NCBI GenBank assembly: GCA_902604525.1
Contig: CACKYY010000006.1
Location: 1 to 64,000 of the forward strand
Origin: an uncultured Pelagibacteraceae bacterium
Lineage (GTDB): Bacteria > Pseudomonadota > Alphaproteobacteria > Pelagibacterales > Pelagibacteraceae
Reading direction: 5' to 3'
Length of the DNA: 64,000 nt
Shown here: piece by piece, positions 1 through 64,000 of the stretch
Layout: the number at the start of each line of letters is the position of its first letter
How positions within the stretch are numbered: position 1 is the stretch's first letter
Notes under the pieces: generated by a model
What the model saw: the letters and a program-made list of their open reading frames with translations, nothing else
What the model was told of the DNA's origin: nothing
Database searches by the model: none
Program-made: the position numbers and the translations under genes

Positions 1-209
1 ATAGTTTTAACTAATTTTTTAAATGAATTGTTGTTTTTAATATTGATTTTATTAGCTTTTGATAGCTTTCTTACTTTCTCAACTAATTTAAAAAACTTTA
101 TCCCTTCTTGATCTTTGATGACTTCACCAAGTAATGTTCCTAAATAACGGATATCTTCCCTAAGTAACTTTGTTGGTATTCTTTCATAGTAAAGATCTCT
201 TTTTTTCAT
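1..209 (-). CDS. ppc: phosphoenolpyruvate carboxylase, N-terminal part (cut by window edge)
   Basis: Only the first 69 codons lie in the window. Starting from the ATG at 209, the translation reads MKKRDLYYERIPTKLLREDI, followed by RYLGTLLGEVIKDQEG and a VEKVRKLSK stretch. This is the conserved N-terminal pattern of PEP carboxylase (LRxDxRxLGxLLGxVxxxQxG ... VExxRxLS). An in-frame TAG lies two codons upstream, so this ATG is the likely start. It overlaps the last 26 bp of the SMP-30 gene, which suggests co-transcription. The enzyme carboxylates PEP to oxaloacetate (anaplerosis). The catalytic region is outside the window, so intactness cannot be judged. Confidence 0.8.
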   Translation of the reverse strand, partial: MKKRDLYYERIPTKLLREDIRYLGTLLGEVIKDQEGIKFFKLVEKVRKLSKANKINIKNNNSFKKLVKT

Positions 210-1092
210 CAGCTAAAGTAAATTTTTTTTGTAAAAATCCCTTACAGTTTGTTTTTACACTAAATAAAGAACCAGAGTATCTAAATTTTCGCAATTCTGC
301 ACTGTTCATACCTTTGGTCGCTGTAGTCACAAAAAGTTCATTATTATTTTGGCCACCAAACATACAATTAGTAATATTTTTTGCTGGAAAATTTACTCTA
401 TGGATTAACTTTGCTTTTTGATTGAATACTGAAATACATGCACCACCATAATGTGCTACCCAAAGATTTTTATTTCTATCCAAAGTCATACCGTCTGGCG
501 AACCATCTTTAGTCAAAAATTTTTTAAAAACTTTTTTATTTATTATATTATTTTTACTATCAATTTTTATTTTATAAATTTTTTTTTTCGAACTATCTGT
601 ATGATAAAAGTTAAATTGGTTTAAAAATGCTGGTCCATTAGTAATTCTATATTTTTTATCCACACTTGTTAACTTTAAATTTTTATCTAATTTATATAAC
701 GAACCTCTTTCTAGTTTTCTTTCAAGGTTATCCATTGTTCCAAACCATAAGTTTCCAGCTGTATCGGTTTTACCATCATTAATTCTATTTAATTTTATTT
801 TAGATTCTATAGGAATAGTTTTAAAAATTTTTTTAGTCTTTAGATTTTGAATTCTGATTTCACCTTGTAATCCTAATACAAAAATATTATTTTTTATATG
901 TGCAAGAAATCCTATTTCTTTATTTACTCTATAAATTTTCTTTTTATTTTTTTTAATGTTTAGAGAATTAATTGTTTTTTTTTTAATATCTACAAAATAA
1001 ATTGAATTATGATCTTTAACCCAAAGTGTTCCCTCTCCCAACTTTGATTTTAATTTCCATAAAATTTTCGGAGTTGATGTTTTAATTTTCAC
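184..1092 (-). CDS. SMP-30/gluconolactonase-family lactonase
   Basis: A 302-aa protein of the SMP-30/gluconolactonase/LRE beta-propeller family, which hydrolyses aldonolactones with a divalent metal. Family landmarks are visible: GEGTLW at 19-24 with the metal-ligand Glu20, RINDGK at about 103-108, TNGPAF near 151-156, and SPDGMTLD at about 198-205 with the catalytic/metal Asp200. It has no signal peptide, so it is probably cytoplasmic. It lies 6 bp downstream of an FAA hydrolase gene in a sugar-acid cassette, where it would open a sugar lactone to the aldonate. The substrate cannot be read from sequence; fuconolactone, arabinonolactone or gluconolactone are all possible. Confidence 0.85.
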   Translation of the reverse strand: MKIKTSTPKILWKLKSKLGEGTLWVKDHNSIYFVDIKKKTINSLNIKKNKKKIYRVNKEIGFLAHIKNNIFVLGLQGEIRIQNLKTKKIFKTIPIESKIKLNRINDGKTDTAGNLWFGTMDNLERKLERGSLYKLDKNLKLTSVDKKYRITNGPAFLNQFNFYHTDSSKKKIYKIKIDSKNNIINKKVFKKFLTKDGSPDGMTLDRNKNLWVAHYGGACISVFNQKAKLIHRVNFPAKNITNCMFGGQNNNELFVTTATKGMNSAELRKFRYSGSLFSVKTNCKGFLQKKFTLADEKKRSLL

Positions 1093-1098
1093 AGAAAA

Positions 1099-1941
1099 TT
1101 AGAGAGCAATAACTTTAGAGTTCTGCTCACCTAAATTTTCGACTGATAGTTTCATGGTATCTCCAGCTTTTAGAAACTGCTGAGGCTTCATACCCATACC
1201 TACGCCAGGGGGAGTTCCTGTTGTAATGATATCACCTGGTTGTAGAGACATATACTTGCTTAAATAGGACACGATAAAATTAACGTTAAATATCATAGTA
1301 CTCGTGTTTCCTCTTTGCATTTTATTTCCATTAACATCCAAACTCATGTTTAAATTATTAACATCTGAGATTTCATCTTTTGTAACCAAGTATGGTCCAA
1401 TTGGTCCATAAGTATCATGAGATTTTCCTTTGACCCATTGACCCATTTTTTCTAATTGCCACTCTCTTTCACTAATATCATTTACTAAACAATATCCTAA
1501 AATATGGTCTTGAGATTGATTTTCAGATATGTGCTTGGTCTCTTTTCCAATAATAATTCCTAGCTCAACTTCCCAATCAAGTTTTTTTGATCCAGATACA
1601 ATTTCTATTTCATCGTTTGGACCATTGATGCAGCTTGTAGCTTTCATAAATACTATTGGTTCAGATGGTGCTTCCGCTCCTGTTTCTGCTGCATGGTCAG
1701 AAAAATTTAATCCTATTGCAATAAATTTTCCTGGCTTAGTTATACATGATCCAATTCTTTCGTCAGCTGATATTTCTGGTAGTGATGAAAGATCTGTACC
1801 TTTTAATTTTGAAATAGTATCAAAATTTAAATGATGAGGATTTAAATCTTTTATGTGAGAGCTGATGTCTCTTATTTTGCCATCTTTATCTAAAACGGCA
1901 GGCTTTTCTTTTCCTTTTTGTCCTACTCTTAATAATTTCAT
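1099..1941 (-). CDS. fumarylacetoacetate hydrolase-family protein (diketo-deoxy-sugar-acid hydrolase type)
   Basis: A 280-aa FAA-hydrolase-fold protein. The metal site motif DWEVEL lies at 122-127 (Glu124, Glu126) with Asp155 in VNDISERE, and the family signature GDIITTGTPPGVG is near the C-terminus. The N-terminal MKLLRVG opening and overall length resemble enzymes annotated as 2,4-diketo-3-deoxy-L-fuconate hydrolase or acylpyruvase. A clear Shine-Dalgarno (GGAGA) precedes the ATG. It sits between an SDR dehydrogenase and a lactonase. The inferred role is C-C cleavage of a 2,4-diketo-3-deoxy acid to pyruvate and a short hydroxy acid. The exact substrate is inferred from context only. Confidence 0.85.
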   Translation of the reverse strand: MKLLRVGQKGKEKPAVLDKDGKIRDISSHIKDLNPHHLNFDTISKLKGTDLSSLPEISADERIGSCITKPGKFIAIGLNFSDHAAETGAEAPSEPIVFMKATSCINGPNDEIEIVSGSKKLDWEVELGIIIGKETKHISENQSQDHILGYCLVNDISEREWQLEKMGQWVKGKSHDTYGPIGPYLVTKDEISDVNNLNMSLDVNGNKMQRGNTSTMIFNVNFIVSYLSKYMSLQPGDIITTGTPPGVGMGMKPQQFLKAGDTMKLSVENLGEQNSKVIAL

Positions 1942-1963
1942 AATTCTCCTTTTTGTTATTTAA

Positions 1964-2707
1964 TTATATTGAAATCCCACCATCAACCGAAATTGTTGTT
2001 CCAGTCGTAAATGTTGCATCGTCACTTGCCAAATAAACAGCTACTGCAGCTATTTCATCAGCTGTTCCTAATCTTCCCATTGGTTGTCTTGCTATAAAAT
2101 CTTTCTTAGCTTGAACAGGGTCCGGGCTTTGATTTACTCTATCTTGCCATGATGGAGAAAAAACTGTACCTGGTGCAATTGAATTACATCTTATGTTTTG
2201 TTTAACAAAATCAGCTGCTATAGATTTAGTTAACCCAATCACTGCACCTTTTGTAGTTCCATAAACAAATCTGTTTGGAAAACCTTTTAAGCTGGAAGCA
2301 CATGATGAAACATTAATAATACTTCCACCATTTTGTTTGACCATAAGTGGTAATATTGCTTTACACATGAAATACATAGACTTGACATTAACATTGCTAG
2401 AAAAATCCCAATCTTTTTCTTCACACTCAAGAATAGTTCCATGATGAACAAATCCTACAGCATTAAATAATACATCAACCTTATCTAAGGATTTTGTAAA
2501 ATCTAAAATTGCATTTTTATTAGTTGAATCCAATGTTTTCACATGGATATTTGGAAACTCTTTATTTAAATCAGTTAAGGTTTTATCATTTAAATCTGTT
2601 GCAATGACATTTGCACCTTCGTTATGAAATGCAATAGCGGTAGCTTTTCCTATTCCTTGTCCTGCAGCTGTAACAATAATTTTTTTACCCTCTAATCTTT
2701 TACTCAT
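1964..2707 (-). CDS. short-chain dehydrogenase/reductase (2-keto-3-deoxy-L-fuconate dehydrogenase-like)
   Basis: A 247-aa classical SDR. The Rossmann motif TAAGQGIG is at 13-20, the active-site Ser is in INVSSC (about 134), and YxxxK is Y149-K153. Family knowledge: this subgroup (near DHRS6/BDH2 and bacterial 2-keto-3-deoxy-L-fuconate dehydrogenase) oxidises the C4 hydroxyl of 2-keto-3-deoxy sugar acids or 3-hydroxyacids. The gene overlaps the upstream beta-hydroxyacid dehydrogenase by 4 bp and is followed by the FAA hydrolase. That order matches dehydrogenation followed by hydrolytic cleavage. The sugar specificity is inference. Confidence 0.85.
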   Translation of the reverse strand: MSKRLEGKKIIVTAAGQGIGKATAIAFHNEGANVIATDLNDKTLTDLNKEFPNIHVKTLDSTNKNAILDFTKSLDKVDVLFNAVGFVHHGTILECEEKDWDFSSNVNVKSMYFMCKAILPLMVKQNGGSIINVSSCASSLKGFPNRFVYGTTKGAVIGLTKSIAADFVKQNIRCNSIAPGTVFSPSWQDRVNQSPDPVQAKKDFIARQPMGRLGTADEIAAVAVYLASDDATFTTGTTISVDGGISI

Positions 2708-3573
2708 TTGTTGTTCATTCTTTCAATTTCCTTGTAAAGTGAACTATGGTCTTTGTTTCCATGACCATTTTCAACTAAGTTTTTATACATTTCTTTAACT
2801 AAATTTGAAATAGGTAAATGTGTATTAAAAGTATTTGCACATTCTATAATATTATTCATGTCCTTTAAATGTGTAGAAGTTTTGCCTTTTGGACTAAAAT
2901 CCTTATCAATCATTCTTTTTCCGTGAGTTTGTAAAACTTTGCTATCTGCCCATCCACCTGATAATGCGCTGATCATTTTATTTGGGTCTGCACCTGCCTT
3001 TTCACATAATGTTATAGCTTCAGCTACTGCCCCTATTGTCAAACCAACTATAATTTGATTTGCCAACTTAGATACTTGTCCACTTCCAACAGGACCAACT
3101 AATGTAGGATTGCCCATAGTTTTTAAAAGATCTTCGACTTCCTTGAAAACTTTTTTTTCTCCTCCAATCATGATGGCAAGAGAACCCTCTTCTGCACCTA
3201 TTGTGCCCCCTGAAACTGGAGCGTCTAAATATTTAATTTTTTTAAAACTTAAATTTTTTTCATGCTTTTTCGCAGTTATTGGTTTAATTGAACTCATATC
3301 GATCACTATTGATCCGGGTTTTAAATTGTTCAGGAAATTTAAACTACCCATAACTTCGTCAATAGCATCATCATCAGTCAACATTGTTATTATAATTTCG
3401 CTATCTTTAACGAGTTCACTTAATGTTATTGCAATTTCAGCACCAAATTCATCTAATGCCTTAACTTTAGATAATGTCCTATTAAATGCTTTTAATTTAT
3501 ATCCAGATTTAAGTATATTTTTTGCCATTGGAAACCCCATCAAACCAGTTCCAATAAAACCAATTTTTTTCAT
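2704..3573 (-). CDS. NAD(P)-dependent beta-hydroxyacid dehydrogenase (3-hydroxyisobutyrate / tartronate-semialdehyde type)
   Basis: A 289-aa enzyme of the 3-hydroxyisobutyrate/2-hydroxy-3-oxopropionate reductase family. The dinucleotide-binding motif GFIGTGLMG is at 5-13, the substrate-binding signature DAPVSGG at 117-123, and the catalytic Lys169 is in GSGQVSKLAN. It is the first gene of the leftward cassette and shares ATGA with the SDR gene. It could reduce tartronate semialdehyde to glycerate or oxidise a 3-hydroxyacid. Substrate specificity cannot be assigned from sequence. Confidence 0.88.
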   Translation of the reverse strand: MKKIGFIGTGLMGFPMAKNILKSGYKLKAFNRTLSKVKALDEFGAEIAITLSELVKDSEIIITMLTDDDAIDEVMGSLNFLNNLKPGSIVIDMSSIKPITAKKHEKNLSFKKIKYLDAPVSGGTIGAEEGSLAIMIGGEKKVFKEVEDLLKTMGNPTLVGPVGSGQVSKLANQIIVGLTIGAVAEAITLCEKAGADPNKMISALSGGWADSKVLQTHGKRMIDKDFSPKGKTSTHLKDMNNIIECANTFNTHLPISNLVKEMYKNLVENGHGNKDHSSLYKEIERMNNK

Positions 3574-3696
3574 TTCTAAGATTTATCTCCAACAGAACAG
3601 TTAGATGACGCCAAAATTGTCATTATGATTTAAAACTATTAGATTACACATAAATTTATTATATAACTTATATTTTAAACAAACCAATAATTTTAA
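3574..3696. promoter_or_regulatory. divergent promoter region of the sugar-acid cassette
   Basis: A 123-bp AT-rich spacer between the leftward dehydrogenase gene and the rightward IlvD/Edd dehydratase gene. It must hold both promoters. The TATATAAC-like stretch around 3660 is a possible -10 region. No clear operator palindrome was found. Confidence 0.4.
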
Positions 3697-5481
3697 ATGC
3701 CTGAAAAAAGAAAAACAAAATTGAGAAGTGATCAGTGGTTTAACAATCCAAAAAATCCTGACATGACCGCATTGTATTTAGAAAAGTATATGAATTATGG
3801 TCTTAAAAGAAAAGACTTACAATCTGGGAAACCAATAATAGGTATAGCTCAATCAGGTAGCGACCTCTCACCTTGTAATAGACATTTTTTATCATTAAGT
3901 AAAAAAATTAAGGACGGAATAAAAAAAGCTGGAGGTATCCCAATGGAATTTCCAACTCATCCAATACAAGAAACTGGCAAAAGACCTACGGCAATGCTAG
4001 ATAGAAATTTATCTTATTTGTCATTAGTAGAAGTTCTGTATGGATATCCAATTGATGGAGTAATTTTAACAACTGGCTGTGATAAAACCACACCTGCTGC
4101 TTTAATGGCAGCTGCAACTGTAAATATTCCTGCGATTGTTTTATCTGGTGGTCCAATGCTAGATGGTTTTTATAAAGGTAAATTGGCAGGATCTGGCACA
4201 ATAATTTGGGAAGCTCGAAAGTTACTAGCAAAAGGTAAAATCAATTATGATGAGTTTATGGATATGGCTGCATCCTCAGCACCAAGTGTTGGTCATTGTA
4301 ATACAATGGGTACTGCTTCCTCTATGAATTCTGTTGCAGAGGCCTTAGGTATGTCTTTGCCTGGATGTGCAATCATACCTGCCCCATATAAAGAAAGAAA
4401 ACAAATTTCATTTGAAACAGGAAAAAGAATTGTTGATATGGTTCATGAAAATCTAACACCATCAAAAATTATGACCAGGAAAGCTTTTGAAAATGCAGTT
4501 GTTGTTGCCAGTGCAATTGGAGGATCAAGTAACTGTACAACACATTTGAGTGCAATAGCAAAGCATATGGGGATTAAGTTTAATTTATCTGATTGGCAAA
4601 AATTAGGTCATAATATTCCTTTACTTGTAAACTGTCAGCCAGCAGGTGAATATTTAATGGAAAGTTTTTTTAGTTCTGGAGGGGTTCCTGCAGTTATGAA
4701 AGAATTAATTAAAAATAAAAAAATTCATACAAATCTATTGACTGTGACTGGTAAGAATATTGCTCAGAATCTAAGAAAAAAAATAAAGGTAAATCCTAAT
4801 GTCATAAAAACTTTCAAAAATGCTCTTGCAGATAAAGCAGGATTTTTAGTAATGAGAAGCAACTTTTTCTCTACAGCTATAATGAAAACATCAGTAATAA
4901 GCAAAGAATTTAGAGACCGATATCTTACAAATCCCAAGCATCCAAACGTTTTTAATGGAAGAGCAGTCGTTTTTGAAGGACCAGAAGACTATCATAAACG
5001 ACTGAATAGTAGAAAATTAAATATTGATGAAAATTCAGTTTTAATTGTAAGAGGATGTGGGCCAGTAGGTTATCCTGGTTCAGCAGAAGTAATTAATATG
5101 CAACCACCTGATAGATTATTAAAAAAAGGGATTAACACATTACCAACACTTGGTGATGGAAGACAAAGCGGTACATCTGCAAGTCCATCAATTCTTCATG
5201 TATCACCTGAATCTGCTGTTGGAGGTGATTTAGGTATTGTTAAAACTGGTGACAAAATAAAAATAGATTTAAACAGAAGAAGAGTAGATTTATTAATCTC
5301 ACAATCAGAATTTAAAAATAGAAGAAAAAAAAGAAAAAAGTTTAAAATTAATAACCAAACACCTTGGCAAGAAATTTTTAGAGATACTGTAGGTCAACTT
5401 GAAGATGGTGCTTGTATTAAATCACGAGGTATTTATTTAAAAGTATCTACTTCAAAAGGTATTCCTAGAGACTCTCACTAA
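3697..5481 (+). CDS. IlvD/Edd-family sugar-acid dehydratase (L-arabonate/L-fuconate dehydratase-like)
   Basis: A 594-aa full-length dehydratase of the IlvD/Edd family. Three Fe-S ligand cysteines are in the expected places: C60 in SPCNRH, C128 in TTGCDKTTPA, and C201 in GHCNTMGTASSM. This arrangement is typical of [2Fe-2S] dehydratases. The opening (RSDQWF...) and the GDGRQSGTSASPSILH motif resemble pentonate/aldonate dehydratases rather than the dihydroxyacid dehydratase IlvD of valine synthesis. Diverging from the lactonase/FAA/SDR genes, it probably converts an aldonate to the 2-keto-3-deoxy acid. No strong Shine-Dalgarno precedes the ATG. Confidence 0.85.
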   Translation: MPEKRKTKLRSDQWFNNPKNPDMTALYLEKYMNYGLKRKDLQSGKPIIGIAQSGSDLSPCNRHFLSLSKKIKDGIKKAGGIPMEFPTHPIQETGKRPTAMLDRNLSYLSLVEVLYGYPIDGVILTTGCDKTTPAALMAAATVNIPAIVLSGGPMLDGFYKGKLAGSGTIIWEARKLLAKGKINYDEFMDMAASSAPSVGHCNTMGTASSMNSVAEALGMSLPGCAIIPAPYKERKQISFETGKRIVDMVHENLTPSKIMTRKAFENAVVVASAIGGSSNCTTHLSAIAKHMGIKFNLSDWQKLGHNIPLLVNCQPAGEYLMESFFSSGGVPAVMKELIKNKKIHTNLLTVTGKNIAQNLRKKIKVNPNVIKTFKNALADKAGFLVMRSNFFSTAIMKTSVISKEFRDRYLTNPKHPNVFNGRAVVFEGPEDYHKRLNSRKLNIDENSVLIVRGCGPVGYPGSAEVINMQPPDRLLKKGINTLPTLGDGRQSGTSASPSILHVSPESAVGGDLGIVKTGDKIKIDLNRRRVDLLISQSEFKNRRKKRKKFKINNQTPWQEIFRDTVGQLEDGACIKSRGIYLKVSTSKGIPRDSH

Positions 5482-5527
5482 TAACAGTTTTGTTATAAGT
5501 TGAATCTAATGTGATAAAAATAATTAA

Positions 5528-5546
5528 GGTATCGATTTTGGATACC
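5528..5546. terminator. hairpin downstream of the dehydratase gene
   Basis: GGTATC and GATACC are separated by 7 nt and form a perfect 6-bp stem about 45 bp after the dehydratase stop. On the minus strand it is followed by TTAATTATTTTTATC, so it could also stop leftward transcripts. No U-tract follows on the plus strand. A smaller TAACA/TGTTA hairpin overlaps the region just after the stop (about 5481-5496). Confidence 0.4.
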
Positions 5547-5658
5547 GGGAATATACTAAAGCACTAGGTTGTATTCAAGTAATATATTTTATTAAAACTA
5601 AAATAAATTAATTGAAATTTATTCAAATATAATTAACTTTTTTTATGAGGAGGTTATT

Positions 5659-5688
5659 ATGTTAAAACTATCACCACCTGACACTTAG
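5659..5688 (+). CDS. nine-codon mini-ORF behind a near-perfect Shine-Dalgarno
   Basis: ATG at 5659 opens a 9-codon reading frame, MLKLSPPDT, ending at TAG 5688. It is preceded by GAGGAGGT (5647-5654), a near-complete complement of the 16S anti-Shine-Dalgarno at good spacing and far stronger than that of most genes here. A TATAAT hexamer (5628-5633) lies about 10 bp before the probable transcript start. It lies in a 325-bp gap between convergent genes, so it is not an obvious leader of a downstream gene. I do not recognise the peptide. It may be a leader/regulatory peptide, a small-RNA-encoded peptide or chance. Confidence 0.35.
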   Translation: MLKLSPPDT

Positions 5689-5760
5689 CTGAATAGCTTT
5701 ATATTTCAAAAACAAACAAACAATAAAATCCTTTTGGATTTAAATGCCAAAGAGGTAATA

Positions 5761-5802
5761 TAAGGGAGCTCTTTAGGTAACATCTTAAAGAGCGAACCCT
5801 TA
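5761..5802 (-). terminator. strong interrupted hairpin after the 176-aa gene
   Basis: TAAGGG (5761-5766) pairs with CCCTTA (5797-5802), and GCTCTTTA (5768-5775) pairs with TAAAGAGC (5786-5793). Together they give 14 bp with a small internal loop. The structure starts about 5 nt after the stop of the leftward gene, so it is probably its terminator or a 3'-stabilising stem. There is no canonical U-tract. The rest of the 5482-5806 gap holds a small AAATCC/GGATTT hairpin near 5726-5743 and nothing else recognisable. Confidence 0.5.
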
Positions 5803-5806
5803 AAAT

Positions 5807-6337
5807 TTAATTAACAGATTTTAAAATTTCTAGTGGAAGTGGTGCTTCTGGATACTTTTTTTGACATAATTTTTCATATGTTTCACAAAAACCCATAATT
5901 ATCTTTAATACTGAATCTTGTTTTGAATTTTCTTTAATTATTAATTTAGATATTAAATTATTACGCATTTTTTCTAATTCTTTAATTTGTTCTCCCGTAA
6001 AAAACTCACCGGTTTCTATCTCCCAATAAGTATTATCCAGTTCTTCATCGCTTAATTTGTTTAATTTATTTTGTAGTTCAATTATTGTTGGATCATCAGT
6101 TTGCTTATTTCTCATTGGCGAATTTTTTAACTTTCCAAGACATTTATCTTTTAGTCCTTCAATAAAATGATCGTAAGGTTTTCCTTCTGCCAAATCTCTA
6201 AAATGATTGCTACTAAAATATTTATTTATAGCTAGCTCAGTTGAAACTTTTTCTTTGCCTTTAATTACAGCTATTTGAACGTAGATTTCCTGACCAATAT
6301 ATTCCTCAAGATGGTTTTTTACTTTATGTGGAATCAC
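5807..6337 (-). CDS. hypothetical protein, 176 aa
   Basis: The family is not recognised. The reading frame opens with GTG 11 nt after the stop of the cytochrome c' gene and runs 176 codons. The protein looks soluble, without signal peptide or membrane segments, and is charged, with probable helices at about 95-145 (LNKLSDEELDN..., IKELEKMRNN). Four cysteines are scattered and form no CxxC motif. The short spacing indicates co-transcription with the cytochrome gene. The GTG start lacks a clear Shine-Dalgarno, so the N-terminus is uncertain. Confidence 0.65.
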   Translation of the reverse strand: MIPHKVKNHLEEYIGQEIYVQIAVIKGKEKVSTELAINKYFSSNHFRDLAEGKPYDHFIEGLKDKCLGKLKNSPMRNKQTDDPTIIELQNKLNKLSDEELDNTYWEIETGEFFTGEQIKELEKMRNNLISKLIIKENSKQDSVLKIIMGFCETYEKLCQKKYPEAPLPLEILKSVN

Positions 6338-6348
6338 TGCTTTAAAAA

Positions 6349-6816
6349 TTAATGAGGCATTCGGTATTTGCTATGACATGCTTTACAGCTGCTCCACATA
6401 AATTCTCGAAGAGTAGCTCGAATATCATCACTATCTTCGATCACTGAAGTCAGTTTTATCATATTATCTGATGATTTTTGCATCAAAGCGTTAAAAGCTT
6501 CTTTTTCTTCCCAAATTAAAGGCAAGGATTCTGTTTTAAATCCCTCTTTGGTATTTTCAGGAAATAGTCCTATTAATGTTTTATAATTTTCACTCATTTC
6601 AATCATTAACTCTTTTGCTTTATCAAAGTCCCCATTTGAGGATAAAGCTTGGACACGCTTCGCTGTACTATAATTCTTACTAAACAGGGCTTTTCTTCCT
6701 TTAATAATTTCTTCTACAGACTGATCAGCAATACTTTGAGTTCCAACTAATGTAAAAAAAAGAGACAACAAAACTATACCAAAGCAACTAGTTATATGTT
6801 TTACTAAAGTATGCAT
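6349..6816 (-). CDS. cytochrome c'-type (class II) periplasmic cytochrome
   Basis: A 155-aa protein with an N-terminal signal peptide (hydrophobic core about 8-24, likely cleavage after SIA-30). A single haem-binding CKACH (C144, C147, H148) sits near the C-terminus, the hallmark of class II cytochromes c (c'/c556). The middle is helical, as expected for a four-helix bundle. It is a periplasmic electron carrier or gas-binding haem protein. The gene is divergent from a cytochrome b561 gene, and the two start codons lie in the same ATGCAT hexamer. Confidence 0.85.
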   Translation of the reverse strand: MHTLVKHITSCFGIVLLSLFFTLVGTQSIADQSVEEIIKGRKALFSKNYSTAKRVQALSSNGDFDKAKELMIEMSENYKTLIGLFPENTKEGFKTESLPLIWEEKEAFNALMQKSSDNMIKLTSVIEDSDDIRATLREFMWSSCKACHSKYRMPH

Positions 6817-7338
6817 GTTAAAAATACCTTAACAGAGTATGGTATTATTTCAAAGCTGTTACATTGGCTTAGTGCAATATTATTACTAATCCAAATTCCT
6901 CTTGGTTTTTATTTAGTTGATCTTGATTTTGGGGAAGAAAGATTAAGTATAGAAAACATTCATATTATAATCGGACTATCAATATTTTACTTGGTTATTA
7001 TAAGATTACTGAACAAAATTTTTAACCCCACACCAAAATTAGATCCAAGCATTTTTAAAGGTCAAAAATTTATAGCTAAATTAAATCATATTCTTTTATA
7101 TGTGGCAATTTTATCAATAACCATTTCGGGTATTTTAAAAAAATTATTTAATGGTGAAACATTGGTGATATTTTTTAAAGAGATTAAAATTCAAGATAAC
7201 TATGTATTAGCTGATCAATTTTATAATATTCATATATTTTCTAATTATACAATTATAGCTTTAATTTCCCTCCATATTTCTGCTGTCATAATTCATAAGC
7301 TATTTTTTAATGAGAATTTGTTAAAAAAAATTCTCTAA
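6811..7338 (+). CDS. cytochrome b561-family membrane protein
   Basis: A 175-aa four-helix membrane protein with the b561/YodB pattern. It opens with SKLLHWLSAILLLIQIPLGFYL (haem-ligand His near residue 18), has His/Asn in NIHIIIGLSIFYLVI, LNHILLYVAIL in the third helix, and ISLHISAVIIHK in the last helix. It probably shuttles electrons between quinone and a periplasmic partner. The divergent cytochrome c' gene makes that protein a candidate partner. The start ATG is the first half of the palindrome ATGCAT shared with the opposite gene. Confidence 0.82.
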   Translation: MHVKNTLTEYGIISKLLHWLSAILLLIQIPLGFYLVDLDFGEERLSIENIHIIIGLSIFYLVIIRLLNKIFNPTPKLDPSIFKGQKFIAKLNHILLYVAILSITISGILKKLFNGETLVIFFKEIKIQDNYVLADQFYNIHIFSNYTIIALISLHISAVIIHKLFFNENLLKKIL

Positions 7339-7343
7339 AATAT

Positions 7344-7781
7344 TTAGTGACAATTAATTCCAAACTTTTTTAATCTCCAGTAATTATAAGGCCATGGAGT
7401 TAAAAAACCCACAATCAGCATAATAGGTACAACCCACCAGGTTAGAATTGCACCACCAGTTAAAATATAATCTGTTGAATTCATCATAATTTCCATACTA
7501 AGCATTGAAATTAAACTCATACCTGATGCTGTTTTTACTGCTCCATTAAATGAGAAACCTTGACGTATTAAAATTATAGTCTCTAATATTATACTTGTGA
7601 TTAGTCCATTTATAATCGCTAAAATCATTATGCCTAACAGTGGAAAAGGTATTTTAGTTAATTGAAAAAATAATATAGTTCCAAAATCACCGATAGCGCA
7701 ACCTAACAAACACCAACCAGTGTTTTTTGCACTTCTTTTCCAAGTGTGTTTACATGCCCAATGAAATGTGGAGCTAATCAT
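7344..7781 (-). CDS. DUF4396-family membrane protein
   Basis: Chosen start is the ATG at 7781, giving 145 aa (MISSTFHWACKHTWKRSAKN). The longer frame to 7829 would overlap the divergent hydrolase gene. The protein has about four hydrophobic segments and the motif NTGWCLLGCAIGD near the N-terminus. This resembles the C.xGCAIG pattern of DUF4396 membrane proteins, which often sit near redox or metal genes. Its function is unknown. The cysteine pair in the first helix could bind a metal; this is inference. Confidence 0.7.
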   Translation of the reverse strand: MISSTFHWACKHTWKRSAKNTGWCLLGCAIGDFGTILFFQLTKIPFPLLGIMILAIINGLITSIILETIILIRQGFSFNGAVKTASGMSLISMLSMEIMMNSTDYILTGGAILTWWVVPIMLIVGFLTPWPYNYWRLKKFGINCH

Positions 7782-7803
7782 AATTATTTGATAATAATAA
7801 AAA

Positions 7804-8487
7804 ATGATTTTTAAACAACTGTTTGACACAAAATCTTCAACATATACTTATCTAATAGCTTCGGCAAAAGGTCGCGAAGCAATCATTATAGATCCAGTTT
7901 TAGAAAATGTTGATGAATATATAGATCATTTAAAAGAACTCGATTTAAAACTAGTGAAAGTAATAGATACTCATATTCATGCTGATCACATTACTGGTGC
8001 CTCAAAATTAAAAAGCAATACAAATTGTACAACAATTATGGGAGAACATTCTCCTGCTGAAACTGTAGACATCAAACTTAAAGATGATGAAATAATTGAA
8101 ATAGACCAATTAAAAATCAGATCAATGTATACCCCTGGTCATACTTCAGATAGTTACAGTTTTTTAATGGATAAATATTTATTCTCTGGTGATACTCTTT
8201 TAATTAATGGGACTGGGAGAACCGATTTTCAAAATGGTAGCTCTAAAGATGCTTATTATTCTCTTTTTCACAAATTATTAAAATTACCTGAGGAAACAAT
8301 TCTTTATCCTGGTCATGATTATAATGGAAAAAAATCTAGTACTATAGGCAAAGAAAAAGAGCATAACCCAAGACTTCAAGTAGAAAATATAGATCAATAT
8401 ATTGAAATTATGTCTAATTTAAATTTATCAAAACCAAAGATGATAGATCATAATATTTCTAGAAATCTAAAGCTAGGAAATGTTTAG
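7804..8487 (+). CDS. metallo-beta-lactamase-fold hydrolase, persulfide dioxygenase (ETHE1)-like
   Basis: A 227-aa MBL-fold protein. The metal site THIHADH (H57, H59, D61, H62) is followed by TPGHT (H113), FSGDTLL (D130) and YPGHDY (H171). The GRTDFQNG segment after the second motif is typical of the ETHE1/persulfide dioxygenase branch rather than glyoxalase II. It would oxidise glutathione persulfide to sulfite, relevant to sulfur detoxification from DMSP-, thiol- or sulfide-derived sulfur. It is divergent from the DUF4396 gene. Confidence 0.82.
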   Translation: MIFKQLFDTKSSTYTYLIASAKGREAIIIDPVLENVDEYIDHLKELDLKLVKVIDTHIHADHITGASKLKSNTNCTTIMGEHSPAETVDIKLKDDEIIEIDQLKIRSMYTPGHTSDSYSFLMDKYLFSGDTLLINGTGRTDFQNGSSKDAYYSLFHKLLKLPEETILYPGHDYNGKKSSTIGKEKEHNPRLQVENIDQYIEIMSNLNLSKPKMIDHNISRNLKLGNV

Positions 8488-8514
8488 TTATGCCCCTTTT
8501 AAAAAGAGGCATAA
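8488..8514 (+). terminator. hairpin terminator between convergent genes
   Basis: TTATGCC pairs with GGCATAA and the inner CTTTT with AAAAG, with one mismatch. The hairpin begins directly at the stop codon of the MBL hydrolase gene. There is no long U-tract. The remaining spacer to 8661 is AT-rich with three GTTAAC-containing stretches but no recognised gene. Confidence 0.5.
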
Positions 8515-8661
8515 GTTATAAATAACAAGAGAGATAATTAATCAAAAATAAATATGAATTCTTTAATTAATTAATTCACTTTTACAGTTAACAGAGATTT
8601 TTAATAACTATATTTGATCAAAACAGCTATGCGTTAACTGGGGTTAACAGAATGACAGTAG

Positions 8662-8979
8662 TTAAGACAAAAAAACAAATATGATTATCCAATAAGATAA
8701 AAGGCCAGAGAATATAGTTGCAATAACATTTTTTGAAAAATAACCAACTATAATTGCAACTAAAGCTCCAAATATTTTAGGATCATTCATTTCTATATAA
8801 GCTCCATAATCATTAATAAATATTGCAGGAAATATAATTGCAGGAAATACTGCAGATGGAACATAAGCTAAAACAGCTTTAATTTTTTCACCAAGAAGAT
8901 CTCTTCTAACTAGAGCAATCATAGTCATTCTGGTAAAATAAGTTAATATTCCAGCAATTGTAATTGATAGCCAAGTCAT
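8662..8979 (-). CDS. azlD: AzlD-family branched-chain amino acid exporter subunit
   Basis: A 105-aa protein with three to four membrane helices and the typical AzlD opening MTWLSITIAGILTYFTRM, followed by a VRRDLLGEKIKAVLAYVPSAVFPAI-type segment. AzlD pairs with AzlC to export branched-chain or related amino acids. The gene overlaps azlC by 4 bp (ATGA), so the two are translationally coupled. It is the last gene of a leftward run. Full family length. Confidence 0.88.
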   Translation of the reverse strand: MTWLSITIAGILTYFTRMTMIALVRRDLLGEKIKAVLAYVPSAVFPAIIFPAIFINDYGAYIEMNDPKIFGALVAIIVGYFSKNVIATIFSGLLSYWIIIFVFLS

Positions 8980-9662
8980 TTTTTTAACCTCAATAATAAT
9001 GCTGCAACGAATAAAGCAATAACAGGCGAAATAAGAATATAAGATTTAAATGGTGCTTCAAAAAATAATAAAGAACTAATACCGCAAACAAGCATTACAA
9101 TTACGTGATCCAATTTTTTTAAATCTTGAACAACAATTGCAATAAAAGTTAAGGGAATTGCAAATTTTAATCCAAGCTCTTCGGGAACAAATGAACCTAA
9201 TATTATCCCTGCAAGAGTTGCTATTTGCCAGCAAATCCAGAGTGTGCCTCCAGTACCAATTAAATGGTAATGCAAATATTCCTCTGTTTTATTTTTTTTA
9301 AAAAATTTATTAGACTCAGCAAACCCTTGATCTACTACAAAATAGGAAATTAAAAGCTTCTTAATAAAAGATAATTTTTCTAGATATTCAGATATAACAG
9401 CTCCATATAACAAATGTCTTGAATTGATTACACCTACTGAGGTAACGGCTACTATTGATGAAGCTCCACCCGATAACAATTGTAAAAATACAATTTGTGA
9501 TGCGCCACCAAAAATAATAATAGACATTGCATAGACTAAATATGGATTAAAACCGAGTTCAACACCAATTGCTCCACAAATTATACCAAATGGAATTACT
9601 GAAAGCATATGGGGAGCAACATCAATCATCCCTCTCATAAAAAGTTGTTTTTTTGATAGCAT
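8976..9662 (-). CDS. azlC: AzlC-family branched-chain amino acid exporter, large subunit
   Basis: A 228-aa polytopic inner-membrane protein. It has the AzlC pattern MRGMIDVAPHMLSVIPFGIICGAIGVELG and the FGGASQIVFLQLLSGG motif, followed by SRHLLYGA. With AzlD it forms an amino-acid efflux pair. It starts 14 bp after the iron ABC ATPase gene on the same strand. That could mean read-through from the iron operon, although no functional link is known. Confidence 0.9.
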   Translation of the reverse strand: MLSKKQLFMRGMIDVAPHMLSVIPFGIICGAIGVELGFNPYLVYAMSIIIFGGASQIVFLQLLSGGASSIVAVTSVGVINSRHLLYGAVISEYLEKLSFIKKLLISYFVVDQGFAESNKFFKKNKTEEYLHYHLIGTGGTLWICWQIATLAGIILGSFVPEELGLKFAIPLTFIAIVVQDLKKLDHVIVMLVCGISSLLFFEAPFKSYILISPVIALFVAALLLRLKK

Positions 9663-9676
9663 TTATTTTGTTTGTA

Positions 9677-10738
9677 TTAAAAACAAACTATATGATCAAT
9701 ATTAATTGGTCTTTTAATGCCAAATTTTTCATCAACTTCATGCTGGTGTACGTGATGAGAATGAACAAAAACAGGGATCAATAAATCACTATTAGTCTTT
9801 AAAGTATAAATAAAATTTGTACCTCTAAATTTTCTATCAACAACCTCTAACTTAAGATTACTTCGATCATCATGCTCGAGATCTTCTGGTTGTAATAACA
9901 ATTGTACATCTGAACCTTTTGGATAATGTTTTATAAAATTACCTTTAATTGTTCCTAAATCTTTATTTTCTAGCGAATTTTCACCTGTTACTTTAGCTGG
10001 AATTAATATCCCTCTATTTAAAAAATTTACTACTTCAACAGAGTTCGGGAAATGGTAAACATTATAAGGATCATCAAACTGCTTTATCTGGCCATCTAAA
10101 ATAATAGCACATTTATTTCCTAAATAAAAAGCCTCATAGGAGTCATGAGTAACTATTATCGTTGTAATTTTTAATCTGCTTAGTATTTTTTTTAATCTTA
10201 CTTGAATTTCCTCTTTAAAACTTTGATCAACATTTGATAGAGGTTCATCTAACAACAAAAGATCAGGTTGAGTTAATAGAGATCTTGCAAGAGAAGCTCT
10301 TTGTGCCTCACCTGCACTTATTTCATGAGGATATTTATGTAATATTTTTGAGATATCTAGAAATTCAATTATTTCTTTAAAACTTATTTTCTTTCTTCTT
10401 TTTCCTTTATTTTTCTCTGCGCCTAACAGTATATTTTTTTCAACAGTGTAATGTGGAAACAGACTATTATCCTGAAAAGCTAAGGATATATTCCTAAGCT
10501 CAGGTTCAATATTTTCTTTTTTAGATGATAACAATTTACCATTTAATTTGATTGATCCTTTATCAATTTTTTCTAATCCAGCTATTGTTCTAAGTATAGT
10601 TGTTTTCCCAATACCTGATGGACCAAGAATACACAAGGTTTCGCCCTCGTTTTCAATGTTAAAAGAGGCATTCTTAACCTTAGTTTTACCACCAATGGTA
10701 AAATCAACGTTTTTAATTTCTAAAAAATTTTTAATCAT
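9677..10738 (-). CDS. fbpC: iron(III) ABC transporter ATP-binding protein
   Basis: A 353-aa ABC ATPase. Walker A GPSGIGKTT is at 39-47, the Q-loop follows in LAFQDN, the signature SAGEAQR is at 140-146, and Walker B LLLLDEP is at 159-165 with the switch His in VTHDSYEA. A C-terminal extension (about 250-353) resembles the TOBE/regulatory region of FbpC/PotA-type ATPases. It energises import of ferric iron. It overlaps the permease gene by 4 bp. Other family names are SfuC and AfuC. Confidence 0.88.
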   Translation of the reverse strand: MIKNFLEIKNVDFTIGGKTKVKNASFNIENEGETLCILGPSGIGKTTILRTIAGLEKIDKGSIKLNGKLLSSKKENIEPELRNISLAFQDNSLFPHYTVEKNILLGAEKNKGKRRKKISFKEIIEFLDISKILHKYPHEISAGEAQRASLARSLLTQPDLLLLDEPLSNVDQSFKEEIQVRLKKILSRLKITTIIVTHDSYEAFYLGNKCAIILDGQIKQFDDPYNVYHFPNSVEVVNFLNRGILIPAKVTGENSLENKDLGTIKGNFIKHYPKGSDVQLLLQPEDLEHDDRSNLKLEVVDRKFRGTNFIYTLKTNSDLLIPVFVHSHHVHQHEVDEKFGIKRPINIDHIVCF

Positions 10739-12357
10739 TTTTCTCTCAGAATATATTTAGATGTAAGCATAATAAATGCAGTTGCAATTAAAATTAAAAA
10801 TAATGAAGGTGCAGCAGCAGCCTCAAGTAAATCCTCAGATGCAGAAATATAAGCAGTTGTTGCAAATGTTTCAAAGTTAAAAGGCCTTAAAATTAATGTA
10901 ATTGGAAGCTCTCTGATTATTTCAAGAGAAATTAATATTACAACAAACAAGAGTGAGTTTCTTAAATATGGAACATGAATATTCATAAATGTTTTCTGTT
11001 TTGAATAACCAAGAAGATAAGAACTTTCATCGACAGAGATATTAATTTTTTCATATCCAGATTTTATTCCATTAAATGCCAAAGAATAAAATCTTATAAA
11101 ATAAACAAGAACTAAACCAAGGATAGATCCTATAAACACTTTTTTTATAGATAATAGGCCTAGGGCCTGAACAATATTTTCATCAAACCATGCTATAAAG
11201 GTTATAAATGCTACTGCTAAAATGACTCCAGGAATTGCGTAACCAGAAATAGATAGAGTAGATAAAATATTTAATACTTTGTTTTTTGACACTCGGTTTC
11301 CATAATTTGAAATAAGAGAAAAAATTATTAAAACTGAGCTTGATAAAAATACTAAATAAATTGTATTTAAAGTGAGAGTAACAACTTGAAGATCAAAAAA
11401 GTTTTCAGGAAATTTGATAGTCCAATATAACATTTGACACAAAGGAAATAAAAAACTCAAAAAGAATAAAATAAAACAAGTAAAAAATGCAATAAGAGCA
11501 TTAGCTCCTGAAAGTTGTATTTTTTCTTTCTGTTTAAAGCCACCTTTTGTATTCGAGTGGTATCTTGCTTTTTTTCTAGATAAATTTTCTAAAATAAAAA
11601 GTGCAAATATAAATATTAAAAGAAAGAAAGATATCCTATTTGAAAAAGCTAAATCATCAAATGCTATCCAAGAATTATAAATTCCAGTTGTTAAAGTGTT
11701 GATTGAAAAAAAATCAACCGCCCCAAATTCTGCTAGAGTTTCCATCGCTACAAGAGATAAACCAGCCACTATAGCTGGCCTAGCCGCTGGTAAAATTAAA
11801 GAATAAAAAGATTTTAATTTTGAAAATCCTAAACTTCTTCCTAAATCAATTAAATTTTGAGATTGGTAAAGAAATGATGCTCTTGCAAGAATATATACAT
11901 AGGCAAATAAAGAAAAAGAAAGTGAAAGAACAGCTCCAAACAAACCATCAAATTTTGGGATATGCTGGTTGTAGTTTCCAGGTCCAAATAAATTTTTTAA
12001 AACAGAATATAGCGTTCCAAAATTCTCAAAAAAAGCTGTCAATGAATAAGCATAAATATAGGGAGGTACAGCGAAAGATAAAATCAGTGCCCATTTAAAA
12101 AAATTGCTAAGTGGAAATTTATAAAATGAAACTAAAAAAGCTGCACTGGTCCCAAATATAAAAGTTAGGACTAAAACACAAATTAGTAGAGTAAATGAAT
12201 TAAATATATATTCGAATAAAAAAGTATCTTTTAAAATTTGATAGTAATTAGAAGTATCCTCAAAAAAGCTAGAGAAAACAGTAATAATTGGGATCGCAAC
12301 AATAATAGAAATCAATAAAGAACTTAGAAACCAAAAATTAACTTTTCTTAAATACAT
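10735..12357 (-). CDS. fbpB: iron(III) ABC transporter permease (two-domain)
   Basis: A 540-aa membrane protein with about 12 helices and two permease-domain halves. Each half carries an EAA-type loop: LGRSLGFSKLKSFYSLILPAARPA in the first and LGYSKQKTFMNIHVPYLRNS in the second. This fused layout is typical of FbpB/SfuB ferric-iron permeases. It is separated from the substrate-binding gene by the 64-aa gene and a strong hairpin, which would lower permease expression relative to the binding protein. Confidence 0.9.
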   Translation of the reverse strand: MYLRKVNFWFLSSLLISIIVAIPIITVFSSFFEDTSNYYQILKDTFLFEYIFNSFTLLICVLVLTFIFGTSAAFLVSFYKFPLSNFFKWALILSFAVPPYIYAYSLTAFFENFGTLYSVLKNLFGPGNYNQHIPKFDGLFGAVLSLSFSLFAYVYILARASFLYQSQNLIDLGRSLGFSKLKSFYSLILPAARPAIVAGLSLVAMETLAEFGAVDFFSINTLTTGIYNSWIAFDDLAFSNRISFFLLIFIFALFILENLSRKKARYHSNTKGGFKQKEKIQLSGANALIAFFTCFILFFLSFLFPLCQMLYWTIKFPENFFDLQVVTLTLNTIYLVFLSSSVLIIFSLISNYGNRVSKNKVLNILSTLSISGYAIPGVILAVAFITFIAWFDENIVQALGLLSIKKVFIGSILGLVLVYFIRFYSLAFNGIKSGYEKINISVDESSYLLGYSKQKTFMNIHVPYLRNSLLFVVILISLEIIRELPITLILRPFNFETFATTAYISASEDLLEAAAAPSLFLILIATAFIMLTSKYILREK

Positions 12358-12375
12358 TTTTACCCTTTTTAATCT

Positions 12376-12425
12376 AAGTGAACATAATCAATAGTAGGGT
12401 AATAACTATTGAGTTATGTTCACTT
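12376..12425 (-). promoter_or_regulatory. long intra-operon stem-loop upstream of the iron permease gene
   Basis: AAGTGAACATAA (12376-12387) pairs perfectly with TTATGTTCACTT (12414-12425). CAATAGT (12389-12395) pairs with ACTATTG (12405-12411). The stem is about 20 bp with one bulge. It lies just 5' of the permease start on the minus strand and lacks a U-tract. It is more likely an RNA-processing/attenuation or stabilising element than a full terminator. Confidence 0.65.
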
Positions 12426-12433
12426 TCTAAAAA

Positions 12434-12628
12434 CTATCTTTTTAAATCAAAAACATTAGTAATATGATCAATATCACTTTTTTTAATTTTAGATAATTTT
12501 CTATTATTTATTTTATTTTTGATTTTTTCAACTTCCAACGTGCATGGTTCACATGTTATCTGACCCACTAGTGAACCACTCGCATCAGAAGAACTATTTG
12601 TATCAAAACTAAATAAATTCTTTTTCAC
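12434..12628 (-). CDS. small hypothetical protein with CxxC in the iron operon
   Basis: A 64-codon frame opening with GTG, 7 bp after the stop of the iron-binding protein gene. The sequence begins MKKNLFSFDTNSSSDASGSL and carries CEPC, followed by a basic, probably helical tail. There is no signal peptide or membrane segment. The family is not recognised. Position suggests co-transcription with the iron ABC genes, and the cysteine pair could bind metal, but that is inference. The GTG start has no clear Shine-Dalgarno, so it may not be translated efficiently. Confidence 0.45.
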   Translation of the reverse strand: MKKNLFSFDTNSSSDASGSLVGQITCEPCTLEVEKIKNKINNRKLSKIKKSDIDHITNVFDLKR

Positions 12629-12635
12629 TTATTAA

Positions 12636-13664
12636 TTACTTCCAACCTGCTGCAGTCATTACTTCTAATGCTGCTGCTTGATTTTTTCCATAAGAAGCTA
12701 GTTTAGTTTTCATATCTTGTTGAAAATCTAATCCTAAATTATTTACCACTAATGGACTTGGTGAAACACCTTCAATCATTGGAAACTCAAATGTATTGTT
12801 TGTGAAATGCTCTTGAGACTCTGGAGTTAATAAAAACTCTACAAGTTTAACAGCATTACCTTTATTGGGTGCTCCTTTTACTAAAGCTGCACAACTAACA
12901 TTCATATGTGTTCCTCTGCCATTTTGATTAGGAAAGAAAGGTTTTACTTTTTTAGCTGCTTCTTGTTGCTCTGCACCTTTTTTACCAGATAACATCAGAG
13001 CTAAATAGTAAGTATTAGCTACTGCAATATCAGCTTCACCAGCTGCCACTGCCATAATTTGAGCTCTGTCATTTCCTTTTGAATCTCTAGCCATATTTGC
13101 AACAACTCCTTTTGCCCATTCGGCTGTAGCTTTTTTTCCATTATTCGCAATTAATGAAGCCACAAGAGATTTATTATAAATATTACTTGATTTTCTAATT
13201 ACTAATCTACCTTTCCATTTAGGATCAGCTAGACCTTCATAAGACATTCCAGATAATTCAGCACCAGTTACTCTTTCTGGTGAATAATAAATTATTCTAG
13301 CTCTTTTTGCTATTCCAACCCATTTATTTGTTCTAAAGCTTTTTGGAACAGCGGCTCTTATAGCTTTAGATGTTAAGCCTCTTTGAAGATGACCTTTTGC
13401 ATCCATGGCACCACATCTTCCAGCATCAGCTGTGATGTATAGGTCAGCAGATGAATCTGCACCTTCGCTAATGATTCTTTTCTCTAAAGCACCTGATTTA
13501 CCATTAATTAAATTTACTTTGATCCCTGTAGCTTTTGTGAATTTTCCATAAAGCTCAGCATCGGCTTTATAATGTCTTGCATTAAATATATTGACTTCGT
13601 CTGCAGCCAAAAAAACTGGGGCAAATAAAGTTAAAATTAATGTAAAAATGTATATTTTTCTCAC
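12636..13664 (-). CDS. fbpA: iron(III) ABC transporter substrate-binding protein
   Basis: Start chosen at GTG 13664: a Shine-Dalgarno AAGGAGA lies just upstream, and the product then begins with a proper signal peptide (VRKIYIFTLILTLFAPVFLA). This gives 342 aa; an upstream in-frame ATG would add 17 basic residues and run through the operator. The mature protein shows the ferric-binding-protein pattern (DEVNIFNARHYKAD at the N-terminus, and the adjacent tyrosines in AVANTYYLALM expected to bind iron). It acts in the periplasm. Tandem Fur-like boxes upstream indicate iron-dependent repression. Family synonyms: SfuA, AfuA, IdiA. Confidence 0.92.
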   Translation of the reverse strand: MRKIYIFTLILTLFAPVFLAADEVNIFNARHYKADAELYGKFTKATGIKVNLINGKSGALEKRIISEGADSSADLYITADAGRCGAMDAKGHLQRGLTSKAIRAAVPKSFRTNKWVGIAKRARIIYYSPERVTGAELSGMSYEGLADPKWKGRLVIRKSSNIYNKSLVASLIANNGKKATAEWAKGVVANMARDSKGNDRAQIMAVAAGEADIAVANTYYLALMLSGKKGAEQQEAAKKVKPFFPNQNGRGTHMNVSCAALVKGAPNKGNAVKLVEFLLTPESQEHFTNNTFEFPMIEGVSPSPLVVNNLGLDFQQDMKTKLASYGKNQAAALEVMTAAGWK

Positions 13665-13692
13665 TTGTCTCCTTTTCTTTACCCTAATTGAT

Positions 13693-13736
13693 TTGCGAAT
13701 GAGAATTATTCTCAATGCGAATGATTATCAATCGCA
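13693..13736 (-). promoter_or_regulatory. tandem Fur-like operator upstream of the iron ABC operon
   Basis: Two near-palindromes lie side by side. Box 1 is centred on GAGAATTATTCTC (13701-13713). Box 2 (13716-13736) runs from TGCGAATGAT to ATCAATCGCA, an inverted repeat with one mismatch. Both repeat the word GCGAATGA (13694 and 13717). The AATGATTATCA core matches the classical Fur consensus. A TGATAAT that could serve as -10 (minus strand, 13730-13724) falls inside box 2, so binding would block RNA polymerase. Confidence 0.8.
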
Positions 13737-13779
13737 CATTTTGACGCAGTTTACAATGCTTTTTTTTAATATTTTGGAT

Positions 13780-14667
13780 TTATTTCCAGTCGCCAATCTT
13801 ACTAAATAAAAAGTTCCTAAAAGCTTGAACTCTAGCAGTATTTTTTAGAGATTGAGGGTAGACGAAATGTGCCTCTGTGATTGGTCCTTCTGATTTTGGT
13901 AATACTTTTATAACTTTTGAAGAGCCTGTTACTAAGTATTCTGGCAAAGCAGCTAAGCCAACTCCCGTCTCTACTGCAAGCAATAATCCCATTACACTAT
14001 TCACCTTCATAATTGTTTTTCTTTTTTTTCCATCATGCATTCCAAGTTTTAAAGCCCAATCAGGATTATAAACTGGTGAAGGTGCACCTTTTCCAAATGA
14101 AATGAACTTATGTTTGTTCAAATCATTCACAGTTTTTGGCATACCATTTTTCTCTAAATACTTACTTGAACCATAAATATAGTACTTAATATCAACTAAC
14201 TTTTTTTGAATATAGTTAAGCTGTTTAGGTCTTCTCATAAATATTCCAATGTCAGCTTGTCGAGTACTTAAATCTAATTCTTTATCATCAAAAACTAATT
14301 CTATTTCTATTTCAGGGTTCAGCGTCATGAATTCCTGAATTCTTGGTGTTAACCAATGAGTTCCAAAGCTTCTTACTGTAGTGATAGTTAATTTACCTGT
14401 AGGTTTATTTTTTTGATCTCCTAATGAAGTTTCAACCTCTTTAAGTTTACTAATTACTTCATGAGCGGTTTTAAAAACGTATTCACCATTTTCAGTAAGC
14501 GTTAGTCCTCTAGCATGTCTCTCAAATAATTGAACTTTTAAATCTTGTTCTAGAGATTGTATTTGTCTGCTTATTGCAGATTGACTTAGATTTAAGTTAA
14601 CAGTAGCGTTTGTAAAGCTACCAGCTTCAGCCACTGCATGAAAAATTTTTAATTTATCCCAATCCAT
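13780..14667 (-). CDS. LysR-family transcriptional regulator
   Basis: A 295-aa LysR-type regulator. The N-terminal helix-turn-helix runs from MDWDKLKIFHAVAEAGSF through NLSQSAISRQIQSLE to LFERHARGLTLTENG (about 1-65). A substrate-binding domain follows. It overlaps the upstream acuI-like gene by 1 bp and ends 116 bp before the iron-binding protein start, with the Fur boxes in between. The likely target is its own operon (acrylyl-CoA reductase) or a neighbour. The inducer is unknown. Confidence 0.9.
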   Translation of the reverse strand: MDWDKLKIFHAVAEAGSFTNATVNLNLSQSAISRQIQSLEQDLKVQLFERHARGLTLTENGEYVFKTAHEVISKLKEVETSLGDQKNKPTGKLTITTVRSFGTHWLTPRIQEFMTLNPEIEIELVFDDKELDLSTRQADIGIFMRRPKQLNYIQKKLVDIKYYIYGSSKYLEKNGMPKTVNDLNKHKFISFGKGAPSPVYNPDWALKLGMHDGKKRKTIMKVNSVMGLLLAVETGVGLAALPEYLVTGSSKVIKVLPKSEGPITEAHFVYPQSLKNTARVQAFRNFLFSKIGDWK

Positions 14668-15668
14668 TATTTATTTAAATCCACTAATACTCTTCCAGAA
14701 ATCTCACCTTTTAAAATTTTTGGATAAGTTTCTAACAATTCTTCTAGACCTACAGTTAAGATTGATTTTTCTAACAAATCAAAATCAATTAAATTTGAAG
14801 CTTCACCCCAAATAAATTCTCTTCTCTTGATACTACAATTAGCAGAGTCCATACCCCAAAGCTTAATACCTCTTAACATGAATGGTATAACACTTGTATT
14901 TAACTCGTTGTTATTTGCATTGCCACAAACTGCTACAATTCCATTAGGTTTAGTTTGAACAATTGCATTTGCCAAAATTTTTCCACCAACAGTATCTACT
15001 ACTCCGTCCCATAATCCTTTGTCTATAAGTCTTGGATCTTTGTCAAATTCAGCTCTATTTACAATGTTTTTAGCACCTAGAGACTTTAAATAATCTGACT
15101 TAGAATCTTTTCCTGTAACTGCAGTCACGTTGTAACCTAGTTTTGTTAATGCCATAATTGCTACACTTCCAACTCCTCCCGTTGCACCTGTTACTAATAC
15201 GTCGTTAACTTTTTCACCTAATAAAATACTTTCCCTTGCCTGAATTGCAAAAGCGCTCATTAATGAAGTGAAGCCTGCTGTTCCTAAAATCATTGCTTGC
15301 TTGGTTGTTAAATTATCAGGTTTTTTTACCAAAAAATCTGCATTTACTTTTGCTATTTGCGAATATCCACCATAGAAAATTTCACCTACTCTAAAGCCTG
15401 TTAAAATGACTTCATCACCCTCTTTAAACTTAGGGTTTTCACTTTCTAAAACTTTTCCCGCAAAATCTATTCCTGGAATGTGAGGAAATTCTTTTACTAA
15501 TCTTCCACCATTTTTTAGAATCATTCCATCTTTAAAATTTAAATCTGAGTAATCTACTTGGACAGTTACATCACCATGTTTTAAGAAACTTTTATCAATT
15601 GATTTAACTTCTCTCGTAAAATTTTCACCCTCTTGATTTACGATTAATGCTTTGAATTGATCAGACAC
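14667..15668 (-). CDS. acuI: acrylyl-CoA reductase (NADPH), YhdH/AcuI-type MDR protein
   Basis: A 333-aa medium-chain reductase of the YhdH/YhfP (AcuI) group. The MSDQFKALIV start, NFKDGMILKNGGRLV and HIPGIDFAGKV are characteristic, and the NADPH-binding motif VTGATGGVGSVA is at about 170-180. AcuI reduces toxic acrylyl-CoA to propionyl-CoA. In marine bacteria this serves DMSP breakdown through the demethylation or cleavage route. The gene lies between folE and lysR in a tight leftward run. Substrate assignment rests on family membership. Confidence 0.85.
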   Translation of the reverse strand: MSDQFKALIVNQEGENFTREVKSIDKSFLKHGDVTVQVDYSDLNFKDGMILKNGGRLVKEFPHIPGIDFAGKVLESENPKFKEGDEVILTGFRVGEIFYGGYSQIAKVNADFLVKKPDNLTTKQAMILGTAGFTSLMSAFAIQARESILLGEKVNDVLVTGATGGVGSVAIMALTKLGYNVTAVTGKDSKSDYLKSLGAKNIVNRAEFDKDPRLIDKGLWDGVVDTVGGKILANAIVQTKPNGIVAVCGNANNNELNTSVIPFMLRGIKLWGMDSANCSIKRREFIWGEASNLIDFDLLEKSILTVGLEELLETYPKILKGEISGRVLVDLNK

Positions 15669-15669
15669 T

Positions 15670-16287
15670 TTAATCTTTTGGTATACTTATAAATCTTAAA
15701 TATCTATTTTGATAACTTAGGTCTTCTTTAAATTGGCCTAAGTAATAATTTGTTACAGTTGTTGCTTGTTCTTTTTTTATTCCTCTCATAGTCATACATT
15801 GATGAGTAGAGTCTATTGTTACAGCTACACCTTTTGCATCTAAAGACTCCATTAAAGTTTTAGCTATTTGCATTGTTAATCTTTCTTGCGTTTGTAGTCT
15901 TTTTGAAAATACTTCTACAACTCTTGCAAGTTTACTTAATCCTACAACTCTTTCTTTAGGAATATAAGCAACGTGAGCTTTTCCAATAATTGGAGCCATA
16001 TGATGTTCGCAATGACTTTGAACTGAAATATTCTTTTGAATAACCATGTCGTCATATCCATCTACATCTCCAAAAGTTTTATCTAAAATTTTATCTGGAT
16101 CAACTTTGTACCCACCAAAATATTCTTTGTATGCCTTCATTACTCTTTTTGGAGTTTCTAAAAGCCCTTCTCGGTTAGGATCTTCGCCCAACCAAGTTAG
16201 AATAGTTTTGAAAGCCTGTTCAGCTTCTTTGTCAGTAACTTCGCTAGTTTCAATAATTTTATTGTCTGTATCTTTTACTAATTTCAT
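15670..16287 (-). CDS. folE: GTP cyclohydrolase I
   Basis: A 205-aa enzyme that converts GTP to 7,8-dihydroneopterin triphosphate, the entry to tetrahydrofolate synthesis. The zinc/active-site motif VQSHCEHHMAPIIGKAH is visible, followed by GLSKLARVVEVFSKRLQTQERLT and the CMTMRGI motif carrying the second zinc Cys. Length is normal. Folate supply matters here because many nearby enzymes pass one-carbon units to THF. It is divergent from hisI. Confidence 0.95.
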   Translation of the reverse strand: MKLVKDTDNKIIETSEVTDKEAEQAFKTILTWLGEDPNREGLLETPKRVMKAYKEYFGGYKVDPDKILDKTFGDVDGYDDMVIQKNISVQSHCEHHMAPIIGKAHVAYIPKERVVGLSKLARVVEVFSKRLQTQERLTMQIAKTLMESLDAKGVAVTIDSTHQCMTMRGIKKEQATTVTNYYLGQFKEDLSYQNRYLRFISIPKD

Positions 16288-16363
16288 AGCGCCTTTTTAT
16301 ACAGTAATTACTTAATTTTAAAATATTTAATATAGTGAGATTTATGCTAAATAGTCACTACAT
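16288..16363. promoter_or_regulatory. divergent promoter region folE / hisI
   Basis: A 76-bp AT-rich spacer between two divergent genes. It must contain both promoters. TTTAAAATATTTAATATAG is a plausible -10 rich stretch. No operator was recognised. Confidence 0.35.
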
Positions 16364-16831
16364 ATGTTCAAAAAAAGAGAAAATGTGCAAGAAATTGAAG
16401 AAGGAAATCTTTTATCACCAAAATTTGATAATGATGGCCTAATTCCCGTAATTACCATGTGTTCTCAAACAAAAGATATTTTAATGCATGGTTATATGAA
16501 CGTAGAAGCATTAAAAAAAACTATAGAAACTAAAGAGGCTCACTATTTTAGTAGATCTAGAAAAGCTATTTGGCATAAAGGTAAGACTAGTGGTTTTACA
16601 CAAAAGGTAACTGAAATTAGAATTGATGATGATCAAGATTCTATTTGGTTAACTGTTGATATTGGTGATGGAGCTAGTTGTCATGTTGGTTATCGATCAT
16701 GTTTTTATAGATCTATTCCAACAGGTCCAATTGAAAATGGTCGAAAAGTTGAAATGAAGTTTTTAGAAGAAGAAAAAAAATTTGATCCTGAGGAAGTTTA
16801 CAAAGGTCAACCAAATCCAACTAAGATTTAA
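16364..16831 (+). CDS. hisI: phosphoribosyl-AMP cyclohydrolase
   Basis: A 155-aa HisI. The segments DGLIPVITMCSQT, MHGYMNVEALKKTIET, SRSRKAIWHKGKTSG and the zinc-ligand motif GDGASCHVGYRSCFY are diagnostic. It opens the purine ring of phosphoribosyl-AMP in histidine synthesis. The HisE pyrophosphatase domain is absent, as is usual where hisE is separate. It is directly followed by a DUF2237 gene with no gap. Confidence 0.93.
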   Translation: MFKKRENVQEIEEGNLLSPKFDNDGLIPVITMCSQTKDILMHGYMNVEALKKTIETKEAHYFSRSRKAIWHKGKTSGFTQKVTEIRIDDDQDSIWLTVDIGDGASCHVGYRSCFYRSIPTGPIENGRKVEMKFLEEEKKFDPEEVYKGQPNPTKI

Positions 16832-17206
16832 ATGAAAGAAAAACAAAAAAATGTTCTAGGTGAAGATCTAGAAGAATGCTCTAATGATCCTTTAACTGGA
16901 TGGTTAAGAGATGGATGTTGTAATACAGATGAAAATGATCACGGCGTACATACTGTTTGTGCAAAAGTAACGACTGAATGTTTAGAATGGTTAAAAGAAG
17001 CAGGTAATGATTTAATCACACCACATCCAGAATTTGGATTTCCAGGGTTAAAAGATGGTGATGGATGGTGCTTATGTGCTAGTTGGTATGCAAAAGCAGT
17101 TGAGGCTGAAAAGGCTTGTCCTATTTTCTTGAAAAGAACTCATCAAAACACTTTAAAATATGTTCCAATTGAAACTTTAAAAAAGTTTGCAATAGATTTA
17201 TCTTAA
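16832..17206 (+). CDS. DUF2237-family protein
   Basis: A 124-aa cysteine-rich soluble protein of the DUF2237 family. The conserved pattern NVLGEDLEECSNDPLTGW...GCCNTDENDHGVHTVCA is followed by DGWCLCASWYAKA. Its function is unknown. Strongly conserved Cys/His residues suggest metal binding. The start codon directly follows the hisI stop, so the two are co-transcribed; whether that reflects function is not known. Confidence 0.9.
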   Translation: MKEKQKNVLGEDLEECSNDPLTGWLRDGCCNTDENDHGVHTVCAKVTTECLEWLKEAGNDLITPHPEFGFPGLKDGDGWCLCASWYAKAVEAEKACPIFLKRTHQNTLKYVPIETLKKFAIDLS

Positions 17207-17207
17207 T

Positions 17208-18827
17208 TTACATATTGCCATATTTAGGTCCACCTCCACCCTCAGGAGTTACCCAAACAATATTTTGTGATGGTTCTTTAATATCACAAGTTTTACAGTG
17301 AATACAGTTTTGTGAATTGATGACAAATTTATTTACTTCATTTTCTTTTTGAATTTCATAAACTCCTGCAGGACAATATCTTTGAGCAGGTTCATCAAAT
17401 TTTTCTAAAGTATAATTAATTGGTAAATTAGGGTCTTTAAGTTTCAGATGAACTGGCTGATTATCTGCGTGATTTGTACCAGTTAAGTAAACAGAGCTCG
17501 TTTTGTCAAAAGTTAAAACGTTATCATATTTTGGATAATCTATTTTTGGCATATCTTTAGCTGGTTTTAAGGTCTCATGATCAGCGTGCTTGTGCTTTAG
17601 AGTAAAAGGCATTTTTCCTCTAAATAAAATTTGATCTATACCTGTAAATATTATTCCTAATATTAATCCCCAACTAAAACTAGGTTTAACATTTCTTGCC
17701 TCAAATAATTCTTTATAGAGCCAGCTATTTTTAAATTTTTCTTCAAATATCGATAAATCTTTATTATCTTTTAAATGCTCATTTATAGTTTCAGCAGCTA
17801 TTATCCCACTTTTCATTGCTGTGTGAGAGCCTTTGATTTTTGGCATGTTTAAAGTTCCCGCATCACAGCCAACTAACAATGCTCCTGGCATAAACATCTG
17901 AGGTAAACTCTGAAAACCTCCCTCAATTAAAGCTCTTGCACCGTATGAAATTCTTTTTCCACCTTCTATAATTTTCCTGATAGCTGGATGAGTTTTAAAT
18001 CTTTGAAACTCATCGTATGGAGATAAATGAGGGTTTTTATAATCTAAACCTATGACATATCCTAAGAAAACCTGTTTATTTTCTGCATGATACATAAAAC
18101 TTCCACCGTAAGTGTTGTTATCTAATGGCCATCCAGCTGTGTGCATTACTAGACCTTCTTCGTGATTTTTTTCGTCAATTTCCCAAATTTCTTTAAACCC
18201 AATCCCATATTGTTGTGGATCTTTTCCTTTATTTAATTCAAATTTTTGAATTAATTCTTTTCCAAGATGTCCTCTGCAGCCTTCCGCGAAAACTGTAACT
18301 TTTCCTAATAATTCTATACCTGGTTCAAAACTATCTTTTTTATTTCCTTCTTTATCTACACCCATATCTTGAGTAGCAACTCCTTTTACAGATCCATCAT
18401 CGTTGTATAAAATTTCACTTGCTGGAAATCCTGGAAAAATTTCAACACCTAAATTTTCTGCTTGCTCGGCTAACCATCTACATAAATTTGCAAGACTAAT
18501 AATATAATTTTTATGATTTTGTTGTACTGCTGGAAGCAACCAGGTTGGCCAGCTTAATGATTTTGTTTTTCCTAAAAATAAAAATTTTTCTTTTGTTACT
18601 TTAGTTTTAATCGGTGAATTAAGCTCTCTCCAATTAGGCAATAATTCTTCTAACGCACGAGTCTCAAAAACATTGCCACTTAAAATATGTGCTCCTATTT
18701 CTGAAGCTTTTTCTAGCAAGCAAACATTTAGATTTGGATCTAATTGTTTTAGTTTTATTGCTGTTGATAAACCTGATGGCCCACCACCAATGATCACAAC
18801 ATCATATTCCATCGATTCCCTAGACAT
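17208..18827 (-). CDS. etfdh: electron transfer flavoprotein:ubiquinone oxidoreductase
   Basis: A 539-aa ETF-QO. The N-terminal FAD motif VVIIGGGPSGLSTAIKL is at about 9-25. A C-terminal [4Fe-4S] ferredoxin-like part has YCPAGVYE and CIHCKTCDIKEPSQNI. It passes electrons from reduced ETF to ubiquinone at the inner membrane. Its gene follows the dehydrogenase and both ETF subunit genes on the same strand. This places the complete chain from dimethylglycine/sarcosine to quinone in one locus. Confidence 0.95.
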   Translation of the reverse strand: MSRESMEYDVVIIGGGPSGLSTAIKLKQLDPNLNVCLLEKASEIGAHILSGNVFETRALEELLPNWRELNSPIKTKVTKEKFLFLGKTKSLSWPTWLLPAVQQNHKNYIISLANLCRWLAEQAENLGVEIFPGFPASEILYNDDGSVKGVATQDMGVDKEGNKKDSFEPGIELLGKVTVFAEGCRGHLGKELIQKFELNKGKDPQQYGIGFKEIWEIDEKNHEEGLVMHTAGWPLDNNTYGGSFMYHAENKQVFLGYVIGLDYKNPHLSPYDEFQRFKTHPAIRKIIEGGKRISYGARALIEGGFQSLPQMFMPGALLVGCDAGTLNMPKIKGSHTAMKSGIIAAETINEHLKDNKDLSIFEEKFKNSWLYKELFEARNVKPSFSWGLILGIIFTGIDQILFRGKMPFTLKHKHADHETLKPAKDMPKIDYPKYDNVLTFDKTSSVYLTGTNHADNQPVHLKLKDPNLPINYTLEKFDEPAQRYCPAGVYEIQKENEVNKFVINSQNCIHCKTCDIKEPSQNIVWVTPEGGGGPKYGNM

Positions 18828-18850
18828 AAACTAGTTTTTAACTGTAAGGA

Positions 18851-19805
18851 TTATTTTTGTATAGTGTTTAATTTGTTCAGCTCTTCCATGAACTGTGGAA
18901 GTGCTTCAAATAGATCAGCTTCAAGGCCATAATCTGCAACACTAAATATTGGAGCCTCTCCATCTTTATTGATTGCGACAATTACTTTACTCTCTTTCAT
19001 TCCTGCTAAATGCTGGATTGCCCCTGAAATTCCAATCGCAATATATAAATCTGGTACAACAACTTTTCCAGTTTGACCAACTTGATGATCGTTACTTATA
19101 TAGCCTGCATCTACTGCAGCTCTTGATGCACCAATAGCTGCACCTAGTTTATCTGCAACTTCTGTTATTAATTTAAAATTATCTCCATTCTGCATCCCTC
19201 TACCACCTGAAACAACAATTCTTGCAGTTCCTAGTTCTGGTCTGTCAGATTTAATTTCTTCTCTCTTAATAAATTTTGTATTAGAAAATTCTTCACTAGC
19301 CTCTCCTTTTTCAATTGTTGCAGTTCCACCAGAACTTTCGCATGGTTCAAAAGATGTAGGTCTGATCGTTACACATTTCTTAGTATCATTTGTTTTTACT
19401 GTTGCAAAAGCGTTTCCTGCATAAATAGGTCTTAAGAAAGTATCAGGTGATATCACTTTTATAATATCACTGACCTGAGAAGTATCTAAATGAGCAGCAA
19501 CTCTTGGCATTAAGTTTTTACCAAACGTGTTTGCAGAACAAACAATATGAGAATAATTTTCTGCAAGTTTAACAATTGCTGGTGCAAAATTTTCCGCTGT
19601 GAAATTTTCATAATGTGGTGCTTCTATACTAATTACTTTTTTAACCACTGGTAATTCAGAGAGTTTTTTTAGCAGCACTCTCGCTATTTTGACCAATAAT
19701 AACTGCGTGAACTTCTCCATCAATTTGGGAGGCAGCAGTTGCAGCGTTTAAGGTAAAAGGCCTTAACTCTTTATTATTGTGTTCTGCTATAAGTAATACA
19801 GCCAT
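18851..19805 (-). CDS. etfA: electron transfer flavoprotein alpha subunit, reading frame interrupted by a homopolymer frameshift
   Basis: From the ATG at 19805 the translation reads MAVLLIAEHNNKELRPFTLN and continues through DGEVHAVIIGQN to SESAAKK. It then hits a stop just after a run of seven As (T7 at 19664-19670, plus strand). Removing one A restores AAKKLSELPVVKK and joins the remaining ETF-alpha frame (18851 onward). That frame holds the FAD domain with VVSGGRGM, GQTGKVVVPDLYIAIGISGAIQHLAGM and VAINKD. Restored length is about 317 aa, normal for the family. The start shares TAATG with etfB. It is probably a sequencing error or fresh slippage, since all partner genes are intact. An automatic caller would begin the gene falsely near 19723. 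Confidence 0.88.
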
Positions 19806-20554
19806 TATATAACTTTTGCCTCGTTTTTTAATTTTTGAACTAGTTCAGCAACATTTGCTACCTTAATACCAGCTTTTCTTTTTGGTGGTTCCTCAACTTT
19901 TAACTGTTGAACTCTTGGAGTGATATCAATTCCTAAATCTGAAACATTTATTTCTTCTATAGGTTTTTTCTTTGCCTTCATAATATTTGGTAATGACGCA
20001 TATCTAGGCTCATTTAATCTTAAATCACAGGTTACAATTGCTGGAATATTAATTTCAACAGTTTCAAGACCTTCGTCAATTTCTCTAGTAACCTCTAAAG
20101 AATTATCTTTTACTTCTATGTTTGATGCAAAGGTTGCTTGTGGCCAATTTAATAAAGCACTTAACATTTGTCCTGTTTGATTGCAGTCATCGTCAATTGC
20201 TTGTTTACCCATAAAAACTAAATCTGGTTTTTCTTTTTCAACAATTTTTTGTATGATCTTTGAAACAGCTAAAGGTTCCAAAACACCTTCCGTCTTTACG
20301 TGAATTCCTTTATCTGCACCAACTGCAAGAGCTTTTCTAACAGTCTCTTGAGCTTTTTCTTCTCCTACTGTTATTGCAACGATCTCCGTTGCTTTACCTG
20401 CCTCTTTTATTTTGACTGCTTCTTCTATAGCGTTATCATCAGGAGGATTAGTTGACATTTTAACATTATCTGTAACTACACCTGATCCATCCTCTTTTAC
20501 TCTTATTTGGACGTTATAATCAATTACTCTTTTTACAGCGACTAAAATTTTCAT
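19805..20554 (-). CDS. etfB: electron transfer flavoprotein beta subunit
   Basis: A 249-aa ETF beta subunit. The start MKILVAVKRVIDYNVQIRVK and KMSTNPPDDNAIEEAVKIKE are typical. AMP/ADP-binding residues lie around VFMGKQAIDDDCNQTGQ and the conserved C-terminal DLRLNEPRYASLPNIMKAKKKP is present. It forms the soluble ETF dimer with EtfA, accepting electrons from the adjacent dimethylglycine dehydrogenase. One-base overlaps join it to the genes on both sides. Confidence 0.95.
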   Translation of the reverse strand: MKILVAVKRVIDYNVQIRVKEDGSGVVTDNVKMSTNPPDDNAIEEAVKIKEAGKATEIVAITVGEEKAQETVRKALAVGADKGIHVKTEGVLEPLAVSKIIQKIVEKEKPDLVFMGKQAIDDDCNQTGQMLSALLNWPQATFASNIEVKDNSLEVTREIDEGLETVEINIPAIVTCDLRLNEPRYASLPNIMKAKKKPIEEINVSDLGIDITPRVQQLKVEEPPKRKAGIKVANVAELVQKLKNEAKVI

Positions 20555-22986
20555 TATGTTCTCAATAAATTATTTTCTTTATCGTATGGACTTTCCTCTA
20601 ATACGGTAGCCTCATACATTTCTCCTAAGATATCAACTTGTAATTTGTCACCCACATTTGCAAAATCAGGTTTAACCATTGCTAATGCTATTGATTTATC
20701 TAATCTAAAACCAAACTCACCGCCAGTTGCTCTTCCAACAACTTTACTGTCTTTATATATAGGATTATTCCCTAATACATCTGCATCTTTTGTATTATGC
20801 ACTTCAAGAGTAACTAATTTGTTATCGAATCCTTTCTCTCTCCATTTATTTAAGGCTTCCAATCCAATAAAATTTCCTTTATTTGGATGAATAAATCTGT
20901 CCAAACCAGACTCGTAAGGTGAATATTCAATTGATAATTCTGTACCTACAAGTTTGTATGATTTTTCTAATCTTAAACTATTCATGGCTCTTATTCCAAA
21001 AGGTTTTATTCCTAAATCCTTACCTGCATCCATTAATTTATCAAAAATATGATTTTGATACTCAATTGGGTGATGCAATTCCCAGCCAAGCTCACCTACA
21101 AAATTTACTCTCATTGCATTAACTGGAGCATAACCAACATTGACCTTTTTAGCAGTTAACCATTTAAAATTTTCATTTGAAAAATCATCTGTAGAAACTT
21201 TTTGCATTAAATCTCTGGCTTTTGGACCAGCGACCACAAGTACGCCTGTACTATTAGTTAAGTCTTCAAATATAACTGAGCCATCAGTTGGCATCCATTT
21301 TTGTATCCAATCATGATCTAATCTTAAATTTGCTCCTGCGGAAACAAGGTAATAAGAATTTTCTGCCTCTTTCATAATTGTAAATTCTGAATGAACACCT
21401 CCTTTAGTATTTAAAGCGTGACATAAATTTATTCTGCCAATTTTTTTTGGTAATTTGTTTGCAACTAAAAAATCTAAAAATTCTTCAGCTTTAGGTCCTC
21501 TTATTCTACATTTGGCAAATGCTGTCATATCTAACAAGCCAACATTTTCCTTTACATTTTGACACTCTTTTTTAATTGCATCGAACCATTTTGATCGTCT
21601 AAACGACCAATCATCTTTTTGTTCCATGCCATCAGTTGCAAAAAAGTTTGGTCTTTCCCAACCAAATTTTTGTCCAAAAACTGCACCCAAATTTTTCATT
21701 CTTTCATAACATGGTGCTGTTCTTAAAGGTCTTGCTGCTGGTCTTTCTTCATCAGGATAATGAGTAATAAAGACATGACTATACGCTTCCTCATTTTTTG
21801 CTTTTAAGTATGACTTAGTTGCATAATTTCCATAACGTCTTGGTTCTACTCCCAACATATCAATAGTAGGTTCGCCGTCTACAATCCACTCTGCTAATTG
21901 CCAACCAGCTCCACCTGCTGCAGTAATCCCAAAACTGTGGCCTTCATTAATCCAAAAATTTTTTAATCCCCAAGCTGGACCAACTATTGGATTTCCATCA
22001 GGTGTGTAACAGATCGCACCATTATAAACTTTCTTTACACCAACTTCTCCAAAAGCAGGCACACGGTGAATTGCTCCTTCAATATGTGGAGCCAATCTAT
22101 CAAGATCTTCTTGAAACAATTCGTACTCTGAGTTTTTTGATGGACCTTCAACATAACAAGCTGGTGCACCATCTTCATAAGGTCCTAATATCAATCCACC
22201 TGCTTCTTCTCGCATATACCATCGACTATCACTATCCCTAAGAACTCCCATTTCAGGAAGACCTTCTTTTTTTCTCTTTTGAATTTCAGGATGAGGTTCA
22301 GTTACAATATATTGATGCTCAACTGGAATTACTGGAATATCTAAACCTACCATTTCACCAGTTTGTCTTGCAAAATTACCAGAACATGAAATTACATGTT
22401 CACATTCAATTGAACCTTTATCTGTTTCTACTATCCAGCCTTCTTTAGTTTGTTTCATACTCATTACGGCTGTATTTCTATAAATTTCTGCTCCTCTATT
22501 TCTTGCACCAGTTGCTAAAGCTTGAGTTAAATCAGCTGGCTGAATATATCCATCTTCTGGGTGTTGAATTGCGCCAACTAAATCATCTGTATGACACAAT
22601 GGCCAAATTTCTTTTACTTGTTGAGGAGTTAAAAATTTTACATCCACTCCAATAGTTTGTGCAACACCAGCATATTGATGATACTCATCCATTCTATCTT
22701 TGGTGCTAGCTAATCTAATATTTGAAACGACACTAAATCCAACATTCTTTCCCGTTTCTTCCTCTAAAGTTTTGTAAAGATTAACTGCATACTTGTGAAG
22801 CTGTCCAACTGAGTAGCTCATATTAAACAAAGGTAGTAGGCCAGCAGCATGCCAAGTAGAACCTGAAGTTAATTCTTTTCTCTCAACTAGAACAACATCT
22901 GACCAGCCTTTTTTTGCAAGATGATAAAGAGCACTAACTCCTACAACTCCACCGCCAACTACTACAACTTTAGTTTTTGTTTTCAT
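20554..22986 (-). CDS. dimethylglycine/sarcosine dehydrogenase (FAD domain + GcvT folate domain)
   Basis: An 810-aa protein. An N-terminal DAO-type FAD domain has GGGVVG at 11-16 and STWHAAG at 43-49; His46 is the expected covalent-FAD residue. A C-terminal GcvT-like THF-binding half starts at about 430 (ENVGLLDMTAFAKCRIRGP ... GELGWELHH). This architecture oxidatively demethylates dimethylglycine or sarcosine, placing the methyl carbon on THF and electrons on ETF. The immediately downstream etfBA and etfdh support ETF as acceptor. DMG versus sarcosine cannot be decided from sequence. Confidence 0.88.
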   Translation of the reverse strand: MKTKTKVVVVGGGVVGVSALYHLAKKGWSDVVLVERKELTSGSTWHAAGLLPLFNMSYSVGQLHKYAVNLYKTLEEETGKNVGFSVVSNIRLASTKDRMDEYHQYAGVAQTIGVDVKFLTPQQVKEIWPLCHTDDLVGAIQHPEDGYIQPADLTQALATGARNRGAEIYRNTAVMSMKQTKEGWIVETDKGSIECEHVISCSGNFARQTGEMVGLDIPVIPVEHQYIVTEPHPEIQKRKKEGLPEMGVLRDSDSRWYMREEAGGLILGPYEDGAPACYVEGPSKNSEYELFQEDLDRLAPHIEGAIHRVPAFGEVGVKKVYNGAICYTPDGNPIVGPAWGLKNFWINEGHSFGITAAGGAGWQLAEWIVDGEPTIDMLGVEPRRYGNYATKSYLKAKNEEAYSHVFITHYPDEERPAARPLRTAPCYERMKNLGAVFGQKFGWERPNFFATDGMEQKDDWSFRRSKWFDAIKKECQNVKENVGLLDMTAFAKCRIRGPKAEEFLDFLVANKLPKKIGRINLCHALNTKGGVHSEFTIMKEAENSYYLVSAGANLRLDHDWIQKWMPTDGSVIFEDLTNSTGVLVVAGPKARDLMQKVSTDDFSNENFKWLTAKKVNVGYAPVNAMRVNFVGELGWELHHPIEYQNHIFDKLMDAGKDLGIKPFGIRAMNSLRLEKSYKLVGTELSIEYSPYESGLDRFIHPNKGNFIGLEALNKWREKGFDNKLVTLEVHNTKDADVLGNNPIYKDSKVVGRATGGEFGFRLDKSIALAMVKPDFANVGDKLQVDILGEMYEATVLEESPYDKENNLLRT

Positions 22987-23041
22987 TATCAGACTCCTAC
23001 TAAATTTTTAATTATTACGAAACAAAAATTTAGATTAATAG

Positions 23042-23503
23042 TCAAATTGAGCTTCCAAGAGGAATTGGGCTTGATACCATTGTGGTTAGCCAACAATCTT
23101 TTAGTGATCCTTCTTCAGTGTATTTTTCAACTTGCCAATTGAATTTGTGATAAATTTTATTCTTATCAAGTATAATTACCTCAAATTGAACCGATTTATT
23201 ACTGCCTCCAACCTCAGTGATTGTATGACTTAAATGATCAATCATCATTTGATAAGAGGCACCTTTAATCATCCTTTTAAAATTATTTAAAGGTCCTGTA
23301 ACCTTCTTATTATTAGGATGAGCAAAATTCCATGTTTGCTCAATACCACTATCCTTAAATTCAAGATCGTTTTGTTGCAACCCACTTAGTTGAATTTTTA
23401 CCACTTCTTTTGGAGTAATAGCACTACTTGGATTAAGTAATTCAGCTTTAGAAAAAGAGATAGTTATTAAAAGTAAGATTAGTACTTTAAAGATATTTTT
23501 CAT
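23042..23503 (-). CDS. DUF4864-family exported protein
   Basis: A 153-aa protein with an N-terminal signal peptide (MKNIFKVLILLLITISFSKA). The body has the pattern ITPKEVVKIQLSGLQQND followed by GIEQTWNFAHPNNKKVTGPL and matches DUF4864, whose function is unknown. It is probably periplasmic. It lies 11 bp downstream of the MFS gene and about 55 bp upstream of the dimethylglycine dehydrogenase gene on the same strand, so it may belong to either transcript. Confidence 0.82.
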   Translation of the reverse strand: MKNIFKVLILLLITISFSKAELLNPSSAITPKEVVKIQLSGLQQNDLEFKDSGIEQTWNFAHPNNKKVTGPLNNFKRMIKGASYQMMIDHLSHTITEVGGSNKSVQFEVIILDKNKIYHKFNWQVEKYTEEGSLKDCWLTTMVSSPIPLGSSI

Positions 23504-23514
23504 TTGAGAAGTAT

Positions 23515-25125
23515 TTATTCTGAAGTTTTGTATTTACTATTATTTACTATAAATACAAAAAATATTGGAAGAATTAATGTCAAAAGTGTCACAACAATTA
23601 ATAAAATCCCAAGTTCAGAATAATCAGCTGTTGTTTGAATTTCACCACTAACTTTATCTTTAACTTCTCTTGTAACAGTAAATATTTCATTTAAATATTT
23701 CGTTCCTAATGCACTTGCTGACAATGCGAGGTTGGTGAAGGAGGCAAAAACTGCAAAAAAAGTTGCTTTTAAATGAGATGGAGCATTTTTTGCTATCCAA
23801 GCAAGTAATGGAATCATTGATACTTGACCCAAAGGAGATTCAAGAGCTGTATTAATTAAAGCAATAAACTTAGCATCAACCACTCCTCCAGTTAATGAAG
23901 ATGTCCAATTATGAAAGCCATAGTACATTCCAACACTTGGTAAAAATAAAATTGCACCTGCAATACTTAAAACAACAATTATTTTGGCAATTGAATTCTT
24001 TGCCATAAATGGTCTTAACAAAACAATCCCTGCTAAAGTTAAAATTGATGCAAGTAATGATAAAATTGAAAAAAACTGTTCATTAAATCCAAGTTGATCA
24101 ATTTCAAACCAGGTTAAACCTGGTCCAGGTCCTGGCATCGCTCTAAAAATAAATATAATTACAGCTGTACCAACTATTGTTAATCTTAATTCCTGAGGTA
24201 GTTCTTTAATAAGTTTAAACATTAAAAATAAAATAATTATTACTGAGCCTATAAAAACAATCTCTTGTGCAAATGGGACGTTAAAAGATCCAATCGAAAG
24301 TGTGAAGATAACAAAAACTAAACTACCACCTAAAATCCACCAGTTTATCTCTGTTTTTTCATTTCCTCTTTCTTCCTTTAATTCTAATCCTTGAGATTTT
24401 AAAATTTTTATTTTTTTTTGTCTTAAGTAATTTGCTAAAATTACACCAAAGATCGAAACTAGGGGTATTACAAGAGCGTATAAATAAATTGTTCCATATA
24501 AATTTATTTTTTCAGATTGCTCTAAACTTTCAACATCTCTAAATAAAATGACGTTTACTAATGCCACAAGAACTGTTCCACCTATTATTGCAAAACGACC
24601 GAGAGTTTGCATTGTAGTATGCATTATTTTTACTTGATCTTTGTTATAATCTATTCCCTGTTCATCTGATAAAGGAACTGCTTCAACAGTCATTGCATCT
24701 GCAACTACATCCTGAACGACATATCCAACTGGAGCTAAAATGACACTTATTACAAACCAAGTTTCGACAGAAAATATTTCTGACATGGTTTCTGTATGAA
24801 TAATTAACCCATACATAATCATCAAGCTTAGGGCTATTAGGCTGGCACCTAAATAAACCATATAGTTTTTTCTTTCCCATATCAGATCAACAAGATGTCC
24901 TAAAGGCATTTTTAGTGCCCAAGGAATCCCTGCCCAAAATCCAAGTCCTGCAAGAAATGCAGCTGATAAATTTAAATAATCTTTAACGAAGAAAGTTCCA
25001 ACTATTCCAGTCAAACCTGAAATACCTGCAGCCATGTAGACCATTAATGGAGGAAGATAAGTCCACTTAAATTCTCGTCCTAAATCTAAGAAAGTGCTAT
25101 CTAAAAATTTTAATACTTTGTTCAT
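23515..25125 (-). CDS. MFS transporter (folate-biopterin/BT1-like or related)
   Basis: A 536-aa polytopic membrane protein with about 12-14 helices. GLGFWAGIPWALKMPLGHLVDLIWERKNYMVYLG matches the loop 2-3 region of MFS carriers, and QDVVADAMTVEAVP resembles the BT1/folate-biopterin and PucC-like groups. The substrate is unknown. The gene overlaps the CoA-binding protein gene by 1 bp. A folate or pterin link would fit the folate-rich neighbourhood, but that is only inference. Confidence 0.78.
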   Translation of the reverse strand: MNKVLKFLDSTFLDLGREFKWTYLPPLMVYMAAGISGLTGIVGTFFVKDYLNLSAAFLAGLGFWAGIPWALKMPLGHLVDLIWERKNYMVYLGASLIALSLMIMYGLIIHTETMSEIFSVETWFVISVILAPVGYVVQDVVADAMTVEAVPLSDEQGIDYNKDQVKIMHTTMQTLGRFAIIGGTVLVALVNVILFRDVESLEQSEKINLYGTIYLYALVIPLVSIFGVILANYLRQKKIKILKSQGLELKEERGNEKTEINWWILGGSLVFVIFTLSIGSFNVPFAQEIVFIGSVIIILFLMFKLIKELPQELRLTIVGTAVIIFIFRAMPGPGPGLTWFEIDQLGFNEQFFSILSLLASILTLAGIVLLRPFMAKNSIAKIIVVLSIAGAILFLPSVGMYYGFHNWTSSLTGGVVDAKFIALINTALESPLGQVSMIPLLAWIAKNAPSHLKATFFAVFASFTNLALSASALGTKYLNEIFTVTREVKDKVSGEIQTTADYSELGILLIVVTLLTLILPIFFVFIVNNSKYKTSE

Positions 25126-25559
25126 TAGTCACTAAGAACTGGAAAGGCTTGTCTTATTTTTAAGAAATGTTTTTGATATTCCATTTTGGTGCATTTATTT
25201 TCAATATATTCTATATGATTTTTTTCAACTAACTCTTTTGCATTTTCGTCACGTATTCCAAGTTGCAACCATAAAACTTTAGCACCAATTTTCACAGTGT
25301 CCTCTGCAATTGCCAATACTTCTCTAGAGGGTCTAAATACATCAACAATATCTATATTTTTTTTAATATCTGTTATTTTAGCATATACCTCTTCACCCAA
25401 AATTTTTTGACCTTTAGCAGATGGGTTAACTGGAAAGACTTTATACCCGTATTTCTGCATATACTTCATCACAATAGTAGATGGTTTAGTTTGATCATTA
25501 CTAACACCTATCATAGCTATAGTTTTATATTTTGAGAGAATATCTTTGATCTGACTCAT
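25125..25559 (-). CDS. CoA-binding domain protein (YccU family)
   Basis: A 144-aa single-domain Rossmann protein of the YccU/COG1832 CoA-binding family. Signs are the start MSQIKDILSKYKTIAMIGVS, GYKVFPVNPSAKGQKILGE, VDVFRPSREV, and LWLQLGIRDENA near the C-terminus. It is predicted to bind CoA through the N-terminal Gly motif. The biological role is undefined. It sits in a leftward series of five tightly spaced genes. Confidence 0.88.
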   Translation of the reverse strand: MSQIKDILSKYKTIAMIGVSNDQTKPSTIVMKYMQKYGYKVFPVNPSAKGQKILGEEVYAKITDIKKNIDIVDVFRPSREVLAIAEDTVKIGAKVLWLQLGIRDENAKELVEKNHIEYIENKCTKMEYQKHFLKIRQAFPVLSD

Positions 25560-25561
25560 AA

Positions 25562-25759
25562 TTATTTATCACTTTTGATTTGTTCTTCGCAAAATTTTTT
25601 TGCCTCATCTAAATCAGTAATTTTAGTTTCAGACAATTTTTGGCTCGCAGCTAAACACGCATCCACAGCTCTTTTGGTGTTATAATCATTAAAATTAAAA
25701 ACTATAAACATTCCAAAAATAATTAAGATTATGATGAAAAAATTTTTTTTATTCATCAT
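25562..25759 (-). CDS. small single-span membrane protein, 65 aa
   Basis: A 65-aa protein with an N-terminal transmembrane segment (NFFIIILIIFGMFIVFNF, about 5-22) and a charged C-terminal part with two cysteines (DACLAAS, KFCEEQ). The family is not recognised. It overlaps the enoyl-CoA hydratase gene by 1 bp and ends 2 bp before the CoA-binding protein gene. This tight packing supports a real gene. The soluble tail probably faces the periplasm. Confidence 0.65.
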   Translation of the reverse strand: MMNKKNFFIIILIIFGMFIVFNFNDYNTKRAVDACLAASQKLSETKITDLDEAKKFCEEQIKSDK

Positions 25760-26538
25760 TATTTATTTTTCCAGACAGGTTTCCTTTTTTCTAAAAAAGC
25801 TGAAATACCTTCTTTAGCATCCATTGCCATCATGTTAACAGTCATCATTTTACTGGTATGAGCGTATGCTTTTCTTAAAGGCATTTCTAATTGTTTGTAA
25901 AAAGTTTGTTTACCTATCTTTATTGTTAAATTAGATTTAGATGCTATTTTTTTTGCAATTTTAAGTACTTCTTTCTTAAGTCTTTGTTTTGAGAAACAGT
26001 CATTTATCAATCCAATTTCTTTTGCATAGTTTGCTTTAATAGGTTCGCCAGTTAGCAACATTTTCATCATAGGCTTTCTGTTAATTTTTCTACTTACTGC
26101 AACCATTGGTGTGCTACAAAATAAGCCAATATTAACTCCTGGTGTCGCAAATAAAGCGTCTTTAGTACTGTATGCTAGATCGCAACTTGCAACTAACTGA
26201 CAACCAGCTGCAAAAGCAGCACCGTGAACTTTTGCTATTACAGGTTTTCTACCTTCTACAATTTGAAGCATAACTTTTGAGCAAAGATTAAAAAGTTTTT
26301 GATATCTGTCTCTTTTTTTTAATCCTCTTACCTCTTTTAAATTATGACCTGCACTAAACCCTTTGCCTGCGCCTTCTATTATTATAACTTTGACTTTATT
26401 GTCAGCATCTAATTTTTTTAATGCTTTTAATAAGTCAATAAGATTTTTAAATGATAATGAATTATATGTTTTTGGTTCATTAAGTATTATTGACGAAATT
26501 TCACTATTAATTTTTATAATTTTAATATTACTAGTCAT
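25759..26538 (-). CDS. enoyl-CoA hydratase/isomerase-family protein
   Basis: A 259-aa crotonase-fold protein. The oxyanion-hole segments GKGFSAGHNLKEV (about 58-70) and KVHGAAFAAGCQLVASCDLAYST (about 103-125) are clear. The catalytic Glu typical of enoyl-CoA hydratase in the second segment is replaced in this region (AAGCQL), as in several crotonase subfamilies, so the exact reaction is open. It may act in fatty or branched acyl-CoA catabolism. It is followed directly by the small membrane protein gene. Confidence 0.85.
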   Translation of the reverse strand: MTSNIKIIKINSEISSIILNEPKTYNSLSFKNLIDLLKALKKLDADNKVKVIIIEGAGKGFSAGHNLKEVRGLKKRDRYQKLFNLCSKVMLQIVEGRKPVIAKVHGAAFAAGCQLVASCDLAYSTKDALFATPGVNIGLFCSTPMVAVSRKINRKPMMKMLLTGEPIKANYAKEIGLINDCFSKQRLKKEVLKIAKKIASKSNLTIKIGKQTFYKQLEMPLRKAYAHTSKMMTVNMMAMDAKEGISAFLEKRKPVWKNK

Positions 26539-26543
26539 TATAG

Positions 26544-26918
26544 CTATTTTAGTTTGCCTTCTTCTCTCATTTTGGCTCTAATTTTTGTCGCTGAAATTTT
26601 TTGAGTTTCTTCATCTAATACTATTTCTTCTATTTTGTATCCAACTCCCCTGCCATAACAAATATTGGTAATATTTGGCACTACCATAATTTTAAACCTA
26701 CCTTCAAATTCTGGGTTTAATCTATCTTCTATATTTTTTTTCACTGTCTCAAAATCAAATGGATTATCATCTACACCTTGTACATCTCTTATTTGAATAC
26801 AAACTTGACCTGTTTTTTTAATAATTTCCTTAAATAAAGTATAATGACCATCATGAAATGGTTGCCATCTTCCAAGCATTTGTGCTGTTGGTTTTTTATT
26901 ATCCCATTGATATGTCAT
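26544..26918 (-). CDS. small nucleotidyltransferase-family protein (cytidylyltransferase-like)
   Basis: A 124-aa protein with the nucleotidyltransferase signature GRWQPFHDGH at 16-25 (an HxGH variant) and ISATKIR near 109-115, matching the ISxTxxR element of the family. It would activate a small phosphorylated substrate with a nucleotide. It is short even for this group but has both motifs. With the frameshift upstream corrected, the preceding kinase stop overlaps its ATG (ATGA), which suggests paired enzymes. Substrate unknown. Confidence 0.78.
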   Translation of the reverse strand: MTYQWDNKKPTAQMLGRWQPFHDGHYTLFKEIIKKTGQVCIQIRDVQGVDDNPFDFETVKKNIEDRLNPEFEGRFKIMVVPNITNICYGRGVGYKIEEIVLDEETQKISATKIRAKMREEGKLK

Positions 26919-27326
26919 TTTTTGATCTCCTTAACAATTTTTAAAGCCCAATTCTTAGCATCTTGAGTAGTAACATGGTAATTAAATGTTTTTTGGCTTT
27001 ACAAACATTTGATTAGTATCATCAAAACGTCCTTCTTTAATTGTATCTACCCAAATTATGAAATCTGCTGGGAATAAGCTTCTCGCTTCTGGAGTGGGTG
27101 CTATGAAATCTGCAATAACATAATGACCTTCACCTTTTAACTTTAAGGCGAACTCAGCCATTCTTTTTGCTTGTCTAATCCTTCCTTCTTTTGAGAAATC
27201 CCAATCATCTGCTGCTTTTCTAACTTCGTCAGCATTTAATCTTTTAGCATTTAAATACGGCGCTATTTCATTTGCTAAAGTTGTTTTACCTGCACCAGGT
27301 AATCCCATTACCAAAATTATTTTCAT
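26915..27326 (-). CDS. adenylylsulfate-kinase-like P-loop kinase, frameshifted in a homopolymer near the C-terminus
   Basis: The intact part shows Walker A GLPGAGKTT at 8-16 and an APS-kinase-like layout (LNADEVRKAADDWDFS, EGHYVIADFIAPTPEAR, FIIWVDT). The frame stops at 26982 after MFVKPKNI. A run of six As (T6 at 26989-26994, plus strand) precedes the stop. Adding one A continues the frame as KTFNYHVTTQDAKNWALKI and ends in KEIKK with TGA at 26917-26915, giving about 137 aa and an ATGA overlap with the next gene. This strongly suggests a one-base artefact or recent slip. It would phosphorylate a small alcohol or sulfonyl-type substrate; true substrate unknown. Confidence 0.75.
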
Positions 27327-27949
27327 TTTACCTTATATAATCCTAGCCAAGCATTTACATCTTTACTCGCTATATAATCAGATTTAAAAAATTCCATTTC
27401 CGACCATTTGTTGTTTGCTTTTAAATCTAAAATTTTTTTATCAAAACCATAGTCTTTATAAATTCCTTCGTTTATTGTAAAACAAATTAAACCACCAGGT
27501 TTTGTTATTCTTATAAATTCATCTAACGCATCAGATTTAACGTGTCCAAACGTAAAAGTTCCAACACACATAACACTATCATAAAGATTATCACTTAATT
27601 CAATACGTTTGTTTAAATTAATCTTAAATAATTTTTGATATAAATTTTTTGGTACTGTGTCTAATAACTTTTGTGAAAGATCAGCACCATGAAAGTTTTC
27701 ATAACCAAATTTTTTAAGTTCTAGTCCTACTAATCCTGTTCCACATCCTGCATCAAAAAAAAGTGAATCTTTATTAACTAGATATTTTTTTATTACTTCA
27801 ACAGTTTCTTTGGGACCTGTATAGTTCCAGTCAACCATATCTCTATTATATTTATCTTCTTCTCCCCATTCATCATAATACCTCATCACTTCCTCAGTAG
27901 TCTTGAGTTTGTAAATTGGAACTTTATTACCCACATCTTTTAGTGCCAT
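27323..27949 (-). CDS. class I SAM-dependent methyltransferase
   Basis: A 208-aa methyltransferase. SAM-binding motif I is FFDAGCGTGLVG at 64-75, with the acidic residue of motif II in NFHGADLSQ and IRITKPGGLICFT as the post-II region. It overlaps the P-loop kinase gene by 4 bp, so kinase, nucleotidyltransferase and methyltransferase are likely made together. The acceptor substrate is not evident. Confidence 0.82.
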   Translation of the reverse strand: MALKDVGNKVPIYKLKTTEEVMRYYDEWGEEDKYNRDMVDWNYTGPKETVEVIKKYLVNKDSLFFDAGCGTGLVGLELKKFGYENFHGADLSQKLLDTVPKNLYQKLFKINLNKRIELSDNLYDSVMCVGTFTFGHVKSDALDEFIRITKPGGLICFTINEGIYKDYGFDKKILDLKANNKWSEMEFFKSDYIASKDVNAWLGLYKVK

Positions 27950-27955
27950 AAAATT

Positions 27956-29173
27956 TTATCCTATTAAATTATGAGCTACCCATTTGTGAAATTGATGGGT
28001 TGGTTGATCCATTATTGGTGAAAAATTTCCTCCATTGTAAACAGGTGAATTTCTACCCTCTTGCATCCCTTCAACTGCATTTATATCCTCTAACATTACA
28101 TCTTTCCAAAATTTTAAATTTTGTTTTCTCATTTCTTTTAATTGTTCACCGTTTGCACTCTCTTCTCCAACATAATACATTTGCATATGTTCTTTTGTTT
28201 TATTCATTGCTAAAGGTTCTAACCAAAAAACATAAAAATGATCTACATGCAAACCAATCATAACATTTGGGAATAGAGCTATGTATTCAGAATTTTTTAA
28301 CATACTTTTTTCCCAATTAGGAAATGTATCAAAAATTTTATTACCTTTAACAATTTGATCATATTTTTTACTTCCTTGTCCAGCAAATCGATTTGGTAAA
28401 CCTTGAATGTGATAATGATCATTAATGTTAGATATTTTATTTAGTTCAGGATGAATTGTTGGCAAATGATAGCTTTCGCAATAATTTTCTATAGCAAATT
28501 TCCAATTGGTTTTTACTTCTAGGCTGAAGTAACCATAGTCATCTGATTTTACTATTAAACTTTGATCATCTTTATTTATGAATTTCGACCATCTTTCTTC
28601 GAGAGGTTTGATGTACTGGTCAAAATCTAACTCATTTGAGTTAATATTTACAAATACTATATCCATCCAAAGTTTAGTTTTAACTTCTTTTAAATTACTC
28701 TTTGTTTTATTGAAGTTTGTAGACTGATGATTATTTAGGCCACCAATATGAGGAGTTGCAACTAATTTTCCATTAAAATCATAAGCCCAAGAATGATAAG
28801 GGCATCTAATAACATTTTTTAACTTGCAAGCCTTATCCAGAAGTTTAAATCCCCTATGACTACAGACATTGTGAAAAACTCTTACATCCATGCTTTTGTC
28901 TCTGATTAATATCAAAGGAATCCCGAGTAGATTGTAGGGTTTGGCATCTCCAATTTTTGGAATTGAGCTTCCAACCCCAATTGCTGTCCATTTATTATAA
29001 AAAATTTTTTCCTTTTCGTGAGCCAAATAGTCTTGATTTGTATAGCACTCATTAGGCAAGCCATTTGCTACTTCTATTGGCTTGTCTACATTGTTGATTT
29101 TTTCAATATCTAGTATCTTTGATAAGGGTAAATTTTTAAGATTCTGATGCACAAAAAAAATTATCATTCGCAT
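27956..29173 (-). CDS. Rieske non-haem iron oxygenase, alpha subunit
   Basis: About 405 aa from the ATG at 29173; an upstream TTG at 29188 would add five residues and a later GTG at 29152 is possible. The Rieske [2Fe-2S] motif is NVCSHRG ... RCPYHSW (C104, H106, C124, H127). The mononuclear iron site is ENYCESYHLPTIHPEL (H236, H241). The ring-hydroxylating oxygenase fold includes quaternary-amine oxygenases such as glycine betaine and carnitine monooxygenases. Given the nearby betaine-derived chemistry, a methylamine/betaine substrate is possible but unproven. No reductase partner is adjacent. Confidence 0.85.
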   Translation of the reverse strand: MRMIIFFVHQNLKNLPLSKILDIEKINNVDKPIEVANGLPNECYTNQDYLAHEKEKIFYNKWTAIGVGSSIPKIGDAKPYNLLGIPLILIRDKSMDVRVFHNVCSHRGFKLLDKACKLKNVIRCPYHSWAYDFNGKLVATPHIGGLNNHQSTNFNKTKSNLKEVKTKLWMDIVFVNINSNELDFDQYIKPLEERWSKFINKDDQSLIVKSDDYGYFSLEVKTNWKFAIENYCESYHLPTIHPELNKISNINDHYHIQGLPNRFAGQGSKKYDQIVKGNKIFDTFPNWEKSMLKNSEYIALFPNVMIGLHVDHFYVFWLEPLAMNKTKEHMQMYYVGEESANGEQLKEMRKQNLKFWKDVMLEDINAVEGMQEGRNSPVYNGGNFSPIMDQPTHQFHKWVAHNLIG

Positions 29174-29254
29174 AAATTTTGGCAACAAATTTCATTAAGA
29201 TAGATAGATGAATTTCTTTGACAGCTTTTTGAAAACAGATAATGATCTGAAAAA

Positions 29255-29983
29255 ATGAATTTTTCTCTAGAAATTGGACCAAAGACGGAAGTTGATGTAG
29301 TCCCTGCATTAAGTGATGTTTACATCACTATGTTGCCAGGTGGAGATTATAGAGAAACTGCAGAAAAGGCTTCTGAACTTGTTAGAAAAGGATTTAATCC
29401 AGTGCCTCACTTTCCAGCTCGATCGATGCAAGATGAAAAGGAACTTAAAGATTATGTTTCCAGATGTAAGGACGGTGGAGTTAAACAAGTTTTAATTATT
29501 GGTGGTGGTAGAGAGCCTGCAGGAAAATTTGACAGTTCATTTCAGCTTTTAGAAACAGGATATTTCGAAAAAATGAAAATAGGAATAGCTGGACATCCTG
29601 AAGGGAGTCCTGATATATCCGACTCAGAATTAGAAAAAGCTATGATAGATAAAAAGCCTTATGCTGATTATATCGTAACTCAATGGTTACTTGATCCTCA
29701 GCCTATTATAGATTTTATTTCTAAACAAAGCGTACCAGTTCATGTTGGAATTACTGGGCCATTAAAAATATCTAGCTTGATCAAGTTTGCTAATATTGTT
29801 GGGGCAAAAAATTCTATTAACTTTCTTAAATCTAATTTTACTAAGGCGTTAGATTTATTGAAACCTAAAGACCCTAATGATTTAATTGGGAAAGTTAAAT
29901 CGCATACTGATAACTTCCACATTTATACATTCGGCGGCTTGAAGGAAACTAACAAGTGGTTGAAGGAGAATAGTTATGTCTAA
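29255..29983 (+). CDS. methylenetetrahydrofolate reductase-like protein (short MetF)
   Basis: A 242-aa MetF-family TIM-barrel protein: MNFSLEIGPKTEVDVVPAL at the start, FNPVPHFPARSMQDEKEL, GGGREPAGKF, IGIAGHPEGSPD and VPVHVGITGPLKISSLIKFA. It is shorter than canonical MetF (about 290 aa). It overlaps the GcvT-family gene by 8 bp. Such MetF-like genes accompany THF-dependent demethylases, where they handle methyl- or methylene-THF. The inferred role is recycling the methyl group removed by its partner. Confidence 0.85.
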   Translation: MNFSLEIGPKTEVDVVPALSDVYITMLPGGDYRETAEKASELVRKGFNPVPHFPARSMQDEKELKDYVSRCKDGGVKQVLIIGGGREPAGKFDSSFQLLETGYFEKMKIGIAGHPEGSPDISDSELEKAMIDKKPYADYIVTQWLLDPQPIIDFISKQSVPVHVGITGPLKISSLIKFANIVGAKNSINFLKSNFTKALDLLKPKDPNDLIGKVKSHTDNFHIYTFGGLKETNKWLKENSYV

Positions 29984-31334
29984 TGAATTTGACTATACTA
30001 AATTAAAACATGTTACTTCTGTTGATCAATCAGACAGAGAAGTACCATACAATTTACGACAAAGTGGGCCAACAAAAGTTGAAATGTTAATTTCAACAAG
30101 AGTGAGAAAATCACCGTATTGGCATTTATCAATGCAGGCAGGATGTTGGAGAGCAACTGTCTATAACCGTATTTATCATCCAAGAGGTTATGTAAAACCT
30201 GAAGATGGTGGTGCAATGGTAGAATATGATGCGATTGTTAATCATGTAACTATGTGGAATGTTGCTGTTGAAAGACAAATAAGAGTAAAGGGTCCAGATG
30301 CAGAAAAATTTACTGATTATGTAATCACACGAGATGCAACTAAAATTTCTCCAATGAGAGCAAGGTATGTAATTTTATGTAATGCTTATGGAGGTGTCTT
30401 AAATGATCCAATTCTATTAAGAATTTCTGAAGATGAATTTTGGTTTTCTTTATCAGATTCTGATATTGGAATGTATTTGCAAGGCGTAAATGCGGATGGA
30501 AGATTTAATTGCACAGTAGAAGAGATTGACGCATGTCCAGTGCAAATCCAAGGTCCTAAATCAAAAGCTTTAATGAAAGACCTTTGTGGAGATCAAGTAG
30601 ACTTTGATAACATGCCTTTTTATGGATTGGCGGAAGCAAATATAGGCGGAAGAAGTTGTGTTATTTCACAGTCTGGTTTTTCTGGGGAGGCTGGTTATGA
30701 AATATATTTAAGAAATGCAACTCTATATGCTGAAGATATGTGGAATTCTGTTCTTAAAGCAGGGAAAAAACATAACCTCATGGTTATTGCACCAGCACAC
30801 CACAGAAGAATTCAAGCAGGTATTCTTTCTTGGGGACAAGACATGGACCAGCAACATAATCCTTTTCAGTGTAACCTGGGATATCAAGTTTCTTTATCTG
30901 GAAAAGGAGAGTGGAATAAAAAAGGAGATTATGTAGGAAAATCGGCTTTAGAAAAAATGAAAGCAGATCTTGTTGATGGAAAAAAACCATATAAACTTCA
31001 ATTAGTTGGTTTAGAGTTTGGTGGTAAACCAATTGAAGATTATGCACCTGATTTTTGGTTAGTTTCCCCTGAAAGTGGTGGTGATCCTGTAGGATTTATT
31101 ACTTCTCCTTGGTATCATCCTGAAAAAAAACAAAACATTGCAATGGGATATGTGCCATTTGATGGAACTCTAAATGCGAATGGTTTTCCAAAAGGTAAGG
31201 TTGGGACAAAATTTAAAGTGCACTTACCTGAACAATACTCTGAAAAAGCTGGAGTTCCAGTTGACGCAGTTGTAGTTGATATTCCATTTAAAGAGTCTTT
31301 TAATGCTAACACAAGAGAAGTTGTAAAAGGCTAA
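29976..31334 (+). CDS. GcvT/DmdA-family THF-dependent aminomethyl- or demethyltransferase
   Basis: A 452-aa protein of the GcvT superfamily. WNVAVERQIRVKGPDAEKFTDYVITRD and YVILCNAYGGVLNDPILLRIS match the folate-binding first half, and SQSGFSGEAGYEIYL the later THF-site region. It is longer than DmdA (about 370 aa) and GcvT, closer to LigM-type O-demethylases in length, and has an N-terminal extension ending near VYNRIYHPRGY. Paired with a MetF-like gene, it probably demethylates an unidentified methylated substrate onto THF. Its substrate could be a methoxy compound, DMSP-like sulfonium or methylamine. Confidence 0.8.
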   Translation: MSNEFDYTKLKHVTSVDQSDREVPYNLRQSGPTKVEMLISTRVRKSPYWHLSMQAGCWRATVYNRIYHPRGYVKPEDGGAMVEYDAIVNHVTMWNVAVERQIRVKGPDAEKFTDYVITRDATKISPMRARYVILCNAYGGVLNDPILLRISEDEFWFSLSDSDIGMYLQGVNADGRFNCTVEEIDACPVQIQGPKSKALMKDLCGDQVDFDNMPFYGLAEANIGGRSCVISQSGFSGEAGYEIYLRNATLYAEDMWNSVLKAGKKHNLMVIAPAHHRRIQAGILSWGQDMDQQHNPFQCNLGYQVSLSGKGEWNKKGDYVGKSALEKMKADLVDGKKPYKLQLVGLEFGGKPIEDYAPDFWLVSPESGGDPVGFITSPWYHPEKKQNIAMGYVPFDGTLNANGFPKGKVGTKFKVHLPEQYSEKAGVPVDAVVVDIPFKESFNANTREVVKG

Positions 31335-31342
31335 AAATATTA

Positions 31343-31368
31343 TGGGGAAGTTAAGTTTAGCTTCCCCA
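31343..31368 (+). terminator. hairpin after the GcvT-family gene
   Basis: TGGGGAAG (31343-31350) pairs with CTTCCCCA (31361-31368), an 8-bp GC-rich stem in AT-rich DNA, 9 bp after the stop codon. No U-tract follows, but the position favours a terminator separating the demethylase pair from the small membrane protein gene. Confidence 0.6.
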
Positions 31369-31376
31369 CAAAATCA

Positions 31377-31487
31377 ATGACAAAAGGTTTTTTAATTGTA
31401 ATTTGCATTACTATTGCGATTGCTTTAATAATATTTCCTTTGATAGTTTCTTATAAAGCACAAAAAAATAAAAAGAATAGAAATTAA
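31377..31487 (+). CDS. 36-aa single-span membrane protein
   Basis: ATG at 31377 opens 36 codons: MTKGFLIVICITIAIALIIF, then PLIVSYKAQKNKKNRN. It has one hydrophobic span (about 4-24) followed by a basic tail. The stop shares an A with the ATG of the next gene (TAATG), a strong sign of a real translated unit. No family is recognised. It could be an accessory subunit or small regulator for the downstream Yip1-like protein. Confidence 0.6.
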   Translation: MTKGFLIVICITIAIALIIFPLIVSYKAQKNKKNRN

Positions 31488-32032
31488 TGTTTGGAGAATT
31501 TTTAAATATAATTGTCAGATCAATAAAATTAGACAAAACCCTTTATTCAGATAATAAAAATTTTGCTGAAGCCTCAATTTATTTTGCAGGTATTATAATG
31601 ATTTTAGATGGTATAGCTGGAGCAGTTGCAGCAAATACAATCATTAAAACTGCAATTGCAATGTCTGGCCTTACTGCAATTATTACCTGGTTGATTTGGG
31701 CAATTTTTATTTATGTGATCGGAGTAAAACTTTTTCCAGACAAGCAAACTAAAGTTTCATTTAAAAAAGTTTTAACTGCAGTTGGTTATGCGCATGCTCC
31801 AGGATTACTAAGATTCTTTGCAGTAACTCCAGACTTAATGATACCAATAATTTTTCTTACACAATTTTGGATATTTGCTGGTTTAATTATTTCAACAAAA
31901 CAAATTCTAAATTTAAAATCTAATTTCAAATCTTTTGGAATTATTCTTTTATCTTTCTTAATTATAGCTTTTTTATCTATTTCTTTTGTGATGAGCAGAA
32001 TGAATATGCTGCCAGTTAATCAAATAAGTTAA
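31487..32032 (+). CDS. Yip1-domain membrane protein
   Basis: A 181-aa polytopic protein with about five hydrophobic segments and the Yip1/YIP1-family arrangement (SIYFAGIIMILDGIAGAVAAN, WLIWAIFIYVIGVKLF, TAVGYAHAPGLLRFF). The GYAHAP motif in the middle is typical. Function in bacteria is unknown. It overlaps the stop of the opposite-strand 55-aa gene by 4 bp. Confidence 0.82.
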   Translation: MFGEFLNIIVRSIKLDKTLYSDNKNFAEASIYFAGIIMILDGIAGAVAANTIIKTAIAMSGLTAIITWLIWAIFIYVIGVKLFPDKQTKVSFKKVLTAVGYAHAPGLLRFFAVTPDLMIPIIFLTQFWIFAGLIISTKQILNLKSNFKSFGIILLSFLIIAFLSISFVMSRMNMLPVNQIS

Positions 32033-32196
32033 AGTGGAAAAATAGTTTTTGAAACCCTACAAGATTTACAAAGTTTGAACCCTGTCATTATAAGATTTTG
32101 AAATACACTTTCATCCTCTTTTCTACATTCATCACAGATATTATCAAAATCATTGCTATTATTATCTTTAAAATCTTTATCTAAATCTTTAGTCAT
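32029..32196 (-). CDS. 55-aa zinc-ribbon-like protein
   Basis: ATG at 32196 opens 55 codons: an acidic N-terminus (MTKDLDKDFKDNNSND), then CDEC, and later CKSC. The two CxxC pairs with about 20 residues between them look like a small zinc ribbon. It overlaps the end of the DUF3726 gene by 8 bp, which supports operon membership. I do not recognise the family. It may be a metal-binding partner of the 553-aa and DUF3726 proteins. Confidence 0.65.
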   Translation of the reverse strand: MTKDLDKDFKDNNSNDFDNICDECRKEDESVFQNLIMTGFKLCKSCRVSKTIFPL

Positions 32197-32800
32197 TATC
32201 TGTTAATCCTGCTCCAGCAGCAACTTTTTTTAGACTATCAGTTTCTTCAACAAAAGTGTTCTCGGATAATCTATATAAACTTTTCCATTCCTCTTCATTA
32301 AAGTTATCTTTATTATCAATAAAATTTATCTCTAAGTTTTTTGAATTTTTAGGAAATTCTAAATTTAAAAAGTTAGAATAAATATTTACATTTAAATTTA
32401 GGAAAATTTCTTTCTCATCAAATTTAACATTAATTTTTTTACCACTAATTTCTGAAGATCTACTCAAAAATGATAAAAAAATAATTGGGTAAGCGATGTT
32501 TGAGAAATAAATTTTTTCATAATTTTCGACTATATTTAATTGATCTAAAAAACTAATTCCTAAAATGATTGGGCAATAAGGATTTGATGAAGAAGAATTT
32601 GACTGATTTATTAAACCTAAGTTCTCATACTTATTTTTTTTCTTATCGTTAAAATAAGAGTTTAAATGCTTAATGCCGGGTAAACCAAACATCTCTAATT
32701 GTCTTATACATTTTCCAATTTCCTCAGCTTCACCCCATGAAAATCCAGCAGCTTTTGATGCTCTTTTAGCCGTAGTTTCAATCTCGCTTAAAGATTTCAT
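32189..32800 (-). CDS. DUF3726-family protein
   Basis: A 203-aa soluble protein. The N-terminal MKSLSEIETTAKRASKAAGF, followed by SWGEAEEIGKCIRQLEMFGLPG, matches the pattern of DUF3726. Function is unknown. The rest of the sequence is variable and rich in Asn/Ser/Lys, with a C-terminal SLKKVAAGAGLTDND. It starts 3 bp after the 553-aa gene ends and overlaps the zinc-ribbon gene, so it is in the middle of a four-gene operon. Confidence 0.75.
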   Translation of the reverse strand: MKSLSEIETTAKRASKAAGFSWGEAEEIGKCIRQLEMFGLPGIKHLNSYFNDKKKNKYENLGLINQSNSSSSNPYCPIILGISFLDQLNIVENYEKIYFSNIAYPIIFLSFLSRSSEISGKKINVKFDEKEIFLNLNVNIYSNFLNLEFPKNSKNLEINFIDNKDNFNEEEWKSLYRLSENTFVEETDSLKKVAAGAGLTDND

Positions 32801-32803
32801 TTT

Positions 32804-34465
32804 TTAATTACTTGACCTATAGACCCACTGTTCGTCATAGTTTTTTAATTCATCAGGTAGTGGTGCTCCTTGAAACATACAAATTCTTAACCATTTATCT
32901 GATCGTGGATCAAATTTTAAGGCCCCAAAAAAAGATAGCTTTAACCTTAGCATATCTATAGGCATTATATTTTTACTAATAGTATTATCTTGTATCTCTG
33001 AGTATGGAAATTTTTCAACAATAAATACTCTCCTAACAATGTGTCTAAGCTCAGAATTTTTGGACAAAAATTCTGCAACAGTAGAATTATTTTTCGTATC
33101 TAGTAATTTTTTATGCAGTTTTTTTACATCTCTAGCTATTGCAAGTGGTTGTTCTAATTCAGATCCACCTTCTTCAAATCTATCCGCTAATCTAGGTTCC
33201 TCTTTATTTTTAGAAATAAACCAAAAATTTTGTGTATTTTGTTTTTTTTCAAAGTTTATTTTTAAGATATTTGAATATTTTTTTTCAATAATATTGATTA
33301 AATCTTTAATTGTTCTGCTGGTTGGAATAGTAAAATATTTATCCTCCTCAGAACTCATCTGACTTACTAACGGATTAGTTATTTCATTATATGGTTCCAT
33401 CATAATAGAAACTACATACTCAATACACTCCTCACACACCTTCTCCTCTAACCAAAGATATATTTGGTTAAAAGGATATTCGTCTTCAAAATCAAAATTA
33501 TTATCAATAAAGTGGATAAATTTTTTTAGGTCTTTTAATAGATTTTTAATTTTAATTTGCTGATACTCGCTATCAGTATTCCAAGTAGTAATATTTGTTA
33601 AAGATTTTTTAAGGCAATCAATAAATAAAACACTGTCTTTTTTCCTAACTATTTTTATTTCTCTTATTTTTTTTAAGGCGATCTCTCTGCTCATTACCCA
33701 ATTATTCAACAAGGTTGGATGATTTACTATAAATGGAGCCATACCTAATCCAGTAGAGTTTCCAATGCCTAAATTTTTACAAATCTTTCTATCTAATACA
33801 ACAGATTTACTAGGGTTTTTGTGATGAGCAACGTGGTTTACTTGATCAAATGTAAATTGCCTAACTAAATAAACTAGCATCATTTCCAATCTAAAAGGTC
33901 CATTGATTTCTTCTCTGTTCTTAATTCTAAAACGATCTGCTAAGCCAAATTTTCCAGACCCATATACTGCAGTTGTTCTGTACAAATATCCAACATTTGA
34001 TAGTAATTTTAAATCTGGTTGTTTACCTTCACTTAATCTTTCAACTACATGATTGAATACTCGAACAGATTTATTTGCTCTAGACAATGTTAACTCTTTA
34101 AATGAAAGTCTACCAACTTCCTGCCTTGGTACTTCATTTTTAAGTCTATCAATATCTTTTTGAGTAGGAACACCATCATGCAATGTAAATGCTGCATCCC
34201 ATTTTGTTGCAATTACTCTATCTGATCTTTCGTCATCTTTAATTTTATTTGCAAAACAAACTAGTGAATAAGTTCTTTTATCTTTCTTAAAAGAGTAGAC
34301 TGCTTCTCCATAACCAAATCTATCTAAATTAAATAAATCTCTCTTATATTCCCAGTCTTTAAATTCATTAAGGAAGCTTCTTAAAAAAGACAGTTTAGAC
34401 TGATGAAATGATCCTAATCTTGACAATTTCATTATCGTGTTTGGATCTCTAAGTTGAATTTTCAT
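32804..34465 (-). CDS. conserved hypothetical protein, 553 aa
   Basis: The family is not recognised. A soluble, charged protein without signal peptide or membrane helix. Landmarks that look conserved: RFGYGEAVYSFKKDKRTYS near residue 50, WDAAFTLHDGVPTQKDIDRL near 90, YGSGKFGLADRFRI near 170-185, NHVAHHKNPSK, GIGNSTGLGMAPFIVNHP near 240-260, and a C-terminal LRHIVRRVFIVEKFPYSEIQD. Cys pairs occur at CEEC. It lies between a membrane dipeptidase gene (2 bp) and the DUF3726 gene (3 bp). The glycine/His-rich central motif suggests an enzyme, function unknown. Confidence 0.7.
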   Translation of the reverse strand: MKIQLRDPNTIMKLSRLGSFHQSKLSFLRSFLNEFKDWEYKRDLFNLDRFGYGEAVYSFKKDKRTYSLVCFANKIKDDERSDRVIATKWDAAFTLHDGVPTQKDIDRLKNEVPRQEVGRLSFKELTLSRANKSVRVFNHVVERLSEGKQPDLKLLSNVGYLYRTTAVYGSGKFGLADRFRIKNREEINGPFRLEMMLVYLVRQFTFDQVNHVAHHKNPSKSVVLDRKICKNLGIGNSTGLGMAPFIVNHPTLLNNWVMSREIALKKIREIKIVRKKDSVLFIDCLKKSLTNITTWNTDSEYQQIKIKNLLKDLKKFIHFIDNNFDFEDEYPFNQIYLWLEEKVCEECIEYVVSIMMEPYNEITNPLVSQMSSEEDKYFTIPTSRTIKDLINIIEKKYSNILKINFEKKQNTQNFWFISKNKEEPRLADRFEEGGSELEQPLAIARDVKKLHKKLLDTKNNSTVAEFLSKNSELRHIVRRVFIVEKFPYSEIQDNTISKNIMPIDMLRLKLSFFGALKFDPRSDKWLRICMFQGAPLPDELKNYDEQWVYRSSN

Positions 34466-34467
34466 AA

Positions 34468-35433
34468 CTAAATTAGTTTATAGAAATTGTACCAGTTGTT
34501 TCCAAGTATTCCATTTGTCTCTTCATCAGAAAATCCAACTTTTTTAAGACCTTTTTCGATATTTGAAAAACCCCTAGCGTCCTCAAACCATTGAGGTTGT
34601 TTAGGAAAGCCAGGTTTATTTTTATTTCCTTCACCAAAATTTGTACTTTTAGACCATGTTCCATTTCTCATCCATTCAACAACACTATCAGGTTGCTGAA
34701 GGCAAAGATCAGATCCGATACCTATTTGTTTTGTGTTCATTATTTCAGCTGTCTTAGCAACCATCTCACAAAAACTTTCAAGGGTACAATTTGTGTTATC
34801 TTTCAAATGATGAGGATATAAAGATAATCCAAGAATACCTCCGCTATCACTTAAAATTTTTAACAAATCAGACGATTTGTTTCTTTTTGCAGGATGCCAA
34901 AAATTTGGATTTGCATGTGTTATTGCTATTGGTTTTTGACTTAACTCGATTGCGTCAATTGTACTTTTTTCAGCTGAATGTGACATGTCAATTACTACAC
35001 CCAACCTATTCATTTCTTTTATGACTTCACGTCCAAAATTAGTAACTCCACTGTCTGTATTTTCATAACAACCAGTAGCTAATAATGATTGGTTGTTGTA
35101 AGTAAGCTGCATAAATCGGCAACCTAGTTTATGTATTTTTTCAACTAATTTTATATCATCTTCTATGGGAGAACAATTTTGAAAACCAAAAAAAATTGCT
35201 GTTTTTTTCTCTCTATTTGCCTTTTCGATATCTTTGTAGTCCCAGCCTTGAAATATTATATCTGAGTTTTCTTTAAAAAGTTTTTTCCATTTTTTAATCT
35301 CAGTTAATAACTCATTGTAATCTTCATGATAGACAATTGTAACATGAACAGCATCAAGACCTGCAGACCTATTAAACTCGAAGGTTTCTCTTGACCAATT
35401 ACAATATTGAAGGTTATCAATTTTAAAATTCAT
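34468..35433 (-). CDS. peptidase family M19 membrane dipeptidase-like protein
   Basis: A 321-aa M19 (renal dipeptidase-fold) amidohydrolase. Metal-site segments are HVTIVYHEDYN near the N-terminus, KTAIFFGFQNCSPIEDD, LGCRFMQLTYNNQS, GVVIDMSHSAEKSTIDAI, KPIAITHANP and IGIGSDL. In Pseudomonas, M19 homologues sit in the dimethylglycine catabolic locus (dgcAB neighbours), so a link to betaine-type catabolism is possible. It is the first gene of the four-gene leftward operon, with a divergent purE upstream. Confidence 0.88.
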   Translation of the reverse strand: MNFKIDNLQYCNWSRETFEFNRSAGLDAVHVTIVYHEDYNELLTEIKKWKKLFKENSDIIFQGWDYKDIEKANREKKTAIFFGFQNCSPIEDDIKLVEKIHKLGCRFMQLTYNNQSLLATGCYENTDSGVTNFGREVIKEMNRLGVVIDMSHSAEKSTIDAIELSQKPIAITHANPNFWHPAKRNKSSDLLKILSDSGGILGLSLYPHHLKDNTNCTLESFCEMVAKTAEIMNTKQIGIGSDLCLQQPDSVVEWMRNGTWSKSTNFGEGNKNKPGFPKQPQWFEDARGFSNIEKGLKKVGFSDEETNGILGNNWYNFYKLI

Positions 35434-35525
35434 ATTAGTTGAACTCTAATCAATATGTTTTTTAAATACTATTAATTTTATTGAAATTTTAAGTTAATTT
35501 TGAAATAAACTAATTACTAATTCTC

Positions 35526-36017
35526 ATGAAAAAAAATAGAAATCTAAAAGTTTCAATCGTTATGGGTAGCCAGTCTGATTATAAGACTATGCGGCTGGCA
35601 GAAAAAACCCTAAAAAAAATTGGTGTTTCTTTTGAGACAAAAATTGTATCAGCTCACAGAACTCCAAAAAGGATGTATGATTATGCTCTAAAAGCGATAC
35701 AAAATAATATAGGCGTAATAATAGCAGGCGCTGGAGGATCGGCACATTTACCCGGTATGATATCAGCACTTACATCATTACCAGTTCTTGGTGTACCTAT
35801 CGAAAGCAAAAAATTAAAAGGCTTAGATAGTCTTTTATCAATAGCTCAAATGCCAAAAGGAATACCTGTTGGAACACTTGCTATTGGTGAAGACGGTGCA
35901 ATTAATGCTGCATTACTAGCAGCGTCAATAATTGCAAACCATGATCCATCCATTAAACGTAAATTGATTAATTGGAGATCTAATCAAACTAAATCAGTCA
36001 AAAAAAATCCTAAGTAA
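35526..36017 (+). CDS. purE: 5-(carboxyamino)imidazole ribonucleotide mutase
   Basis: A 163-aa class I PurE. The [21 protein letters not shown] start, [55 protein letters not shown] and [25 protein letters not shown] motifs are all present. It converts N5-CAIR to CAIR in purine synthesis. It is followed by purK after one base, a standard purEK pair. Confidence 0.97.
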
Positions 36018-36018
36018 A

Positions 36019-37065
36019 ATGTCTGAAATTACTCTCGGTATTATAGGAGGTGGACAGTTAGGTAGCATGTTAGCAATTGCTGCAAAAAAATTAAACGTTA
36101 AAACTATAATTTTTTCTGATGATGCAGATGCCCCAGCTCAGAATTTTTGTAATCAATTTATTTCAGGAAATTATGATGACAAGGAGAAAGTTAGTGATTT
36201 TGTTAATCAAGTTGACGTTGTAACTTATGAATTTGAAAATATACCTTTTGAAACCCTTAATGAAATAAACAAGTCAAAACCAGTTTTACCTAAACCTTCT
36301 GTAAATCGACTTATTCAACATCGATTGGCTGAAAAAGATTTTATAAATAAATTAAATATTAGGACTACAAGGTATGTGTCAATTGAAAAGAAGTCAGATA
36401 TAGACGCCTTAAAAGATTTTTTACCAGGTATATTGAAGACGACCACACTTGGTTATGATGGAAAAGGACAGCATCCAATAAATTCGACCAAAGAATTAAG
36501 TTCTATTAATATAGATTTTTCTAGTGGATATATTCTTGAGAAACTTGTTAAACTAAAAAAAGAAATCTCAATAATCATAACCAGATTTAGTAATAATAAG
36601 TACGAAATTTATGAGCCCATTGAGAATACTCATGAAGATCAAATTTTAAAATATTCTAAAATACCTGCTGACATAAATGAAAAAATTTTTAATCAATCTA
36701 AAGACTGGGCTATGCTGATAGCAGAAGAGCTCAAATATGTGGGAACATTGTGTGTAGAATTTTTTATCGATAGAAATGATAATTTATATGTAAACGAAGT
36801 TGCACCTAGGGTGCATAACTCTGGCCATCTTACGATCAATTCATACAATGTAAGTCAATTTGAAAATCATGTTAGAGCAGTTTGCGGCTTAGAACAAATA
36901 CCAATAAAAAAAATTTCAAATGCAAAAATGATTAATTTACTAGGTGATCAGATATCTCAATATAGAAATTCTCCTAACTTAAAAGAAAATGAATTTTTCT
37001 TTGATTATTTAAAAAAAGAGATTAAAGAAAAAAGAAAAATGGGTCATATCACAATATTAATTTAA
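36019..37065 (+). CDS. purK: 5-(carboxyamino)imidazole ribonucleotide synthase
   Basis: A 348-aa ATP-grasp enzyme. GIIGGGQLGSMLAIAAKKL is at the start, VVTYEFENIPFETL, KTTTLGYDGKGQ in the ATP-grasp region, and VNEVAPRVHNSGHLTI carries the metal ligands. It makes N5-CAIR from AIR, ATP and bicarbonate. Length and order with purE are canonical. Confidence 0.96.
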   Translation: MSEITLGIIGGGQLGSMLAIAAKKLNVKTIIFSDDADAPAQNFCNQFISGNYDDKEKVSDFVNQVDVVTYEFENIPFETLNEINKSKPVLPKPSVNRLIQHRLAEKDFINKLNIRTTRYVSIEKKSDIDALKDFLPGILKTTTLGYDGKGQHPINSTKELSSINIDFSSGYILEKLVKLKKEISIIITRFSNNKYEIYEPIENTHEDQILKYSKIPADINEKIFNQSKDWAMLIAEELKYVGTLCVEFFIDRNDNLYVNEVAPRVHNSGHLTINSYNVSQFENHVRAVCGLEQIPIKKISNAKMINLLGDQISQYRNSPNLKENEFFFDYLKKEIKEKRKMGHITILI

Positions 37066-37533
37066 ATGTTTAAATCATTAGAAGGTAATTTTGATAATCC
37101 TAAAGTTCATGAACTTCTTAGTAAACACTTTGTTGAACTTAGAGCAGCATCTCCAGAAGGTAGCGCTCATGTTTTAGATATTCCTGGTCTTAAAGTATCA
37201 TCGATTAAATTTTGGAGCTTGTGGCAAGATGAAAATTTAATAGGTTGTGGTGCTCTTAAATTTCTAAATGAGGGTCATGGAGAGTTCAAATCTATAAGAA
37301 TTCATGATAATTTTAGAAATAAAGGCTATGGTATTAATGTAATTAATCATTTAATTAATGAAGCCAAAAAACTAAAAATAAAAAAATTAAGTATCGAGAC
37401 CGGTGCTGGGGATTTTTTTTTACCAGCAAGAAAACTTTTTAAAAAATGTAAATTTGAGGAATGCCAACCTTTCGCGCACTATAAAGAAGACGTTAATTCT
37501 GTATATTTGACCAAAATTATTGACACAAATTAG
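37066..37533 (+). CDS. GNAT-family N-acetyltransferase
   Basis: A 155-aa GNAT protein. The acetyl-CoA motif is FRNKGYGINVINHLINEAK (RxxGxG/A form), followed by KLSIETGAGDFFLPARKLFKKCKFEEC. It follows purK without a gap, suggesting co-transcription. The substrate is unknown; the arrangement resembles small-molecule acetyltransferases such as the YjgM/PhnO types. Confidence 0.85.
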   Translation: MFKSLEGNFDNPKVHELLSKHFVELRAASPEGSAHVLDIPGLKVSSIKFWSLWQDENLIGCGALKFLNEGHGEFKSIRIHDNFRNKGYGINVINHLINEAKKLKIKKLSIETGAGDFFLPARKLFKKCKFEECQPFAHYKEDVNSVYLTKIIDTN

Positions 37534-37649
37534 AAAATATTTTTAATTTATAATATATTTTGTTGACAAAACCCTCCAAAATCTAAACAAAGCCAGGATT
37601 ACTTAATTATAAGTAATAAATTAATATAACAAAAAGTAAGAAGATAAAT
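37534..37649 (+). promoter_or_regulatory. leader/promoter region of the cold-shock gene
   Basis: A 116-bp gap ahead of the cold-shock gene. TTGACA (37563-37568) is a perfect -35 box, but no clean -10 lies at the usual spacing. A small ACTTA/TAAGT hairpin lies around 37601-37614 in the probable 5' UTR. A structured cold-shock leader is plausible from the family, not demonstrated. Confidence 0.35.
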
Positions 37650-37856
37650 ATGAGTCTACAAGGAAAAGTAAAATGGTTCAATCCAACCAAAGGTTTTGGT
37701 TTTATTGAAAGAGAAGATAAAGAAAAAGATGTGTTTGTACATGTTTCAGCTGTAAGAGATGCTGGTATGAACGGTTTAGATGAGGGTCAAGCTTTGACTT
37801 TCGATGTTGAAGATGGTCCTAAAGGTCCTTCAGCAGTTAACTTAAAAACTGCATAA
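37650..37856 (+). CDS. cspA: cold-shock protein (CspA family)
   Basis: A 68-aa single CSD protein. The RNP1 motif KGFGFIE and RNP2-like VFVHVSA are present, and the start is [13 protein letters not shown]. It binds single-stranded nucleic acids and acts as an RNA chaperone. Length is typical. It stands alone, with a promoter region upstream and a long-loop hairpin downstream. Confidence 0.95.
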
Positions 37857-37868
37857 TTTCACACTTCC

Positions 37869-37921
37869 TATTGGCTGAAAACATTAACTTAGTTTTTCTA
37901 TTTTAAATATTTTAGCCAATA
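37869..37921 (+). terminator. long-loop hairpin after the cold-shock gene
   Basis: TATTGGCT (37869-37876) pairs with AGCCAATA (37914-37921), extended by AAAA/TTTT inside after a bulged G. It lies 12 bp after the stop codon. No U-run follows. It is a probable terminator or transcript stabiliser. The following spacer to 38002 holds no other recognised element. Confidence 0.5.
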
Positions 37922-38002
37922 CCGAATAATGAAAATCAACGTTTAACCACAATTATTAATTATAAAAAATTAAAATCTAAATTTATAAATTAATTAAAGA
38001 TT

Positions 38003-38749
38003 ATGATTGGAATTTTAGGTGGAATGGGAACTCAAGCTGGACTTGATTTTTGTAACAAGCTTGCAGTTCTAAATAGAGGAAAGATTGATCAAGAGTATCC
38101 ACTATTTTTACTTTATAACAAATCAAATATTCCTGGTAGACCTGAGTCTATAGGTGCTCAAACTAAGAGTCTTTTGAATAAATCTACAAACAAAACAAGT
38201 AGAGAAAAATATAACAAAGTTTTAAAGAGTTTGCTCAAAGGTTGTAAGCTTCTAGAAAAGAATAAATGTAAATTTATAGTAATACCCTGTAATACGGCTC
38301 ATTATTGGTTCGATGATTTACAAAATAAAATCAATATTCCAATAATTAATATGCCAAAAGAAGTTTTCAAATTTACAAAAAAAAAATGCAAAAAAAACTC
38401 TAAAGTTGGTCTCCTAGCCACTGAGGGAACACTTAAAACTGGGGTTTATAAAAAATTTTTTGACAAAGATTACCAATTGATAGAGCCATCTCAACAAATA
38501 CAAAAATTGTCAGTTAATAAAGCTATTAAATTTGTTAAAATGGGAAATGTGAAAGCTGCGGCTAAAGCAATTAAACCTGCAATTGATTCCTTAATTAAAA
38601 TGAAGTGTAAAAAAATTATTTTAGGTTGTACAGAGCTACCAATTGCTATTTTTGCATTCAAATCATTCGAAAATGTAAAATCCTCAAAAGTATTTTTTGA
38701 TCCTAACTTAATTTTGGCTCATTCAGCAATGGCTAAGCATAAAAATTAA
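38003..38749 (+). CDS. aspartate/glutamate racemase-family protein
   Basis: A 248-aa Asp/Glu racemase-fold protein. The GILGGMGTQAGLDF start matches the family. Two catalytic cysteines are in place: C96 in IPCNTAHYW and C209 in LGCTELP. It racemises or isomerises an acidic amino acid with a two-cysteine mechanism. D-amino acids are needed for peptidoglycan, but a catabolic role is also possible. A 146-aa unknown gene follows after 3 bp. Confidence 0.9.
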   Translation: MIGILGGMGTQAGLDFCNKLAVLNRGKIDQEYPLFLLYNKSNIPGRPESIGAQTKSLLNKSTNKTSREKYNKVLKSLLKGCKLLEKNKCKFIVIPCNTAHYWFDDLQNKINIPIINMPKEVFKFTKKKCKKNSKVGLLATEGTLKTGVYKKFFDKDYQLIEPSQQIQKLSVNKAIKFVKMGNVKAAAKAIKPAIDSLIKMKCKKIILGCTELPIAIFAFKSFENVKSSKVFFDPNLILAHSAMAKHKN

Positions 38750-38752
38750 TTT

Positions 38753-39193
38753 ATGTCTAAAAAGTCTGAAAAGCCATATGTGTTAAGAGCTGCTGAATTT
38801 GTTTATTCAAATATAATAGAAATAAAAAAACAAAATCCTGATATCAATAATATACAAGCTTTTGAAAATTTCATGACTACCAAGGAATATGATATTTTAA
38901 GTTCTGGAGAATTTCATGATAAATGGTTCTTAGAACTTAAGAATAATAAATTTATTGACAAGATAACAAAAAAAAAAATTAATGAAGAAACTTTAAGACT
39001 TTTAGAGCTACAAAAAGATTCTATGGTAAGATTTTTAATGAAAATACCAAAGCTTTATTATACTAAGAGTCATTTTCCATTAGAAATTTCACAAAGAGCT
39101 TTTGATCACTTATGGAGAGTTTGTGAAAGTTATGAAATGTGGTGCAAAGAAACTAATCAAGAAGATTTGATATTTCTAAATATTATTGAGTAG
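38753..39193 (+). CDS. hypothetical protein, 146 aa
   Basis: Family not recognised. A soluble, mostly helical, charged protein (MSKKSEKPYVLRAAEFVYSN at the start; SHFPLEISQRAFDHLWRVCESYEMWCKET near the end). There is no signal peptide. It follows the racemase gene by 3 bp and overlaps the convergent 128-aa gene by 11 bp. Confidence 0.65.
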   Translation: MSKKSEKPYVLRAAEFVYSNIIEIKKQNPDINNIQAFENFMTTKEYDILSSGEFHDKWFLELKNNKFIDKITKKKINEETLRLLELQKDSMVRFLMKIPKLYYTKSHFPLEISQRAFDHLWRVCESYEMWCKETNQEDLIFLNIIE

Positions 39194-39569
39194 TATTATT
39201 TAAATCAAGTATTGATCTGGTAACCTCAATTCGTTTTTTAAGTAATTTTTGTAAATTTTGATTATCCAGTTTTTGTCTGGTCATTTTAATTCTTGTTTCC
39301 ACTAATTGTCTTAGGTCTTCATCAAATGAATTAATTTTTATTTTTTTATCTGTTTCTTCTACTAAGGTTTCTTTAATTAAAGTTAAAGAACTTTTACCAG
39401 TCTCTTTTTCTATACTTTGATTAACTATGAATTGTGCACTAGCTTTATAAATGTTGCCTGAGGTAAGAACTGTAACACCTGGACCAATTAATGAAAGAAT
39501 TGGTACAAAACCTGTCAAAAAGAAAAAAGACAGTATAATTGTTAAAATTCTTAACAATCTAAATTTCAT
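39183..39569 (-). CDS. hypothetical exported protein, 128 aa
   Basis: Family not recognised. There is an N-terminal hydrophobic segment (ILTIILSFFFLTGFVPILSL, about 8-27) and a second weak one to about 38. A helical charged tail with the repeated pattern LVETRIKMTRQKL / LLKKRIEVTRSIL (about 88-125) looks like a short coiled coil. It is probably membrane anchored with a periplasmic tail. Its end overlaps the neighbouring plus-strand gene by 11 bp. Confidence 0.6.
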   Translation of the reverse strand: MKFRLLRILTIILSFFFLTGFVPILSLIGPGVTVLTSGNIYKASAQFIVNQSIEKETGKSSLTLIKETLVEETDKKIKINSFDEDLRQLVETRIKMTRQKLDNQNLQKLLKKRIEVTRSILDLNNTTQ

Positions 39570-39669
39570 AATTAAACATTAAGTGATTTGGTAATTCGTT
39601 TCTAGATCTAATTTGTTCATTATAGGTACTGATTTATTTGATTTTATTTAATTTATTTGTTTATTAAAC

Positions 39670-40521
39670 ATGATGATTAAAATATTCTCTTTCATATTTA
39701 TACTTCTATGGTCCTCTGCTTTCATAACAACCAAGCCTATTATAGACAACAGTGATCCATTTGCTGCCCTAGCTTTTAGATTTGCTTTAGTTGCTTTAGG
39801 TTTTTTTTTATTTTCTATTTATTCAAAACAAAAAATTCTAGTAAGTAAAAGAAACTTTTTTGAGTCTTTTTTTAGTGGTGTATTATTTCATGGTTTTTAT
39901 CTTGGTGGTGTCTTTTACTCAATTTCAATCGGCATGCCCACAGCAATTGCGGCTTTAATTGTAACCCTTCAACCAGTTCTCACAAATGCATTAAGTGGAC
40001 CAATTTTAAATGAGAAAGTATCATCAAAACAATGGATGGGTATTTTATTGGGATTTACTGGTGCAGGACTTGTACTAGGTTTTGATTTAGGCTCTAAAAT
40101 ACCAACAGCAGGATTAATCGCGACTATAATTTCGTTATTGGCAATTACATTTTCTACTTTATGGCAAAAAAAATTAAGTAACAAATTGCCTTTATCAGTC
40201 AGTAATATGAATCAAGCTTTGGGGGGGGTTGTTTTTCATATTGTAATAATTATTCTTTTTGCAGAACCTTACATAGATTTTTCAACCACTTTTTTAATTG
40301 CAATGAGTCATCAGATTTTTTTAGTTTCTTTTGGAGCTTTTACAATTTTAATGTTTCTAATTAAAAGAAATTCTGCAAGTAAAACTGTTTCTATTTTTTT
40401 TTTAATCCCCCCTACCTCAGCATTAATGGCTTGGATTTTTTTAGACGAAAGCCTAAATAATTTAGATCTTCTAGGTTTTTTAATTGCAACAATTGGTGTT
40501 TATATAGCTACAAGAGATTAA
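39670..40521 (+). CDS. EamA/DMT-family transporter
   Basis: A 283-aa protein with about ten helices and two EamA repeats, typical of the drug/metabolite transporter superfamily. Helix-1 motif is FILLWSSAFITTKP; LIVTLQPVLTNALSG closes the first repeat and FLIPPTSALMAWIFLDESLN the second. The substrate is unknown (metabolite or amino-acid efflux). It ends 1 bp from the convergent soxG-like gene. Confidence 0.88.
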   Translation: MMIKIFSFIFILLWSSAFITTKPIIDNSDPFAALAFRFALVALGFFLFSIYSKQKILVSKRNFFESFFSGVLFHGFYLGGVFYSISIGMPTAIAALIVTLQPVLTNALSGPILNEKVSSKQWMGILLGFTGAGLVLGFDLGSKIPTAGLIATIISLLAITFSTLWQKKLSNKLPLSVSNMNQALGGVVFHIVIIILFAEPYIDFSTTFLIAMSHQIFLVSFGAFTILMFLIKRNSASKTVSIFFLIPPTSALMAWIFLDESLNNLDLLGFLIATIGVYIATRD

Positions 40522-40522
40522 A

Positions 40523-41110
40523 TTACTTTCCTATATAGCCAAATTCTAAGGATGAGTCTGTTATTGAATGATATAGTGACTCTCCAAAACTTCTTAGAGC
40601 AAAAATTCTAAATTTATCTGGTTTGTCATTTATCATATCAACGATTATAGACATTCCATTAAATGTAGAATTTAGACAATTATTTTTATATAATTCATTA
40701 AAGTTAAAAGGGCATCCTTTTTTTAAAACTTCTTTTGCATTATCACCTTCTAGCTCAATAATTGATTTTGAATGAGAAATATCTGTGACAGCAAAATCCC
40801 CCTCTTCAAATTTTTTATCAATTTCAGAAAATATGTCTTTTTGAGTTGTGATAATTAGCCAATTTCTTGGTCCATTCCAAAGAATTCGAGTATTTTCATT
40901 ATTTTCTACCGTTAATGGTTTTGAGATTAGATTTAAATTATCTATTTTAATTTCTTCGCATACAACATTCGAATTTTTATGTTGAACAATCTGAGTAATA
41001 TATAAGTTTTTTATTTCTGAAATTTTAATTAAATTTTTTTCGTTTTTTCCTTCACAATCACCAAATTGTCCTTTTTGGTGGATATTTTCTAAAGCTGATA
41101 TTGAACTCAT
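40523..41110 (-). CDS. soxG: sarcosine oxidase gamma subunit-like protein
   Basis: A 195-aa protein matching the SoxG family ([49 protein letters not shown]). It is the last gene of a soxBDAG-type operon and overlaps soxA by 4 bp. The SoxG fold resembles a folate-binding GcvT module. The same four-gene architecture is used by N-methylglutamate dehydrogenase (MgdABCD), so this could be the gamma subunit of that enzyme instead. Confidence 0.82.
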
Positions 41111-44103
41111 GATCTAACTCTTTCTCCTTTTGGATCCACATAGTGTGAAGAAACTATTTCAACTGGAATTACTTTATTTTTCAATGGAGACATAACAAAT
41201 AATTTTTCTCCAATCATATTTTTTCCATCCTTCAAAATTGCAAGTGAAAAAGGATTATCATGCTCTACACTCCAGCATGAAGCAGATATATGTCCTAATT
41301 TTTTGTTTGGTAAAGGAGCCTGAGCGTCTTTCACTAAATGAGAACCCTCTGGTATACTTGTTTTTTTATCTAAAGGGACAACTCCAACAATCTTTTGTCT
41401 GTCGCTTGAGGTAAAAGCTTCTCTATTTAATGACCTTTTACCAATGAAATCTTTCTTTTTACTAATTAATCCCTCCAATGAAGTGTCATAAGAAATTGTT
41501 CTTCCATCAAGTTCTGATCCTGCCACATGTCCCATTTCAATTCTCAATGTTGATAACGCTTCTGTTCCATAAGGCTGAACTTGAAACTCTTGACCTAGTT
41601 CGATGATTTTTTCCCACATAAATTGTCCATTATTAGACTCTACATTTACCTCATAAGCTAATTCGCCTGAAAATGAGATTCTAAAAATTCTAGCTTTAAC
41701 CCCAAATAAATCTGACTCCATGTACCCCATGAAAGGCAGTCCTTCGTTTGAAACGTCATTATTAGGAAATAATTTTTCTAATAATTTTCTAGATTTAGGT
41801 CCTGCAATTGCTGCACCAGCCCATTGTTCAGTTGTTGAAACTACATTAACATTCAATTCAGGCCAAACAAGTTGTAGATAATACTCTAAATGTGAAAGGA
41901 CATTCGCAGCTTGAGCTGTAGTAGTTGTCATATGATAATGATTTTCAGAAATTCTAGTTGTTGTTCCATCATCCATAACTATTCCATCTTCTCTAAGCAT
42001 CACTCCATATCTTGCTTTACCAACTGGCAACTTTAACCAAGCATTTGTGTAAACTCTATTTAGCAGTTCTGCAGCATCAGGACCTTTGATATCAATTTTT
42101 CCTAACGTGGTAACATCGCAAACACCAACATTCGTTCTAACATTTTTAGCTTCACGCTTAGATGCTTCAAAGAGAGTTTCGCTTCCTTGTTTATAATATC
42201 TTGGTCTTAACCAAACTCCAGCATCAACAAATATTGCGTTATTTTTTTCATGCCATGAATGCATAGGAGATTTACGAGTAGGTTTAGAATGTTTTCCAAC
42301 TTCTCTTCCTACAATTGCTCCAATAGATATTGGAGTGTATGGAGGTCTAAAAGTAGTATGACCTACTGCAGGTACAACTTTATTTTCAATATCTGAAACT
42401 AATTGAAGTCCATTCAAATTGCTTGTTTTACCTTGGTCGGTTGCCATTCCTAAAGTTGTGTATCTTTTAACATGCTCTATTGATCGATACCCTTCCTTTA
42501 AAGCTATTTCGATATCTGAAACAGCAACATCATTTTGAAAATCTAAAAATCTCTTGTAACTTTTTCCTTTAGGCAAAGGCACACACCAAAACTTGTCATG
42601 TTGAGAAGATATTTTCTCAACAACATTAGGAAACGAAATTTTATTATCTTTGTTTGTAATCTTTTTCGACAAATCTTGTCCAGCTGTGAATGAACTTTTT
42701 AAAGTTTCTTCAAGTGTAAAAATCCCATTAGCAGCACCTAAGGTTGTTTCTTTCTGCTTAGATGTCCCAGGCACAAAGGCGTCAATTTCTTCCTTAAATT
42801 TAGTTTTATTTCCTGATTGTGAAGCTAGATGAATAGTTGGCGTCCAAAAACCTGAAACACAAATACAATCACACTTAATATTTTCAATTGTTCCAAGTTG
42901 CTTTTTATCATCTGAAATTTTTGCTATATCTGCTGAACTTACTTTTTTGTATCCCTGTGCAGCAACAACAACATGAGAAAATTTTATTTTAATACCAAGA
43001 TTAATTGCTTCATCAATTATTTCTGATTGTGGATTAACTCTAGAGTCTAAAATAATTGGATTGACTCCATTTTTTTTAAATTCAATTGCAGTCTCATATC
43101 CACTGTCATTATTTGTAAAAACTAACGGATTTTTACCAACTAACACTCCATAAACTTTTAAATATTCTTTTGCTGCTGAGGACAACATCACGCCAGGAGT
43201 ATCATTATTCCCAAAAACTAGTGGTCTTTCAATGGATCCTGAAGAAATTAAAACCTCTTTTGCCCTAATATACCAAAGTCTTTGTTTTGGATGATGTTTT
43301 TTTGTTTTTGGGAGATGATCGCTAACTTTTTCTGACATCACTAACATATTATGATCATAGTACCCAAAAACTTGAGATCTGTTTTTAACAATCACATTTG
43401 GCATTTCTTTTAATTCAGAAATAATACTGTTTGCCCAATCCTCACCTGATTGATTTCCAATATTTACATCGCTAGTTAATAGAGATCCTCCAAATCTTGG
43501 TTTATCTTCAGCTAAGATTACTCTTGCACCATTTTTTGCAGCCGCATAAGCACTTGCTAAACCGGATGGACCAGAACCAGCAATTAATAAGTCACAATAC
43601 TCATATTTATGTTCATATCTCTCTTTATCATGTTTTGTAGAAGCAACACCTAAGCCTGCAGCTTTTCTGATAAAAGGTTCATAAACTCGATACCAAAAAC
43701 TTTTAGGCCACATAAAAGTCTTATAGTAAAATCCTGCAGGTAGAAAAATTTTTAAAAAGTTATTAATTGCACCAATATCAAAGTTCACACTTGGCCAACA
43801 ATTTACGCTTTTGGCTTCTAGTCCTTCAAAAAGCTCTTGCTCAGTAGCTTTAATATTTGGCTCTGTCTCATTATTTCTATAAAGCTGAACTACTGCATAA
43901 GGCTCATCTACCCCAGCTCCAAAAAACCCTCTTGGCCTATGATATTTAAAGCTTCTACCGACTAAATGTACTCCATTAGCAATTAAAGCAGATGCTAAAG
44001 TATCTCCTTCGTAACCATAGTATGATTTTCCATTAAATTTAAATGATAATTTTTTATCCCTATTAATTAGTCCACCATTTTCTAATCTAAATTTTTGAGA
44101 CAT
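41107..44103 (-). CDS. soxA: sarcosine oxidase alpha subunit-like protein
   Basis: A 998-aa flavoprotein. The N-terminal part has [22 protein letters not shown] (2Fe-2S ferredoxin-like fold). Next is an NAD/FAD region with [21 protein letters not shown] near 170-190. A C-terminal GcvT folate domain starts around 640 ([24 protein letters not shown] ... [13 protein letters not shown]). This is the SoxA layout that transfers the sarcosine methyl carbon to THF. The possible alternative is MgdC of N-methylglutamate dehydrogenase. It shares overlaps with soxD and soxG. Confidence 0.88.
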
Positions 44104-44372
44104 TATGTTATTTCCTCATCAGCTTTATATGTATTAAATATTTCGTGAGTAGCGGTGTCTCTTTCCACCTTAATCCATTGTCTACATCCAGATAGGTGCT
44201 GCCACAATTCTAGGTGCTTACCTCTTAAACTTTTTCGATTATAAACAAAGTTATCCCATTCTTCATCAGAGATTTCTTTATTAAGCTCAGGTCTTTTTAC
44301 ACTAGCATCGCCACCATAAGAAAATTCATTTTGTGATCTCATCCCACAATGTGGGCATTTAATATGAAGCAT
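44103..44372 (-). CDS. soxD: sarcosine oxidase delta subunit-like protein
   Basis: An 89-aa SoxD with the zinc-binding motif HIKCPHCGMRSQNEFSYGG (C6, C9) and the conserved LWQHLSGCRQWIKVERDTATHEI carrying a further Cys. It is a small zinc-containing structural subunit. It starts 1 bp after soxB and overlaps soxA by 1 bp. An equivalent role as MgdB is possible. Confidence 0.9.
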   Translation of the reverse strand: MLHIKCPHCGMRSQNEFSYGGDASVKRPELNKEISDEEWDNFVYNRKSLRGKHLELWQHLSGCRQWIKVERDTATHEIFNTYKADEEIT

Positions 44373-45629
44373 TTAAGATATCCAGGTCTTAGTACCAAGT
44401 CCTTTTTCATCAATTAAGTGTCCAGTACTAAATCGATTTAGACTAAATCCAGCATTCAGTTCGTGAACTCTGTCTTGAGCGATTGTATGAGCGAATGTCC
44501 AACCTGAAGCTGGCGTTGCTTTAAAACCACCATAACACCAACCGCAGTTTAAATACAAACCATCAATATGTGTTTTATCTATAATAGGTGAACCATCCAT
44601 TGACATATCCATTATACCACCCCAAGTTCTAAGCATTTTCAATTTGCTTAAAAAAGGCATCATCGCAATTCCCTCTGTTAAAACATGTTGAAGAGTTGGT
44701 AAATTTCCCCTTTGAGCGTAACTATTATATCCATCAAGGTCTCCACCCATTACCATTTCTCCTTTATCAGATTGACTTATGTAAAAATGACCTGCACCAA
44801 AAGTCACTACTCTATCTAAAATAGGTTTAACAGGCTCTGATACACATGCTTGAAGAAGGTGAGTTTCTATTGGCAAAGTCATATTTAACTTTTCAGCTAA
44901 AATATTTGTGCTTCCAGCAACACATAATCCAACTTTTTTAGTTTTTATATTTCCTCGAGATGTTCTTATGCCATTAATCTTACCTGCTGTAACATCAAAA
45001 CCAGTTACTTCACAATTTTGAATTATATCAACACCCATCGAGTCTGCTTGACGTGCGTAACCCCAAGCAACTGCATCATGTCTTGCTGTACCTGCACTTG
45101 GCTGCATTAATCCACCAAAAATTGGAAACCTTACATCTTCTGAAAAGTCAGCCATTGGAATTATTTCTTTTACTTGTTCACGGTTTAACAAAACAGCATC
45201 AATTCCATTTAATCTCATCGAATTTCCTCTTCTTGCGTAGGCATTCATTTGTGCATCAGAGTGTGCAAGATTAATAATTCCTCTTGGTGAGAACATCACA
45301 TTATAATTTAAATCCTGGCTCATTTTTCTCCACAGATCCATTCCAAACTCACTGAAAAGTGCGTTCTCATCATGCATATAGTTTGATCTAATTATCGTTG
45401 TATTTCTTCCAACGTTTCCGCCACCTATCCAACCTTTTTCGATAATTGCAACTTTTGTAATATTATGTTCTTTTGCAAGGTAATATGCAGTGGCAAGTCC
45501 ATGACCTCCACCACCAATAATGACTACATCATATTCCTCTTTTGGGGTTGGATCCTTCCAAGCTAAATCCCAGTTTTCATGATTAGAAAATGCGTTTTTA
45601 ACTAAATTAAATATGGAGTATTTTTGCAT
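44373..45629 (-). CDS. soxB: sarcosine oxidase beta subunit-like protein
   Basis: A 418-aa DAO-family flavoprotein. The dinucleotide motif VVIIGGGGHGLATAYYLAKEH is at about 35-55. The signature GGGNVGRNTTIIRSNYM follows. WGGIMDMSMDGSPIID is near the C-terminus. It catalyses the N-methyl oxidation in the SoxBDAG complex and is the first gene of the operon. The divergent fhs gene upstream links it to THF carbon flow. MgdA of N-methylglutamate dehydrogenase is an alternative, given gmaS and mgs genes 16 kb away. Confidence 0.9.
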   Translation of the reverse strand: MQKYSIFNLVKNAFSNHENWDLAWKDPTPKEEYDVVIIGGGGHGLATAYYLAKEHNITKVAIIEKGWIGGGNVGRNTTIIRSNYMHDENALFSEFGMDLWRKMSQDLNYNVMFSPRGIINLAHSDAQMNAYARRGNSMRLNGIDAVLLNREQVKEIIPMADFSEDVRFPIFGGLMQPSAGTARHDAVAWGYARQADSMGVDIIQNCEVTGFDVTAGKINGIRTSRGNIKTKKVGLCVAGSTNILAEKLNMTLPIETHLLQACVSEPVKPILDRVVTFGAGHFYISQSDKGEMVMGGDLDGYNSYAQRGNLPTLQHVLTEGIAMMPFLSKLKMLRTWGGIMDMSMDGSPIIDKTHIDGLYLNCGWCYGGFKATPASGWTFAHTIAQDRVHELNAGFSLNRFSTGHLIDEKGLGTKTWIS

Positions 45630-45757
45630 TAATTAATTTTATAACAAAGAATATAAATAGTTCTTATTTTTTTTATATATATTTTTTAGAAGTTTCCAAA
45701 TATGACAAAAAAGGATAAGAAGTCTGCAACGATAACATATTATTTATAGGATTAATA

Positions 45758-47443
45758 ATGAGTGATGTTAAATCAGATATTCAAATAGCTCGAGAAGCAA
45801 AAATGCAGCCTATAAATGAGGTATTAGCAAAGATAAATGTTCCAGATGAAAGCACTGCTTTCAGTCCAATGGGACGACACATTGCAAAAATTAATCTAGA
45901 GTATTTAGACACATTGAAAGATAAACCAGAAGGGAAATTAATTTTAGTCACTGCAATTACACCTACACCTGCTGGAGAGGGAAAAACCACTACTTCAGTT
46001 GGTTTAAATGATGGATTAAATAAAATTGGAAAAAAATCTATAGTTTGTTTAAGAGAGCCAAGTCTTGGGCCTTCATTTGGAATGAAAGGTGGTGCTGCAG
46101 GAGGAGGTTATGCTCAAGTTGTTCCAATGGAACAAATTAATTTACATTTTACTGGAGATTTTCATGCAATTACTTCAGCTCATAATTTATTATCAGCATT
46201 AATCGACAATCATATCTATTGGGGAAACAAATTAGATATAGATGTAAGACGGATTGTTTGGAAAAGAGTAATGGATATGAACGACCGTTCCTTAAGATCA
46301 ATAAATATAAATTTAGGGGGAGTAGCAAATGGTTTTCCTAGAGAAGACGGATTTGATATTACTGTTGCTTCAGAAATCATGGCAATTTTCTGCTTATCAA
46401 ATGATTTGGACGATTTAGAAAAAAGAATTGGCAATATTACAATTGCTTATACAAGAGATAAGAAACCAGTTTACGCGAAAGACTTGAAAGCACATGGTCC
46501 AATGACTGTATTATTAAAAGATGCGATCAGACCAAATGTAACTCAAACATTAGAAAATAATCCAGCAATTATTCATGGTGGTCCTTTTGCAAATATTGCA
46601 CATGGATGTAACTCCGTTATAGCAACTAAAACTGGATTAAAACTTGCAGACTATGTTGTAACAGAAGCAGGTTTTGGTGCAGACCTTGGGGCAGAAAAGT
46701 TTTTAGATATTAAGTGCAGAAAATCTAATTTGAAACCGAGTTGTGTTGTCATCGTAGCAACAATTAGAGCTTTAAAAATGCATGGTGGTGTTGCAAAAGA
46801 TGACTTAAAAAATGAAAATGTTGATGCTTTAAAAAAAGGTCTAGTGAATCTTGAAAGACACATAGAAAACGTAAAAAAATTTGGATTACCTGTTGCGATC
46901 GCGGTTAATCATTTTATTAAAGATACAGATAGTGAAGTTAAAGCTTTAATTGATTTTTGTGAAAACTTAGGGGTTAAAGCAAGTTTATGTACTCACTGGG
47001 CAAATGGTGGTGAGGGGACAAAAGAATTAGCAGTACACGTCGCTGATTTGTGTGAAAAAAAAGATGTCAAGTTTAATTTTCTTTATGAAAGTAAAACACC
47101 TCTGTTTAAAAAGATTGAGACAATTGCAAAAGAAATTTATAGATCCGATGAAGTGATTGCTGATACAAAAATAAGAGATCAATTAAAAGGTTTTGAGGAG
47201 GCAGGCTATGGAGAATTGCCAATTTGTATAGCAAAAACACAATACAGTTTTTCAACTGATCCAAATCTTAAAGGTGCACCAACAGGCCATGTTTTGCCTG
47301 TAAGAGAAATAAGACTTTCGTCAGGTGCTGAATTTATTGTTGTTGTTTGTGGAGCAATTATGACTATGCCAGGACTACCTCGTGTCCCTGCAGCAGACTC
47401 TATAAAACTAAATGATAAGGGTGATATCGAAGGATTATTCTAA
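45758..47443 (+). CDS. fhs: formate--tetrahydrofolate ligase
   Basis: A 561-aa FTHFS. The P-loop [15 protein letters not shown] is at 68-82, followed by [41 protein letters not shown] and the C-terminal [11 protein letters not shown]. It interconverts formate and 10-formyl-THF with ATP. This is the standard outlet for methyl carbon oxidised from betaine, TMAO or methylamine in SAR11-type metabolism. It is divergent from the sox operon; its end overlaps the convergent amidotransferase gene by 9 bp. Confidence 0.97.
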
Positions 47444-48223
47444 ATTAAGGTAATTTAACCAATTTTCTAATTCCCTCATCCTAGAAATTTTATCAAGCTT
47501 CTTATTTTCACTTTCAATATGTTGTATGTGACTGTTAATTTCCTTCTCGTCACTAAAAGCTTCTTTTTTTAATAGCTTCTCTTTTCTAAAAACAATAATG
47601 TTAATCATTTTGTTATATGTAATTTCTGGATGATATTGAAGCCCCCAGATATCACAATCATTTACTTTAAAGTTTAAACCTTGAACTTTATTAATTGGAT
47701 TTGAAGCTAACAGTACAGAATTTTGTGGCATGGTAACTACTTCATCAAAATTAAAAGCAGGTGTATTAAATTTTTTTTTTTTATTTTTGTAAAGTGGATG
47801 ATCTAATCCCTTTTCATTTATTTCAATATCAACTGCAATTCCTTTATGTGAACCTTTAGTGCCTTTTTTGACCTCGCCTCCTGCAGCTGTGACAGCTACT
47901 TGCATACCCCAACATATTGCTAAGATTTTTTTAATTTTTTTTTGACATTCTTTCATAAACTGAATCTGTCTTCTAATTTCAGGAGTGTCGTTATAAATAT
48001 TTAAGCTACTACCACCCCAAATAAGTCCATCGTAACTGTTCAGATCGTCTATATTTTTAAATATATTTTCATCTGATGAAGGATTAACAACATCTGTAGT
48101 TAAATCTTTTGTGAAAAAACTAAGACTATCCCTCAAACTTTCAGTATGTGTTTGAATACCGGCAGATGAAAAATGTTGATTTTCTTCTCTCAAATTTCCT
48201 TCAACAATTAATATTTTTTTCAT
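47435..48223 (-). CDS. class I glutamine amidotransferase-family protein (GMP synthase-like)
   Basis: A 262-aa protein with a GATase class I domain: the nucleophile C104 in AICWGMQVA and the His/Glu of the triad in QYHPE (H198, E200). It lacks a synthetase domain. Homologues are annotated as GMP synthase-like amidotransferases or gamma-glutamyl hydrolases of unknown substrate. It overlaps the Fe-ADH gene by 1 bp, so the two are one transcript. A role in hydrolysing a gamma-glutamyl amide would fit the methylamine theme, but this is speculation. Confidence 0.85.
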
Positions 48224-49380
48224 TAAAACAAATTTCCAGAAATGCTTTTTTCATACATTTCTTTCAAATCCTTTTGATTAATTTTTTTTGGGTTTCCTAC
48301 AGTAGATGGATCTTCAAAAGCCATTAAAGAAAGTTCATCAAGATTAATATTATTACAGTCCATCACATCTGATAATTTATGAGGTATATTTAAATCTTTT
48401 CTTAAATCTAAAATCCATTCTAAAAAACTATCAAAACTTTTATTTACATTTAAATAATCACAAATTTCTAATATCTTGTGTTCTACTTCACTTTTATTAA
48501 ATGACAATACATATGGCATAAATATTGCATTTGATAAACCATGATGAATGTTAAACTTTGAGTTAACTGGATGACTTAAAGAATGAATAGCACCAAGACC
48601 TTTTTGGAATGCAGTTGAGCCCATCGATGAAGCCGAGAGTAAACTCATTCTTGCTTCAATGTTTTTTCCATCTTTATAGGCAGTAATTAAATATTTTTTA
48701 ATTAATTTAATACCTTCAATTGCAATACCATTTGCCATTGGATGAAAACCTGGTGCACAAAATGCCTCAAGATTATGTGCTAGTGCATCCATGCCAGTAG
48801 CTGCTGTTAATCTAGGGGAAAGATCTAGAGTTAAAACTGGATCTAAAATAACAATTGATGGCAACATCTTTGGATGAAAAATAATTTTTTTAACACCTAT
48901 ATCTTGATTTATAATTGCTGAAGCCCGTCCAGTTTCAGAGCCTGTTCCAGCAGTTGTAGGTATTGCTATAATACTTGGAATTTTAGAGCTTTCAGCTCTT
49001 TTCCAATAGTCTCCAATATCCTCAAAATCCCAAATTGGCCTTTCTTGACCGCACATAAATGCTACTGCCTTACCAACATCAAGTGCACTTCCACCACCAA
49101 TTGCTATTACACCGTCGCAATTAGATTTGTTATAGACTTTTACACCTTCATCTACATTTTGACCTATTGGATTTCCTGAAAAGTTTGAAAAAATTTCTAA
49201 ATTATTAAATTTTTTTTTTAAATTCTGTAATATACGTTTAATCATATCAAGATTAATTAAATCTTTATCAGTAACGAATAATGGATTTGATATTTTTAGA
49301 TCTTGGCAGGCATCAACTAAATCATTGATCCTATTTTTACCTACCCACATCAAAGTTGGGTAATTCCAATTATGTTTCAT
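48223..49380 (-). CDS. iron-containing alcohol dehydrogenase
   Basis: A 385-aa group III Fe-ADH. The NAD motif DGVIAIGGGSALDVGKAVAFM is at about 90-110. Metal-binding His residues lie in MDALAHNLEAF, and the conserved GLGAIHSLSHPVNSKFNIHHGLSNAIFMPYVL covers the rest of the site. It oxidises a short alcohol such as methanol or an aldehyde counterpart. An Fe-ADH has been proposed for methanol and other alcohol oxidation in Pelagibacter. It is divergent from tmm. Confidence 0.9.
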   Translation of the reverse strand: MKHNWNYPTLMWVGKNRINDLVDACQDLKISNPLFVTDKDLINLDMIKRILQNLKKKFNNLEIFSNFSGNPIGQNVDEGVKVYNKSNCDGVIAIGGGSALDVGKAVAFMCGQERPIWDFEDIGDYWKRAESSKIPSIIAIPTTAGTGSETGRASAIINQDIGVKKIIFHPKMLPSIVILDPVLTLDLSPRLTAATGMDALAHNLEAFCAPGFHPMANGIAIEGIKLIKKYLITAYKDGKNIEARMSLLSASSMGSTAFQKGLGAIHSLSHPVNSKFNIHHGLSNAIFMPYVLSFNKSEVEHKILEICDYLNVNKSFDSFLEWILDLRKDLNIPHKLSDVMDCNNINLDELSLMAFEDPSTVGNPKKINQKDLKEMYEKSISGNLF

Positions 49381-49457
49381 AGTAAATAAAAATTTTATTT
49401 TTCTTTTTTTTGTAAGTAAGATATATTTATAGAATTATTAATGATAGGAAAATTTAG
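49381..49457. promoter_or_regulatory. divergent promoter region Fe-ADH / tmm
   Basis: A 77-bp spacer between divergent genes. It contains T-rich tracts and TATATTTATAGAAT, a plausible -10 area for tmm. No operator-like palindrome was recognised. Confidence 0.35.
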
Positions 49458-50789
49458 ATGTCTAAAGTAGCAATTATAGGTGCGGGTCCATGTGGTCTTT
49501 CGATGTTAAGAGCATTTGAACATTTGGAAAATAAAGGTGAAAAAATACCTGAAATAGTTTGTTTCGAAAAACAAGATAACTGGGGTGGCCTTTGGAATTA
49601 TAGCTGGAGAACAGGTTCTGACCAATATGGAGATCCAGTACCAAACAGCATGTACAGATATTTATGGTCAAACGGTCCTAAAGAATGTTTGGAGTTTGCT
49701 GATTATTCTTTTGATGACCACTTTGGTAAACCAATACCATCTTTTCCTCCTAGAGAAGTTCTATATGACTATATAGTTGGACGAGTAAGCAAAGGTAATT
49801 TAAAGCATAAAATTAAATTTAATACTCGAGTTACAAATACCTCATTCAAAAATGACAAGTTTGAAATTAGCTATCAAGATAAAGCTAATAATAAAATTTT
49901 AACTGAAAATTTTGATTATTTGGTTATTTCGACTGGTCATTTTTCTGTTCCTTTTATCCCAGAATATGAGGGAATGAATTCCTTTCCTGGAAGAATTATG
50001 CATTCTCACGACTTTAGAGATGCTGAAGAATTCAGAGATAAAAATGTAATTGTTCTTGGCAGTAGCTATTCTGCAGAAGATGTTGCGCTACAGTGTAATA
50101 AATATGGAGCTAAAAGTGTTACTATTGGCTATAGACACAATCCAATGGGATTTAAATGGCCCAAAGGTATGAAAGAAGTTCATTACTTAGATAAACTTGA
50201 TGGTAAAAATGCAATATTCAAAGATGGAACAAAACAAGAGGCAGATGTCATAATTTTATGCACTGGTTATCTACATCATTTTCCATTTTTAGATGAAAGT
50301 TTAAAATTAAAAACTCATAATAGATTATACCCACCAAAATTATACAAGGGGGTAGTATGGCAAGATAATCATAAAATTTTATATCTAGGAATGCAGGATC
50401 AATTTCATACTTTTAATATGTTTGATTGCCAAGCTTGGTATGCAAGAGACGTTATTATGGGTAAGATTAAAATGCCTAGTAATGATGAAATAGAAAAGGA
50501 CATTAACAAGTGGGTTGGTATGGAAGAAAAATTAGAAAATCCAGATCAAATGATAGATTTTCAAACAGAGTATACTAAAGAACTTCATGAAATGTCAGAT
50601 TATCCTAATATAGATTTTGAATTAATTAGAAAACATTTCAAAGAGTGGGAGCATCATAAGGTTGAAGATATTCTAACTTATAGAAATAAATCCTTTTCTT
50701 CACCTGTGACTGGTTCCATTGCTCCAATCCATCATACGCCTTGGGAAAAAGCAATGGACGATTCTATGAAAACTTTTCTGAATAAATAA
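49458..50789 (+). CDS. tmm: trimethylamine monooxygenase
   Basis: A 443-aa flavin-dependent monooxygenase. The FAD motif GAGPCG is at 8-13, the FMO fingerprint FPGRIMHSHDF at 176-186, and the NADPH motif GSSYSAED at 201-208. The conserved stretches YRYLWSNGPKECLEFADYSF and FGKPIPSFPPREVLYDY match bacterial Tmm closely. It oxidises trimethylamine to TMAO. The downstream betaine/TMAO transporter and Tdm complete the TMA-TMAO route. The gene starts a short rightward unit. Confidence 0.93.
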   Translation: MSKVAIIGAGPCGLSMLRAFEHLENKGEKIPEIVCFEKQDNWGGLWNYSWRTGSDQYGDPVPNSMYRYLWSNGPKECLEFADYSFDDHFGKPIPSFPPREVLYDYIVGRVSKGNLKHKIKFNTRVTNTSFKNDKFEISYQDKANNKILTENFDYLVISTGHFSVPFIPEYEGMNSFPGRIMHSHDFRDAEEFRDKNVIVLGSSYSAEDVALQCNKYGAKSVTIGYRHNPMGFKWPKGMKEVHYLDKLDGKNAIFKDGTKQEADVIILCTGYLHHFPFLDESLKLKTHNRLYPPKLYKGVVWQDNHKILYLGMQDQFHTFNMFDCQAWYARDVIMGKIKMPSNDEIEKDINKWVGMEEKLENPDQMIDFQTEYTKELHEMSDYPNIDFELIRKHFKEWEHHKVEDILTYRNKSFSSPVTGSIAPIHHTPWEKAMDDSMKTFLNK

Positions 50790-50792
50790 AAT

Positions 50793-51752
50793 TTAATATT
50801 TTATTTTTAATTTTTTATTTTTTGTAATTGCATTTAATAATGCAACCATTAAAGGTATTTTTTTACGATTAATTTTCTTTAAAATGTACGGAGCAATTTC
50901 GAAAGCAAGATCAGCACCTTCAACAGTATCATATTTCATAAATTTTTTTTTGGCAGATTTAAAAGTAAAACCTTTACCAAGATAATCACCCATTTTACTA
51001 TTTCTACCACCAACAGCACTTACGTACAGATCACCTACACCAGCAAGCCCATAAACAGTTTCTTTTTTTCCCCTAAAATATTTAATTAAATAATCCATTT
51101 CATCAATTGATTTCCTAAATAAAGCTGAAGATGTGTTCTCACCTTGTCCTGATCCAATTATCATAGAATATATATTTTTAATAGCTGAAGAAAACTCTAC
51201 ACCTCTGACATCAGTTGTATGTTCTGTCTTATAATACTTAGTGGATATTATCTTTCCAATATCTTTTGCTACCTTAATATTTTTATTCCCAATAACAGTA
51301 TAACTCTTTATCTTTCGAGCAAGTTCTTTTGCTAAACATGGGCCTTTTAAGACAGAAATATTTAATTTGTTATTATTTTTATTAAGCTGTTCAGACATAG
51401 TAATAATTCTTTTTGTTTTATCTAACTTTAGTCCTTTAGTAAGAACCAAAATAGGAGTTTTACTTTTAAGGTGTGCTAAATATTTACTAATTATTTCTAT
51501 TCCAACAGAACTTACAGCTACAACTATAAGATCCCACTTTAAATTTAACATTTCAGGAACAAATTTTTTTATTTTTATTTTTTTTGGTAAATTAATTTTT
51601 AAAGATGGATGAAACTTTTTTTTAAGATTTAATTTACTAATTAATTTAATATTATGTGGCTCAGAAAGTGTTACATGATGTCTATTTTCTATTAAAGGAA
51701 TAGAAAAAGCAGCTCCCATTGCTCCTGATCCTATAATCAAAATTTTTTTCAT
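50793..51752 (-). CDS. gpsA: glycerol-3-phosphate dehydrogenase (NAD(P)+)
   Basis: A 319-aa GpsA. IIGSGAMGAAFSIPL at the N-terminus is the Rossmann motif; the conserved GPCLAKELA and GVEFSSAIKNIYSMIIGSGQGENTSS (catalytic Lys in this element) and GLAGVGDLYVSAVGGRNSKMG follow. It supplies glycerol-3-phosphate for phospholipids. It lies between tmm and the ABC transporter genes, on the strand of the latter, 8 bp after the permease start. Confidence 0.88.
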   Translation of the reverse strand: MKKILIIGSGAMGAAFSIPLIENRHHVTLSEPHNIKLISKLNLKKKFHPSLKINLPKKIKIKKFVPEMLNLKWDLIVVAVSSVGIEIISKYLAHLKSKTPILVLTKGLKLDKTKRIITMSEQLNKNNNKLNISVLKGPCLAKELARKIKSYTVIGNKNIKVAKDIGKIISTKYYKTEHTTDVRGVEFSSAIKNIYSMIIGSGQGENTSSALFRKSIDEMDYLIKYFRGKKETVYGLAGVGDLYVSAVGGRNSKMGDYLGKGFTFKSAKKKFMKYDTVEGADLAFEIAPYILKKINRKKIPLMVALLNAITKNKKLKIKY

Positions 51753-51760
51753 AATAAAGA

Positions 51761-53914
51761 TTAGGCTATTCCTAAATGTTTCTTTCTCTTACTAACCCAA
51801 GTTCTTATCAAATTATCAAAAATTAACCCTATAAATGCTACACAAATACCTAATGTCAGACCTATACCTGCACCATTTTTATCAGATAAAGCTTTTAAAA
51901 TATATTGACCTAAGTCTTCTGTCCCAATGAAAGCTCCAATAATTACCATGAATAAAGCAAAAACTATTGTTTGATTTAAACCAAGCATCATGTGAGGAAA
52001 AGCTAATGGGAATTCAATTTTTGTTAATCTTTGAAACTTATTTACACCAGACATTGTTGCAGCTTCATGTAAACCTACTGGAACACTTCTAAGGCCTTCA
52101 ATTGTATATCTAGTTGCAGGAATTGTTGCGTAAACAATCACAGCAATTAAAACTGATGTGTCTGTTATTCCAAATAACATCATTACCGGAATTAAATATA
52201 CAAAAGATGGAAAGGTTTGAAATATATCACAAACTCCTAACATAAATTTTGCTGCACTTTTGCTTTGAAAACACAAGGTTCCAACTGTAAAACCAATTAA
52301 ACACGAAATTACAACTCCAAAAGTTGCCATGTATGTTGTAACCAATGCTCTGTCCCACCATGGACTAAGAGCTATAAATAAAGTTAACCCACATACTACT
52401 AATGCTGATCTAATTCCACCAATTAAGTAACCAGCCCCAACTACTAAAACGATTGTAGCAACAGCAGGCATTCTCAAATAAAGCGCTCGCATTGGCTGTA
52501 ATACCTCTTGAATTAACCATGTGTTAAATGCTTTTATATACACGAAGAATGTATCAAAGATCCAATCAACTCCTTTGTTCCAAAAATCTGCAGTTGATAT
52601 TCCTTTGTTGTGTGGAATTTCAAATAAATAATTGAATGTACCTTTGAACAAAAAAGTTCCAATATATGCAAGTATAATTCCTACAACAAACGCTCCTGCA
52701 AAAAATATAGCATTTTTATTCCTTTCGAAAAATGTAAGATTACCAAAATAGTCATTTTGTTTATTTGCCCAGGCTAAGGACATTTTATCTAATAATATTG
52801 CGATAAGACTAATACACAAACCTGCTTCTAAAGCTAATCCAATATTAAGCTGATTAAGAGCTAATAATAAATTAAAACCTAAACCTTTTGCTCCAATAAA
52901 TGCTGAGATAACCGCCATTGAAAAACAAACCATTATCACCTGATTAACTCCGATTAGTATATCTCTTCTAGCCGTAGGAATTAATACTTTGAACATTAAT
53001 TGCCAATTGTTACATCCACTCATTTTGCCAGCTTCAATTACTTCAGGTGGTATGGCTCTTAATCCTAATAAAGTTAATAATATCATTGGTGGAATGGCAA
53101 CTATCATGGTTATAATTACTGCAGCATGATCACCTACTCCAAATAAAACTAGCGCAGGAACAAGAACTGCATATTGTGGCATGGTTTGCATAACTAAGAG
53201 AATTGGATAAAGAGCTTTTTCCACTCGTTTACTTTTAAATGCAGATATACCCAGACCTAGTCCAAATATAAAAGACAATGGCGCGGCAACTAAAATAAAC
53301 GATAAAGTTTGCATAGATGGTTTCCACTGACCAAAAATAGAAATGTAAACCATTGTTAATCCAGCGAAAATGGCTAAACCTTTACCACTCAATTTATAAG
53401 ATAATATTGTTGCTCCAGCAGCAACAATAGTCCATGGTAAACCTGGTAATTCTGCCCATGGATTAGCATCAATAAAATCCCAACTTGTAAATGCAACAAT
53501 AGTTTCTAATCCACCTAATAAAATCTCTCTAATTAACTCAATTATAAAGGTCATAAATGCAGTTAAATTTCTACTTATTTGCAAGAGAAGTGGTCTTGTT
53601 TTAAATTCTTGTGTATCTTCATTCCAAAACTCCATCGGCATCCAGTCGTTCATTAGAAAAAATAATGAGTCATTTATCCATATAGGTAACCATCCAAGTA
53701 ATGGGGGTAATCTCCAAAAGACATCAAAAGCATAATACCTCACCTCCTTGCCAGCAAAAACAAAGGTACTTTGATTGGGGTCTTTAACAAACTCTGCCTG
53801 ACCTCTTATAAATTTATATGTTTCAGGAACTTCGATTGCAAAACATAATGCAAAAAAAACAATTAATAAAAACAACCACTGAAATATTTTTGGATTTTTT
53901 TTTAAAAATTCCAT
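51761..53914 (-). CDS. glycine betaine/TMAO ABC transporter permease (two fused permease domains)
   Basis: A 717-aa membrane protein carrying two ProW-type permease domains in tandem. The repeated loop sequences are EAGKMSGCNNWQLMFKVLIPTARRDILIGVNQ and EAATMSGVNKFQRLTKIEFPLAFPHMMLGLNQ, at equivalent positions in each half. The double length distinguishes it from E. coli ProW (about 350 aa). It forms the inner-membrane channel with the ATPase encoded 3 bp upstream. Likely substrates are glycine betaine, TMAO and related quaternary or tertiary amines. Confidence 0.9.
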   Translation of the reverse strand: MEFLKKNPKIFQWLFLLIVFFALCFAIEVPETYKFIRGQAEFVKDPNQSTFVFAGKEVRYYAFDVFWRLPPLLGWLPIWINDSLFFLMNDWMPMEFWNEDTQEFKTRPLLLQISRNLTAFMTFIIELIREILLGGLETIVAFTSWDFIDANPWAELPGLPWTIVAAGATILSYKLSGKGLAIFAGLTMVYISIFGQWKPSMQTLSFILVAAPLSFIFGLGLGISAFKSKRVEKALYPILLVMQTMPQYAVLVPALVLFGVGDHAAVIITMIVAIPPMILLTLLGLRAIPPEVIEAGKMSGCNNWQLMFKVLIPTARRDILIGVNQVIMVCFSMAVISAFIGAKGLGFNLLLALNQLNIGLALEAGLCISLIAILLDKMSLAWANKQNDYFGNLTFFERNKNAIFFAGAFVVGIILAYIGTFLFKGTFNYLFEIPHNKGISTADFWNKGVDWIFDTFFVYIKAFNTWLIQEVLQPMRALYLRMPAVATIVLVVGAGYLIGGIRSALVVCGLTLFIALSPWWDRALVTTYMATFGVVISCLIGFTVGTLCFQSKSAAKFMLGVCDIFQTFPSFVYLIPVMMLFGITDTSVLIAVIVYATIPATRYTIEGLRSVPVGLHEAATMSGVNKFQRLTKIEFPLAFPHMMLGLNQTIVFALFMVIIGAFIGTEDLGQYILKALSDKNGAGIGLTLGICVAFIGLIFDNLIRTWVSKRKKHLGIA

Positions 53915-53917
53915 AAT

Positions 53918-54949
53918 TTAATTTCCATTTTTCCTTCCACCAAAAACTGTATTAATTATCTTTGTAGGATTAATAGAGCCTATAATTTTATTATTACTAT
54001 CTATAACTCCTACAGTTTTTTCCTGAGTTAGAATTTTTTCAGCAACATTTTCAATAATCTCATCTTTTGAAACTCTTAAATCTCCTAAATTATCACCTGT
54101 AGATTGATCCATTACATCTTCAATTAACAAAACTTTTTCCCTTGGGACTTCTTCAGTAAATTTCCTCACATATTCAGTTGCAGGATTTAAAACTATTTTA
54201 GCAGGTGTATCTAATTGTTCAATTATACCATCCTTCATAATTGCTATTCGATCAGCTAGCTTTAAAGCCTCGTCAAAATCATGAGTGATGAACATTATAG
54301 TTTTTTGCAATTTATCTTGAAGTCTTAAAAACTCATCCTGCATTTCTTTTCGGATCAAAGGATCTAATGCTGAAAAAGGCTCATCTAAAAACCAAATATC
54401 CGGCTCTACAGCTAAGGATCTTGCAATACCTACTCTCTGCTGTTGTCCACCTGAAAGTTCTCTTGGAAAATAATTTTCCCTTCCGTCTAATCCAACCAAC
54501 TTAACCATATCCATTGCCTTACTAATGCTTTCATCAGTATTAATGCCCTTAATCTGTAATGGAAATGCTATATTTTCAACTACAGTTTTGTGCGGCAACA
54601 ACGCAAAGCTTTGAAAAACCATTCCCATTTTATTTCTTCTAAGATCAATAAGTTCTTTGTTGTTCAGCTCCAATAAATCTTGACCTTCTATAAAAATTTT
54701 TCCACCTGTTGCATCTGTTAGTCTTGAAATACATCTAAGCAATGTTGATTTACCTGATCCAGATAAACCCATAACAACCAACATTTCTCCTTTTGCTACT
54801 TCAAAGGAAGCATTGTTAACTCCAACTATACATCCATTTTCTTGAAAAGTTTTTGCATCTACGTTTCCATTGGCTTCTTGGAGCATTTTTTTGGCATTTT
54901 CTCCAAAAATTTTGTAAACAGATTCACATTTAATAACTGTATCAGACAT
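53918..54949 (-). CDS. glycine betaine/TMAO ABC transporter ATP-binding protein
   Basis: A 343-aa ProV/OpuAA-type ATPase. Walker A is GLSGSGKST at about 61-69, signature LSGGQQQRVGIARSL, Walker B IWFLDEPFSALDP, and the H-loop is THDFDEA. A shortened CBS region lies at the C-terminus. It energises the fused permease encoded directly downstream. Its promoter lies in 54950-55015, because the binding-protein gene upstream is followed by a terminator and two unrelated genes. Confidence 0.92.
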   Translation of the reverse strand: MSDTVIKCESVYKIFGENAKKMLQEANGNVDAKTFQENGCIVGVNNASFEVAKGEMLVVMGLSGSGKSTLLRCISRLTDATGGKIFIEGQDLLELNNKELIDLRRNKMGMVFQSFALLPHKTVVENIAFPLQIKGINTDESISKAMDMVKLVGLDGRENYFPRELSGGQQQRVGIARSLAVEPDIWFLDEPFSALDPLIRKEMQDEFLRLQDKLQKTIMFITHDFDEALKLADRIAIMKDGIIEQLDTPAKIVLNPATEYVRKFTEEVPREKVLLIEDVMDQSTGDNLGDLRVSKDEIIENVAEKILTQEKTVGVIDSNNKIIGSINPTKIINTVFGGRKNGN

Positions 54950-55015
54950 AAATTATTATTAAGTTATACGAAATTTAGTTGAATTAATATGTATATAATA
55001 CTCGTCTCTCCTTAA

Positions 55016-55567
55016 TTAAAAATTTTTGATATAATAAATTCTAGTATCAATACCAGTACTTAAAAAACTTAACGCCTCCCCACTTACTTTAATTTCTTCA
55101 TCTACTCCAACATTGTTTCCACTAACTGTGAAACCTGCAAAACATTTATTTTTTTCTTCATCCCATTCAACAAATGTTTCATCAATTTTGTTTCCATTAA
55201 TTGTATAAATTTCATGCGCTCTAAAGTTAAGAAAATTAGCCCCCATTATCGCTCTTTGAGGAATAAGTTTTGTTGCTTTACAGACTTTCTCGTAAACATC
55301 GACAGATAGTCTATGATGATCAGTTCCATCAAAAGCAACTAAAATTCCAGATGGCAGACTTGATATTAATTCATTTAATTTTCTTTCTTCAGCAATTCTT
55401 TCTTCCTCTATTTTCATCCTTTTTACTAAATCATCACCTTCTCCAAAAATATTGTTTAAAATAACAAATGATAAAATGATGATTAAGGTAATTATTATTA
55501 ATCCACCAAACTGTCTAACCTGCTCTGGTAATTCTTTTAATTTGTTAAAATAATTTTCTTGAGACAT
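55016..55567 (-). CDS. hypothetical membrane-anchored protein, 183 aa
   Basis: Start taken at ATG 55567, which shares TAATG with the MORN gene; a longer frame to 55594 would overlap that gene by 28 bp. The product MSQENYFNKLKELPEQVRQF has one transmembrane span (about 23-41, GLIIITLIIILSFVILNNIF) and then a mostly periplasmic domain with three cysteines. Family unknown. It lies within the betaine/TMAO transporter locus and may be co-transcribed with the MORN gene and the ATPase. Confidence 0.65.
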   Translation of the reverse strand: MSQENYFNKLKELPEQVRQFGGLIIITLIIILSFVILNNIFGEGDDLVKRMKIEEERIAEERKLNELISSLPSGILVAFDGTDHHRLSVDVYEKVCKATKLIPQRAIMGANFLNFRAHEIYTINGNKIDETFVEWDEEKNKCFAGFTVSGNNVGVDEEIKVSGEALSFLSTGIDTRIYYIKNF

Positions 55568-55944
55568 TATTCTTGTAGTTTTCCATTTTTCCAAATTCCT
55601 GATTTTTGCTTTCCATCAGCCCAAGTGAATGTTCCTTGACCATTCATAAAGCCGTTGGCCCATTCGCCATCATAAGTAGAACCATCTGGAAATGTTAATA
55701 GTCCTTGTCCACTCCATACACTATTTTTAAATTCACCTTTATAGATATATCCATTTGGCCAAGTTTCTACTCCCTGACCTTGTTTCTTGGTTTCAACCCA
55801 CTCTCCTTCATAAGTAGTTTTATCAGTATAAATCCATTTTCCATATCCGTTTTCACAATTTCCCTCTTTACATCCAGTACTTCGTGCAAAAGCTGATGAA
55901 CTAATAAAAAAAGTTAAAATTAAAAATAAAAAAATATTTTTCAT
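55567..55944 (-). CDS. MORN-repeat exported protein
   Basis: A 125-aa protein with a signal peptide (MKNIFLFLILTFFISSSAFA) and four MORN repeats: YGKWIYTDKTTYEGEW, GQGVETWPNGYIYKGEFKN, GQGLLTFPDGSTYDGEWANG and GQGTFTWADGKQKSGIWKNG. The repeats form a beta-sheet ribbon often involved in membrane or cell-wall association. Its presence between transporter genes is unusual. Function is not known. Confidence 0.88.
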   Translation of the reverse strand: MKNIFLFLILTFFISSSAFARSTGCKEGNCENGYGKWIYTDKTTYEGEWVETKKQGQGVETWPNGYIYKGEFKNSVWSGQGLLTFPDGSTYDGEWANGFMNGQGTFTWADGKQKSGIWKNGKLQE

Positions 55945-55970
55945 GGGTTTATTTTATACAAAAATTAAAT

Positions 55971-56003
55971 AAAAAAAAATCCCCCCCAACAAAGTTGGGA
56001 GAG
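55971..56003 (-). terminator. rho-independent terminator after the betaine/TMAO binding-protein gene
   Basis: On the minus strand CTCCCAAC, a TTT loop, and GTTGGGGG form a GC-rich stem followed by ATTTTTTTTT. This is a canonical intrinsic terminator 25 bp after the binding-protein stop. It should separate high-level binding-protein mRNA from the MORN, hypothetical and ATPase/permease genes. Confidence 0.85.
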
Positions 56004-56028
56004 ATTTATAAGTTTTATATTTTTAACC

Positions 56029-56982
56029 TTAATGATCGTGTGTAAATTCTTCCCACACTTTCTTATTATCGGCTAACCATTTTTTAGCTGCATCTTCATG
56101 AGTCATCTTATCTAAATCAACTAAAGCTGCCATCGCTCCAATTTGACTTGTAGAAAATGACATTTTTTTAAATACTTTAGCTGCATTTGGATGAGTTTTT
56201 GGAAAATCCTCATGTGCTGCTTTTTTCAGATAACCATCTGGAGAACCACATTTTCCATCTCCACCATCTTCTGGTCTGCAACCTGCAGTGTATGGAGGAA
56301 AGTCAATAAATGTAAAACCAGCACCATCTGTAAAGTTTGGTGTCCAATTGAAAATTATTGTTCCTCTTCCTTCTTTTTCAGCAGCTGCTAATTCAGCCCA
56401 AAGCGCATCTGCACTTCCAGCAAATTTAACCCACCAAAGATCACCTAAACCTAAAGCATCAACCCTTTGTGGAATTAAGTCACCGTGCCAAGTTTGTGGA
56501 CCTTCCAACATTCTTCCTTTTCCATTTGGAGAGTCAGGTGTTGTAAAGTTTTTAGCACAGTCAGGATTTTTTAAAGCAGTCCAGTCTGGTAAACCAGGAC
56601 ATAATCCTTTATCTGTAACCCAGTTTGGGTATCCCATATCTTCAAGTGTTCTTGCTTCATGATCACCCATATCTATTAAACCACCTTTATCTAAAGCAGT
56701 TGTAAATGATTTACCAAATGCGGACTCCCACACTTCGTGAGATATAGTTACATCTCCAATTCTGATTGATTCGTAAACTGCTTGTGAGTCAGCATTTACA
56801 TATTTAACATTGTTACCCATGCTTTCGAAAATTCCACCAATAACGTACGCCATTACAATTTGACTTGACCAGTTATGAGTTGGGATTACGATGGGTTTTT
56901 TGCTATCTGCAGCATTAGAAATTCCTGTAAAACTAACGACAGAAATTACAAGAGCAGATAATAATGATATTATTTTTTTCAT
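56029..56982 (-). CDS. glycine betaine/TMAO ABC transporter substrate-binding protein
   Basis: Start at ATG 56982, after a GGGGAG Shine-Dalgarno; the longer frame to 57015 adds 11 residues and lacks one. The protein begins with a signal peptide (MKKIISLLSALVISVVSFTG, then ISNA). The mature protein is OpuAC/ProX-like: KPIVIPTHNWSSQIVMAYVIGG, VTISHEVWESAFG, and a Trp-rich C-lobe (LADNKKVWEEF). In SAR11 this protein type (OpuAC/TmoX) is multifunctional, binding betaine and TMAO. It diverges from the Tdm gene. Confidence 0.92.
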   Translation of the reverse strand: MKKIISLLSALVISVVSFTGISNAADSKKPIVIPTHNWSSQIVMAYVIGGIFESMGNNVKYVNADSQAVYESIRIGDVTISHEVWESAFGKSFTTALDKGGLIDMGDHEARTLEDMGYPNWVTDKGLCPGLPDWTALKNPDCAKNFTTPDSPNGKGRMLEGPQTWHGDLIPQRVDALGLGDLWWVKFAGSADALWAELAAAEKEGRGTIIFNWTPNFTDGAGFTFIDFPPYTAGCRPEDGGDGKCGSPDGYLKKAAHEDFPKTHPNAAKVFKKMSFSTSQIGAMAALVDLDKMTHEDAAKKWLADNKKVWEEFTHDH

Positions 56983-57015
56983 TTTTTTCTCCCCAATTAT
57001 TAATATTAATGACAA

Positions 57016-57095
57016 AGTATGTTCTGATTTAAAGGTATAGTCAACTCGTTTTCAGTATAATATGGTCACAATAAAATTATAATAAAACATTAAAG
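57016..57095. promoter_or_regulatory. divergent promoter region binding-protein gene / tdm
   Basis: An AT-rich stretch between divergent binding-protein and demethylase genes. TATAATATGG (about 57057-57066) is a good -10 candidate for tdm. No operator palindrome was seen. Confidence 0.45.
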
Positions 57096-59435
57096 ATGTT
57101 AGGAATCAGCAAAGATATTAAATATCCAGGACTAAATATTTTACCACCAGGAGTTGAAAGACATATTGTAAATGGTGGTGGCCTTACTGCTTTTCATATT
57201 TTCCCTGATGATGAAATAGAGATTATCAATAATGAAGGAAATCAAATTTGCGAAATTATATGTTTTAATAAAGACGGAAAATCAGATGTAGGTATTTTAA
57301 ACCTAAAAAGTAACAACAATAAAAATTTTATTCGAGATATCTTAAGTAAAAAAGATGAAAGTATTCTAGCAACCAATTATCAACTTAAAAAACTAAACTT
57401 AAATATTTCAGAATCAAAATCCTCAGTAGTATTTGATATTGATACCCAAATTGGTGAAAAAATAAATTTAAAGTCTAAAGATAAATGTTTTGCAATATTT
57501 GCAGCTCCTGGACAAGACATGGATGTTACAAAGCAAAATCCTCCTACAGATTTAATTATTTATATTAAAAGAGCAAATATTATTGATGACAAAGAATTAA
57601 ATGTTATTCCAAACCCTGTCTTTGAACCATCACACGAGGAGAATATAAATAAAGCAAGTAGTATATCTTATGAAGTTAAAGAAGGTGACTACATCCAAGT
57701 GATAAGTCCAACTGGAAGACAATGTTCAGACTTTGTAGCATTTGACACAAGGAAATTAGAAAAAGGAATTGAGAAAGGTTTGGATTGGCAAACAACTAGA
57801 ACTTTCATGGGAAATACATTTCCAGGTCCAGGATTATTTTCTAAATTTTATGATACTGACCATGAACCTTTGGTAGAAGTAATTAGAGATACCGTTGGTA
57901 AACATGATACTTTTAATCTTGCTTGTACTTCAAAGTACTATGAAGATGCTGGTTATTTTGGCCATGCAAATTGCTCTGATAATCTTACAGAAAGTATGTC
58001 AAAGTATGGTCTACAAAAACAAAAAGGCTGGCACGCAATCAATTTATTTTTTAATACATCTGAAGGTGGATTAAACTCAGTCATTTCCGATGAATCTTAT
58101 TCTCGTCCTGGTGATTATGTCATGTTTAGAGCTTTAAAAGATTTAACTATTGGAACAACAGCATGTCCTAGTGATATAGATCCTTGTAATTCGTGGAATC
58201 CAACTAATATTTTTGTTAGAACATATGACAAGAAAAAAGAATTTACTAAATCATTTGCATTCAGGATGAAAACAGACTCTGAAAAAAAACTAACAAGAAA
58301 TTCTGGGTTTTATGAAAGAACTTCAAAACTAACAAGAAACTTTATAGATGCTAGAGGTTTTTGGCTTCCAAATGATTACACAAAACATGGGCTTGTTAAT
58401 GAGTACAACGCTTGTAGAAATGATGCAGTTTTAATTGATTTATCTTCATTAAGAAAATTTGAAATTATTGGTCCTGATGCAGAAGCATTGTTAAATTATA
58501 CACTGACTAGAAATGTTAAAAAACTGTCTGTAGGTCAAGTTGTTTATTCTGCTATGTGCTACGAAAATGGAATGATGTTTGACGACGGCACACTTTTAAG
58601 ATTAAGTGAAACTGGTTTTAGATGGATCTGTGGAGATGAATATGGGGGTGAATGGTTAAAAGAAATTGCAAAAAAGAAAAATTTTAACGCGAACATTAAA
58701 AATTCAACAGACCAAATAAGTAACGTTTCATTACAAGGTCCAAAAAGCAGAGAAATTTTAAAAAATATAATTTTTACACCTCCCACTCAACCTTCTATAG
58801 ATGAACTTGGATGGTTTAGATTTACCATTTGCAGAATAGAAGATTTGCAAGGTATACCATTGATTGTTTCTAGAACTGGTTATACTGGTGAACTTGGATA
58901 TGAAATTTGGTGTCACCCTAAACATGCTTCTGAAGTCTGGGATAAATTAATGGAGGCAGGAGAAAAAGATGGTTTGATCCCTGCAGGATTTGGAGCTTTA
59001 GACAAACTTAGAATTGAGGCAGGGTTAATTTTATTTGGTAATGAATTTGATGGTCAACAAGATCCTTTTGAAGCAGGTATTGGTTTTGCAGTTCCGTTAA
59101 AAACAAAAATGGAAGATTTTGTAGGTAAAGATGAATTAATAAAAAGAAAAAATAATCCTCAAAAAAAACTTGTTGGGCTTGAGTTAGATGGTAAAGAGAT
59201 TGCAGGTCATGGTGACTGTGTTCATATTGGCAGATCTCAAATTGGAGTAATTACAAGTGGATGTTTATCCTCAACATTAAATAAAAATATAGCTTTGTGT
59301 AGAATGGATGTTCAATATTCAGAAATTGGAACAGAAGTTGAAGTTGGAAAAATTGACGGTCACCAAAAAAGAATAAGCGCAAAAGTAGTTGGATTTCCTT
59401 TTTATGATCCTACTAAGTCCAGAGTAAAATCGTAA
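57096..59435 (+). CDS. tdm: trimethylamine-N-oxide demethylase (DUF1989 + GcvT)
   Basis: A 779-aa two-domain enzyme. The N-terminal DUF1989 domain (about 1-370) holds YIQVISPTGRQCSDFVAFD, a metal-binding HANCSDNLTESM and GTTACPSDIDPCNSWNP. The C-terminal GcvT folate domain (about 400-770) includes KFEIIGPDAEALLNYTLTRNVKKLSVGQ and SRTGYTGELGYEIW. This fusion is the hallmark of bacterial Tdm, which cleaves TMAO to dimethylamine and formaldehyde and lets THF trap the C1 unit. Length matches known Tdm enzymes. It is divergent from the transporter genes. Confidence 0.9.
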   Translation: MLGISKDIKYPGLNILPPGVERHIVNGGGLTAFHIFPDDEIEIINNEGNQICEIICFNKDGKSDVGILNLKSNNNKNFIRDILSKKDESILATNYQLKKLNLNISESKSSVVFDIDTQIGEKINLKSKDKCFAIFAAPGQDMDVTKQNPPTDLIIYIKRANIIDDKELNVIPNPVFEPSHEENINKASSISYEVKEGDYIQVISPTGRQCSDFVAFDTRKLEKGIEKGLDWQTTRTFMGNTFPGPGLFSKFYDTDHEPLVEVIRDTVGKHDTFNLACTSKYYEDAGYFGHANCSDNLTESMSKYGLQKQKGWHAINLFFNTSEGGLNSVISDESYSRPGDYVMFRALKDLTIGTTACPSDIDPCNSWNPTNIFVRTYDKKKEFTKSFAFRMKTDSEKKLTRNSGFYERTSKLTRNFIDARGFWLPNDYTKHGLVNEYNACRNDAVLIDLSSLRKFEIIGPDAEALLNYTLTRNVKKLSVGQVVYSAMCYENGMMFDDGTLLRLSETGFRWICGDEYGGEWLKEIAKKKNFNANIKNSTDQISNVSLQGPKSREILKNIIFTPPTQPSIDELGWFRFTICRIEDLQGIPLIVSRTGYTGELGYEIWCHPKHASEVWDKLMEAGEKDGLIPAGFGALDKLRIEAGLILFGNEFDGQQDPFEAGIGFAVPLKTKMEDFVGKDELIKRKNNPQKKLVGLELDGKEIAGHGDCVHIGRSQIGVITSGCLSSTLNKNIALCRMDVQYSEIGTEVEVGKIDGHQKRISAKVVGFPFYDPTKSRVKS

Positions 59436-59440
59436 AGTAA

Positions 59441-59791
59441 ATGCCAAAAGATAAAAAAACTCTTTTAAATTTTTGGGAAGATCAAATGAGAGAGTCTCAT
59501 ACTTCAAGTAATTATTTTTTTAGAAAATCACCTTCTCATTATCATATGATGTTATTAGTAATGTCTGCCTACAAAGAAAATAAGAAATTATCTGTTGAAC
59601 AGCTAAAAACTAAACTATTTAAAACATCCAGGCCAAAATCAGCTCTGATTATTAATGAAGCATGCGAAAAAGGATTCTTTCATTTAGAGAAAACTTCAAA
59701 AGATCAAAGAATTAAGAATATTAAGCCAAGCGACTCTTTTATTAGAGAGTTCAATGAATATTTAAATACACTTAAAAACATAAGCTATTAA
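59441..59791 (+). CDS. small MarR-like winged-helix protein
   Basis: A 116-aa soluble protein with a winged-helix pattern: SPSHYHMMLLVMSAYKENKKLSVEQLKTKLFKTSRPKSALIINEACEKGFFHLEKTSKDQRIKNI. The helix-turn-helix is at about 50-75. It resembles short MarR-type regulators. It lies 5 bp after tdm and is followed by a terminator, so it may sense a methylamine intermediate and control this region. Target unproven. Confidence 0.6.
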   Translation: MPKDKKTLLNFWEDQMRESHTSSNYFFRKSPSHYHMMLLVMSAYKENKKLSVEQLKTKLFKTSRPKSALIINEACEKGFFHLEKTSKDQRIKNIKPSDSFIREFNEYLNTLKNISY

Positions 59792-59812
59792 GCACTTATT
59801 TCAGCTAAGTTT

Positions 59813-59842
59813 AAAGTGTATATATTATATATATACTTTTTA
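59813..59842 (+). terminator. hairpin terminator after the tdm/MarR unit
   Basis: AAAGT (59813-59817) pairs with ACTTT (59835-59839) and the inner TATATA pairs with TATATA after one G-T wobble. A TTTTT run starts inside the right arm and continues to 59841. It lies 22 bp after the MarR-like stop and ends the tdm unit. Confidence 0.7.
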
Positions 59843-59893
59843 GTTCTAAAAATAATTATATCAATTATGATTTGTAAAAAATAAGATTTTCAC

Positions 59894-61219
59894 ATGTCAT
59901 TACCCACAAAAGCAAAAGTAGTCATTATCGGTGGTGGTATACATGGTTTAAGTACTGCTTGGAAACTATCAGAAACTTATAAAAATCCAGGAGATATTGT
60001 TGTTTTAGAAAAAAAAGACACTGCTTCAGGTGCTAGTGGAATTGCATGTGGTGTTGTAAGAAATAATTATTTTCAGCCAGCAATGAGAGAACTGATGGCT
60101 CACTCTGTTTCAGTTTGGGAAAGCGATCCTAAGGCTTTTAAATATAATGCAGTTGGATATTTACAAATTTCACCTGAGGTTATGCATAAAGATGTTGCAA
60201 GTATTTATGAACAACAAAAAGCTATTGGTTACGAGTCAGAATTTATTGAGGGTGAGAAAGATTGCATGAAATATATGAAAGGTATATTTGATGACTGGCA
60301 GGCCGAAGGTATTACTTCAGTTCTTCACGAAAAAAAAGGTGGATATGCTTTTAATAAAGACTCTATTAAAGCTCTAGAAAATAAATCTACCAGCAATGGT
60401 GTACAGGTAATGAAAGGTGTTAAGGTAACAGGTTTTAAAAGAGGTAGTAATAGTAAAGCAGTTACTGGGGTTGAGACCAATAAAGGTACAATTGAATGTG
60501 AACAAGTAGTTGTTGGTGCAGGTCCGTGGGCAAGAGATTTTTGGAATATGTTAGAGCTTCCTAAGATAGCAAAAATAAAAGGTAAAGATGGTAAGCTTCA
60601 TGAAACCGATATGTGGAAATATTGGATGCTTCAAGAAGGGGTGATTGGAGTTGAGCCTGATTTTTTAAAAACAAATGACGGTAAGCAACCACCTGTAGTT
60701 CACGTAGACTCAACAGCACCATTATATTCAGATAAAACAAAAAAATTATTAACAGATAAAATTTGGGGAATTTATTATAAACCAGATATTGAAGGTTTAG
60801 GAGTTCAAGGAGGAACTTCTCCTTATATTGTAGATAAACATTTTGATGAGGTTAATGTTGATCCATATGGAATAGAGTCTCCCGAATACCAAACCACTGA
60901 GGCTTTTAATGAAATGTGGTGTTCGGCTTTAGCTCATTGTCAAAAAAGATTTGAGGGTAAATCTGACTTATATAGAAAAGGTCCATCAGGTGGACTTGGA
61001 TGTATGACACCAGACTCTTTCCCAATATTCGATAGATTTTTAGAAAATGTTTATATGATAGCAGACGCTAATCATGGCTATAAAATGATTGGTGTAGGAG
61101 AGCTTGTTGCAAAAGAAATTCTTGGTACTGAGAGTGATTTATTAAAACCGTTTAGATACAACCGTTACGAGAAGGGAGAACTTCACCCTACTTCGAACAG
61201 TCCGTTCCCTTGGAGTTAA
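59894..61219 (+). CDS. FAD-dependent oxidoreductase, DAO/SoxB family
   Basis: A 441-aa DAO-family flavoprotein. The FAD motif VVIIGGGIHGLSTAWKL is at about 9-25. The conserved TASGASGIACGVVRNNYFQPAM resembles SoxB-like amine oxidases. GPSGGLGCMTPDSFPIFDRF lies near the C-terminus. It stands alone between the tdm unit and gmaS, without SoxDAG partners. It may oxidise N-methylglutamate, dimethylamine, sarcosine or a related secondary amine; sequence alone does not decide. Confidence 0.82.
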   Translation: MSLPTKAKVVIIGGGIHGLSTAWKLSETYKNPGDIVVLEKKDTASGASGIACGVVRNNYFQPAMRELMAHSVSVWESDPKAFKYNAVGYLQISPEVMHKDVASIYEQQKAIGYESEFIEGEKDCMKYMKGIFDDWQAEGITSVLHEKKGGYAFNKDSIKALENKSTSNGVQVMKGVKVTGFKRGSNSKAVTGVETNKGTIECEQVVVGAGPWARDFWNMLELPKIAKIKGKDGKLHETDMWKYWMLQEGVIGVEPDFLKTNDGKQPPVVHVDSTAPLYSDKTKKLLTDKIWGIYYKPDIEGLGVQGGTSPYIVDKHFDEVNVDPYGIESPEYQTTEAFNEMWCSALAHCQKRFEGKSDLYRKGPSGGLGCMTPDSFPIFDRFLENVYMIADANHGYKMIGVGELVAKEILGTESDLLKPFRYNRYEKGELHPTSNSPFPWS

Positions 61220-61289
61220 ACTTCAAGCCTAGACACAAATAAATTTTTCAGCTACGTTTTAGAAAATTTATAATTGATTAAGGGGAAAA

Positions 61290-62759
61290 ATGACCGATCT
61301 AGAAAAACATGTTAACCAGCCAGGTAGAGCAAAATTAGTTAAAAATGTAAGAGAAAAAATTAATGAATTAGGAATTACATATATTTATTATCAATTTATC
61401 TCTGTCACTGGAAGAGTTGTTGGAAAAGGTATACCTGCTGATCATTGGGAAAGGACTGCAGAAAAAGGTTTTCAATTAGTTTATGGAGCAACAGCAAATC
61501 TATTTTTAGATCGTCACAACAACTATATTGGATATGGACCTGAAGCAATGGAGCTGGTTGGAATTCCTGATCCAGAAACTTTTGTTCAATTACCATGGGA
61601 TAAGAGAGTTGGAAGGGTATTTGTTACTTGTTTTAGAAATAGAGAAGAAAGAAAAAATCCTGGAGGTCATTTAACTTCTGACTGTAGAGGAAATTTACGA
61701 ATATTTGCTGATGAGTTTAAAAAGAAACATGGTCTTGAGTTAAGAGTCGGTACTGAACCAGAAATGATGTGGTTGACAAAAAATGAAGACGGCACACCTA
61801 CAGGAAAAGGGTTTTCAAAACCTTTCTGCTACCACATTGATCAGTTTGAGTCGTTAAGACCTGTATTTATGAAAGTAATCGAATATGCTAAGGCTATGGG
61901 TCTTGATATGATTCAAGGTGACCATGAAGATGCACCAGGTCAATTAGAGCTTAATTGGACATATGATAACGTTTTAAGAAATGCTGATAGGTTATCCACC
62001 TACAGGCAAATTTGTGCACAAGTTGCAAGAGAACATGGTTTAATAGCTTGTTTTATGACCAAACCGTTTATGGGAGTATCAGCAAGCGGATGCCATACAA
62101 ATATGTCTCTTTGGAAAGGTGGAAAGATAAAGGTTAACAAACTTGGAAATAAAAAGTTGCCAGGTGTCGAAGAAGTTTTTAGCTATGTAGAAGGTGGGAC
62201 CAACACTTTCATGCCTGATACTAAAGATATGCAACTACCAGGAAAAGTAGGATTGCAATCGATTGCTGGAATTATGAAACATTTGCCTGCCTTGACTGCT
62301 TTAGGATCTTCAACAGTAAATTCTTATAGAAGACTTTGGGACCAGGGATTTTGGGCACCTGTTTATGCTGATTGGGGATACCAAAATAGAACTTGTGGTT
62401 TAAGAGTTTCTGCGCCTGGAAGATTTGAATATAGATCTGTAGACTCAATGCATAATCCTTACTTACTAGGAGCAGCATTATTGAAAGCTTGTGATGAAGG
62501 TATATCAAAAAAAATGAAGCCAGCTGCACCAGAGTCTAGAAACATTTACGAAGCACAAAAAGCTGGTAAAGATGTTAAAAAACTTCCTTTAAGTTTAGGA
62601 GAAGCTTTGGATAGATTGGCAGAGGATGAAGTAATTAAATCTGCAATGCCAGATGAAATGTATAAAGTTTTCCATTGGTATAAAAATGATGAATGGGAAA
62701 GATTTTTAGGTGCAACAACTCAATGGGATCTGGATACTTATCTTGATTGTCTTCCATAA
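61290..62759 (+). CDS. gmaS: glutamine synthetase-like gamma-glutamylmethylamide synthetase
   Basis: A 489-aa glutamine-synthetase-fold protein. The segment LRVGTEPEMMWL (metal Glu), QGDHEDAPGQLELNWTYD, ACFMTKPFMGVSASGCHTNMSLW and AAPESRN mark the ATP and metal sites. Its position directly before N-methylglutamate synthase genes identifies it as GMAS/GlnT type, forming gamma-glutamylmethylamide from methylamine, glutamate and ATP. A Shine-Dalgarno (AAGGGGA) precedes the ATG. It might alternatively be an ordinary type-III-like GS, but the context argues against this. Confidence 0.8.
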   Translation: MTDLEKHVNQPGRAKLVKNVREKINELGITYIYYQFISVTGRVVGKGIPADHWERTAEKGFQLVYGATANLFLDRHNNYIGYGPEAMELVGIPDPETFVQLPWDKRVGRVFVTCFRNREERKNPGGHLTSDCRGNLRIFADEFKKKHGLELRVGTEPEMMWLTKNEDGTPTGKGFSKPFCYHIDQFESLRPVFMKVIEYAKAMGLDMIQGDHEDAPGQLELNWTYDNVLRNADRLSTYRQICAQVAREHGLIACFMTKPFMGVSASGCHTNMSLWKGGKIKVNKLGNKKLPGVEEVFSYVEGGTNTFMPDTKDMQLPGKVGLQSIAGIMKHLPALTALGSSTVNSYRRLWDQGFWAPVYADWGYQNRTCGLRVSAPGRFEYRSVDSMHNPYLLGAALLKACDEGISKKMKPAAPESRNIYEAQKAGKDVKKLPLSLGEALDRLAEDEVIKSAMPDEMYKVFHWYKNDEWERFLGATTQWDLDTYLDCLP

Positions 62760-62784
62760 GTCATAAATAAAAGAAGGGTAAAAT

Positions 62785-63729
62785 ATGTGTGGTATAGCAG
62801 GTTTAATTCATAGAGGTAAATCCTCCAATGTTGGAAGTGAACTCCAAGGTATGCTCCAAGCATTAAAACACAGAGGTGAAGACTCAACAGGTTATGCTTT
62901 ATACGGAGATACGGATGGTAAAAATTTTATCATGCGTTTTAAAGTTGGAGAAAATGTTGGAGAAGGTAGTTCTTCAGTTATGGAAGATGTTTCTGTCTAC
63001 GATGAAAGAAAAAAAATTGTTGATCAAACTTTAGCTGAGATGGGTGCAAAAATTGTCAAAGAAGAAAGAACTCTCCCTTACTCATTAAGATATGAAATTG
63101 ATTTTGAAACAAAAGATTTATTAGATTTTTCTCAAAGAATTGAAAGTATCCCTGGAGTTGAAATATTATCAATGGGAAAATCTTTAGAAGTAATTAAAGA
63201 CTTGGGAAACGCAAAAATGGTATGTGACAGATATAGTTTAGATAAACTTGTTGGAACACATGCTATTGGCCATGCAAGAATGGCAACAGAGTCCGGTGTA
63301 GATATTAAATCAGCCCACCCATTCTGGGGTTATCCTTTTAGTGATGTATCAGTTGTGCATAACGGACAACTTACAAATTATTGGAACAATAGAAGAGTTC
63401 TTGAGAATAAAGGAATGAGATTTATGTCAGAATGCGACTCGGAATTGATTGCGGTTTATATAGCACAAAAAATGAGAGAAGGAGCAAGTCTTGAGGAAGG
63501 AATGAAAGACTCTCTATCTGGGCTTGATGGTGTTTTTACTTATTTTGTAGCAACCAAAGACTCTTTAGGTATGGCAAAAGATACAATGGCAGCAAAACCA
63601 TTAGTGCTTTATGAGTCAGATGATTTAGTTGCAATGGGATCAGAAGAGATAGCGATAAGGTCAGTATTACCACACGAAATTGACACTTATGATCCTTTTG
63701 ATGGAGAGGTAAAAGTATGGCAAATATAA
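62785..63729 (+). CDS. mgsA: N-methylglutamate synthase, glutamine amidotransferase subunit
   Basis: A 314-aa class II glutamine amidotransferase-like protein. The nucleophile Cys2 (MCGIAGLIHRG) is followed by LKHRGEDSTGYALYG, GHARMATESGVDIKSAHPFW and VVHNGQLTNYWN. It lacks synthase domains, as in GlxB/MgsA. It transfers methylamine-derived nitrogen from gamma-glutamylmethylamide to the glutamate-synthase-like core, making N-methylglutamate. The next gene overlaps its end by 13 bp. Confidence 0.85.
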   Translation: MCGIAGLIHRGKSSNVGSELQGMLQALKHRGEDSTGYALYGDTDGKNFIMRFKVGENVGEGSSSVMEDVSVYDERKKIVDQTLAEMGAKIVKEERTLPYSLRYEIDFETKDLLDFSQRIESIPGVEILSMGKSLEVIKDLGNAKMVCDRYSLDKLVGTHAIGHARMATESGVDIKSAHPFWGYPFSDVSVVHNGQLTNYWNNRRVLENKGMRFMSECDSELIAVYIAQKMREGASLEEGMKDSLSGLDGVFTYFVATKDSLGMAKDTMAAKPLVLYESDDLVAMGSEEIAIRSVLPHEIDTYDPFDGEVKVWQI

Positions 63730-64000
63730 AAACTATCGATAAAAAGTCCAAAGCCCAATCAATGGGTATGCATACTGAGGTTCTTACAGGAAGAACTCAG
63801 CAAAAGTTTTTTAATCCAGACGAGGCTGAAAACTTTTATTACTTTGGAACATACGATGTTGATTTTAATAAAAGAACAGACTTAGATGTAATGAATATGT
63901 CTGCGCCTGAAGCTAATAAGGAAATAGATAACCTAATGAGCCAAGGATATGGAACAATTGTAATTAAAAATCCACAAGGGAAACATAGTTTAGGTGTTGG
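63717..64000 (+). CDS. mgsB: N-methylglutamate synthase, GXGXG-domain subunit (cut by window edge)
   Basis: ATG at 63717 opens a frame that continues to the window edge (94 codons seen). It reads MANIKTIDKKSKAQSMGMHT, then GRTQQKFFNPDEAENFYYFGTYD and MSQGYGTIVIKNPQGKHSLGVG. That is the start of a GlxC/MgsB protein carrying the glutamate-synthase GXGXG domain. It overlaps mgsA by 13 bp. The third subunit (MgsC) should follow outside the window. Confidence 0.82.
   Translation, partial: MANIKTIDKKSKAQSMGMHTEVLTGRTQQKFFNPDEAENFYYFGTYDVDFNKRTDLDVMNMSAPEANKEIDNLMSQGYGTIVIKNPQGKHSLGV

Follow-up and report, generated by a model that had tools for sequence, protein, structure and literature searches.

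A five-gene cassette of a SAR11 genome that probably encodes the lower steps in the breakdown of a neutral aldose by the non-phosphorylative Route III

Caulobacter uses the Weimberg route for D-xylose, and proteins of this organism resemble several products of the genome described here: 5oyn, which we take to be the Caulobacter D-xylonate dehydratase, is the second-best solved structure for the dehydratase, 7plb, presumably the Caulobacter xylonolactonase, is the best for the lactonase (34% identical), and XylB is the top match for an aldose dehydrogenase encoded on another contig, C2. In the SAR11 cassette, on the other hand, an SDR and a FAH-type hydrolase replace the last steps of the Caulobacter route. 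The L-rhamnose Route III is related through its hydrolase, the best solved relative of the window hydrolase being 8gsr (301.5 bits, 50% identical), an L-2,4-diketo-3-deoxyrhamnonate hydrolase of, we assume, Sphingomonas origin. The two differ in that the hydrolase scored 390.3 bits with the 2,4-didehydro-3-deoxy-L-rhamnonate hydrolase model NF053535, under the cut-off of 500, and, among solved bacterial proteins, the window SDR is nearest to L-KDF 4-dehydrogenase entries. Route III of Herbaspirillum huttiense for pentoses and L-fucose (PMC6336799, PMC11199699) is like the cassette in using a dehydratase, an SDR 4-dehydrogenase and a FAH-type hydrolase in sequence, and for D-xylose it likewise has a dehydratase of the IlvD/Edd family as well as an aldose dehydrogenase of the SDR type. 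Unlike the cassette, the Herbaspirillum genes are spread over several clusters, with Route II present beside Route III. In SAR11 the four downstream genes are found together with a tartronate-semialdehyde-reductase-like gene, beside PEP carboxylase, the genome (G000, 82% complete) being roughly 1.1 Mb in size, and in relatives a glucose-type importer accompanies them. The oxidation of L-fucose and L-rhamnose by marine SAR202 is also a non-phosphorylative sugar oxidation in a marine oligotroph, but SAR202 strains have 80 enolase-superfamily genes, assigned to these pathways in PMC10444878, whereas the dehydratase of the SAR11 cassette is of the IlvD/Edd family. Our literature search, which covered titles, openings of abstracts and selected passages, the 2010 SAR11 glycolysis-operon paper not among them, met no report of glucose breakdown by Route III in SAR11.

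The window, a stretch of 64,000 nucleotides starting at base 1 of contig C6 of G000, includes a real set of five cassette genes in this Pelagibacteraceae (SAR11) genome. Its features are the following:

1..209, minus strand: start of the PEP carboxylase gene (flank), identified from its translation; a full-length gene lies at the equivalent place in locus L018
184..1092, minus strand: SMP-30/gluconolactonase-family protein, probable aldonolactonase; 302 aa, GTG start; Pfam SGL 213.6 bits
1099..1941, minus strand: FAH-superfamily hydrolase, probable 2,4-diketo-3-deoxy-aldonate hydrolase; 280 aa; FAA_hydrolase 233.3 bits
1964..2707, minus strand: SDR, probable NAD-dependent 2-keto-3-deoxy-aldonate 4-dehydrogenase; 247 aa; adh_short_C2 194.6 bits
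2704..3573, minus strand: beta-hydroxyacid dehydrogenase, tartronate-semialdehyde-reductase type; 289 aa; TIGR01505 best model
3574..3696: gap between divergent transcription units with presumed promoters, inferred from the gene coordinates
3697..5481, plus strand: sugar-acid dehydratase, IlvD/Edd family; 594 aa; ILVD_EDD_N/C 363.0/156.9 bits

An earlier note on this DNA had listed four gene families at 184-5481 (SMP-30, FAA hydrolase, SDR and IlvD/Edd). All four ORFs exist and their Pfam scores (SGL/SMP-30, FAA_hydrolase, adh_short_C2, ILVD_EDD_N/C) lie far over the cut-offs; the list omitted the fifth gene within the same coordinates, at 2704-3573 on the minus strand, which shares 4 bases with the SDR gene. 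Downstream, the lactonase gene is followed by that of PEP carboxylase, the start of which overlaps the lactonase end by 26 bases, and the full-length protein of L018 scored 909.4 bits with PEPcase. Because the window starts at the first base of the contig, the left flank of the cassette is cut off. An ABC ATPase and a permease of no known substrate are encoded at positions 9677-12357 of the window.

The dehydratase scored 987.8 bits with the PRK13017 subfamily, above the cut-off of 684, and 394.5 bits with the ilvD model TIGR00110, under the cut-off of 618.15. Its closest solved structures are 7m3k (61% identical), the entry name of which is galactonate dehydratase, and 5oyn (58%). Cys60, Cys128 and Cys201, which presumably bind the iron-sulfur cluster, are present. 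By its sequence the protein is a divergent, predicted sugar-acid member of IlvD/Edd. A role in branched-chain biosynthesis was rejected, as a separate gene on contig C4 (684.4 bits) fills the ilvD role. The alternative that the earlier note had set against its own reading, a branched-chain dihydroxy-acid dehydratase, is unlikely because the C4 gene passes the ilvD cut-off and the cassette dehydratase fails it.

The best solved relatives of the SDR are 2ag5 and 8xwk/8y11/8y4j, the bacterial ones being L-KDF 4-dehydrogenase entries. Its predicted model (pLDDT 79.8) superposes on 8y46 with Z 33.3 and rmsd 2.0 over 237 residues (49% identical), a comparison that does not separate SDR families (Z 33.5 to 31.0 over the best 50 matches). 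An alignment of 60 SDR sequences, 55 of them distinct, included the window SDR and 12 outgroup sequences. The Ser-Tyr-Lys triad and the R-T-R-R signature (R148, T183, R192, R214), which is the carboxylate-binding pattern of 2-keto-3-deoxyfuconate 4-dehydrogenases, are kept in all 60; published positions 94 and 117 were left out of the residue comparison owing to a numbering mismatch. The position of Trp252, which contacts the C6 methyl of L-KDF, is occupied by Ile in the window SDR, and that of Leu189 by Trp. According to PMC11199699, the substrates of the Herbaspirillum SDR are 4(S)-hydroxy keto-deoxy acids and include both D-KDP and D-KDGlu, which are, respectively, 12-fold and 105-fold worse than L-KDF. 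This weakness of the Herbaspirillum enzyme toward both compounds counts against a reading with glucose or xylose as the substrate.

The window hydrolase has His83 and Glu86, a His-x-x-Glu dyad; this dyad is named for the C785_RS20550 hydrolase in PMC6336799. The SDR signature and the dyad lend good support to the chain proposed in the earlier note, from lactone to aldonate, 2-keto-3-deoxy acid, 2,4-diketo acid and finally pyruvate plus a hydroxy acid. The cassette very probably breaks an oxidized sugar to pyruvate and a small hydroxy acid in the absence of a phosphate step. Seventeen of the 29 hydrolase-bearing genomes have no dehydratase, which counts against the explanation that we favor. 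The hydrolase is 55-61% identical in 11 of these genomes, where it may have a different function, and 79-81% identical in the other 6.

That the window contains no sugar dehydrogenase or importer of the pathway, as the earlier note had remarked, agrees with whole-genome searches (E <= 1e-60) that located both on contig C2 of G000 (47306-52254). The aldose dehydrogenase gene (C2:47306-48061), assigned by family, is 91% identical to the copy in L021. Its product, an SDR, scored 303.8 bits with the XylB D-xylose 1-dehydrogenase model NF053674, its best model although under the cut-off of 400, and 126.4 bits with the L-fucose dehydrogenase model NF052481 (cut-off 300); it also resembles the sulfoquinovose dehydrogenase 9gwu. 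The binding protein of the importer shares 73% identity with 8hqq, titled glucose-binding protein SAR11_0769; 8kd0 is the same protein and, by its entry title, holds galactose. The predicted model of the binding protein is poor (pLDDT 46.3), and the kinship to 8hqq is based on sequence. A ROK sugar kinase gene adjoins the importer and dehydrogenase, and its product could take the sugar instead of the cassette route; this, and the location of both on a contig other than that of the cassette, weigh against the explanation that we favor.

The earlier note had considered L-fucose a credible substrate. In such a Route III, L-fuconate would be converted through L-KDF and a diketo acid to pyruvate and L-lactate, with glycolate or glycerate as the corresponding products for D-arabinose or L-galactose. 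The SDR belongs with the L-KDF 4-dehydrogenases, L-KDF being the top substrate of the characterized relative (PMC11199699), and a UxaA/GarD-type gene, of the class of the D-arabinonate dehydratase of PMC6336799, is found in 41/51 relative loci. The UxaA-type gene is nevertheless absent from the window-lineage locus L018, Ile stands in place of Trp252, the residue in contact with the C6 methyl of L-KDF, the importer protein is glucose-like, the dehydratase is nearest to 7m3k and 5oyn, and the C2 dehydrogenase, the one SDR scored in this comparison, favors the D-xylose over the L-fucose model. We regard this group of substrates as unlikely; L-fucose, D-arabinose and L-galactose keep some probability, as the keto-deoxy acids derived from all three are substrates of the SDR family. 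The reaction chain of the earlier note is well supported and its substrate is not favored; D-glucose, with glycerate as the hydroxy acid, or D-xylose, with glycolate, is a better fit than L-fucose.

The comparison covered 101 genomes, G000 and 100 relatives, and 51 SAR11 loci centered on the dehydratase, a gene present in 15/101 genomes. The dehydratase, SDR, hydrolase and lactonase genes occur in one locus in 41 of the 51; in the remaining 10 a contig edge falls within the stretch expected to hold the missing genes, so the cassette is no chance neighborhood. Nineteen of the 41 complete loci include the aldose dehydrogenase and 15 include both this gene and that of the importer's binding protein. 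The search beyond the window suggested in the earlier note thus located dehydrogenase and transporter, on C2 in G000 and within the cassette's own locus in 15/51 relative loci. In L148 (genome G024) the importer, aldose dehydrogenase, aldose 1-epimerase and cassette are contained in 19.9 kb, with the contig ending inside the lactonase gene. Thirteen of the 15 dehydratase genomes have the aldose dehydrogenase and 13 have the binding protein, the exceptions being two genomes in each case (Fisher 1.3e-12 for each pairing over 101 genomes, kinship ignored). A cassette that scavenges ready-made aldonates or aldarates, imported by a TRAP transporter as in relatives and fed by dehydratases to the same SDR and hydrolase, would agree with the TRAP genes that share the locus in 41-42/51 cases, with two further, non-homologous dehydratase-type genes accompanying them (UxaA/GarD-like in 41/51, enolase-superfamily in 37/51), and with the dehydratase in 10/10 genomes having the TRAP binding protein. 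This reading is quite unlikely: the TRAP protein is missing from 5/15 dehydratase genomes, the whole-genome search of G000 returned no close homologue of it at E <= 1e-60, and the window keeps a lactonase, needless for a pure acid importer. It is very improbable that the cassette is being lost or repurposed in the window lineage and is no longer one working pathway. The importer and dehydrogenase are not adjacent to it in G000, and G012, a relative consisting of one contig, has both its aldose dehydrogenase gene and its lactonase gene broken across reading frames, but the breaks in G012 may be sequencing errors, all five genes of the window have open frames of the usual length, the L018 dehydratase is 97% identical to the window copy, and G000 retains open frames for the dehydrogenase and binding protein.

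The five genes probably encode the lower steps of a non-phosphorylative Route III; the starting sugar would be a neutral aldose, with D-glucose and/or D-xylose as the most likely candidates. The type of pathway is well supported; the substrate, each reaction and the joint working of contigs C2 and C6 we infer from gene content, family signatures, co-occurrence and the lack of KDPG/KHG aldolase matches. The glucose-type ABC importer encoded on C2 would bring the sugar in, and the D-xylose-dehydrogenase-like SDR, also encoded there, would oxidize it to the lactone. The SMP-30 protein would open the lactone to the aldonate, which the IlvD/Edd enzyme would dehydrate to the 2-keto-3-deoxy acid. By analogy with the Herbaspirillum enzyme, the window SDR would then oxidize the C4 hydroxyl of this acid as its furanose hemiketal, and the FAH-type hydrolase would split the 2,4-diketo acid into pyruvate and D-glycerate (from glucose) or glycolate (from xylose). 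KDPG/KHG aldolase (PF01081) was found in 0/101 genomes, including the 82% complete G000, and in 0/22 genomes at least 90% complete, with the control giving a match in 8/14; sugar breakdown here may therefore run through Route III in its lower half.

The reductase-like enzyme would act on D-glycerate. It belongs to the 3-hydroxyisobutyrate/tartronate-semialdehyde reductase family, with 4dll and 1vpd as its best solved relatives, and its best model is the tartronate-semialdehyde reductase TIGR01505 (294.4 bits, under the cut-off of 340.75); a function in hydroxy-acid or semialdehyde handling is probable. Its tie to glycerate is loose because the gene is missing from 4/41 complete relative cassettes and from that of G012 (L146). 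A search of G000 (82% complete) for two glycerate kinase families gave no match, which counts against the preferred Route III reading. The three glyoxylate carboligase matches were all under the cut-off (best 350.4 versus 711.2 bits), as was the one GlcD match (347.6 bits, cut-off 567.9).

It is conceivable, although we put it forward tentatively, that SAR11 lineages with the cassette break down D-glucose through a SAR11_0769-type transporter and gluconate to pyruvate and D-glycerate, by dehydration, oxidation at C4 and hydrolysis, with no phosphorylated intermediate or aldolase. If true, this would be an unrecognized lower half of SAR11 sugar use, supplying pyruvate together with a serine/glycine precursor. 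Subclade I isolates are reported to depend on external glycine and serine (PMC10030771), and phosphofructokinase is reported to be missing from subclade Ia (PMC10308909). Sugar use without phosphofructokinase or KDPG aldolase in some lineages would be accounted for by a compact Route III set that is coupled to an importer of the glucose type. This type of route is already known elsewhere for L-fucose and pentoses; what makes the cassette of interest is a possible explanation for how some SAR11 use sugars. As the dehydratase occurs in 15/101 genomes, the trait could mark ecological differences.

Two other substrates were considered and set aside. Sulfoquinovose was considered because the XylB-like SDR resembles 9gwu and because the UxaA superfamily includes sulfolactate lyase (PMC6336799), but the only model matched by the UxaA-type gene was that of galactarate dehydratase (378.3 bits, cut-off 730.85). 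D-galactonate was raised by the Ferrovibrio relative L077, in which the dehydratase lies beside an importer and 2-keto-3-deoxy-galactonokinase; by our estimate, however, the C4 hydroxyl of the corresponding keto-deoxy acid is in the 4(R) configuration, which the characterized SDR hardly takes. Among 29 GC-rich outgroup loci searched by tblastn, some of them short, 22 encode an SDR with 48% or more identity to that of the window, 8 encode the hydrolase, and 11 encode a further SDR similar to the one in the C2 operon (61% or more).

The genome G000, whose contig C6 begins with the 64 kb of the window, consists of 1,072,723 bases in 37 contigs and is 82% complete; its nearest named relatives, among the best 80 of 576 confirmed matches, are uncultured Pelagibacteraceae, i.e. 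SAR11. ORF calls and a domain search of the window confirmed the four genes described in the earlier note (lactonase, hydrolase, SDR and dehydratase), all of the families stated there. A fifth cassette gene, at 2704-3573 on the minus strand, belongs to the 3-hydroxyisobutyrate/tartronate-semialdehyde reductase family. Four tightly packed genes are oriented leftward and the dehydratase rightward beyond a 123-base gap, while a PEP carboxylase gene that begins at the left edge of the window overlaps the lactonase gene. A recent arrival of the cassette is not marked by base composition, since its G+C content is 31.2% versus 31.4% for the remainder of the window.

The dehydratase scored 987.8 bits with the model PRK13017 (cut-off 684) and 394.5 bits with ilvD, under the cut-off of 618.15, which is exceeded by a separate gene on contig C4 (684.4 bits). 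Its identities are 61% to 7m3k ('Galactonate dehydratase') and 58% to 5oyn. The hydrolase, 50% identical to the L-2,4-diketo-3-deoxyrhamnonate hydrolase 8gsr, includes His83 and Glu86, the dyad given for the Herbaspirillum diketo-acid hydrolase in PMC6336799. The lactonase shows 34% identity to 7plb. The closest solved relatives of the SDR are human DHRS6/BDH2 and L-2-keto-3-deoxyfuconate 4-dehydrogenase. An alignment of 60 sequences (55 distinct), comprising the window SDR, SAR11 relatives and 12 outgroup sequences, retains in all 60 the residues R148, T183, R192 and R214, the pattern of type 1 enzymes according to PMC11199699, as well as F211, Q215, V89 and the catalytic triad. The position of Trp252, the residue near the C6 methyl in the characterized SDR, is occupied by Ile in the window protein (Ile in 29/60 and Met in 20/60), and that of Leu189 by Trp (48/60).

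Among the best 80 of 576 confirmed dehydratase matches 51 are SAR11; SDR, hydrolase and lactonase accompany the dehydratase in 41 of these 51 loci and the remaining 10 stop at a contig edge. Loci of the type of L019 consist of dehydratase, D-2-hydroxyacid dehydrogenase, TRAP transporter, reductase, SDR, hydrolase, enolase-superfamily enzyme and lactonase, in that order, with divergent UxaA/GarD-type and EamA genes. A second form (L061 and L066; L062 and L063 with the left side cut) has no TRAP genes; here the genes of an ABC-type sugar importer and of the aldose dehydrogenase precede dehydratase, SDR, hydrolase and lactonase. Within the same best 80 matches, 18 of the 24 loci with aldose dehydrogenase also carry the TRAP binding protein. 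In G000 the aldose dehydrogenase and the importer are found on contig C2:

C2:47306-48061, aldose dehydrogenase, 91% identical to the copy in the relative's locus L021
C2:51001-52254, binding protein of the importer, 94% identical to the L021 copy

Comparison with L021 and further relatives also assigns to this operon the genes of two permeases and an ATPase, as well as a ROK kinase and a second SDR. The top model for the aldose dehydrogenase is D-xylose 1-dehydrogenase (303.8 of 400 bits, under the cut-off), and the L-fucose dehydrogenase model gave 126.4 of 300 bits. The binding protein shares 73% identity with 8hqq, entitled 'glucose-binding protein SAR11_0769 from Candidatus Pelagibacter ubique HTCC1062 bound to glucose'; the structure entry 8kd0 has a galactose ligand.

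Co-occurrence was assessed in G000 and 100 relatives, many incomplete (E≤1e-120 for the dehydratase, present in 15/101, and E≤1e-60 for other proteins), by Fisher tests that ignore kinship, treating kin genomes as independent. The aldose dehydrogenase and the ABC binding protein are each found in 15 genomes, 13 with the dehydratase (1.3e-12 for each), the TRAP binding protein in 10, all with it (1.6e-10), and the hydrolase in 29, 12 with it (1.1e-5). The KDPG/KHG aldolase family (PF01081) was found in 0/101 genomes, including 0/22 at ≥90% completeness, and cleavage by this family is therefore not likely. This result for SAR11-related genomes contrasts with the Entner-Doudoroff pathway spoken of for SAR11 in PMC12636525 and PMC6018831.

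These genes very probably define a Route III-like oxidation of a sugar to pyruvate and a hydroxy acid; that this pathway has glucose or xylose as its substrate is somewhat favored. The sugar would be imported and oxidized at C1, the lactone opened, and the aldonate dehydrated to a 2-keto-3-deoxy acid, which would undergo C4 oxidation and hydrolysis. D-glucose would yield D-glycerate. The reductase-like gene agrees with this product, as does the D-2-hydroxyacid dehydrogenase of the relatives, for which glyoxylate reductase was the best model (304.1 of 455 bits, under the cut-off). D-xylose would yield glycolate; a GlcD-like gene on contig C5, scoring below the cut-off, adjoins frames read as an aminotransferase and a 2-hydroxyacid dehydrogenase. 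L-fucose, a credible substrate according to the earlier note, would yield lactate. By analogy, glucose or xylose would be disfavored by the substrate preference of the characterized Herbaspirillum SDR, which favors L-KDF over D-KDGlu by a factor of 105 and over D-KDP by a factor of 12 (PMC11199699). The ROK kinase offers an alternative fate for the sugar, which counts against the Route III reading. The reductase-like gene is absent from 4 of the 41 complete cassettes (best 80 of 576 matches) and from that of the one-contig genome G012. The enzymes and the route are already known from other bacteria. In the literature surveyed, partly as excerpts, no SAR11 was described as carrying Route III genes linked to one another and to an importer of the glucose type; a 2010 paper on SAR11 glycolysis genes lay outside this survey, hence no priority is claimed.

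Of the 29 genomes (of 101) with the hydrolase, 17 lack the dehydratase. With no dehydratase present, the hydrolase adjoins a reductase-like gene and a ROK kinase at L140:8203-11865 and also in L142, flanked by PEP carboxylase and an importer of the tripartite-tricarboxylate type; an aldo/keto reductase also lies beside it in L140. Hydrolase and reductase may thus serve another role, which likewise counts against the Route III reading, and a second use of the hydrolase is possible in these loci.

In L019:8449-20405 and similar loci, a single SDR and a single hydrolase are surrounded by a TRAP importer and by three genes of sugar-acid dehydratase type that are not homologous to one another. Beside IlvD/Edd, UxaA/GarD-like genes are found in 41/51 and enolase-superfamily genes in 37/51 loci (best 80 of 576 matches); the enolase-type protein matched 5olc (288 bits) and 4ggb (287 bits), the next match scoring 204. 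Among the 41 complete cassettes within these best 80, the window's divergent arrangement of dehydratase and SDR recurs only in L018, its nearest relative. The genes to the right of the window's dehydratase (5807-12357) include those for cytochrome c', cytochrome b561, a metallo-hydrolase, AzlC and an ABC importer. They lie inverted on its other side in 16 SAR11 loci, and the window's order is common only to L018 and L064 (same matches); judging from gene order, the lineages differ by a rearrangement at this point relative to L019-type loci. In L146 (G012:C1:336000-355000) the aldose dehydrogenase and lactonase genes are each split over two reading frames (about 8520-9300 and 12705-13609), which is decay or sequencing error; the dehydratase, SDR and hydrolase frames are open. 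In a Ferrovibrio genome (L077:4428-17115) the dehydratase adjoins a sugar importer and a 2-keto-3-deoxy-galactonokinase, and a separate trio of UxaA-type, SDR and hydrolase genes is located about 3-5 kb upstream.
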